IMG/VR virus record: IMGVR_UViG_3300042317_000587
Coordinates: 1 to 32,960 of that record
Length of the DNA: 32,960 nucleotides
Strand: one strand, 5' to 3'
Source of the DNA: a virus
Positions 1 to 32,960 of this stretch are shown here, one piece after another. The notes beneath the pieces were generated by a model. That model was not told the DNA's origin. It ran no database searches and saw only the letters and a program-made list of their open reading frames with translations. Numbering within the stretch: the stretch's first letter is position 1; each line of letters begins with the position of its first letter. A program made the translations under genes and the position numbers.

Positions 1-112
1 CGGAACTTCCTGCAACACCAAGGTCTCCTGCGGCTGGGGTGCTTACACCTCCAATACCACCAGAAACGATAGATCCTGTAGCAGCAGCCTTTTCTAAAAT
101 TTCTTCTGCCAT
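1..112 (-). CDS. Major capsid protein, N-terminus (partial, presumed)
   Basis: Only the first 37 codons are inside the window; the gene runs off the left edge. The peptide begins MAEEILEKAAATGSIVSGG and is rich in Gly, Ala and Ser. A strong Shine-Dalgarno sequence (AGGAGGTG, complement of 121-128) lies 8 bases before the ATG at 112-110. It directly follows the portal and the protease/scaffold gene, which is the usual place of the major capsid gene in HK97-fold phages. The identification rests on that gene order and not on the short peptide itself. Another small head protein is possible. Confidence 0.5.
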   Translation of the reverse strand, partial: MAEEILEKAAATGSIVSGGIGGVSTPAAGDLGVAGSS

Positions 113-136
113 AATTATTTCACCTCCTAGTGAATG

Positions 137-727
137 TTAACGATATAGGTCAGCGGAATTGAGGAAACGCCCGCCCCACATCGATCCTTTCTTTATTTGT
201 GTTTCTTCCTGTACGAACCCGCCAAGGTCGCCAGACTTACGGACAGCGGTATCATCTTCTAGTGAATCTACACGCTTTCCAAACTCTTCTACATTGTTTT
301 TAATTCCAGCAACTTCCTCTTTTGCTGAATCAATGCTTTTTTGTAATTCTGCCATTTTGTCATTTAATGACTTTACGGTTGTCACCAAGTCTCCAAGTGC
401 TGAAGCAACTGTGTTTTGAATCTCATCAACTGATTCTTGTACTGTATCTACAGCCTTTGCTAAATCAGCAGGTGCTTCTTCAGCACTTACTTCTTCAGCA
501 GGAGTGGTGGCATCAACGTCTGATGCTGGTGCATCTGCTACTGCTTCTGCTGGTGCGTCTGCTACTGCTTCTGCAACTGCTTCTGCTGGTGCATCTGCTA
601 CTGCGTCCGCTACTGCTTCTGCTGGTGCGTCTGCTACTGCTTCTGCAACTGCTTCTGCTGGTGCGTCTGCTTGTGCTTCTGCCACTTCTGCAACATCATC
701 ATGTTTTGTAATTTCTTGATCTGCCAT
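137..727 (-). CDS. Nested in-frame scaffold protein (internal start within protease gene)
   Basis: An in-frame ATG at 727-725, with the peptide MADQEITKHDDVAEV, is preceded by an almost perfect Shine-Dalgarno (AAGGAGGGG, complement of 734-742) at 8-base spacing. This is a stronger site than that of the full-length gene. It would yield a separate 196-residue protein: acidic Ala/Glu/Asp repeats, then a coiled coil (about residues 85-160), then a basic, tryptophan-containing C-terminus (TQIKKGSMWGGRFL). That is how phage scaffolds are usually built. Lambda C/Nu3 is the classical example of a scaffold made from an internal start of the protease gene. Separate translation is inferred from the ribosome-binding site. 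Confidence 0.7.
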   Translation of the reverse strand: MADQEITKHDDVAEVAEAQADAPAEAVAEAVADAPAEAVADAVADAPAEAVAEAVADAPAEAVADAPASDVDATTPAEEVSAEEAPADLAKAVDTVQESVDEIQNTVASALGDLVTTVKSLNDKMAELQKSIDSAKEEVAGIKNNVEEFGKRVDSLEDDTAVRKSGDLGGFVQEETQIKKGSMWGGRFLNSADLYR

Positions 728-1510
728 ATTATTCCCCTCCTTGATAGGATTATCAGCCTTGGCTACTTTATCACCAAGTCTATTTTTCTGTGATTTTAAT
801 AAATCTTTTACCACAGAATTCTTTTCTGAATCGTTTGATTCTACGAAACCAATATTTGTCATACCCTTGTCACATGAAGGGCATGAAGAGTCTTCGTCTT
901 TTGAAAGTCTAATTAGTGAATCTGATTCACACCAGTAAACATTTTCAAGATCTACTTTACTAATGATACCATCAATTTTATTACTACCGTCTGCTATTTT
1001 TTCAATTGATACAATATTTGCAAATTGATTAGCAGGATTATCTACTAATGATAATTCTTGGAGGTCATAGTCCTTAATAACCCTGATAGCCTTATCCAAG
1101 TCGGGGTCGTATACGCTGTCCGATTCCTTGATACTGCCACCAATAGAAAACCCAGAAAGAGTACCATCAAGAACCTTTTCCCAAGTATCTTGAGCACCTT
1201 TAGAAATATATGCATCTACGTACACCCCATTATAAAACTTATCTTCTTCTCTATTATAAAATTTATCTGATTTGAATGACATTACTCTACCGACTGCGAT
1301 AGGCATATGCATCTCTCTTAGGTTACCACGAAATCTTTCAAAGGCTTTAACACTAACATCTGTTGGAACTATGTCATGTTGTTTGTCAACATTGTCAAGG
1401 GTAGCAAATCCTGATACCATACGTTTTTCTTTATCTACTTTGCCAATAGGCATAGATAGTCTAATATTATTTTCTTCAGAGTGCCAAAAGGCTTTAGTTA
1501 AATTAGTCAT
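137..1510 (-). CDS. Prohead maturation protease (XkdF-like) with C-terminal scaffold region
   Basis: 457 residues from the ATG at 1510. I prefer this start because AGAGGT lies just upstream; an in-frame GTG at 1543 has no Shine-Dalgarno and sits almost on top of a promoter -10 element. Residues about 1-175 look like the XkdF/prohead-protease family: an N-terminal 'MVSGFATLDNVDKQHDIV' strand, 'MHMPIAVGRV', 'DGTLSGFSIGG' and the typical ending 'DLQELSLVDNPANQFA'. A short Cys-rich stretch follows (WC...CPSC, possibly a metal-binding knuckle). The last 196 residues are acidic, Ala-rich and coiled-coil-like, with 12-residue repeats of the DAPAEAVAxAVA type, as in scaffold proteins. It follows portal and precedes the presumed capsid gene, so it should cut scaffold and capsid during head maturation. 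Confidence 0.85.
   Translation of the reverse strand: MTNLTKAFWHSEENNIRLSMPIGKVDKEKRMVSGFATLDNVDKQHDIVPTDVSVKAFERFRGNLREMHMPIAVGRVMSFKSDKFYNREEDKFYNGVYVDAYISKGAQDTWEKVLDGTLSGFSIGGSIKESDSVYDPDLDKAIRVIKDYDLQELSLVDNPANQFANIVSIEKIADGSNKIDGIISKVDLENVYWCESDSLIRLSKDEDSSCPSCDKGMTNIGFVESNDSEKNSVVKDLLKSQKNRLGDKVAKADNPIKEGNNMADQEITKHDDVAEVAEAQADAPAEAVAEAVADAPAEAVADAVADAPAEAVAEAVADAPAEAVADAPASDVDATTPAEEVSAEEAPADLAKAVDTVQESVDEIQNTVASALGDLVTTVKSLNDKMAELQKSIDSAKEEVAGIKNNVEEFGKRVDSLEDDTAVRKSGDLGGFVQEETQIKKGSMWGGRFLNSADLYR
520..690 (-). repeat. 36-bp in-frame tandem repeats coding Ala-rich DAPAEAVA units
   Basis: About four imperfect 36-bp units inside the protease/scaffold gene, each built from 'gctactgcttctgctggtgcgtct'-like words. 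On the minus strand each unit codes for a 12-residue DAPAEAVAxAVA-type segment. The unit length is a multiple of three, so gain or loss of a unit keeps the frame. It is probably a flexible or helical spacer in the scaffold. Confidence 0.75.
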
Positions 1511-1527
1511 TCTACCTCTATTATAAT

Positions 1528-1545
1528 AAGTGTTTATAGACACTT
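1528..1545 (-). other. Small hairpin in the protease mRNA leader
   Basis: A perfect 6-bp inverted repeat (AAGTGT / ACACTT) around a 6-base loop lies between the -10 element at 1552-1560 and the ribosome-binding site of the protease gene. No T-tract follows, so it is not a terminator. It may sit at the 5' end of the transcript and protect it. Confidence 0.35.
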
Positions 1546-1551
1546 TATAAT

Positions 1552-1560
1552 ATTATAGCA
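1552..1560 (-). promoter_or_regulatory. Extended -10 promoter for head genes
   Basis: The minus strand reads TGCTATAAT, a perfect extended -10 element, in the gap between the portal stop and the protease ATG. No good -35 is seen, which extended -10 promoters tolerate. Transcription would begin near 1545, giving a leader of about 35 bases with AGAGGT before the ATG at 1510. It would drive protease, scaffold and capsid separately from portal. Confidence 0.55.
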
Positions 1561-1561
1561 T

Positions 1562-3118
1562 TTATTCTTGAGATCTGCCTTCGCCCTGTGCACTTCTACC
1601 TCTTGTGGTAGATGTTGAGTCGGATGCGTTGTTAGTTCTTTCTTGGTCTCTGCGTCTATTTCCACTTGCCTGTGCTGTTTGTTCTGCTCTGGCTTGTGCT
1701 CCTAAAAGGACTGGATCTGTGCCACCTGGTCTTGCTGGGTACCCAATTCTTTCACGAACTTCATTTGGAACAACAACCTGCATACGCAAATATCTTTCGT
1801 CTATCTTACTTTGAGTATCTTCATCAGTTAAAGTTAACTCATTGAATTTAAGCAAAAGCATATCGGTCTTTTCTTTAATAAGTTTATTTATTGTCTTTTC
1901 AAGATTTCTTTGTGCTGGTCTAGCAACTTGCTCTTTAAAGGTTCTATCGGCAACTAGGGCTGAGGCTATTGATACACCTTCACCTCCACCTACCTTTGAA
2001 AATGGAACTTGGTGTGCCATTAAGATATCGTCACGATTTGCCTTACGATATTTTTCAAATGACCCATCTTGAATACCATTTTCGATTGGATCTAGTTTAA
2101 ACTCTACCTTGTTATCTGGACCATCTGATGGAAGAGGAATATAAAGGGTTCTGTGATTTTGACCTTTTAGTCCTGCTTGCATAAATCTAAAAAACTTATC
2201 TTCTGCATCTGGGCTAAGTCTTGCACCCTTTAAAGTTGCAATATATCTAGGAACTGCTTTATTTTCAAAATAGTCAACATTGTATTTTGCTGCTAATTCG
2301 TTACCCACCATAGATGTTGCAGCAGCAACTGTATCTGGAACTCCATAGTATGAGTTCTTTGGAGAGTACTTCTTAATGTGAATTAATTCGTTTGGCCTAG
2401 GATCAGTTGTTACTGTGTTTGCATTTTTACCTTGAAAGTTTCTAAAATATACTACCTTTTGATTTACTATTTGAATATACCCATCACGCATACGGCGTAC
2501 ACGAATTGTAGTTGCTGGGATATGGCCAATGTAGCCAATCTCTCCATTTACTTTACGACCAATTTCAATATATCCGTTACCTGTTGATTCTGCATCAATA
2601 TATGCTTTTTCTAAAATATGGCTAAAGGTATCTTCATCATTTAAACTTTCTAACCACTCGGTTAAAGAAGCCTTTGCTCTTTGTATTTTTCTTTGTGCTC
2701 TCATTAATGATTCTTCATTTGGTGCTTCTTCTAGTCTTGCCAATACTGAATCTGTAATTTCAAAACCATATCCAAGTCCAACTATGTTTGATACTTTTGC
2801 TGAAATTGCTGCGTGATTTGCAAATGAGTTTTCATAAAAATAAGAAAGTTCATCTAAATTGTATGGTGGTAGAACAACATCAAATAAACCGTAGGCTGTA
2901 ACCATATCCATTTCTGGAAATAGTTGTTTTGACTTAGTATTACCAACACCTGTAAATGCCTTACTTACAACTCTATTAATCTTTCTTTTAAAATTATGAT
3001 CTATTCCATTATAAGATTTTACTATTTCTGCATCAACATTAAAAGAATCTATTTTTTCTTTAGGTTGTGCTTTATCTAAATTATCTATTTTTGCTATTGC
3101 ATCATTATTATCTTCCAT
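1562..3118 (-). CDS. Phage portal protein
   Basis: 518 residues, a usual portal length. This is the dodecameric ring at the head vertex through which DNA is packaged and ejected. Residues about 70-130 form the wing start (YFYENSFANHAAISAKVSNI); 'GNGYIEIGRKVNGEIGYIGHIP' follows near 180 in the typical mixed-beta part; 'LIHIKKYSPKNSYYGVPDTV' near 255 and 'VDYFENKAVPRYIATLKG' match portals of the HK97/PBSX type; and 'DDILMAHQVPFSKVG' near 375 precedes the long clip/crown helices. The C-terminus is hydrophilic, with Arg, Gln and Ser. The start overlaps the end of the upstream small gene by 11 bases, so the two are translated together. The protease gene follows directly. Confidence 0.92.
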   Translation of the reverse strand: MEDNNDAIAKIDNLDKAQPKEKIDSFNVDAEIVKSYNGIDHNFKRKINRVVSKAFTGVGNTKSKQLFPEMDMVTAYGLFDVVLPPYNLDELSYFYENSFANHAAISAKVSNIVGLGYGFEITDSVLARLEEAPNEESLMRAQRKIQRAKASLTEWLESLNDEDTFSHILEKAYIDAESTGNGYIEIGRKVNGEIGYIGHIPATTIRVRRMRDGYIQIVNQKVVYFRNFQGKNANTVTTDPRPNELIHIKKYSPKNSYYGVPDTVAAATSMVGNELAAKYNVDYFENKAVPRYIATLKGARLSPDAEDKFFRFMQAGLKGQNHRTLYIPLPSDGPDNKVEFKLDPIENGIQDGSFEKYRKANRDDILMAHQVPFSKVGGGEGVSIASALVADRTFKEQVARPAQRNLEKTINKLIKEKTDMLLLKFNELTLTDEDTQSKIDERYLRMQVVVPNEVRERIGYPARPGGTDPVLLGAQARAEQTAQASGNRRRDQERTNNASDSTSTTRGRSAQGEGRSQE

Positions 3119-3473
3119 TTTTTCTCATTCCTTCTTGGGCAAGCATCCATGCACCTATGTCTGTTTCGCTAGGAATTAATCCTTCTTTCATTCTATGAAT
3201 TTGATTTTGATGCTCTTCGTCACTAACTCTATTTACACCAGCCATGAAATGGACCTTTCCTGCAGGAGCACCATAGTGTTCTGCCGCTTGTCTTATTTTT
3301 GCCATCTTTTCTAAATCATATGGTCTTCCTGGAACATTCATTATATTACCGTTACCATCACCAAATGGTTTACTGTCAAAGTCACATAACCAAACGTAAA
3401 CTCCCCAGTCTGATTTTTTTTCTATTACTGTTAACTTAGGCTTACCATTATTTTTGAGTTTTGGCTTATTCAT
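3108..3473 (-). CDS. Conserved hypothetical protein upstream of portal
   Basis: 121 residues from the ATG at 3473 (a GTG two codons earlier at 3479 is also possible). It begins with a basic tail (MNKPKLKNNGKPKLTVIEKK), followed by a hydrophobic strand (WGVYVWLCDFDSKPF) and a helical second half rich in His, Glu and Met. I do not recognise a family. It overlaps the portal start by 11 bases and a TATAAT element lies just ahead, so the leader would be only a few bases long. Position suggests a head or packaging accessory protein, but nothing in the sequence proves it. Confidence 0.65.
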   Translation of the reverse strand: MNKPKLKNNGKPKLTVIEKKSDWGVYVWLCDFDSKPFGDGNGNIMNVPGRPYDLEKMAKIRQAAEHYGAPAGKVHFMAGVNRVSDEEHQNQIHRMKEGLIPSETDIGAWMLAQEGMRKNGR

Positions 3474-3490
3474 GTACACAAGTATACCAT

Positions 3491-3496
3491 ATTATA
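3491..3496 (-). promoter_or_regulatory. -10 element (TATAAT) before the portal operon
   Basis: The minus strand has a perfect TATAAT overlapping the stop codon of the upstream 1196-residue gene. No convincing -35 is seen. Initiation about 7 bases downstream would leave only some 5-10 bases before the GTG/ATG of the next gene, so the mRNA would be nearly leaderless; no clear Shine-Dalgarno precedes either start. Confidence 0.4.
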
Positions 3497-6400
3497 CTGG
3501 TTTGACAAGTCTTGTCTCCCATGTAACGTTAGAAAATAGGTCTGCCCCATTTGAATTAAACAATATTGTTGCATTATCGTCAATTACTACACCAGCAGTT
3601 CCAGAATATGACTCTAAAATATTCTTTCCATCTATTGCAAACTTAAACAACTCTACTGGTGCGTACAACTCTGTCCATGTGTATACCAACCAATCATCCC
3701 ATTGATTTTCTGTAGTAATAGACTCAGTCTCTGTTTCTATATCTGTAAACCTTGCTTCTTGCCAATTTCTACTTCCAACCGTAAAGTTTGATGTAATCTG
3801 TGGCTTTTCATAAATTGAAATATTATTATATAAGGCTCCTTCATATAGTTCTAAACTTCCAGATGCTAGGGGAGACTGTATGCTTGATCCAAAGGCTATT
3901 ACGATAGAAGTCCATTTAAGTGGATTAATTATTGGATTTTTAATTAGATATCCATCTTGGTAAAATAGTATATCTCCTACGACTTCATTAATAATATCTG
4001 ATATGAATCCAGTTTCAACGTCATATCCTTTTAATATACCCCTTTTTCCATTGTCTATAGGTTCAATAAAAAAATCATAAGTTTTATCAATAGTGGATAC
4101 CCTGGCAATTTTTTTAGTAGAGTCTATTAAATTGTCTTTATTATACATAGCCCAAAATTGAACTCCACCTAAAAAGTATGAAGCCTTTCTATTTTTATTA
4201 ATAGGTATTGAAAAACCTCTTTCTGCTTGAGAGGTATAAGGCAACATTGTTATTCCAGAATTTCCAGTCAAATATAGGTATGGGGAAGTTTCTGGGTATA
4301 TGGTAAATGGATTTTTATCTTTAAAAGAATATGTCCTATTATATTTTGCTACTGGATATATTTTATTTCCAGTCCTAGTTCCTATTTCAGTAAAGGTCTT
4401 TTCATTGGTTACTAGAGATGATAATAACATCTTTCTAATTTGTAATGGTTTATTACTTATACCCTCGACTTTAGCCTCAATATGAATAGTTATATAGTAG
4501 TCTTTAAAATCAACTAGTTCTTTAGGTGGGATTATGATTGTTCCATCAACTACCTCAAACTTTGTTTCAACAACATCATTTGTATTATCAAAATCCAAAA
4601 CCCTTCCTGCACCAATTTCTTGAGTATTTGTATATGTTGAATATGCAATATTTCCAACATTATCACTATCTTGCAAAGTAACATAAGTTTTTACTAGATC
4701 TGAAAGAGCATAAGAACTTGCAGAAGGAGAGGTTAAAACCTGAGTAGGAATATCAATATTAAACTGAATCATATCTAGATCAAAATACTGTAAACCACCA
4801 GCACTAGTTACTTGCTTTCCAAAATATGAAAGAGGTATAGAGTCTTCCCAATATCCAGCACAACTTACATCTAAGTTTAAATATGTAGGGGTTAAAATTG
4901 GCTTAACGGTATAGTTTCCTACATACTCCATATCTGAACTAGAAGAATCTGATAAGGCAATACCCTCATCGTCAAACAAACTATATGTATCCTTTTCGTG
5001 AAAAAATAAATTATTAAAAGTAAACTGATATAGTTTTCCAGAGTAGGTTGAGTCTCCATAGCCCAAAAGACTTAATGATATATTTTGTGGGTTAGCAAAA
5101 AAATTACCTAGGGTATCTGGATAGTTAATTCTTAATTTATCAATATCTATACCAGCAATAAAATCTGATGATTCAAGAATTGATATGTTTTTGATCAATG
5201 TATTATTGTAAATATACTTTAATCCACTAACATCTACAGTTACCTTAAAAACATTGTTGTTATTAGAGTTATAAAAATACATCAAAGTTTCTGGAGTCTC
5301 TACTGCTGGCAATTCATCTTCTGTTCTAAAGACTCCATATATTGAAGCCACATTGTTTTGAATTGGTTTAATAGTATCAAATTCTATTGAAGAATTAACA
5401 TTATCGTACCCTAGATTTGGCTTAAGTGTAAAAAATGGTGCAGAAGCACTAGACTGTATAAGAAAATTATCAATATATATATCGTTTACAATATTTTCAT
5501 TTGTTATACTTACATCTTGCCAAGACTGAGAAAGTATTTCATACCAGGTAAGAGATTCATATTCATTCCAATTTTGTGAAACTAAAGATGTAGTTAATGT
5601 TTGAGCCTCTCCAACAAATCTAAGTTCGGGCAATTCATAATCATCAAAACCAAGATATTTTGAATTAGACTCTAAGTTATTTAAATATCCAGAATTCCAA
5701 GGGTTCATGTCAGGATAATTCATAATGCTTGAATAGTTAGCAAATGGAAAATCTGTATAGTAAGACTCTCCATCAAAGTTTTCAGTAATAGACTCTGCTG
5801 GCAAAACTGCTTGTCCATATATAAATCTTCTTTTTGCAATTTGATCTGATACTAAATAAGGGTATATTGCAACACAATCAATGTCAAAAGGCTTTATGTT
5901 TTCATTACCATAAAATGCTAGCCAATCATAAACTTGATATGGAAACTCTAAGTTATTTATATCTACATCTAACTCAATGACAACGTCTCCATTAATTAAA
6001 ACTGTTATTAATGATAGTCCGTATCTAATATCAACTAACATTGGTCTATACCATTTACCAACAAAATATGATTGAGAGTGTTTTCCAACATGCAATGTTA
6101 AATATTCATTTTCTACATACAGGCCATCTAAAGAAGAAATAGGTCCAAATATTCTTGCACTTATATTATTATTTGGACTTACTCTTAGCCAAAACTCTGC
6201 TGTTAAATTTTTGTATTTTCCACTTCTATTTAAAAACCCTTTTCCTGGAAACATTATAGAAGGCATACCGTCTGTTATTGGACTTTCTATTGAAGTTAAA
6301 TTGTCTGATCCATATACCATAGAAAAATTTGTGTTTTTTGCCAATAACTTATTTTCATCAATAATCGCATATCCATTATCTTGATCTTGAAAACCATATG

Positions 6401-7082
6401 TATCTAGTGGGTAAACCTTAAAGTTAGTTTGTGGCAATATGTCTTTTATGATTTGAATACTAAATTCTTCTTTTTGAATTCCCTTTCCTTGATATAAGTA
6501 TTCTTCAGACCATTGTGCTACCGCTGTATTATTAAACATTACTTGAAATTCGCTAGAAGATCCAGCCTCTTCAAAATAGTTAACCTTTACAAATGGAGTT
6601 ATATAATCAAAACTTTCTGGTAGTAATAATGTATGATGCAGTGTTTGCCATATTCCACTTCCTAAAGAAGATATTGATGAGCCTACTACGGTCTCTACAG
6701 ATCCACTGGTATAAGAAAAACCTACTTCAAATTCTTCTACCAAAGCACCATATTGATATAGCCATGTAGATATGCATATGCTATCTTTTGATAAATCTAG
6801 ATCTGATATGTAAATTGGAGATGCATTTATTTGAGTACTGGTTACACTTGCACTAGAGGTTTTTGATAGTACTGCCAAGTCTCCGTCTGGAAAAGGATTA
6901 TTAGGTGGATTTACGTATGAAGTTTCCCACTCACCATTATTGTTTAATATTTGCCAATTATCTAAACTGTAGTTAAGTCCATTAAGTGATGTATTAAAAT
7001 AATTTTCATCGTCAAGACTCCACAGTGCTAGTGGATGTTCTGCAAAAACTCTTGCAGCATAAAGATTAGAAATTTTGGTCAT
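3492..7082 (-). CDS. Large LamG/concanavalin-like virion protein
   Basis: 1196 residues, mostly beta-strand with many aromatic, Asn and Ser residues. The N-terminus (MTKISNLYAARVFAEHPLAL, then WSLDD) has the look of phage structural proteins that carry LamG-like jelly rolls. One such domain is visible around residues 235-430 ('GKYKNLTAEFWLRVSP', 'VGKWYRPMLVDIRYG', 'LITVLINGDVVIELDV') and a second around 960-1120 ('YFLGGVQFWAMYNKDN', 'NPLKWTSIVIAFGSS'). The short motif 'WYEILSQSWQDVS' recurs in altered form near the C-terminus ('WDDWLVYTWTELY'). It has no signal peptide. The start has AGAGGTT at good spacing. It probably binds glycans as a tail or head-decoration protein; the exact virion position is unknown. 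Confidence 0.7.
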   Translation of the reverse strand: MTKISNLYAARVFAEHPLALWSLDDENYFNTSLNGLNYSLDNWQILNNNGEWETSYVNPPNNPFPDGDLAVLSKTSSASVTSTQINASPIYISDLDLSKDSICISTWLYQYGALVEEFEVGFSYTSGSVETVVGSSISSLGSGIWQTLHHTLLLPESFDYITPFVKVNYFEEAGSSSEFQVMFNNTAVAQWSEEYLYQGKGIQKEEFSIQIIKDILPQTNFKVYPLDTYGFQDQDNGYAIIDENKLLAKNTNFSMVYGSDNLTSIESPITDGMPSIMFPGKGFLNRSGKYKNLTAEFWLRVSPNNNISARIFGPISSLDGLYVENEYLTLHVGKHSQSYFVGKWYRPMLVDIRYGLSLITVLINGDVVIELDVDINNLEFPYQVYDWLAFYGNENIKPFDIDCVAIYPYLVSDQIAKRRFIYGQAVLPAESITENFDGESYYTDFPFANYSSIMNYPDMNPWNSGYLNNLESNSKYLGFDDYELPELRFVGEAQTLTTSLVSQNWNEYESLTWYEILSQSWQDVSITNENIVNDIYIDNFLIQSSASAPFFTLKPNLGYDNVNSSIEFDTIKPIQNNVASIYGVFRTEDELPAVETPETLMYFYNSNNNNVFKVTVDVSGLKYIYNNTLIKNISILESSDFIAGIDIDKLRINYPDTLGNFFANPQNISLSLLGYGDSTYSGKLYQFTFNNLFFHEKDTYSLFDDEGIALSDSSSSDMEYVGNYTVKPILTPTYLNLDVSCAGYWEDSIPLSYFGKQVTSAGGLQYFDLDMIQFNIDIPTQVLTSPSASSYALSDLVKTYVTLQDSDNVGNIAYSTYTNTQEIGAGRVLDFDNTNDVVETKFEVVDGTIIIPPKELVDFKDYYITIHIEAKVEGISNKPLQIRKMLLSSLVTNEKTFTEIGTRTGNKIYPVAKYNRTYSFKDKNPFTIYPETSPYLYLTGNSGITMLPYTSQAERGFSIPINKNRKASYFLGGVQFWAMYNKDNLIDSTKKIARVSTIDKTYDFFIEPIDNGKRGILKGYDVETGFISDIINEVVGDILFYQDGYLIKNPIINPLKWTSIVIAFGSSIQSPLASGSLELYEGALYNNISIYEKPQITSNFTVGSRNWQEARFTDIETETESITTENQWDDWLVYTWTELYAPVELFKFAIDGKNILESYSGTAGVVIDDNATILFNSNGADLFSNVTWETRLVKPV

Positions 7083-7097
7083 ATTAACCTCTAATCT

Positions 7098-7128
7098 ATT
7101 TTAGCATGTTACTATTTGGTAATATCAA
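7098..7128 (-). promoter_or_regulatory. Promoter for the LamG-like gene
   Basis: On the minus strand TTGATA (-35) and TGCTAAAAT (extended -10) are separated by 19 bases. They span the end of the ribonucleotide reductase gene and the short gap before the ATG at 7082. A ribosome-binding site (AGAGGTT) follows. Confidence 0.5.
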
Positions 7129-9052
7129 CTATTTCGCATACCCCTGCTACACAAGATAATTCTTGAGATCCAGTAGTTCCATCTTCTTTTTCATACATTG
7201 AAAGTATTTCCCATTGAATATCTGATGGAGACTTCTTTACCCAGTCTTCATACTCATCTTTAGAAATTTCTTGATATGGGGCTTGCTTATAAGTATGCTC
7301 ACTTGCTGGTAAGAAAGATACACCACCAATTGAATCAAAGTTATCAAAAACCCAAGCACCTACTCTTAGCCATTCATCTTCGTGGACATTGATCGTAACG
7401 CTAGGGTTATGCTCAGTCCAATAAGTTCTATAAATCTTCCACATCTCTAGATGATCTATGGCTGTTAAATCTTTTGTTATTGTTGCATTCTTTGGAGCCT
7501 TTTGAGGAAAATAAAATACTGTTGTTTCATCAGGCTTCATTACGTCTGGTTCATTTGGAATTCCTGAATCTTTTAAAAATTGTGTTAATGGATCATTGTT
7601 TGACCCACGAACACTTCTAATGTAATACTCTGAATACCACGGATGAATTCCGCTAGACACCCCGACCAGTTGACTTACAGTGCCTGAAGGCTTAACACAA
7701 GTAATTGATACGGAAGGATTAATGTTTAATTTTTTTGCTTCATCATTATTAACCTTAACCGACTCTAATCTCATATCAGTCAACAACTGCTCTAATGCTT
7801 TTCCTGCTGTTGAAGTAATCTTATTACCATAAATTCCAGTTAAAGAAACTCCTAATAATCTTTCTTCTTCACAATTATCTTTCCATGTCTTACGAAGATA
7901 TTTAAAATTAGTTAGTGTTGATTGCCATGTTCCAAGAATTGTAGCAAGTTTAACTTTTTCCATTAAATCTTCTCTTGTATCTTCTGCCGAAATAACTACT
8001 TCTGTTAAATTACAAAATTCATTAGGACGAAGAATAATTTCTCCACATGGATTTGTTCCAGCAATCAAAGAAGCATCTCTTCTTCCAAAAGACTCTACAT
8101 GTCTACGAACTGAGTCTATGTTGTAGATTCCTCTTTCTCCAGATTTTGATTCATATAGATTTCTCCACTCACGTAAAAATTGTGCAGTGTTTGGTTTAGT
8201 ATTATAAACTGCTGAGTTATTTGCTAGTGATCTTTGTGATTGTGTTTCCCACCATGATCCACTTTTTGCTTTAGCCATTTCAAAATCATCAAGATTAGAA
8301 AGACTAATAAGTGCACTACGGCGTACTCCACCAACTACAACAACTTCTCCAACTTTACACATTAAATCGTGTGCTTCAATTGGTTTTAATCTACGACCTG
8401 CTGCGTTTCTAAAAGTATCTGTTGTAAATGTAAATAATGCATTAAGAGGTCCAGGACCAGAAGCACGACCACCAAAAGTTTTTAGTCTTGCTCCTGAAGG
8501 ACGAACCTTTGACATATCCCATTGTGGAATTTGACCTTGTGATAATAATGCAATTAATTCTTTAAATGCTTTTGCCCATCCAAGTTTAGAATCTTCCACA
8601 ACAATAGTTGTTGCTGTTTGATTAAAAGATTCTGCAATTATAGGAAGTTCATCAACATATTTTGATTCTACTGAAAATCCTACACCAGTTCCATTCATTA
8701 AAACATACATTGCTTCATCAAATGCACGAAGACTATCTACTGCAATAAAAGAACAGTTATATGCTGCAATGTGATCACGATCTAACGCTGGACCTGCAGT
8801 CATCAAGGCCCTCATAGAAGGCATAATTTTATGATTTAAAATTGAATCTTTAACTTCATCAAAAATTTTAGCATTTGGGCTATAGCCATAATTTAATACT
8901 AAATGATCTTTCATGAAATTGATATATCTATCTACCGTTTCACTCCAAGTTTCTCTTCTATTTAATTCAGGTATCCATCTAGCGTACCTAGAGATATGAA
9001 TAAAATTCTTATATGGATCTGTTATTGACCCGTTTTGATTAATAAATGACAT
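7112..9052 (-). CDS. nrdJ: Adenosylcobalamin-dependent ribonucleotide reductase (class II)
   Basis: 646 residues. It reduces ribonucleotides to deoxyribonucleotides using a B12-generated thiyl radical, supplying dNTPs for phage replication. Visible active-site residues: Cys100 (AAYNCSF) and Cys347 (NEFCNLTE) as the reducing pair, the radical cysteine Cys336 with Glu338 in 'AGTNPCGEI', and 'VKPSGTVSQLVGVSSGIHPW' in the barrel. The C-terminal CVAGVC (Cys634/Cys639) is the swinging pair rereduced by thioredoxin-like donors. This pattern fits the monomeric ribonucleoside-triphosphate reductase group (Lactobacillus leichmannii type), though it is somewhat shorter. A TAGGAG site lies about 10 bases before the ATG. 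No small subunit or activase is needed; the host must provide cobalamin. Confidence 0.93.
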   Translation of the reverse strand: MSFINQNGSITDPYKNFIHISRYARWIPELNRRETWSETVDRYINFMKDHLVLNYGYSPNAKIFDEVKDSILNHKIMPSMRALMTAGPALDRDHIAAYNCSFIAVDSLRAFDEAMYVLMNGTGVGFSVESKYVDELPIIAESFNQTATTIVVEDSKLGWAKAFKELIALLSQGQIPQWDMSKVRPSGARLKTFGGRASGPGPLNALFTFTTDTFRNAAGRRLKPIEAHDLMCKVGEVVVVGGVRRSALISLSNLDDFEMAKAKSGSWWETQSQRSLANNSAVYNTKPNTAQFLREWRNLYESKSGERGIYNIDSVRRHVESFGRRDASLIAGTNPCGEIILRPNEFCNLTEVVISAEDTREDLMEKVKLATILGTWQSTLTNFKYLRKTWKDNCEEERLLGVSLTGIYGNKITSTAGKALEQLLTDMRLESVKVNNDEAKKLNINPSVSITCVKPSGTVSQLVGVSSGIHPWYSEYYIRSVRGSNNDPLTQFLKDSGIPNEPDVMKPDETTVFYFPQKAPKNATITKDLTAIDHLEMWKIYRTYWTEHNPSVTINVHEDEWLRVGAWVFDNFDSIGGVSFLPASEHTYKQAPYQEISKDEYEDWVKKSPSDIQWEILSMYEKEDGTTGSQELSCVAGVCEIVDITK

Positions 9053-9074
9053 TAAAAATACAACTCCTAGTTTT

Positions 9075-9104
9075 TTGATTTATGAGATAATAGTATTGTA
9101 CACT
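9075..9104 (+). promoter_or_regulatory. Plus-strand promoter of the zinc-ribbon gene
   Basis: TTGATT (9075-9080) and TACACT (9099-9104) are separated by 18 bases in the divergent intergenic region; each matches 4 of 6 consensus bases. An alternative extended -10, TGAGATAAT, lies at 9083-9091. The start codon follows at 9127 with GAAAGGA ahead of it. Confidence 0.4.
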
Positions 9105-9123
9105 ACATTTATGAAAGGATCAA
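9095..9123 (-). promoter_or_regulatory. Minus-strand promoter of the ribonucleotide reductase gene
   Basis: On the minus strand TTGATC (complement of 9118-9123) and TACAAT (complement of 9095-9100) are 17 bases apart. The -10 sits in the word GTGTACAAT, identical to that of the promoter at 11345-11373. It overlaps the plus-strand promoter of the divergent gene, so the two may interfere with each other. Confidence 0.55.
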
Positions 9124-9126
9124 TAT

Positions 9127-9348
9127 ATGATATCAATACAAGAGGTTCATTTTTATAATAATTTAGTAGATGTTAATAAACTTGATAGTTTAATAGTTTG
9201 TCCATTTGTGAAAGATGATATTGTTGTTTCTAGAGTTGATGAAGATGACAAACCATATTTTTATTGCATTAGTTGTAGAACAACATTTAAACTAACAAGT
9301 GACATAGAACACACTATTAATACTATAATTAAAAAATTTCTTAAATAA
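9127..9348 (+). CDS. Small zinc-ribbon-like protein
   Basis: 73 residues. Cys25 (IVCPF) and a CISC knuckle (Cys47, Cys50) are spaced like a treble-clef or zinc-ribbon fold, with only three cysteines visible, so a fourth ligand would have to be Asp or His. The C-terminus is a short amphipathic basic helix ending KKFLK. A good Shine-Dalgarno (GAAAGGA) stands 7 bases before the ATG. It is the first gene of the plus-strand island and is followed by the lysin under its own promoter. It may bind nucleic acid, but no family was recognised. Confidence 0.65.
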   Translation: MISIQEVHFYNNLVDVNKLDSLIVCPFVKDDIVVSRVDEDDKPYFYCISCRTTFKLTSDIEHTINTIIKKFLK

Positions 9349-9350
9349 CC

Positions 9351-9379
9351 TTGCCTTTTTCCAATATTAGGGTTATAAT
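9351..9379 (+). promoter_or_regulatory. Promoter of the lysin gene
   Basis: TTGCCT (9351-9356) and a perfect TATAAT (9374-9379) at the ideal 17-base spacing, directly after the stop of the preceding gene. A strong Shine-Dalgarno (AAGGAGGT) stands before the ATG at 9417. Confidence 0.65.
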
Positions 9380-9416
9380 AGTAGAACAATAAAATACTTC
9401 TTCAAGGAGGTAACTT

Positions 9417-9926
9417 ATGAAGAGTGTAATATTATCGATAGTAGCGTTTATTTTTGTAGGAACTTATTCTAATTATGTAGATAGACATAGACCAATTTAT
9501 ACCGCCGAACCTTTGGTGGCTGTCCAACAAGGACAAGCCACCTTTAGCCCTTTAAAGGGGCTTCTAGAGGCTCGTGAGAGCAATACTGACGTTGCTGCTA
9601 GGTCTAGGGCCAACTTCACTGATCCTAAGTCTCAGAGGGCTATATTGGCCTATCAGCACTATGTAAAAGAAAATGTTCCCAACAAAGAACTATCCTGTTA
9701 TTTTAATATCATTGACAAAGAATCAAAATGGAATCCTCTTGCACAAAACCCTAAATCAACTGCATTTGGCATTGGTCAATTTTTAAATAGCACCTGGGGA
9801 CTAGTTGATAGTAAAAAAACTGAAAACCCATACGCTCAAATTGATGCAATGATCAAATATGTTAATTTAATTTATGGTGATGGATGTAAGGCTTGGGACT
9901 TTAAAAAATATAAAGGCTGGTACTAG
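9417..9926 (+). CDS. Secreted lytic transglycosylase (endolysin candidate)
   Basis: 169 residues. Residues 4-19 form a hydrophobic signal or anchor segment after a basic start (MKS). A linker follows, then a transglycosylase-like domain from about 85: 'IIDKESKWNP' holds the likely catalytic Glu102; 'STAFGIGQFLNSTWG' (114-128) is the GxxQ substrate-binding motif of the SLT family; and 'NPYAQIDAMIKYV' is the following helix. The ending C157-KAW...KGWY resembles actinobacterial secreted transglycosylases, whose ends read like C.AW.F....WY. It cleaves peptidoglycan glycan strands for lysis or for DNA entry. Strong Shine-Dalgarno AAGGAGGT. It converges with the glycosyltransferase, whose stop codon shares the bases CTAG. 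Confidence 0.85.
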   Translation: MKSVILSIVAFIFVGTYSNYVDRHRPIYTAEPLVAVQQGQATFSPLKGLLEARESNTDVAARSRANFTDPKSQRAILAYQHYVKENVPNKELSCYFNIIDKESKWNPLAQNPKSTAFGIGQFLNSTWGLVDSKKTENPYAQIDAMIKYVNLIYGDGCKAWDFKKYKGWY

Positions 9927-11014
9927 AGTTCTCTGATCTCTCTATAAACCTTATCCCATTCAGGACCTCTTGCTTCAATACTATGAAACTCTTTTGCTAA
10001 CTTATAGTTATTCTGTCTTTCAATATTTCTAACCTTTTGACTTTTTAACTCTTCTAGATGACCCAACCACTCATCTTTGGTATTTGCAACCCTGCCAATT
10101 CCATACTCTTCATATAAAAACTTATACTCTTCTATATTTTCTGCAATAAAAGGAATACCAGCAGCAGAATACTCTAAACCTTTTATAAATGATTTTGCAA
10201 GATTGAACTCAACATGTCTCAATGGAACTAATCCGATATCCATTTTTCTAAACATTTCTCCATAAGTTAATATAGGCTTCATGCCTTCGCTAGAAAATCT
10301 TTTAGCAGGAATTTGCATTTGCTCTTGAACCGTTGGGGCATTAATAATATGACCAGAGTGATGAAAACGTAAATCATTTTTTTCAACAAACTCTCCAACA
10401 AAAGGACTCAAAGTTTCTAGATCTCCAGAACGCCAAGGAGTTGCTCCCACCCAACCAACTGTTGGCCAATTACCAGAAGTATCTTTTCTCATTTGAAAGT
10501 TTTTAAAATCTAAAGAATTTCTAACCATGTATATAGGTTTATTTGGATATTGTTTTTTATAAAAATCTCTTAGAAAGGGAGTAGAGGTAATTAAGGCATC
10601 TGCTAATTCCATACCCCTAAAATAATGATCTCTATTATTTTTAGGATTAGTTTTAGGATCAGTTGAAGTGTATGCCATATTTGTTGGCTCCAAGCCAGCA
10701 TGGTGATCGTCTACATCTATTACAATTTTTTGACCACGACTTTGTGCTTCAGGAATATTGTTAACTAAATTTTCTAACATCATAAGTTTTAATACAACTA
10801 TGTCCCAACCATGAATTGCTTTTTTATCTGGAATTAATAATCCAAAACCATGTTCTGGAGAAAATGCTGGAAAGCCCATTCCAACTTCCCAATCTTTTTC
10901 TTTTAATTGTTGCATTGGAAGAAAACATCTATACCAAGCACATCCATTTGGTTGTAAAGGCTTAGTTCCCCATGACCAATCATAGGTTAAGAAACATACT
11001 GTAGGTTTTGACAT
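9923..11014 (-). CDS. GT-B fold glycosyltransferase
   Basis: 363 residues from the ATG at 11014. The longer reading from a GTG at 11059 starts inside a hairpin and is less likely. Start: MSKPTVCFLTYDWSWG, the first beta strand of a GT-B fold, with 'NGCAWYRCFLPMQQLKE' following. The middle has 'KIVIDVDDHHAGLEP' and 'ADALITSTPFLRDFYKK', then 'PTVGWVGATPWRSGDLE' opens the second Rossmann half. 'MDIGLVPLRHVEFNLAKSFI', with 'KGLEYSAAGIPFIAEN' after it, is the sugar-nucleotide binding end seen in GT4-type enzymes. It would transfer a sugar from an NDP-sugar to phage DNA, a virion protein or a host surface polymer. It ends tail-to-tail with the lysin, the two stops overlapping in CTAG. Acceptor unknown. 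Confidence 0.85.
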   Translation of the reverse strand: MSKPTVCFLTYDWSWGTKPLQPNGCAWYRCFLPMQQLKEKDWEVGMGFPAFSPEHGFGLLIPDKKAIHGWDIVVLKLMMLENLVNNIPEAQSRGQKIVIDVDDHHAGLEPTNMAYTSTDPKTNPKNNRDHYFRGMELADALITSTPFLRDFYKKQYPNKPIYMVRNSLDFKNFQMRKDTSGNWPTVGWVGATPWRSGDLETLSPFVGEFVEKNDLRFHHSGHIINAPTVQEQMQIPAKRFSSEGMKPILTYGEMFRKMDIGLVPLRHVEFNLAKSFIKGLEYSAAGIPFIAENIEEYKFLYEEYGIGRVANTKDEWLGHLEELKSQKVRNIERQNNYKLAKEFHSIEARGPEWDKVYREIREL

Positions 11015-11032
11015 ACTAAACTTTCTATTAAG

Positions 11033-11061
11033 GGGTGGATAAGATTGTGTCCTATCCACCC
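11033..11061 (-). other. 9-bp inverted repeat between holin-like gene and glycosyltransferase
   Basis: GGGTGGATA and TATCCACCC form a perfect 9-bp stem around an 11-base loop (11042-11052). It lacks a T-run on either strand, so it is not a canonical intrinsic terminator. It lies in the untranslated stretch between the two genes and covers the alternative GTG start at 11059, so it may be an mRNA-processing or translation-control hairpin, or a protein-binding site. Confidence 0.55.
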
Positions 11062-11076
11062 GATACTGCTAGTTAA

Positions 11077-11310
11077 TTATTTTTTCTTTTTATCTGCTAC
11101 TTGGTTAATTCCAAATTTTGTATCTTTTGGATTAACTGCACGAATAACTACCCATGCTGCTGCTGATAGTGCTGAATTGAGAATTGTTCCCAATGCGTCT
11201 CCAGTTAATGCTGATACATCTGCACCTGAAGCGGTAAATTGTGTAATCAAAGCGATTACAAAAGCATTGAGTGCTGACTCTAATACTTTTTTATTTAGTA
11301 ATGATTCCAT
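11077..11310 (-). CDS. Holin-like small membrane protein
   Basis: 77 residues from the ATG at 11310, chosen because a strong AAGGAGGA site stands before it; an earlier in-frame ATG at 11334 lacks one. The sequence has hydrophobic segments at about 10-26 (LNAFVIALITQFTASG) and 39-57 (GTILNSALSAAAWVVIRAV) and ends with a charged tail of KKKK. Small size, one or two membrane segments, a charged C-terminus and a strong own promoter are holin-like. It lies near the lysin, but on the opposite strand and separated by the glycosyltransferase. The holin call is inference from features. Confidence 0.55.
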   Translation of the reverse strand: MESLLNKKVLESALNAFVIALITQFTASGADVSALTGDALGTILNSALSAAAWVVIRAVNPKDTKFGINQVADKKKK

Positions 11311-11344
11311 TGATTGTCCTCCTTTTAAGAACATCGATTATATT

Positions 11345-11373
11345 ATTGTACACCCTCCGTAGAGTGATGTCAA
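11345..11373 (-). promoter_or_regulatory. Consensus promoter of the holin-like gene
   Basis: On the minus strand a perfect TTGACA (complement of 11368-11373) is followed at exactly 17 bases by TACAAT (complement of 11345-11350), with GTG before it. This is the closest match to housekeeping sigma consensus in the window. The -35 overlaps the 3' end of the dioxygenase operon. Confidence 0.75.
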
Positions 11374-11948
11374 TCCTTGTACCAGAATCCTGGCGACATA
11401 TACTTTAATCCCTTAGTAACAACCATAGACTGGTGGTAGTAAGGATCTACTGATGGAAAGGCTATTAAACTTCCTGCGGTAGGTTTAATTAAAACTTCTT
11501 GTTCTTTAAAATATAATTCTCCACCATCATAATTATCATTAATATATAAGACTACAGATAGCACAGGAGATCTTTCATCATCATATGAATCAATATGAGA
11601 TCCCATTTCTTTTCCAGTTGAATATTTGGCTATTGATATTGGTGTTAAATATCCTAAATCTATATTATGTTCATTTGCATAATCTTTAGAAGAGTTAACT
11701 ATTGCATTACGAACTTTTTTATTTATCGATGTAAGTCTTTCATTAGTTTCATCAATGATAGAAGGATTAATAATTTTTTGATACCCGAAATCGTATGAGT
11801 CATCACTTGCCTTCCACTGTTTCCACCTTGTTATAGATGTAGTATTATTTAATAACTCATCTGTTTCTTCAATATCTTTTATTAAAACATAAGGATTTTC
11901 AATAACATCCTCATAATAATGTATCTTATCAAACTTAGTTATCTTCAT
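11370..11948 (-). CDS. 2-oxoglutarate/Fe(II) dioxygenase, copy 1
   Basis: 192 residues from the ATG at 11948 (TTG at 11960 is an alternative). Prolyl-4-hydroxylase-like double-stranded beta helix: iron ligands in 'GSHIDSYDD' (HxD) and the distal His of 'DPYYHQSMV', and a Lys in 'GLKYMSPGFW' at the 2-oxoglutarate position. 'LYINDNYDGGELYF' is the family's typical strand pair. These enzymes hydroxylate a substrate with O2 and 2-oxoglutarate, giving succinate and CO2. Last gene of the eight-gene operon; its start overlaps the end of copy 2. Substrate unknown. Confidence 0.85.
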   Translation of the reverse strand: MKITKFDKIHYYEDVIENPYVLIKDIEETDELLNNTTSITRWKQWKASDDSYDFGYQKIINPSIIDETNERLTSINKKVRNAIVNSSKDYANEHNIDLGYLTPISIAKYSTGKEMGSHIDSYDDERSPVLSVVLYINDNYDGGELYFKEQEVLIKPTAGSLIAFPSVDPYYHQSMVVTKGLKYMSPGFWYKD

Positions 11949-12483
11949 CTTTAAATCCAAACATAATTGCTGATATCTTACTTCCTGCGGTAATTAGACT
12001 AGGCATATGACTATATGGTTCAACAGATGGGTATATTAAAATACTTCCAGCACTAAGTTTTAATGTTACATTTTGTTTATCAAACACCATTTCTCCTCCA
12101 TAGTAGTTATCATTTAAGGTAATAATAACTGTTACACATGGGGAGTTATGTTCTCCATTAGAATCTGTATGAGGCCCTAAGTGTTTTCCTGGATACGATT
12201 TATGTACAATCATATCTGTAAATTTTTTTATTTTTATGTTATTTTTTATTTCATAATCACTAATACAATTTTCTAACTTATCTTCTATATCTGTTATCTT
12301 AACCTTTTTATATTCAGTAAACTCATAAGGGTTTAGTTCATGTATTTTAATACCATTAATTTCTTTTGTTGGATAAAAAACCCATGGATCTTTTTCATTA
12401 TTTATCCTATCTACAATATCTTGATAATTTTTTATTACATCTTTATAATAATATATTTTTTCATTAATATATAGGTTATACAA
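11935..12483 (-). CDS. 2-oxoglutarate/Fe(II) dioxygenase, copy 2
   Basis: 182 residues beginning with a TTG codon at 12483 (AAGGGA upstream). HxD in 'LGPHTDSNGEH', distal His in 'EPYSHMPSLI', and a Lys in 'AGSKISAIMFGF' at the cosubstrate position. 'LNDNYYGGEMVF' replaces the usual YxGGE. It is closest in layout to copy 1 (same length class and 'SAGSILIYPSVEPY' against 'TAGSLIAFPSVDPY'), so those two are probably a recent duplication. Starts within the last codons of copy 3. Confidence 0.82.
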   Translation of the reverse strand: MYNLYINEKIYYYKDVIKNYQDIVDRINNEKDPWVFYPTKEINGIKIHELNPYEFTEYKKVKITDIEDKLENCISDYEIKNNIKIKKFTDMIVHKSYPGKHLGPHTDSNGEHNSPCVTVIITLNDNYYGGEMVFDKQNVTLKLSAGSILIYPSVEPYSHMPSLITAGSKISAIMFGFKDEDN

Positions 12484-13156
12484 GTTTATTTCCCTTGTCC
12501 CATTCTATTTTTTGAACTGCTTGCTCTTCTCTAACCTTTTCAATTTCCTTTTCCCACTTATCCAAAGTTTCTTCATCATATACTGCATCAGCATAATCCC
12601 AAAATGAAACCATTGTATACCTTGTTCCTTTTGTTATTTCTTTTACTCCATGAATATTTTCGTGACCACCTGGGAACATAATGAAGGAATACACAGGAGG
12701 TTTAAACTCTAACTTATGATCAGGGAAATATAGTTCTCCACCTTCGTAATCATCGTTTAAGTATAATATACCAACATATTTATTTATATGAAAGGCGTTT
12801 GGATTTCCATCATGGTCTGAGTTGTCTGAATGTGGTGCAGCAAATCCTCCAACTTTCCATTTTTGTGCATGAGATGTGTTTGCTCTTAATTCTCTTTCAA
12901 AAAACATCTCACATGATTGTTTAAACTTATCTCTTAAATTATCAAAATGTTTAGGATCTAAACCTAATTCAATAAGCCTTTGATCATGTGGTGCCAAGCC
13001 CATACCAAGAGAATTATAAAAAGCAATATCTCCCCAAATTTGTGCTTGAGACTCAAAATATTTAATCATTGCCTTTGCTTCATCTGCTGTAACAAAGTTA
13101 TCAATTCTTGCAATATCGTTTTTATAGAATTTAAGATCTTCTTTAGTAAAAGTCAT
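12476..13156 (-). CDS. 2-oxoglutarate/Fe(II) dioxygenase, copy 3
   Basis: 226 residues. Helical N-terminal region (residues 1-90, with 'VTADEAKAMIKYFESQAQIW'), then the catalytic beta helix: HxD in 'FAAPHSDNSDHDG', 'LNDDYEGGELYFPDHKLEFK', distal His in 'ENIHGVKEITKG', and the Arg in 'TRYTMVSFWD' for the 2-oxoglutarate carboxylate. It ends with a charged coiled tail. Overlaps both neighbours by a few bases, so translation is coupled. Most similar to copy 5 (YFPDH/YFPQH, HGVKE). Confidence 0.88.
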   Translation of the reverse strand: MTFTKEDLKFYKNDIARIDNFVTADEAKAMIKYFESQAQIWGDIAFYNSLGMGLAPHDQRLIELGLDPKHFDNLRDKFKQSCEMFFERELRANTSHAQKWKVGGFAAPHSDNSDHDGNPNAFHINKYVGILYLNDDYEGGELYFPDHKLEFKPPVYSFIMFPGGHENIHGVKEITKGTRYTMVSFWDYADAVYDEETLDKWEKEIEKVREEQAVQKIEWDKGNKLV

Positions 13157-13919
13157 ACACCCTCATGTCCTTTTCTATTCTTTCTTCTTCCATTTTACAC
13201 CATATTTCTTTTCCATACTTTTCTTGATTTTTAAGCCATTCTTCAGAGCCTGTATGATAGAACTGGTAAAAAGATCTAATTAAATATCTTGGATTTCCAG
13301 ATATCTTTTTAACACCATGTAGATAAGGGTGCTCGTCTGCTAAAAATTCAGGGTGTCCAGATGGAAATACAATTACATCTCCAGCAACTGGTTTATAATC
13401 TATATACTGATCTCCAACTTTAAATGATATTTCTCCACCGTCATAATCGTCATTTAAATACATAGTGCAAGTTAAAGCAAATTTATATCCTGGAACATCT
13501 TTCATCCATGGTACGTAATCTGTATGCCTAGACATACTCATTCCTTTTCCTACTCTACCCTCTTCGCCTTCGTCTGGTATATATTTGGAAAATGAAGGAC
13601 CCATCATTTGCCAATCTCCAGGTAGGTCTAATTTATATTCTTTTAAAAAGTTATCAGTGCTATCAAAAAATGCTTTCTTAACCATTTCAAGATAATTTAT
13701 TTCTTTTTGTAATTTTTCATTTTGTATACCAGAATGTATGGCGTTATTGTCTATTTGATAAACGTAAGTTCCAAAAAAACTCCACGGTTTCCAGTCTTTA
13801 AATAAATATGTTGTATCTGAATCTTCTTCTGCTTTTTTTAATATATCTACTAGATCATCACAGTTATTTAATAAACCTTTATATACATGTATCTTAGGAA
13901 ATAGTTTAATATATTCCAT
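13143..13919 (-). CDS. 2-oxoglutarate/Fe(II) dioxygenase, copy 4
   Basis: 258 residues, the longest of the six. HxD in 'SMSRHTDYVPW', 'LNDDYDGGEISFKVG', the wall strand 'PVAGDVIVFPSGHPEF', distal His in 'YLHGVKKISG', and Arg in 'PRYLIRSFYQF'. The C-terminal 30 residues are charged and helical. Its ATG directly follows the stop of copy 5 (TAAATG). All catalytic positions are kept. Confidence 0.88.
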   Translation of the reverse strand: MEYIKLFPKIHVYKGLLNNCDDLVDILKKAEEDSDTTYLFKDWKPWSFFGTYVYQIDNNAIHSGIQNEKLQKEINYLEMVKKAFFDSTDNFLKEYKLDLPGDWQMMGPSFSKYIPDEGEEGRVGKGMSMSRHTDYVPWMKDVPGYKFALTCTMYLNDDYDGGEISFKVGDQYIDYKPVAGDVIVFPSGHPEFLADEHPYLHGVKKISGNPRYLIRSFYQFYHTGSEEWLKNQEKYGKEIWCKMEEERIEKDMRVYDFY

Positions 13920-14603
13920 TTATTTACCGTGCCCTACTATAGTCCAAAAAAATGGAAGTGTGTATCTAACACCAGCAGTAACTTCTTTTACCCCATGTAT
14001 AAAGTTTTTATCTCCTGGAAAAAAATATGCTGCACCTGCTTTAGGTTTAAACTCAATATCATGTTGTGGAAAGTATAGTTCTCCACCTTCATAATCATCA
14101 TTAAGGTACATTAATCCAGCAATGTCATAATATGGAAAATTATTTGGTTTTCCTGAGTTTTCTCCTTCATGCAATTCTTTATCTGCATGTGGTAGTTGAT
14201 AATTTCCTGGAAACCATCTTACAAAAGCAGGAAATGTTGGTACGGCATTAACGTTTAAATGAGCATCTACCTTTTCTTTAAATCTTGCTAGTAGTTCTAC
14301 AATTTTATCTCTAACTATATTTGCTGAATCTTGTTGTGCAATTTCTTTTTGATTTGCTACACGGTTAGCCCAAAAACTAGCATCATAAATCATAACACCA
14401 TCTTTATCATAAACACTTTCATCTTTGTGCCAATTTTCTAAGTTAACTGCAAAGTTATACAATAACTCTTTATCTTCTTTAGTCATAAAATCTTCTAAAC
14501 TTACAATATTGTCTTTAGATGATCCAAAAGATCCAGACGGGGTTATAGATACCCTATTTTTATCTGTTTCTTCCATTAATTTTTCTAATTCTTTTGGATT
14601 CAT
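13920..14603 (-). CDS. 2-oxoglutarate/Fe(II) dioxygenase, copy 5
   Basis: 227 residues. HxD in 'YQLPHADKELHEG', 'LNDDYEGGELYFPQH', 'AGAAYFFPGDKNFIHGVKE' with the distal His, and Arg in 'VRYTLPFFW'. A TGGTAAAAT element at 14610-14618 lies only some 7 bases upstream of the ATG, so it may have its own leaderless transcript; no Shine-Dalgarno is seen. Downstream of the unknown gene at 14624 with a 20-base gap, the largest in this operon. Confidence 0.88.
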   Translation of the reverse strand: MNPKELEKLMEETDKNRVSITPSGSFGSSKDNIVSLEDFMTKEDKELLYNFAVNLENWHKDESVYDKDGVMIYDASFWANRVANQKEIAQQDSANIVRDKIVELLARFKEKVDAHLNVNAVPTFPAFVRWFPGNYQLPHADKELHEGENSGKPNNFPYYDIAGLMYLNDDYEGGELYFPQHDIEFKPKAGAAYFFPGDKNFIHGVKEVTAGVRYTLPFFWTIVGHGK

Positions 14604-14609
14604 AATTTT

Positions 14610-14618
14610 ATTTTACCA
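14610..14618 (-). promoter_or_regulatory. Extended -10 promoter inside the dioxygenase operon
   Basis: The minus strand reads TGGTAAAAT. Initiation 7 bases downstream falls on or next to the ATG at 14603, implying a leaderless mRNA for copies 5 to 1. No -35 consensus is seen. Confidence 0.4.
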
Positions 14619-14623
14619 TAGGA

Positions 14624-15358
14624 CTATTCATATGATCTTCTATGCCAGTCTACATTTTTATATACCCCTCCATCAGGCACTCTATATTTAGCAGCATTAT
14701 CAATATTTTTTTGAGGAATAGACATTGGGTCTTCAACAATTATAGAAGAAGTCCAGTTTTCTCTTTTAAACGGAAATACCTGAACAAATGGGGTTCCTTT
14801 AGGTATTACACCAGTCCAGCCTTCTCTTAAAAAAAATGGTAGGTTTCCATTAAGGTTAACAACATCGTTATCAATAATTCCAGATGTATTTATAAATGGT
14901 AAATCAAATCTATTAAATGGAGTTGTATACAGAGCACTATATCCTTCTGGTAATATAGTTCCCCAGTCTACAAACCAAGAGAAATGATCTAAGTAGTATC
15001 CGTCTGGTTGATAAAATCCAAGCATTGGTGGTCTTTCACTACAAAAACTTTGATTTTTTTCATCAGTTATTTTATGACGAATATCTCCTTGCTCATCTAA
15101 ATAAAACTCTATATCGCAAGGGGTATACATAAAATATCCACTCATCATTACATCCATAAATGGCATACATGCCTTCCAACTAGCAATTTTGCCACCGTCT
15201 TTATCTTCATAATATTCTTTAGTTTCAGGGTTAGTTATAAATCTTTCTGCTTTTGTATACCACTCTGGTAAAGACTTAGATGCAGAAGATGGTTTAGTGC
15301 TGGTTCTTTCTGTTTGCCAAAATCTGTTTGTAATAAACTTTATTTCTTTGCTATCCAC
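14624..15358 (-). CDS. Conserved phage protein of unknown function, paralogue A
   Basis: 244 residues from a GTG at 15358, preceded by AGGAGAAA. It is a clear paralogue of the gene at 21745: shared landmarks are 'KSLPEWY', 'CMPFMD....SGY', 'CDIEF', 'P.GYSALYTTPFNRFDLPF', 'TSG..D', 'LPFFL', 'IPKGTPFVQVFPFKRENW'. The even spacing of aromatic beta strands suggests a beta barrel or cupin-like fold. No metal triad is visible. The stop of the preceding gene overlaps this start by 8 bases. Position in the dioxygenase operon suggests a partner role, perhaps substrate binding, which is inference. Confidence 0.7.
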   Translation of the reverse strand: MDSKEIKFITNRFWQTERTSTKPSSASKSLPEWYTKAERFITNPETKEYYEDKDGGKIASWKACMPFMDVMMSGYFMYTPCDIEFYLDEQGDIRHKITDEKNQSFCSERPPMLGFYQPDGYYLDHFSWFVDWGTILPEGYSALYTTPFNRFDLPFINTSGIIDNDVVNLNGNLPFFLREGWTGVIPKGTPFVQVFPFKRENWTSSIIVEDPMSIPQKNIDNAAKYRVPDGGVYKNVDWHRRSYE

Positions 15359-16061
15359 TATTTCTCCTATTATCGTTTATTATTAGTTTTAAAGACTTTA
15401 CCTCATGTTCACCAATTTGAACATCGTTATGATCAGTAGCATTTCTATACCAGTTAGTCCATTCACCCTTTTTATTAAGTTCATATGCCACCTTGCCTCT
15501 TTCTTCATTATCTTTATACCACTTCTCATCCATATCAAAATCATTTAAATTTAATTCTATATCTGACATGCTAGTTAAAGATATAGGTACAAGTGTTGCA
15601 AATGGCTCATTTGCTTTAATTGTTATAGCCTTATCTGGCTTTAATATTTTTATAGCAGAAGGAAATTCTTGATCAAAAAATGAGGTACTAATTAAACTAG
15701 TAAAAGTTTGATATGAATCATTAAACATGTTTGGTACTGGCATATGTAAAAAACTAATATTGCTATCTGACTTTATAACTATACCAGTTTTAAAACTAAC
15801 AGTTGCATTTGCCCTAGAGTTTTGTATAAATTCTTCTCCAGAAAGTATTTTTATGTGTTCTGGTGATGAATCACTAATTCCATCCCAAACAAAAGTAACA
15901 TCTATTGGTAAAGATAATTCATACCCTATAGTATTTGCCAAACTTATAGGAAAACATTTATAGGCATGTTTTTCAGCAGTTTCTTCCATCCAATCTCTTT
16001 TTATTCGTGTTTGTTTTATATTAACAGATTGGTTTTGACAGTAAACATTTACTGTTGACAT
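15351..16061 (-). CDS. DUF6065-like protein
   Basis: 236 residues. The stretch 'RDWMEETAEKHAYKCFPISL', then 'ANTIGYEL', matches the signature I associate with the DUF6065 family (RxWM...AYxCxPLxxAN), followed by 'VTFVWDG'. The second half contains 'AITIKANEPFATLVPISL', which resembles 'VIPKGTPFVQVFPFK' of its neighbour, so the two families may share a fold. The function is unknown. It starts with TAATG overlapping the stop of dioxygenase copy 6 and runs into the next gene. The family name is from memory and needs a profile search. Confidence 0.6.
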   Translation of the reverse strand: MSTVNVYCQNQSVNIKQTRIKRDWMEETAEKHAYKCFPISLANTIGYELSLPIDVTFVWDGISDSSPEHIKILSGEEFIQNSRANATVSFKTGIVIKSDSNISFLHMPVPNMFNDSYQTFTSLISTSFFDQEFPSAIKILKPDKAITIKANEPFATLVPISLTSMSDIELNLNDFDMDEKWYKDNEERGKVAYELNKKGEWTNWYRNATDHNDVQIGEHEVKSLKLIINDNRRNSG

Positions 16062-16735
16062 TAGTCTTCCGTATTATTATAAATTTCTGGTGTATGATAC
16101 TTAGCACTATAATCCAACATAGTTACTAAAGAATATTTAACACCAGACGTTACCTTTTCAGCAACATGTGGATACATAAAATTAGAAGGAAATACGTACA
16201 TGTCTCCAGCCTTTGGTTTAATTTTTAAACCCTGCAATCTAAATGACAGTTCTCCACCTTCATAATTATCATTTAAATAACAAACTAACGAAACTGTACA
16301 ATTATATGAATATCCATGATCATGGTGTTCCATAAAATGTTGACCTTCACCATATCTAATAAAGTTAAATGCTTCCCAATATTTTAAGTCCATAATATTA
16401 AATCTAGATCTATAGTGATCTACTGCTGCAGCCTTTCTATCGTAACATTGCTGCCATATTTTTGCTAATTCATTATATTCTTTTGATCCATCATCAACCA
16501 AATCTGATTTTTTATATTTAAAATCAACACAGTCACGATAGTCTGGCATAACTTGACCATATCCTACTTGTGCAACTATCCAGTTATATTGACTTTCTGG
16601 GTTAGATAATACTTTTTCTAATCTATTGACTAAGTCTAATGATTCTGGTAATACATCTCTATAAACATATATGCCATTACCTAAGTCTTCTACTTCTGAC
16701 CATGATTGAACTATATTTTCTTCTCTTTGCATCAT
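16061..16735 (-). CDS. 2-oxoglutarate/Fe(II) dioxygenase, copy 6 (first in operon)
   Basis: 224 residues, starting MMQREENIV with GAAAGG ahead. N-terminal helical part (to about 130), then HxD in 'FMEHHDHGYSYN', 'YLNDNYEGGELSFRL', distal His in 'FMYPHVAEKVTSG', and Lys in 'VKYSLVTMLDYSA'. It is the first gene behind the promoter at 16757-16785 and is more diverged in the N-terminal half (a Tyr- and Asp-rich insertion near 60-85). Catalytically complete. Confidence 0.88.
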   Translation of the reverse strand: MMQREENIVQSWSEVEDLGNGIYVYRDVLPESLDLVNRLEKVLSNPESQYNWIVAQVGYGQVMPDYRDCVDFKYKKSDLVDDGSKEYNELAKIWQQCYDRKAAAVDHYRSRFNIMDLKYWEAFNFIRYGEGQHFMEHHDHGYSYNCTVSLVCYLNDNYEGGELSFRLQGLKIKPKAGDMYVFPSNFMYPHVAEKVTSGVKYSLVTMLDYSAKYHTPEIYNNTED

Positions 16736-16756
16736 GATGACCTTTCTGTTAGATCT

Positions 16757-16785
16757 ATAATATCATAAAGATACTAGTTTAGCAA
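16757..16785 (-). promoter_or_regulatory. Promoter of the dioxygenase operon
   Basis: On the minus strand TTGCTA (complement of 16780-16785) and TGATATTAT (extended -10; TATTAT is the complement of 16757-16762) are separated by exactly 17 bases. It sits in the 43-base gap after the S74 gene and before the first dioxygenase; a Shine-Dalgarno GAAAGG precedes the start. Confidence 0.65.
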
Positions 16786-17462
16786 GAGCACTGTTTATTT
16801 TTTAATTCTTCTATTTCTTTAGTTAGTTCTTGTACTGATTTTACAAGGATAGGTATCATCTTAATATAGTTTATCTTTAATTGACTTTCATTAGAATCAT
16901 CAACCATACCCAGCCACTCTACACCGTATTTTTCTTGAATTCTTTGTAGGTCTTGAGCAATAAAACCAGCATCATTTACTCCAGCAACTGACCCATCTCT
17001 CATATTCCATACATAAGATACTGGTAATAAATCTTTAACAAAGTCTAATCCCAATTCTAATGATTTAATATCTTGCTTGTCTCTTTCGTCTGAATAAAAG
17101 TTAGGTGGGAAGAATGGTGGAAAGAATGGTGGAAAGAATGGTGGGAAGAATGGTACTGGTGAAGGTGTAACAGAATTACTTATTCCAGAAGCAGTAGAAG
17201 TTGCAATTCCGTTAGACAATGTAACAGTAAATGTATAAGACACACCTGCTGTTAATCCATTGACAGTAATTGGAGAAGTTGAACTAGTTCCAGTTATTCC
17301 TCCAGGACTTGATGTTGCTGTATAAGTTGTTCCTGTTGGTTTTCCTAAATATGATGGGGCTGTAAAGCCAACTGTAGCACTTATAATTCCTGCAGTTGCA
17401 GTACCAATTATAGGTGTTCCTGGTTGTTTTCCACCACTATTTGATCCAATAATTAATGGCAT
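16779..17462 (-). CDS. FN3 tail protein with PPFF linker and S74 chaperone domain
   Basis: 227 residues in three parts. Residues 10-100: fibronectin type III-like domain ('ATVGFTAPSYLGKPTGTTY', 'ITVNGLTAGVSYTFTV'). Residues 103-120: proline-rich linker PFF(PPFF)3. Residues 124-227: peptidase S74 intramolecular chaperone, with the signature 'SDERDKQDIKSLELGLDFV', catalytic Ser124 and Lys129 at the family's five-residue spacing, 'SYVWNMRDG', 'GFIAQDLQ', 'INYIKMIPILVKSVQEL', and a C-terminal coiled coil ending CSC. S74 domains help tail spikes trimerise and then cut themselves off. Here cleavage would leave a very small FN3+linker mature protein. Next gene upstream is its paralogue with a different C-terminus. 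Confidence 0.85.
   Translation of the reverse strand: MPLIIGSNSGGKQPGTPIIGTATAGIISATVGFTAPSYLGKPTGTTYTATSSPGGITGTSSTSPITVNGLTAGVSYTFTVTLSNGIATSTASGISNSVTPSPVPFFPPFFPPFFPPFFPPNFYSDERDKQDIKSLELGLDFVKDLLPVSYVWNMRDGSVAGVNDAGFIAQDLQRIQEKYGVEWLGMVDDSNESQLKINYIKMIPILVKSVQELTKEIEELKNKQCSC
17104..17151 (-). repeat. Four 12-bp repeats coding PPFF (S74 gene)
   Basis: Four units of GGTGGGAAGAAT or its GGTGGAAAGAAT variant on the plus strand, coding phenylalanine and proline residues (PPFF) on the minus strand. Twelve-base units keep the frame, so copy number can change by slippage without breaking the gene. Confidence 0.85.
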
Positions 17463-17463
17463 T

Positions 17464-18324
17464 TTATACCTGCTTATTTCTACAAACTATATTTCCAGCA
17501 ATAAATGCACTATGATCTTCTACAGATATAGCATATGTTACTTTTGGAGATTCATCTTTTGTTATTTCGGTAATTTCAAGGGGTACAAATTTATTATCTT
17601 CTTCACTATAAGACATTATCTTATTACCAATAGTTAATTCATTTGAGGTAATAAATTTCCAATTACCCCCGTCTTCTACTAGTACTGGTTGCTCTAAGGA
17701 TACCCTTGTAGACTCATCATTATTAAATATTAAAGTTTGTTTAATAATTGGATAAACACTTTTAATTTTAGTTTTTACTAATGACATATCTTCAATATTT
17801 GAATGAGTCATAGCCCAAATATCTTGACCTACCTCTAATTCTTCTGCTCTTGCATGTTTAATAGAATCATTATCTCCTACTGTTTTAACTAATGTTTCTG
17901 CATAGATACATCCTGCAACGTGAATACTATTTACATAAAATCTTGGTGGGAAGAATGGTGGGAAGAATGGTGGGAAGAATGGTGGGAAGAATGGTGGGAA
18001 GAACGGTGGGAAGAACGGTGGAACAATTGCTGTTATTGAATTACTTGCTGCAGATTCTGGACCAAAACCTATTCCATTAGACAATGCAACCTTAAAAGTG
18101 TAAGCGGTTCCTCCAGTTAAACCAGTTACTGTTATTGGAGATGATGAACCTGTTCCTGTAAATGATCCAGGGGTTGAAGTTACTGTATAACTTGTTCCTG
18201 AAGGTTTTCCTAAATATGATGGGGCTGTAAAAGAAACTGTAGCATTTTGAATTCCTGCAGTTGCTGTCCCAATTGTTGGAGCACCTGGTAATCTTCCAGC
18301 ATTTCCTCTAATTTTTTTAGACAT
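17464..18324 (-). CDS. FN3 tail protein with PPFF linker and degenerate Hint domain
   Basis: 286 residues. Residues 10-100: FN3-like domain closely related to that of the next gene ('VSFTAPSYLGKPSGTSY'). Residues 102-127: six PPFF repeats. Residues 139-286: Hint (intein/hedgehog-type) fold, starting at Cys139 in 'AGCIYAETLVKTV', with 'AEELEVGQDIWAM', 'WKFITSNELTIGNKIMSY', 'VTYAISVEDHSAFIAGNIV'. The block B position, normally TxxH, reads SLEQ (His to Gln212), and the final HN reads RN (282-283), so normal autoprocessing residues are missing although Cys139 and Asn283 are kept. It may be inactive or a scaffold. Followed by the S74 paralogue with a 1-base gap. Confidence 0.8.
   Translation of the reverse strand: MSKKIRGNAGRLPGAPTIGTATAGIQNATVSFTAPSYLGKPSGTSYTVTSTPGSFTGTGSSSPITVTGLTGGTAYTFKVALSNGIGFGPESAASNSITAIVPPFFPPFFPPFFPPFFPPFFPPFFPPRFYVNSIHVAGCIYAETLVKTVGDNDSIKHARAEELEVGQDIWAMTHSNIEDMSLVKTKIKSVYPIIKQTLIFNNDESTRVSLEQPVLVEDGGNWKFITSNELTIGNKIMSYSEEDNKFVPLEITEITKDESPKVTYAISVEDHSAFIAGNIVCRNKQV
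17945..18016 (-). repeat. Six 12-bp repeats coding PPFF (Hint gene)
   Basis: Six nearly identical units (GGTGGGAAGAAT, the last two ending AAC) in direct tandem, coding six PPFF repeats on the minus strand. The partner gene has four related units, some of them GGTGGAAAGAAT, so copy number differs between paralogues. Confidence 0.9.
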
Positions 18325-18325
18325 T

Positions 18326-19330
18326 TTATGATGCTAAGTCTCCTATCGCAACCCAAGTATTTGTTGCTCTTTTTATAAGAGTAGCAGATGTCCATTGTGC
18401 ACGAAGTTTTAATCCTGGGCTACCGTTTACGGTAACTCCAATACCAGCAGCAATAGTTGTTTGTCCAGATCCTGTTTGTAAAATTATAATTTGACATCCT
18501 ATTGGAAAGGCTACATCAGAATTTGGTGGAACGGTTACGCTATTAGCGGAAGCATTATCTCTTTCAACCATTTTTCCTACATCTGATAAAACTAATGTAT
18601 ATGTAGCAGAACCAGTTTGAGCATTTTGTGGAATTCTTATGTCTGATGGTCCAGTTGATGTTATTGTATTTAAAGTTGCACTGGTTGCAATTACACTTGT
18701 TGATTCTAATGAACCAATTTTCAATGTATCATATGTAGCAGAAGTAAAATCTACCGTTGTAGATGGAAGAGATGTTACGTCAGAAAATAATTTCCATTTT
18801 CCAGAGTCTGAAACATCTTTAACCAATCCTGAATATTTTTCTCCAGAAGAATTATATTTAGCAACAGTTCCTAAATCTACAGAGTTTGCAGCGTTGTCAC
18901 TTGCTAATAATATTAAAGGATCTTTTACTGATAAATTTGTTGTATTAATAAAGGTTGTTGAGCCACTAACTTGTAAATCTCCAGTTACCGATAAATCTCC
19001 ACCTACGGTTAAGTCATCTGTGATTGTTACATCGTCTGGTAAACCAACAACAACGTTTCCTACAGATGCGGACACCGATACTTCGTTTGCTGTTCCAGTT
19101 AAAGAATTAACGGAACTTTCTTCTACTTCTGTCAATCTATCATTAATATCTTTAAGGTGAGCGTGAACACTATCTGAAGAGGGTGCTCCAGCACCACTAT
19201 AATTATCTATTCCATAATGATATAACTTAAAAGCCTCAACTATATTTGCCTGATCGGTTAATGAAGGTATTTTTGTATCAAATTCGGTAGCCTCGTATCC
19301 AGAAGCATCACTTAAAAATTGTCCAGCCAT
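18326..19330 (-). CDS. Tail fibre protein, paralogue of the gene at 20292
   Basis: 334 residues. N-terminus (to about 80) is helical ('YEATEFDTKIPSLTDQANIV'). The middle has beta-solenoid repeats ('TITDDLTVGGDLSVTGDLQV'), 'DPLILLASDNAANSVDLGTV' and 'GLVKDVSDSGKWKLFSDV'. The C-terminal 100 residues ('SANSVTVPPNSDVAFPIG', 'LKLRAQWTSATLIKR', 'TWVAIGDLAS') match the end of the 20292 gene nearly residue by residue. Part of the tail fibre assembly; no enzymatic motif. A promoter-like TGATATAAT lies just ahead and a GGAAGGTG site precedes the ATG. Confidence 0.85.
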   Translation of the reverse strand: MAGQFLSDASGYEATEFDTKIPSLTDQANIVEAFKLYHYGIDNYSGAGAPSSDSVHAHLKDINDRLTEVEESSVNSLTGTANEVSVSASVGNVVVGLPDDVTITDDLTVGGDLSVTGDLQVSGSTTFINTTNLSVKDPLILLASDNAANSVDLGTVAKYNSSGEKYSGLVKDVSDSGKWKLFSDVTSLPSTTVDFTSATYDTLKIGSLESTSVIATSATLNTITSTGPSDIRIPQNAQTGSATYTLVLSDVGKMVERDNASANSVTVPPNSDVAFPIGCQIIILQTGSGQTTIAAGIGVTVNGSPGLKLRAQWTSATLIKRATNTWVAIGDLAS

Positions 19331-19346
19331 TTTATCACCTTCCTAA

Positions 19347-19355
19347 ATTATATCA
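19347..19355 (-). promoter_or_regulatory. Extended -10 element before fibre gene 18326
   Basis: The minus strand reads TGATATAAT, overlapping the stop of the upstream gene, as at 3491. A GGAAGGTG ribosome-binding site follows about 8 bases downstream. No -35 is seen. Confidence 0.45.
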
Positions 19356-19929
19356 GAACGTTGATAGTAATATTGAAATCAACAATTCCTACTAAATCTA
19401 CTACCCCGCCACTTTCATCTTGTTCTGTAGCAATAATCTCAAATACTAAAGACCTACTTGAGGAAGTTACCAAACCTTTATCTACTACAGCAAATGAAAT
19501 TGCTTTATCATGTTCTGGGGTTAATTGTATAGAAAAATTACTTGAAGTTAGAGTTCCAGGAGCATCGTTATATATGTCATTTACTGGTATGCTCACACTT
19601 ACTGATCCACTTACAAATGTTAAAGGCTCAATTACACTATATGTAACTGGTTGAAATTTTAATACAGAACTCCACTCGTTACCACTAGGGGTAACGTTGT
19701 ATGAATATATAACTCCGTAATCTGAGCCAAAATCTGTTCTTAAATATAAATCTCCTACTATTGCAGGCTCGTTAACAAATACTCCAGTATTAATATTTGG
19801 ATCTCCTGATCCAGTGTAGATAAGACTTCCTCTTTGTCCAGGGGCACCAACATCTAATCCTAATTCTATAACTTCGGGTGGGCCAAATACTGTAATTGAT
19901 TCTGTTGAAACTACTGAATTAATAGCCAT
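19348..19929 (-). CDS. Tail fibre-associated protein
   Basis: 193 residues, beta-rich, without recognised domain. The N-terminal 'LGLDVGAPGQRGSLIYTGSG', then 'DPNINTGV', is a Gly-containing module often seen in fibre and collar proteins of marine and freshwater phages. The C-terminal half (from about 90) alternates hydrophobic and polar residues, as in an Ig-like sandwich. Starts with TAATG at the stop of the upstream gene, so it is translationally coupled. Virion location is inferred from the neighbours. Confidence 0.65.
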   Translation of the reverse strand: MAINSVVSTESITVFGPPEVIELGLDVGAPGQRGSLIYTGSGDPNINTGVFVNEPAIVGDLYLRTDFGSDYGVIYSYNVTPSGNEWSSVLKFQPVTYSVIEPLTFVSGSVSVSIPVNDIYNDAPGTLTSSNFSIQLTPEHDKAISFAVVDKGLVTSSSRSLVFEIIATEQDESGGVVDLVGIVDFNITINVLI

Positions 19930-20279
19930 TACGAAACCCTATCGGTAACATCTTGAGTTACAGTTATTGTTCCAGTCAATAAAGTATATTTAGTTGAAGC
20001 ACTAGTATCACTAATTTGAACATCATAAACATATGAGTTAGCAGATAATAAATCTCCTACTGCTGGTGTAATTTTACAAGTTAAACTAGATGATCCAGAA
20101 ACTACGGTTCCAAATCCTATTTCTTCTCCAGAAGATCCTCTAGCGGTAGCAATTGTAAATAAATTTGAATCGTACTCTGTTAAGTTAAAAGTTGTTCCAT
20201 TTGCATTTTTAGGATAAATAATAAATTCAAAACTATCTCCACGATAGTAGTTAAAGTTGTATGTTGCTGGAAATGCCAT
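19929..20279 (-). CDS. Small tail protein with Ig-like fold
   Basis: 116 residues. 'NFNYYRGDSFEFIIYPKNAN', then 'NLTEYDSNLFTIATARG' and 'YVYDVQISDTSASTKYTLLT', resemble small baseplate or fibre N-terminal domains (BppU-like) that bind a fibre to the virion. It lies between two fibre genes and starts 12 bases after one, with GAGGGG as ribosome-binding site. The fold is inferred from strand pattern. Confidence 0.6.
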   Translation of the reverse strand: MAFPATYNFNYYRGDSFEFIIYPKNANGTTFNLTEYDSNLFTIATARGSSGEEIGFGTVVSGSSSLTCKITPAVGDLLSANSYVYDVQISDTSASTKYTLLTGTITVTQDVTDRVS

Positions 20280-20291
20280 ATATACCCCTCA

Positions 20292-21695
20292 CTATGCTGA
20301 CAAGTCGCCTATGGCAACCCAAGTATTTTCTGCTCTTTTAATTAATACAGCAGACGCCCATTGTGCACGAAGTTTTAATCCAGGAGTTCCGTTAATTGTT
20401 ACGCCTGCTCCTGGTGTTATGGTTGTTTGTCCAGTGTTTGTTTGCAATACTGTTAACTCGGTTCCAACTGGAAATGCTACAGAAGAATTTGGAGGTACTG
20501 TTAATGTATTTGCTGAACCAACATTCATTTCAACTATCTGATCTGCATTTGACAAAATTAATGTATAGTTTGAAGTTTCGCTATCAAATGTATTTAGTTT
20601 ATCTGCTTTTGTTGCTAGATTAATTCCTGTTAATTGAGATCCGTCACCAATAAATGCTGATGCTGTTACGTTTCCTATAACACTTGCTGAGCCCATTGCA
20701 ACTGGGTCTAATATTCCTTCGTTAAATGCAATTGTTCCAGTTGGCTCAGATTCTACACTTGAGAAAAACTTCCAACGTCCATCTGTTGCGTCTTTTACTA
20801 ATCCTGTGTGTGCGTAGGAACCGTCATTATAATTTCCTACAAAGCCTATATCAACAAGGTTTGCACTTGAGTTACCAGCAAGATAAATCATTGGATCATC
20901 TACTTTAAATTCTGTTACATTTACATATGCTGTTGATCCAGAAACTGTTAATGTTCCATCTATACTCAAATTACCTGTAACTGTTCCTCCTGCTTTAGGA
21001 AGATAAGTTGCTGTTGCGTTTGATTGAGTTAAATATGTAGCAGAGCCAGAATCTATTGCACGTTGATTTGTAAAATATAATCCTGTACCTTCTGCTATAT
21101 CTGTTGTGGTTAAAGCATCTGCATATGATACTGCTGCTGCAGAAGCACTAACTAGTCCTGCTGTTAGATTTAAAGCAATTATTGCTGAATCTGTATAATT
21201 TGTATTTGCAACTGAAGCAGTATTTATAATTCCAACTAATTCTACTTCTGATAAAGATATGTTGTTATTTATTGTTGTTTCTAAATATCCTAATTCTGCA
21301 TCTATATACCCTGTCAATGCTCCACTGGCACTATCAACTCTAAAATCTGTATAATATATATTTGCAGCACTTGCGTTATTTATTTGATTAACTATAGTTG
21401 TTGCAAAGTTTGCATCGTCATTGAGGGCTGCTGCCAATTCGTTAAGGGTGTTTAAAGCACCTGGTGCTGCATCTATTACAGCATTAACCTGTGATGTTGC
21501 TTGGGATAAAGCATATGCTGAAGCACTTTGAACATAGGCTTGAGTAATTGCTTCTGATACAACTGCAAAAGTTGAACCATCATATCGATAAATTTTGTTA
21601 TTTGTAGTATTAACCCACAAGTCTGTTTCTTTTGGATCCAAAGGGGTATCTGGACCAATGATTATTGGTCTTCTTTTATTGCTGGATAATGTCAT
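20292..21695 (-). CDS. Long tail fibre protein
   Basis: 467 residues. N-terminus 'KETDLWVNTTNNKIYRYDGS' is the strand-rich attachment region. Residues 50-205 carry the repeating fibre shaft ('GALNTLNELAAALNDDANFA', the 'SASAAAVSYADAL' type), then beta-solenoid repeats ('VTGNLSIDGTLTVSGSTAYV'), the 'VDDPMIYLAGNSSANLVDIG' region and a C-terminal domain ending 'NTWVAIGDLSA', nearly the same as that of the 18326 protein. It is the upstream gene of a fibre cluster, with its own extended -10 promoter. Confidence 0.85.
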   Translation of the reverse strand: MTLSSNKRRPIIIGPDTPLDPKETDLWVNTTNNKIYRYDGSTFAVVSEAITQAYVQSASAYALSQATSQVNAVIDAAPGALNTLNELAAALNDDANFATTIVNQINNASAANIYYTDFRVDSASGALTGYIDAELGYLETTINNNISLSEVELVGIINTASVANTNYTDSAIIALNLTAGLVSASAAAVSYADALTTTDIAEGTGLYFTNQRAIDSGSATYLTQSNATATYLPKAGGTVTGNLSIDGTLTVSGSTAYVNVTEFKVDDPMIYLAGNSSANLVDIGFVGNYNDGSYAHTGLVKDATDGRWKFFSSVESEPTGTIAFNEGILDPVAMGSASVIGNVTASAFIGDGSQLTGINLATKADKLNTFDSETSNYTLILSNADQIVEMNVGSANTLTVPPNSSVAFPVGTELTVLQTNTGQTTITPGAGVTINGTPGLKLRAQWASAVLIKRAENTWVAIGDLSA

Positions 21696-21710
21696 TTATA
21701 CCTCTATAAA

Positions 21711-21719
21711 ATTATAACA
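21711..21719 (-). promoter_or_regulatory. Extended -10 promoter of the fibre cluster 20292-16779
   Basis: The minus strand reads TGTTATAAT in the 49-base gap between the unknown gene at 21745 and the fibre gene. AGAGG follows 6-10 bases before the ATG at 21695. No -35 consensus is seen. Confidence 0.5.
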
Positions 21720-21744
21720 TAGTTAAAGCCATTATAACTATACA

Positions 21745-22446
21745 TTAATTATACGACTTCTTTTGCCAGAATAACTTTTTATACCCCCCATAAAGAGTTT
21801 TTCCTATTTGATATAAAGAATTTTTAACAAACCTATCATCATATTTAGATCTTATAGACTCCCAACTATCTCTTTTAATTGGAATAATTTGAACTATTGG
21901 AGTACCCTCTGGAATGATACCCTCAAAATCTTGTTTAAGAAAAAATGGTATTTCTCCACCCATAGAGTACATGTCTGTATCCATAACTCCAGATGTTGTG
22001 GTAAATGGTAGATCAAATCTATTTAATGGGTGCGTAAATATTGCACTATATCCTTTTGGTGTTTGAGTACCCCATTTTAGATTCCAAGCATAGAGTGAAT
22101 TTGAATGGCCACTTGGCCTTGGAAGAGTTTTTGCCATCGCTGGATTTCTATTCATAATTGGCTGTGGTTGCTCTGTCCATCTAAACTCAGTTATCCCTTG
22201 ATCATTTTTACTTACTATGATGTCACACCAAGTTGTGATTGTATACCCTGTTAAAAATGAATCCATGAAAGGTGAGCATAGTTTAACATCTTTATTAAGT
22301 CCATTATCGCCCATAACCATTTCTCCACCTATAAAATTGGTAGCATTTTTATACCATTCAGGAATTAATGATTTGGAGGGTAGTGGGGTAGGAAGTTTAA
22401 TATCTGTATCTAAATCCATTGGAATAAAGTTAATTTTCCTAGCCAT
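21745..22446 (-). CDS. Conserved phage protein of unknown function, paralogue B
   Basis: 233 residues, paralogue of the gene at 14624: 'KSLIPEWYKNATNFI', 'CSPFMDSFLTGY', 'PKGYSAIFTHPLNRFDLPF', 'TTSGVMDTD', 'IPFFLKQDF', 'IPEGTPIVQIIPIKRDSW' are shared. The last 25 residues are basic and aromatic (GGYKKLFWQKKSYN). It stands outside the dioxygenase operon, between fibres and a membrane protein. Function unknown; both copies may share a role in surface or fibre modification. Confidence 0.7.
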   Translation of the reverse strand: MARKINFIPMDLDTDIKLPTPLPSKSLIPEWYKNATNFIGGEMVMGDNGLNKDVKLCSPFMDSFLTGYTITTWCDIIVSKNDQGITEFRWTEQPQPIMNRNPAMAKTLPRPSGHSNSLYAWNLKWGTQTPKGYSAIFTHPLNRFDLPFTTTSGVMDTDMYSMGGEIPFFLKQDFEGIIPEGTPIVQIIPIKRDSWESIRSKYDDRFVKNSLYQIGKTLYGGYKKLFWQKKSYN

Positions 22447-22449
22447 ATA

Positions 22450-23361
22450 TTATTTATCTACCGTTAAAAATGAAACTATGCCTACAAGAACTATTAGTCC
22501 AGCATATGAAGTTAATACTGAATAATATTTCTTTAATGGAGTTCCAAAGTATGACTTTCCAATAGCCAAACATTTGTGAACTGGAGAAAGTATATATCCT
22601 GCATAATCTACTGCAAAGAATAATGGGAGGTACTCAATACCAAATATTGATACTGCTATAGCGGTAAATCCACCAAACTTGCTTGAACTCCCCAATGCTA
22701 GGCTTCCTAAGAATCCAGCAATTAAAGCAACGATCAAAAGACCATCTTGTCTTGCTGATTCAACAAATGACACTATGTGATCGCTGTACTGTGTTATAAC
22801 GTTGCCTAAAACGATGATTAAGGCCACTACAGCAAGTGTTTTAACGTATCCTACTATCTGTTGCCTATCTTCTTCAATAGATGTCTTTTTCTTTGTTATA
22901 GACAGTTCTATATCATCTTCTTTTAATACCGCAAAAATATAAAACATAATAAAGACTAAGGCTGCAAAAAGAAGTGGTGCAACCCTTCCTAGAAATTGAG
23001 TATAAGTTATTCCCAATACTGCAATTGGAAGTATTACAGTTTTTTCTAATGGGGACCAAAAGTAATAATGGTGAGTTGCTAGATAGTCAACAATACCAAA
23101 TTTTTCTCTTTTTTTATTATTGGGTGCAAGTGTATCCAGTACCCCAGCAGACACCACAACTCTACCACTAATTGGCAAAACTCCAGATACTGCAGATGTT
23201 AAAGCAACCACTGCTCTTTTTGATTTAATATTTCTTGCTAAAAACTCATAAACAGGAATAAACACATTATTTTTTTTAGCCACAAATGACAATGCCATTA
23301 CGGCAGCAAGAAGAACTAGATATTCTTGATTATTTAGTAACAACGAGAATATAGATTCCAT
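22450..23361 (-). CDS. Multi-pass membrane protein, DUF401-like transporter
   Basis: 303 residues, about eight hydrophobic helices. It resembles the DUF401 family of predicted integral membrane permeases: 'SAVSGVLPISGRVVVSAGVL' stands where that family has its Leu-Pro-Met-Pro-Gly-Gly loop, and 'HHYYFWSPLEKTVILPIAVL' lies at the place of the WFRHxWEYxWPLYP motif. The C-terminal half has 'LIVALIAGFLGSLALGSSSK' and 'PVHKCLAIGKSYFGTP'. The family's substrate is unknown. No signal peptide cleavage site is visible. It is a strange gene to find in a fibre cluster and begins within the last codons of the U32-methyltransferase fusion. Confidence 0.5.
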   Translation of the reverse strand: MESIFSLLLNNQEYLVLLAAVMALSFVAKKNNVFIPVYEFLARNIKSKRAVVALTSAVSGVLPISGRVVVSAGVLDTLAPNNKKREKFGIVDYLATHHYYFWSPLEKTVILPIAVLGITYTQFLGRVAPLLFAALVFIMFYIFAVLKEDDIELSITKKKTSIEEDRQQIVGYVKTLAVVALIIVLGNVITQYSDHIVSFVESARQDGLLIVALIAGFLGSLALGSSSKFGGFTAIAVSIFGIEYLPLFFAVDYAGYILSPVHKCLAIGKSYFGTPLKKYYSVLTSYAGLIVLVGIVSFLTVDK

Positions 23362-24967
23362 TCCACCAGTCCCTTTCAGACTCGATATCGTTCAAGATAA
23401 CCTTTGAATATATTGGTTTAAGGTTACTTTTAATAATTCCATCTTGAGTGCCTTTTACTACCCCATCAAAGTTGGCATCATCGATAACAATTATACAGTA
23501 ATCATCAAATGTTTCATAGTAGTACTGAATAGCCTCTGATATAGCCTCTGCTTCGTGAGGCCCATCATAAAAAAATAAGTTTATGTTTCTAATCTTATTT
23601 AGATCAGTTTTTAGCATATCAGAATGATGAACAGTAACATTGCTACCCTTTGAATATTTAGATATGTTGTCCATAAAGGTAGATTTTTTATTTTCAGGCA
23701 TAGGTTCTTTTGTTAATGGATTTATGTCTGCTTTCCAATCATCAACAAAATGAGCATTTACTTTATTATCTTTTAATACCGCACACGCTGTAGCACCTAT
23801 ATAAGATCCAATTTCTAAATAATTAGATGCCTCTTTTGCGAGGGCATTTAAAAGAAATTGAACCCTATTACTAGTTAACCCTGGAACATCTACATCAATA
23901 GGCTTATTAACAGAATCTACTAATTCATTTGTGACTAGCGTCACATATTTATGAAATTCTTTTCCAAATTTTGCTTTCATTATTTTGTCACAAAATCCAC
24001 AATCCCAACAATCAAATTTACATGTTTGAATCTTTTTACGCCAAATATCTATTGGCTTATCTTGTAAATTAGTTTCTTCTATAAATGGTTTAAATCCATC
24101 AAATAGATATTCTTCATTATTTGCATACCTTCTAATAATATCCATAGTTTCATATAATCTTGTAATAGATTCTCTGCCATGCATCTTAAATACATCAATA
24201 CCATATTTTTCTTTTAATTCTACCCAGTCTTCTTTCCAAGGTGTTAAATTAGCAGTTTTAAGATATATTGCAGGGTCTTGAAAGTCCCACTTAGGACAAG
24301 ACACTCTACTCATAGGATCAGCAAAATATTGAGGCATTCCAAGCATTCTAGTATTGTTCATTTGATAATGCTCATCCATCATTATGCATCCTCCAGCACA
24401 ACCTTCGTTGGCTAATAATGAAATCACTACACCTGCTTTATCTTTTGCTTTTTTAATTTTTTCTAATTTTTCATAATCACGCATTAAATCACGATCTAGA
24501 TTTATATATTTGAATCCTGCTTCTGCAAGTTTAATAATGTCTCTAGGTTCTGTTACGTTACGAAGTATTGTATTTTTTATAAATAACTCTGGAAACCTTG
24601 CTTGAATTTGACCAGTTGCTACCCAATGAGTATGTGGAATAGTTGCAGTTCTTATACCAGCATCGTATAGTTGTTGAAAATTATCTAAAAATAAATCAAG
24701 ATTTTTTTGATCTGGCCTTACTTCTATATTATTAAAAGTAGCAGATACCTTTATACCAAGGTGTTTTTGAATATTTAACGCTGTTTCTATAGCAATAACG
24801 TCTGCATCTTCAGTTTTAAAAATATCACCCATAGCATCTTGAGTAAATGGAGGCATTCTTGAGGTAAAGTAAATATCATATATATGCTCTTTGTAATCAG
24901 ATAAAAATTGATAAAACTCAGTAAACTGTTTTTCGTTTAATTTAGGATTAAGAGGTACACTAAACAT
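23330..24967 (-). CDS. U32-like TIM-barrel protein fused to a SAM methyltransferase
   Basis: 545 residues with two domains. Residues 1-285 look like the U32 peptidase/UbiU-TrhP superfamily: 'ISLLANEGCAGGCIMMDEHY' and 'MSRVSCPKWDF' provide cysteines, 'DVFKMHGRE' resembles the KIEGR motif, and 'TCKFDCWDCGFCDKI' (CxxxCxxCxxC, near 315-330) may hold an iron-sulphur cluster. Residues about 375-545 are a class I methyltransferase: 'SNYLEIGSYIGATACAVL' (SAM-binding loop), 'NAHFVDDW', 'FFYDGPHEAEAISEAIQYYY', 'IIVIDDANFDGVVKG'. U32 members TrhP, RlhA and UbiU/V install hydroxyls, so a hydroxylation-plus-methylation activity is possible. Substrate unknown. It overlaps both neighbours. Confidence 0.7.
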   Translation of the reverse strand: MFSVPLNPKLNEKQFTEFYQFLSDYKEHIYDIYFTSRMPPFTQDAMGDIFKTEDADVIAIETALNIQKHLGIKVSATFNNIEVRPDQKNLDLFLDNFQQLYDAGIRTATIPHTHWVATGQIQARFPELFIKNTILRNVTEPRDIIKLAEAGFKYINLDRDLMRDYEKLEKIKKAKDKAGVVISLLANEGCAGGCIMMDEHYQMNNTRMLGMPQYFADPMSRVSCPKWDFQDPAIYLKTANLTPWKEDWVELKEKYGIDVFKMHGRESITRLYETMDIIRRYANNEEYLFDGFKPFIEETNLQDKPIDIWRKKIQTCKFDCWDCGFCDKIMKAKFGKEFHKYVTLVTNELVDSVNKPIDVDVPGLTSNRVQFLLNALAKEASNYLEIGSYIGATACAVLKDNKVNAHFVDDWKADINPLTKEPMPENKKSTFMDNISKYSKGSNVTVHHSDMLKTDLNKIRNINLFFYDGPHEAEAISEAIQYYYETFDDYCIIVIDDANFDGVVKGTQDGIIKSNLKPIYSKVILNDIESERDWWNGIYILVVTK

Positions 24968-25686
24968 TACAGATTAAATTCTGGTTCTGTTACAATACCC
25001 TCTTCTTCTTGTTGAGAGTATGGCATATGTATGCCAAATCTTGTGTGCAATACAACATTTAAATCTTTAATTGTATTAGCGTTCTTTATTAACTGATCTA
25101 TAATTTGTTGTTTTGATAATAGGGTAGCAACTTTTTGATTATAATCATTTACCTTTTCTACTACCTTGGATGCCAAATCTGATACAGATATTCCTCTTTC
25201 TGTAGCAAGTATTGTTAAAACTGGGGTAGAAGATGTATTATCTTTCATATATCCAAATGCCTCTTTCTTTTGTTCATCCCAACTAATCATTTCTACATTA
25301 GATGAGTTAACGTTTAATTTTTCTAGTTCTCTATTATAGTGCATATGTAGCATTTTTGTCATTACTGCTTTCATAAATAATACTGTATTGGCAATATCAT
25401 CTTCTGTAAGATAGTATTTAACCTTTTCTGATAAAGGTTCCATAGATTCTGCAAATATTTGTTTTTCAAAAGTGTTAGGTTTTACACTTATATAATCTCT
25501 TGATATGCCAGCAAACTTCCATGCCTTAGCCACATTTTCTGGTACTACCATTCCATTGTATTTTGTTAAATCAGTTCTACTTTCAGCCTCTGGAGGTAAG
25601 TATCCTACTGTATGATGCAACCAATGTCCGTATCTTTGAATTGGTGCTAATTCTTGATCTGTCTTACTCTCTAAAATTAAATACAT
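24967..25686 (-). CDS. Hypothetical protein between coiled-coil and fusion genes
   Basis: 239 residues from the ATG at 25686, chosen for the strong GGAGGG site before it; an upstream ATG at 25713 lies inside the previous gene and lacks one. It is helical, with 'YGHWLHHTVGYLPPEAESR' near the start and 'NDYNQKVATLLSKQQIIDQL' near the end, without known domain. It overlaps the previous gene by 23 bases and the next by one (TAATG), so it is in one operon with a coiled-coil protein and the U32-methyltransferase fusion. Function unknown. Confidence 0.65.
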   Translation of the reverse strand: MYLILESKTDQELAPIQRYGHWLHHTVGYLPPEAESRTDLTKYNGMVVPENVAKAWKFAGISRDYISVKPNTFEKQIFAESMEPLSEKVKYYLTEDDIANTVLFMKAVMTKMLHMHYNRELEKLNVNSSNVEMISWDEQKKEAFGYMKDNTSSTPVLTILATERGISVSDLASKVVEKVNDYNQKVATLLSKQQIIDQLIKNANTIKDLNVVLHTRFGIHMPYSQQEEEGIVTEPEFNL

Positions 25687-26410
25687 GCTGTCCCTCCAAT
25701 TGTTGCTTATCATTATTTCCCTGAATTATTTCTAAAGTTCTTTGTTGCATAGAGTTTATTTCTATTTGTTTTTGAGTAGAAAATGAAATAGCATATTTCA
25801 TAGTTTCGTATTGATGGTCTGGATCTAATTGTAGAATTGCTTCCATATTTCCAGCACCTATTCTTCCATAAGATATCATATCTAGTGCTGCTTGTCTACC
25901 AAGTCTTTCTGTCCAATATTCTTTTTCAAGTCTTTCTTCTTCCTCTTCATTTCCATAAATTTCTAACATATTTCTTCCATCTGGTAATAATGCTTCTCCA
26001 GAGTCGATCATTGAATTAATTAAATCTAAATATTTTTGTCTTTCTTTATATGCTGCTTCTAGCCTTCTTAATACTCTATTTTTATCTTGAATATTTTTTC
26101 TTATTTCAATGTCATGAAGTTTTTTTTGAATTTTAGATTTAGCATTATCTTTCATCTCTTCTTCAAGATCTGCTTGTGTTTGATATTTTTCTGCTAGTAA
26201 TTCCATATCTTCTAGCATTTCTTCACGAGTTCTTAACTCAATCAAAAATTGTCTAAATTTTGCATACGTAGTAAATTGAGCATTTCCAATAAAGTGATCT
26301 ATCTTAAATTTTGGTGTGCCAAATTCTTTTTTAACAACAATATCTAATAAATTTCTATCTTTATCTGACAAGTTATTTGTTTCAGTTAGTATATTTATAT
26401 CTTTATTCAT
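25664..26410 (-). CDS. Coiled-coil hypothetical protein
   Basis: 248 residues from the ATG at 26410 (TAATG junction, GGAGAG ahead). Residues 70-180 are a long charged coiled coil ('KYQTQADLEEEMKDNAKSKI', 'EIRKNIQDKNRVLRRLEAAY'); a second helical part follows, with 'TERLGRQAALDMISYGRIGA'. No enzyme motif. It follows a fibre gene directly and may be an adaptor or assembly factor. Confidence 0.6.
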   Translation of the reverse strand: MNKDINILTETNNLSDKDRNLLDIVVKKEFGTPKFKIDHFIGNAQFTTYAKFRQFLIELRTREEMLEDMELLAEKYQTQADLEEEMKDNAKSKIQKKLHDIEIRKNIQDKNRVLRRLEAAYKERQKYLDLINSMIDSGEALLPDGRNMLEIYGNEEEEERLEKEYWTERLGRQAALDMISYGRIGAGNMEAILQLDPDHQYETMKYAISFSTQKQIEINSMQQRTLEIIQGNNDKQQLEGQHVFNFRE

Positions 26411-28638
26411 TAATCTCTCCAATATGCGTGTCCAGAACTTCTACCTGGTGCTCCAGTAGGTTGCATAGATGCTCCACCTTCATAACCAGTATCAGTATTA
26501 TAACTCCATCTCCAAGATCTATTGTTTTGCCCTTGAGCATTATACATACCAAGCATATATTGATGATATTGACCCATTGTCATATTTTCTTCTCCTGAAT
26601 CTCCAATTGGTTTTGTATATGTTGTAATTTGTGAATCTGTTGTTAGATTCCATTTTCTAAGATTAAATCCACCATTATAACTACCTTCATTTCCAGCATA
26701 TCCAACATTTAATTTTGTAGGCATAGATTTTTGTTGTCCATGTGCACCAATTCTAACTCCAGATGACATAGTTTCTGTTGCAAAAACTAATTTCATACTT
26801 GTAGAGTCTGCGTGGTAGTATCCAGCAGTTTCTGTAAACACTCCTCCAGCACCAGTTCCATCATTTTGCAAAAATGATAAACCAAATGTTGTTCCAGCAG
26901 TTTCTGTTGCTAGATTAAATCTTGCTACCACCGAAGATCCTAGTCCATTAGCAATCCAAGCCTTTGCTGTTTCGTCTTGTTGAACAGTTGCAGCATCTGC
27001 TACTGTAACTGGTGTATCCATTGCTGATTGTTTTGTATATGCACTATTTGTTCTCATATTAAATACCGATGTATTTGTAAATGCACCTACTCCACCAGTT
27101 CCCCATATAAAAGCCCTATCTCTATTATGGGCACCAGAAGTATAGTTTGCACTATTTTGCAATAAATCTCCTAGATTTGTGGATATGTCAGTAGATACAT
27201 TTATAATATTAACATTTCTCCAAGGTACATTGTCTTTATACCCCGCTGCTGTATACCCATAGTTAATAATTTGTCTAAATAAGAAAGGAACTGTTACTGT
27301 AATATTTAATGTAGCATCAGTTGAGTTTCCAATTGAATCTGTTGCTCTAATTGTTGGACTATATAAAACTGATGGTGCATTTGTATACACTTCATTATAT
27401 GTTCCACTTAAAACACCTGTACTTGAATTAAGAGTTGATCCAGGTGGTAAAGATCCAGATGCTAAAGAATATGTCATAGCATTTGATTCTTCATCAGTAA
27501 ATCCATTATTAATTGAAAATGCTGTAGCATATGTTGCAGAATATGTTGATGTTGCACCAAATATAGGTTCTGCGTTTACAACAATACTTGTTGAGGCAGA
27601 AGTTGCTTGTCCATCAGCATTTGTTACTATAAAGTTTGTATATGTATTTGGAGGAACAACATTTACTCCAGTATCAATTGTTATTTGTGTTGATGTATGA
27701 GAAACTTGTGAGGATGGTACAGTAAAAGCATTCATAACAACAGTTGGTGAATCAAAATTTTGTCCACTAATATTTATAATTGCTGCAAAGTTAGGATCAA
27801 TTCTATTTGCTGAAGTTGCACCAGATGTTACTGAAATGCTATTTATAACTGGTGATTGAGTAAAGAATGTATACCATCCTTGTTCAGTATATGATTCAAA
27901 AGATTTATTTGTTGTATTATAAATAATAGTTCCAAATGCTGCAGACACTGGTCTTGCAGATGCTGAAACTTGAGCAATGTTTCCAATTGTATCCCAATGT
28001 GATCCAGTATATACTTTTATAACTGATGTTGATGCGGATGAATCTATCCACAGTGTTCCAGAAGATGGTTCAGATGGTGATGCTGATGAATAAGGAATGC
28101 TAGGTTCATAAAGTGTTGATGCTGAAGTTTGTGTTAAATACAAAGAACTAGCATTTGATTGAGTTAAATATGATGCAGATGCTGTTGAAATATTAAGTTT
28201 TGATGCTAACTCACTTGTTACAGTTGTTGCAAAATTTTCATCATCTCCTAATGCTGCTGCTAGTTCATTTAGGGTATCTAAAGCACCAGGTGCACCTCCA
28301 ACTAAATAATTAACTGCTGCTGCAGAGGCTGTTACTATTGTTGATGTTAAATCTATAACTGATAATTGTTCGTCTGTATATGATGCTGCTGCTGCAGATG
28401 CTGTTATGATTGTTGATGTTAAATCTATGTTAGATAGTTCTTGGTCTGTGTAGGCTACGGCTGCTGCAGAGGCTGCTTGAATAGCAGGAGTTAAGTCGGG
28501 GGTAGCATTGTCGGTATATGTCATTGCTTCTTGCATTACGTGTGCAGAAGCAGCATTTACCATAGTAATCATTTCTGATTCATTTACTATTTCAGTATCT
28601 GCTGTAAAAATCTTTGATAGTTCTCTTGAGTTTGACAA
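26410..28638 (-). CDS. Tail fibre with Ig-like domains and a fibre head
   Basis: 742 residues starting with TTG at 28638 (GGAGGGG ahead). Residues 1-150 hold helical shaft repeats ('TASAAAASYTDEQLSVIDLT') and the 'APGALDTLNELAAALGDDEN' module; 155-220 have 'PSSGTLWIDSSAS'; 263-355 an IPT/TIG Ig-like domain ('INISGQNFDSPTVVMNAFTV'); 356-450 a cadherin or He_PIG-type Ig domain ('NAMTYSLASGSLPPGSTLNS'); 450-742 a Gly/Asn/Thr-rich receptor-binding head. It is probably a receptor-binding fibre. The N-terminal module is shared with the genes at 20292, 28669 and 32066. Confidence 0.85.
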   Translation of the reverse strand: MSNSRELSKIFTADTEIVNESEMITMVNAASAHVMQEAMTYTDNATPDLTPAIQAASAAAVAYTDQELSNIDLTSTIITASAAAASYTDEQLSVIDLTSTIVTASAAAVNYLVGGAPGALDTLNELAAALGDDENFATTVTSELASKLNISTASASYLTQSNASSLYLTQTSASTLYEPSIPYSSASPSEPSSGTLWIDSSASTSVIKVYTGSHWDTIGNIAQVSASARPVSAAFGTIIYNTTNKSFESYTEQGWYTFFTQSPVINSISVTSGATSANRIDPNFAAIINISGQNFDSPTVVMNAFTVPSSQVSHTSTQITIDTGVNVVPPNTYTNFIVTNADGQATSASTSIVVNAEPIFGATSTYSATYATAFSINNGFTDEESNAMTYSLASGSLPPGSTLNSSTGVLSGTYNEVYTNAPSVLYSPTIRATDSIGNSTDATLNITVTVPFLFRQIINYGYTAAGYKDNVPWRNVNIINVSTDISTNLGDLLQNSANYTSGAHNRDRAFIWGTGGVGAFTNTSVFNMRTNSAYTKQSAMDTPVTVADAATVQQDETAKAWIANGLGSSVVARFNLATETAGTTFGLSFLQNDGTGAGGVFTETAGYYHADSTSMKLVFATETMSSGVRIGAHGQQKSMPTKLNVGYAGNEGSYNGGFNLRKWNLTTDSQITTYTKPIGDSGEENMTMGQYHQYMLGMYNAQGQNNRSWRWSYNTDTGYEGGASMQPTGAPGRSSGHAYWRD

Positions 28639-28657
28639 TTTTTATTCCCCTCCCTTT

Positions 28658-28663
28658 ATTATA
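28658..28663 (-). promoter_or_regulatory. -10 element before the 26410 fibre gene
   Basis: The minus strand has a perfect TATAAT followed by GGAGGGG and a TTG start. It sits next to a perfect 6-bp inverted repeat (AACTTA/TAAGTT, 28663-28675). No -35 is seen. Confidence 0.35.
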
Positions 28664-28668
28664 ACTTA

Positions 28669-30276
28669 TTAAGTTAAGTACCTAATTATTACTATACCGC
28701 TACCGCCAGCACCAGCATAAAGATAAAGTCCACCAGTTCCACTATATCCTCCACCTCCACCACCACCACCAGTATTTACTGAACCATCAACATTTCCTTT
28801 TACTGTTGGAAAATATATATCTGAAGTTCCAGAACCACCAGTTCCTTGTCCTCCACCACCATTTCCACCAGAACCTGGAGTGTTTCCGCTAAGGTATCCA
28901 CTTCCACCAGCAATACCACCACCACCACCACCAGCATAATATGTTGATGTTCCAGATATAGAACTTAATGCTCCTACTCCACCACTTCCACCAATAGTTC
29001 TTCCTCCACTAACTGTTTCTGCGGCACCGCCAGCACCTCCTCCACCACCACATGGGTAAGGATTTGATTGTGTTGTAGGAATTCCTCCACCATAACCTTG
29101 AACTGGACTTGTTGCAGGAGAACTAATTGTGCTGCTAAGTGAATCTGCAATGCTTTGATACCCTGTTCCTCCTCCAGAACCTCCATTTCCACCTTTGCCT
29201 GGACCACCTCCAAACCCACCACCAGTAGATGTTATTGAAAAAACTGAAGAATCTACACCTGATGTTCCATTTCCTGCAGAATTAATACTTCTTCCAGGAC
29301 CTCCAGAACCAATAACAACGTTATATGTATTAGATGCAATTGTCGTGCTTCCAGTTCTAAAACCTCCAGCACCACCACCAGCACCGTAAGAACCTCCACC
29401 ACCACCACCAGCAACAATTAGATATTCAACTAATAAAGAATCTAAAGCAACAAAAGAACCTGTTCCAGTAAATGTATGAATTGTATATGAACCAAATTGT
29501 GTAATATTTCCCCCAATTGCCTTTTGTTTAGTTAATCTAGGTTGCTTAAATAAATTTAATGCATAACTTTGCAATACTGGTGCAGATGCAGTAGAAGTAT
29601 CAATCCAAATACGTCCATCTATATTTCCAGAACTAGGAGAAGCACTACTAATTACAATTCTATTATTTAATTCATTTACAGAAGCAGTTGATGCAGTTAC
29701 AATAGCAGAAGATAAATCTATACCCGCTAATTCTGAATCAGTATAATTAACAGCAGCAGTTGATGCTGAAACAATTGCTGCAGAAAGATCTATAGTTAAT
29801 AGTTCAGAATCTGTATATGCCACAGCGGCTGCTGAAGCAGTAATTATTGTATTAGTTAAATCTATATTAGATATTTCTTGGTCTGTGTATGCTACTGCTG
29901 CTGCAGATGCTGCTTGAATAGCGGGAGTTAAATCTGGAGTAGCGTTATCAGTATAAATATTTGCAGAAGATAATGCCGCTGCACTTGCGTTATTAATTGT
30001 TGTAAGAACACTTGAAGCAAAACTTTGATCATCATTTAATGCTGCTGCTAACTCATTTAAAGTATTTAATGCACCTGGTGCACCATCAATTAAATAATTA
30101 ACTGCTGCAGCACTTGCTGTTTGAATAGTTGAAGATAAATCAATAACTGCTAACTCTGAATCTGCATAAGCAGCAGCCGCAGCCGAAGCGGTATTGATAG
30201 CAATATTTAATCTATCACTATTAACAATAGGACTATTAGCACTAAAAATGTTTGATATATCTCTTGTTCTACCCAA
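28669..30276 (-). CDS. Glycine-rich tail fibre adhesin A
   Basis: 535 residues with a TTG start at 30276 (weak upstream GGGAAG). Residues 1-210: repeated shaft units ('AAVAYTDSELLTIDLS' type), with sequence close to the 26410 gene. Residues 215-285: a linker with 'GRIWIDTSTASAPVLQSYAL'. Residues 285-535: glycine-rich domain with runs of GGGGG and 'GSGGGTGYQ', ending 'GGSGIVIIRYLT'. Such domains form stacked polyglycine helices in phage adhesins and probably bind receptors. The C-terminal GIVIIRY motif is shared with the gene at 30675 (GIIIIKY). Confidence 0.85.
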   Translation of the reverse strand: MGRTRDISNIFSANSPIVNSDRLNIAINTASAAAAAYADSELAVIDLSSTIQTASAAAVNYLIDGAPGALNTLNELAAALNDDQSFASSVLTTINNASAAALSSANIYTDNATPDLTPAIQAASAAAVAYTDQEISNIDLTNTIITASAAAVAYTDSELLTIDLSAAIVSASTAAVNYTDSELAGIDLSSAIVTASTASVNELNNRIVISSASPSSGNIDGRIWIDTSTASAPVLQSYALNLFKQPRLTKQKAIGGNITQFGSYTIHTFTGTGSFVALDSLLVEYLIVAGGGGGGSYGAGGGAGGFRTGSTTIASNTYNVVIGSGGPGRSINSAGNGTSGVDSSVFSITSTGGGFGGGPGKGGNGGSGGGTGYQSIADSLSSTISSPATSPVQGYGGGIPTTQSNPYPCGGGGGAGGAAETVSGGRTIGGSGGVGALSSISGTSTYYAGGGGGGIAGGSGYLSGNTPGSGGNGGGGQGTGGSGTSDIYFPTVKGNVDGSVNTGGGGGGGGYSGTGGLYLYAGAGGSGIVIIRYLT

Positions 30277-30277
30277 T

Positions 30278-30643
30278 TTAAGCGGAAATTACTTCTTCCC
30301 ATTCCCCCTTGTTATCATTCCAAATATAAAGTTTTTCGTCATTTGGATATGCTATTGGGGCTTCCCAATTACATGTATCTTCATTTAATATAAATTTGCT
30401 ATAAGGCTTTGGGGGTATGAAAGCATCTTTTTCTTCATTATATGTATATCCAATACCAGCATAATTTTTTCTAATATTATAATTATATGAAGTTTGTTTC
30501 CATATACCTCCTAAAAGAGTGTTACAGAATGCAGCACCAACTGCTTCTGATTCATTACCTTCTGCGTCTTTACAATTATCATTATCAACAACAATTACTC
30601 TTTGTACAATGTTGTCTGCATTTATCTCTGCATAATGTGCCAT
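30278..30643 (-). CDS. Conserved small phage protein (cyanophage-like)
   Basis: 121 residues. 'MAHYAEINADNIVQRVIVVD', 'WKQTSYNYN.RKNYAGIGYTY', 'DAFIPPKPY' and 'LNEDTCNWEAPIAYP' are a pattern I know from tail regions of T4-like cyanophages and other marine or freshwater phages, where it is an uncharacterised virion-linked protein. A strong AAGGAGGT site and TATAAT element precede the start. Surrounded by glycine-rich fibres. Function not known. Confidence 0.75.
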   Translation of the reverse strand: MAHYAEINADNIVQRVIVVDNDNCKDAEGNESEAVGAAFCNTLLGGIWKQTSYNYNIRKNYAGIGYTYNEEKDAFIPPKPYSKFILNEDTCNWEAPIAYPNDEKLYIWNDNKGEWEEVISA

Positions 30644-30663
30644 ATTTTATTACCTCCTTTTAT

Positions 30664-30669
30664 ATTATA
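30664..30669 (-). promoter_or_regulatory. -10 element before gene 30278
   Basis: The minus strand has TATAAT in a very AT-rich 31-base gap, followed by AAGGAGGT and the ATG at 30643. No -35 is visible; several overlapping AT-rich hexamers make the assignment weak. Confidence 0.35.
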
Positions 30670-30674
30670 TATTA

Positions 30675-31733
30675 TTAATATTTTATTATAATAATTCCAC
30701 TACCACCGTTGCCACCTGGACCATCGCCAGGATATCCTCCAGCACCTCCACCTGAACCACTATTTATAGATGCCATTCCACCTTGACTTCCATCTGATCT
30801 CCCAGCACCGCCACCACCAGATCCTCCACTACTAGAACATCCGTTTGATCCTCCACCTCCACCACCTGCATATGTAACTGATGATCCACTTATTGAAAAT
30901 ACTCTTCCATTACCACCATTTGAATCACCAGCAGCAGCACCAGCACCACCACCTCCGCCACCTCTAGAATAACTTCCACAACTTGACCAAGCACTCTGTC
31001 CATTAAATCCTTGACCAGCAGTTCCTGACCCACCAGTTCTACCGTTGCCAGATCCACCACCACCAGAACCTCCTGAAAGAGAATTTACTTCCCAAGAAGA
31101 TCCACCTCCTCCACCTATTGATATTAATGAAGAAAAACTTGAATTTCCACCACTATTTCCAGCAACATATCTAGTTGCTGCACCAGCACCACCTGATCCT
31201 ACAGTTACTGAATAATTAGTTCCCCCACTTACGTTAAAGTTTGTTTGATATATATATCCACCAGCACCTCCACCACCACCCATCGTATTGCCACCTCCAC
31301 CACCACCTGCTATAACTAATATTTCAGATAAACTACTAACTTCTTGTGGAGCAGACCAAGTTGTGGATGATAAAAATGTTTGTAAAATTGGAGACTTCAC
31401 AGTAATGCTAAATGACCTATCACTAGAATTATTACCATTAGTTGCCCTTATAGAAAAAGAGTATGTTGTATCAGTAACAACTTGTGTTGGTGTTCCCGAT
31501 AATAATCCATTAGATGATAAAGTTACACCAGATGGTAATGATCCAGAGATTAATGAATATGATAATGGAAAAGATAATGGATCTGATGCATTTATTTGAT
31601 GATTAAAAGAACTTCTTGATCCATCGTAAACAGTTTTTATCAATCCAGATGCTGTTATCCACTGTGGTGTGGAAGTTGTTTTTCTTGAAATTTGACTATC
31701 TATACCTACAGTTCTAATTGAACTAATTGCCAC
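30675..31733 (-). CDS. Glycine-rich tail fibre adhesin B
   Basis: 352 residues starting with GTG at 31733, overlapping the stop of the upstream gene (TAGTG) with GAGGTGA ahead. Residues about 25-115: cadherin/He_PIG-like Ig domain ('LISGSLPSGVTLSSNGLLSG'). Residues 130-345: glycine-rich domain with many GGGGGG runs, closing 'GNGGSGIIIIKY'. No shaft repeats, unlike adhesin A. Probably a tail adhesin. Confidence 0.82.
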   Translation of the reverse strand: MAISSIRTVGIDSQISRKTTSTPQWITASGLIKTVYDGSRSSFNHQINASDPLSFPLSYSLISGSLPSGVTLSSNGLLSGTPTQVVTDTTYSFSIRATNGNNSSDRSFSITVKSPILQTFLSSTTWSAPQEVSSLSEILVIAGGGGGGNTMGGGGGAGGYIYQTNFNVSGGTNYSVTVGSGGAGAATRYVAGNSGGNSSFSSLISIGGGGGSSWEVNSLSGGSGGGGSGNGRTGGSGTAGQGFNGQSAWSSCGSYSRGGGGGGAGAAAGDSNGGNGRVFSISGSSVTYAGGGGGGSNGCSSSGGSGGGGAGRSDGSQGGMASINSGSGGGAGGYPGDGPGGNGGSGIIIIKY

Positions 31734-32065
31734 TATGCGGTCACCTCAGCGTAGAAACCTGTAAAGCATACGCTGGCGGTTGAGGCATAAACTGATATAA
31801 CATCTGTAGCACCCATACTCATACCTTGATTTATCATATATGTGTCATTACCAGCAATAGTTGCATCGTATATAATATAATGTTTATCTTCAATAGAAGC
31901 ACCACTTGGTCTAAATGCAATTCTAAAAGTTGCACTTGAGGAAGATGTATTACAAATATTAATTGCAGAAAAAATTGATTGTGTGTCAGCAGGAACTGTA
32001 TAAAGAGTAGTTAAAGTATTGGCTGTTGGTTCAACCTGAACTGGTGATTTATAATTATTTGCCAT
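31733..32065 (-). CDS. Small tail-fibre associated beta protein
   Basis: 110 residues, beta-rich: 'TTLYTVPADTQSIFSAINIC' followed by 'SATFRIAFRPSGASIEDKHY' and 'ISVYASTASVCFTGFYAEVT'. This pattern (TLYTVP...N.S.....FRI.......D....I.......) is common in small proteins next to phage fibres. Starts one base after the stop of the upstream gene and ends in the GTG of the downstream gene. Confidence 0.7.
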   Translation of the reverse strand: MANNYKSPVQVEPTANTLTTLYTVPADTQSIFSAINICNTSSSSATFRIAFRPSGASIEDKHYIIYDATIAGNDTYMINQGMSMGATDVISVYASTASVCFTGFYAEVTA

Positions 32066-32960
32066 TTATATCCCCGCCGTAAAGAATGGATGGAGTCCTG
32101 CTTCTGATGCTCCAGATACAGCAATCCATGTAGTTCCATTATACACTTTTAATGATGGTGCTGCTGCATTTGTTGAGTCAATCCATAGTGTTCCAGCATT
32201 AGGTCCAGAAGGTGAAGCAGAAACATAAGGAATTTCTGGCTCATATAACACTGAAGCAGAACTTTGAGTTAAATATAAATCTAATATATCAGCGTTATCA
32301 TTTAATGCCTCTGCTAGTTCATTAAGTGTATCTAATGCTGCAGGTGCACCGTCTACTAAGTAGGATACAGCAGCAGCCGAGGCGGTATTAATAATATCTT
32401 GTTTAGGACTATTTACCCATATAGAAGAAGCAGAATTATAAATTAAAATATCTTCATTAGATAAAGATGATAATGATATGTCATGAATATCTTCTAAATG
32501 CCCACCACTTGTTGGTCTTACAAATAAAATTCCTGTTGATTGGTGCCTAATTATAATAATAGCAACTACTATCTCATGTTGTGGTTTTACGTTTGTTAAT
32601 TTTCCAGGTACTGTTGGGTGAACATAAAGTAAATCTCCAGCAGCCCATGTTTCATCTCCAACACTTATTGATGTTGATGAAGTTCCTCTTGTATCTAAAT
32701 CTCTTACGTATCCAAAATGTTGTACAAAACCATTTACCCCACTTGATATCGATTCTGTGGCAAGACCCATAAATCTAACTTCTCTGACTGATCCATCTGC
32801 AACATATGGAGTAACTTGTATTCTTCCACTTGGCTCAACACCAGATGCATAAAGTGCAGTTCCTTTTCCTATTGTAGAACCAGTTGAGTTTCTGACTCTA
32901 AAAACTGACTCTTCTCCAAGGTGTATATGTTTTCCTGAAGATAAACCTAAGTTTAAAGTT
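32066..32960 (-). CDS. Tail fibre protein, partial at 5' end
   Basis: The reading frame is open through the right edge; an internal ATG at 32770 is not needed as a start because the upstream codons read 'HIHLGEESVFRVRNSTG' and 'RIQVTPYVADGSVREVRF' without a stop. This upstream part, plus 'FVQHFGYVRDLDTRG' and 'WAAGDLLYVHPTVPGKLTNV', matches large fibre or spike proteins of T4-like marine phages. The C-terminal 110 residues have the same 'APAALDTLNELAEALNDNAD' shaft module and 'NAGTLWIDSTNAAAPSLKVY' segment as the downstream fibres. Confidence 0.85.
   Translation of the reverse strand, partial: TLNLGLSSGKHIHLGEESVFRVRNSTGSTIGKGTALYASGVEPSGRIQVTPYVADGSVREVRFMGLATESISSGVNGFVQHFGYVRDLDTRGTSSTSISVGDETWAAGDLLYVHPTVPGKLTNVKPQHEIVVAIIIIRHQSTGILFVRPTSGGHLEDIHDISLSSLSNEDILIYNSASSIWVNSPKQDIINTASAAAVSYLVDGAPAALDTLNELAEALNDNADILDLYLTQSSASVLYEPEIPYVSASPSGPNAGTLWIDSTNAAAPSLKVYNGTTWIAVSGASEAGLHPFFTAGI

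Follow-up and report, generated by a model that had tools for sequence, protein, structure and literature searches.

Tandem 2-oxoglutarate/Fe(II) oxygenase genes adjoin genes for Pro/Phe-repeat fibre proteins in freshwater phages and may serve virion modification

Why would a bacterial virus carry six different 2-oxoglutarate (2OG)/Fe(II) dioxygenase genes almost side by side, and on what would their products act? We addressed this question for a 33-kb fragment of a freshwater bacterial virus (IMG/VR record IMGVR_UViG_3300042317_000587, 32,960 nt; hereafter the window), in which the six-oxygenase block occupies positions 11370-16735 as one operon on the - strand. All six oxygenase reading frames are present and intact at the coordinates given in Table 1. 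That of ox1 opens at a TTG at 11960, and the ATG at 11948 is the more likely start; ox2 starts with a TTG that overlaps the stop codon of ox3. The array is separated from the fibre genes by 43 nt and contains internal gaps of at most 20 nt. Scans for promoters and terminators gave no signal clearly above shuffled expectation.

Table 1. Features of the oxygenase array and its surroundings in the window
Feature	Coordinates	Strand	Description
ribonucleotide reductase (RNR)	7112..9052	-	phrog_367; backbone; marks the variable slot on its 3' side
glycosyltransferase	9923..11059	-	phrog_7162; backbone; directly 3' of the array
ox1	11370..11948	-	2OG-Fe(II) oxygenase; PF13640 45.7 bits; ox2 sister
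ox2	11935..12483	-	2OG-Fe(II) oxygenase; PF13640 34.4 bits
ox3	12476..13156	-	2OG-Fe(II) oxygenase; PF13640 36.1 bits
ox4	13143..13919	-	2OG-Fe(II) oxygenase; PF13640 42.1 bits
ox5	13920..14603	-	2OG-Fe(II) oxygenase; PF13640 38.9 bits; core member
dufA	14624..15358	-	phrog_7084 protein; predicted dUTPase-like fold; GxxDxD motif kept
dufB	15351..16061	-	DUF6065 (PF19541), 98.7 bits against a cut-off of 26.6; diverged dufA relative without GxxDxD
ox6	16061..16735	-	2OG-Fe(II) oxygenase; PF13640 58.2 bits; core member
fibre-like protein	16779..17462	-	fn3, (PFFP)n repeat, C-terminal S74 chaperone domain (PF13884 46.7 bits); candidate substrate
fibre-like protein	17464..18324	-	fn3 29.9 bits, (PPFF)n repeat, Hint/intein-like C-terminus (weak matches); candidate substrate
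tail-fibre/structural protein	18326..19330	-	same gene run, upstream; phrog_21510, phrog_18179, phrog_8780
long tail-fibre-type protein	20292..21695	-	upstream; phrog tail families
dufC	21745..22446	-	third DUF6065/phrog_7084 member (profile search and alignment)

Each of the six oxygenases matches PF13640 (2OG-FeII_Oxy_3) at 34.4-58.2 bits, clearing the curated 27-bit cut-off. In all six, the alignment places the HxD motif, distal histidine and Lys/Arg that a preliminary description of this DNA had read, with the Lys/Arg exactly 10 residues past that histidine. No iron ligand varies in the family alignments, which comprise 20-58 homologues each; in that of ox1 (A6), His118, Asp120 and His172 are invariant and Lys182 nearly so. 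The same description held that none of the genes has decayed, in agreement with NG86 dN/dS values that are mostly 0.03-0.25 and indicate purifying selection on all six, ox2 being the least constrained (0.24-0.50). Judged by sequence, the six enzymes look active. They are short, single-domain proteins of 182-258 aa; in four other loci (L012, L013, L019 and L020), ox2 carries an additional fused domain (~378 aa). Because every copy has orthologues in relatives, with ox5 and ox6 in every array-bearing phage lineage compared, the proposal that the copies stem from an old expansion is supported. As to the closer pairs suggested earlier, ox1 and ox2 are indeed sisters in the tree, whereas the tree does not join ox3 with ox5, the second most identical pair (33.7%).

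Across the oxygenase families, most of the nearest solved relatives are enzymes that hydroxylate prolyl or lysyl residues of proteins. When the six sequences are pooled in one profile, the best solved match is collagen prolyl 3-hydroxylase 1 (P3H1; E 1.5e-11), and TET-like proteins match weakly. In profile searches with the individual families, P3H1 is also nearest to ox3 (E 1.1e-12) and ox5 (E 9.8e-8), a Bacillus anthracis prolyl 4-hydroxylase (P4H) to ox6 (E 3e-6) and ox4 (E 0.005), and a PKHD hydroxylase to ox1/ox2 (4e-9), followed by the chlorovirus enzyme vCPH (3e-6). The PKHD-type protein nearest to ox1/ox2 has no assigned substrate. The double-stranded beta-helix fold is seen in a model of ox6 (pLDDT 91.7) and is assigned to the other five by sequence. 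Structural comparison of the ox6 model returns prolyl hydroxylases with Z scores of 17-19, including an algal P4H with a (Ser-Pro)5 peptide (Z 18.9).

The two genes embedded in the array, which had been described simply as unknown, turn out to be diverged members of one family (DUF6065/phrog_7084), to which dufC, 38% identical to dufA in the alignment, also belongs. dufA has no Pfam match and is assigned through phrog_7084 (9e-35), which dufB matches at 1.7e-8. The dufA model (pLDDT 94.3) adopts a dUTPase-like fold: its best 50 structural matches are all dUTPases, with Z scores of 8.7-9.8 over ~120 residues, and the best Foldseek E value, in a comparison covering the top 1000 matches, is 3e-3. 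A GxxDxD motif is kept in 137 of 137 dufA homologues and in 0 of 157 dufB homologues; judged by eye, the remaining dUTPase motifs are not clearly retained in dufA. The predicted fold, together with a dufA homologue that adjoins thymidylate synthase in halovirus HSTV-2, hints at nucleotides, and our guess is that the dufA/dufB pair might act as a scaffold or in substrate handling. A literature search on DUF6065 or the PPFF repeat found no relevant publication, and tblastn found neither dufB nor the fn3-PPFF-Hint protein in the isolated phages of INPHARED.

The array lies directly behind fn3 proteins with (PPFF)n-type repeats, and arrays and Pro/Phe-repeat proteins tightly co-occur and adjoin. 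Among 47 contigs retrieved by PPFF-encoding DNA alone, 45 carry PF13640 2OG genes and 37 carry at least four, compared with 6 and 0, respectively, of 40 control contigs with S74 fibres (Fisher p ~1e-15, a value made too optimistic by near-duplicate contigs in the sets). No PF13640 gene was detected in the other two PPFF contigs, and several more carry just one. Conversely, a Pro/Phe-rich protein lies upstream on the same strand in 51 of the 52 array loci for which upstream DNA is available (within 3.5 kb in 49), the exception being L103, and the same Pro/Phe-rich criterion selects none of 3731 control ORFs. In a matched control of 28 contigs chosen by portal family, both the repeat and 2OG genes are missing from 21, and arrays are present in all three that have the repeat, which represent about two independent PPFF-bearing lineages. 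Loci with more oxygenases tend only weakly to have more repeat prolines (rho 0.25, p 0.08). It is unlikely that chance proximity or common ancestry alone produces the association of arrays with the repeat, given cassette-free close relatives and a cassette shared by unrelated phages.

The preliminary description had treated six copies as exceptional. A neighbourhood search for multi-oxygenase operons instead found 80 further IMG/VR loci with 3-10 oxygenase domains each in the same arrangement, relatives carry 3-11 oxygenases, and the array is a common freshwater-phage module. At least six other metagenome contigs contain the block itself with 100% identical proteins, and further ones contain a diverged form of it; we therefore rejected a sequencing or assembly chimera, which had been named as a possible source of the gene cluster, since the same block recurs in many independent metagenomes. 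Close relatives of the window phage mostly lack both array and repeat, whereas unrelated phages share the module and little else: G038, G030, G051 and G054 have the oxygenase and DUF genes in common with the window but only 1-4 other genes.

We consider it probable that the locus is a mobile virion-modification cassette whose oxygenases hydroxylate the phage's own Pro/Phe-repeat fibres. In the proposed mechanism, a run of putative tail-fibre genes has fn3 proteins with (PPFF)n-type repeats at its end and leads, with no sizeable gap, into six diverged predicted 2OG/Fe(II) protein hydroxylases and two DUF6065-family proteins. The oxygenases would most likely use O2, 2-oxoglutarate and Fe(II) on residues of the Pro/Phe repeats, prolines being hydroxylated first and possibly other residues as well, each enzyme at its own position. 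An otherwise very hydrophobic rod could thereby gain polarity or stiffness, or be prepared for later tailoring steps, for example oxidation or glycosylation. We infer the repeat proteins as substrate, proline as target and the effect of modification; that the enzymes probably decorate their own virus's fibres follows from the recurrence of the same pairing in unrelated viruses. The earlier suggestions of a dedicated modification function and of tail proteins as the natural candidate substrate are supported; what is new here is the placement of the array directly behind (PPFF)n fn3 proteins, the strongest clue, which had gone unmentioned, and that the two go together. More tentatively, and with somewhat less than even confidence, we suggest an exchangeable fibre-modification cassette in many unrelated freshwater-phage lineages, in which a Pro/Phe rod is combined with a dedicated, combinatorial set of 3-11 position-specific hydroxylases and sometimes oxidising or other tailoring enzymes, giving a heavily modified fibre, like a hydroxyproline-rich glycoprotein, of a kind so far unknown in bacterial viruses.

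Other fibre genes are also common 5' neighbours of arrays (54-63 of 98 array loci), and further ones lie directly upstream in the window; another fibre protein could therefore be the substrate. The target would then be a different virion protein of the same run (the long fibres at 18326-21695, or the fn3, S74 or Hint domains), with the Pro/Phe repeats just travelling along. We regard this as unlikely, because fibre contigs with the S74 motif and without the repeat almost never carry arrays, a repeat-bearing protein is so regularly found upstream, and unrelated phages share few genes besides those for the oxygenases and DUF proteins. Hydroxylation of host proteins during infection, such as EF-Tu or ribosomal proteins, as carried out by bacterial P4H/OGFOD1-type enzymes, is brought to mind by the Pseudomonas putida P4H/EF-Tu complex, which is among the structures closest to the ox6 model (Z 18.0). 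The link to a fibre repeat and the position at the end of a fibre gene run would be unexpected for such a role, and the widely differing copy number is easier to reconcile with a virion substrate that varies than with a host protein that is conserved, so that we give this reading little credence.

Modification of nucleotides or DNA bases, in which a nucleotide is handled by the dUTPase-like DUF proteins, hydroxylated by the oxygenases and decorated by the neighbouring glycosyltransferase, would accommodate the dufA model (Z up to 9.8), the HSTV-2 neighbour, the downstream RNR and glycosyltransferase genes, and Tet_JBP matches of ox2 and ox6 that are weak and far below the cut-off. It is nonetheless quite improbable: RNR and glycosyltransferase belong to the backbone and are found in array-less relatives, the family profiles match peptidyl hydroxylases first and TET-like proteins weakly, from the six-sequence profile, and the gene order places the array with fibre genes. 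To our knowledge, known base-modification pathways also use fewer than the six to eleven enzymes seen here. A metabolic helper function, by 2OG drawdown or on small-molecule substrates, has a precedent in the proposal that cyanophages modulate 2OG via NtcA in cyanobacteria (Sullivan et al. 2010, PMC3037559). We find it very improbable for the window phage, which is related to actinobacterial phages, as drawdown could proceed without a large set of diverged copies and without a fibre protein as partner.

The viral collagen hydroxylases known from chlorovirus (vCPH, 5c5t) and mimivirus (the lysyl hydroxylase L230, 6ax6/9nev) are 2OG enzymes that act on proteins and share this fold, and both are among the nearest structures. 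Each is a single enzyme in a eukaryotic virus, whereas here tailed phages carry tandem arrays of 3-11, and the candidate substrate next door is a Pro/Phe repeat rather than Gly-X-Y collagen. Compared with P3H1 and the prolyl/lysyl hydroxylases (P4H, LH3) that best match the ox3, ox5 and ox6 profiles, the phage proteins are short and single-domain, and no CRTAP, PPIB or PDI partners were seen. Cyanophages (PMC3037559) and pelagiphages (PMC9599517) likewise carry several non-orthologous 2OG-Fe(II) genes per phage, and phage 2OG oxygenases of phrog_61 are common to them and the window. The passages we consulted place the pelagiphage genes nearby "although not adjacent", often with "ferrochelatase" genes, and describe no fibre-linked tandem array or repeat partner in either group. 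In aquatic phages, 2OG oxygenase genes are common, mostly lack an explanation and usually go under the heading of auxiliary metabolic genes; a recurrent fibre partner, also in unrelated phages, provides a concrete, testable substrate for many of them. If our reading is right, such genes build the virion and do not steer host metabolism, bacterial viruses have elaborate peptidyl hydroxylation of the kind known from collagen and plant cell walls, and phage-encoded 2OG genes in ecological surveys would have to be read differently.

The backbone of the window phage points to Stanwilliamsviridae-like actinophages, a likeness drawn from gene order and homologous genes in the 33-kb fragment (portal 54%, RNR 57% and protease 42% identical, in the same order). 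A search for a T4-type portal gave no match and carries little weight, since its control gave none either. Streptomyces phage Gilson and its relatives (Stanwilliamsviridae) share the glycosyltransferase-RNR-portal-protease order, with a portal ~54% identical; unlike the window, Gilson lacks PF13640 genes and carries no cassette of oxygenases on the upstream side of the glycosyltransferase. Because this glycosyltransferase is conserved in array-less relatives, we rejected it as a regular part of the cassette. In G016, however, two homologues follow the array.

All six oxygenases of the window, a linear IMG/VR fragment of 32,960 bases, score above the Pfam cut-off in a profile search, and in the alignment each retains the HxD motif, the distal His and a Lys/Arg 10 residues further on, bearing out the preliminary description of six 2OG/Fe(II) genes with a preserved iron triad and Lys/Arg. 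The genes, numbered ox1–ox6 from low to high coordinate, are transcribed in the order ox6, dufB, dufA, ox5, ox4, ox3, ox2, ox1; they nearly abut or overlap by a few bases, and 43 nt separate the array from the upstream fibre genes. Pairwise identity is 19–37%, and dN/dS in orthologue comparisons is well below 1 for all six, showing purifying selection. In the oxygenase tree, ox1 and ox2 are sisters, in agreement with their earlier designation as a closer pair; orthologues of ox5 and ox6 occur in every array-bearing lineage compared, and a second such lineage has an oxygenase subfamily of its own.

Coordinates of array genes and associated features
Feature	Position	Strand	Remark
ox1	11370	-	2OG-FeII_Oxy_3
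ox2	11935	-	2OG-FeII_Oxy_3
ox3	12476	-	2OG-FeII_Oxy_3
ox4	13143	-	2OG-FeII_Oxy_3
ox5	13920	-	2OG-FeII_Oxy_3
ox6	16061	-	2OG-FeII_Oxy_3
dufA	14624-15358	-	
dufB	15351-16061	-	
dufC	21745-22446		DUF6065/phrog_7084
Short-chain dehydrogenase	L060:15218-15886		
Short-chain dehydrogenase	L086:7900-8589		also in 26 loci besides L060 and L086
Recurrent protein	L047:14689-15321		14 loci
Recurrent protein	L181:1225-2013		11 loci

Other metagenome contigs, from freshwater lakes going by their sample codes, contain the eight-gene block with a protein identity of 100%, and further contigs have it at 62–92%. A scan with a six-protein alignment found at least 80 loci (a lower bound among the matches listed, all 80 array-bearing) with 3–10 oxygenase domains and DUF6065-family genes in similar order. 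The ox2 protein has two domains and a length of ~378 aa in four loci; separate oxygenase genes number seven in L024, and L170 has 11 oxygenases. Six in tandem had been set against the one or two such genes that phages often carry; given the 3–11 copies in relatives, six is typical of a widespread module and not a record. MAGs assigned to Chitinophagaceae, Verrucomicrobiales and Gammaproteobacteria also include contigs with the module (L353, L354 and L355), probably through phage contamination or other hosts; L354 and L355 carry oxygenases on both strands.

The genes immediately upstream of the array encode two fn3 proteins that carry (PPFF)n repeats; an S74 chaperone domain terminates one of them and a Hint/intein-like domain the other. 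Among contigs of at least 20 kb picked by a DNA pattern for PPFFPPFFPP, oxygenases disregarded, PF13640 matches were present in 45 of 47 (four or more in 37), compared with 6 of 40 control contigs picked by an S74 fibre motif (four or more in none), near-duplicates among contigs making the Fisher values optimistic. The repeat was found in none of these 40 controls. Conversely, where an array locus was preceded by at least 1.5 kb of sequence (52 loci), a Pro/Phe-rich protein was encoded upstream in the same orientation in 51, and within 3.5 kb in 49; none of the 3731 ORFs of control loci encodes one. In a matched control of 28 contigs chosen solely by a portal protein 76–100% identical to the window's, 21 lacked an oxygenase, and none of these had the repeat; five had arrays of four or more, three with the repeat and two cut at the array's 5' edge. 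In the window protein at 17464-18324, a Hint/intein-like domain follows the PPFF repeat (weak PF14890/PF07591 matches) and might serve fibre self-processing or cross-linking. A 545-aa protein amid the fibre genes (23330-24967) has a Methyltransf_24 domain (E 1.5e-7).

Array and repeat together are a module, not a lineage trait. The repeat-bearing phages G038/G030, G051 and G054 have in common with the window the oxygenase and DUF genes and just 1–4 others. The window's backbone order (glycosyltransferase, lysozyme-like, RNR, 1196-aa protein, portal, protease) is kept in array-less relatives, with the variable slot upstream of the glycosyltransferase. Streptomyces phage Gilson has a similar backbone (portal 54%), which makes an actinobacterium the probable host; Gilson has no PF13640 gene. 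In L460, an oxygenase-free relative, a lone DUF6065-family gene (start 371, + strand, 234 aa) occupies the equivalent slot before the glycosyltransferase; the DUF can therefore travel without oxygenases. Of 98 array loci, 28 have a short-chain dehydrogenase gene inside or adjoining the array, as would suit further oxidation of a hydroxylated product. The two recurrent array-associated proteins match neither Pfam nor PHROG; on visual inspection they look like an FkbM-type methyltransferase and a sulfotransferase ('HIPKTSG').

Searched against every PDB sequence, the family profiles of ox3 (1.1e-12) and ox5 (1e-7) came closest to human collagen prolyl 3-hydroxylase 1, and those of ox6 (3e-6) and ox4 (0.005) to B. 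anthracis prolyl 4-hydroxylase. The ox1/ox2 family matched a PKHD-type hydroxylase first (4e-9), then a chlorovirus collagen prolyl hydroxylase (3e-6). The predicted ox6 structure (pLDDT 91.7) matched prolyl hydroxylases at Z 17–19, and its matches include an algal enzyme in complex with a (Ser-Pro)5 peptide. The simplest reading is a peptidyl substrate, and our data support an exchangeable cassette whose dedicated hydroxylases act on the fibre proteins with Pro/Phe repeats encoded just before them. The data show the association of the genes, the purifying selection and the kinship of the enzymes; substrate, residue and physical effect we infer. Hydroxylation would give a strongly hydrophobic repeat a more polar, rod-like character and could ready it for other modifications. 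That another fibre protein is the substrate seems unlikely to us.

dufB belongs to DUF6065 (PF19541), and dufA and dufB both fall in phrog_7084. The AlphaFold2 model of dufA (pLDDT 94.3) best matches dUTPases (Foldseek E 3e-3; VIA Z up to 9.8, 119 residues); a GxxDxD motif resembling motif III of dUTPases is present in 137 of 137 dufA homologues and 0 of 157 dufB homologues, and the haloviral homologue, HSTV-2 gp40, adjoins thymidylate synthase. Nucleotides strike us as a decidedly improbable substrate of the oxygenases, and host proteins as equally so. A role of the array in small-molecule metabolism we rate as the least probable of these alternatives to modification of the Pro/Phe repeats. 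Cyanophages are known to carry numerous 2OG genes, for which links with DNA repair or the metabolism of 2OG have been proposed (PMC3037559).

Pelagiphages are reported to have eight non-orthologous 2OG genes, 'frequently nearby ... although not adjacent' (PMC9599517), whereas those of the window stand in tandem. EGLN3-like phage 2OG proteins have been noted by Phold (PMC12774648). In the open-access literature we found neither DUF6065 nor the Pro/Phe repeat described, nor any tandem array linked to fibre genes; an earlier description may exist elsewhere. PHROG families phrog_3531, phrog_2954, phrog_2297 and phrog_274, named 'ferrochelatase' or 'DNA endonuclease (V)', show matches to 2OG oxygenases. 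Of the two records that contain one particular Synechococcus phage gene (KF156338 and NC_023587), one labels it '2OG-Fe(II) oxygenase' and the other 'ferrochelatase'. The 'ferrochelatase + 2OG' pairs reported from marine phages may be two oxygenases.
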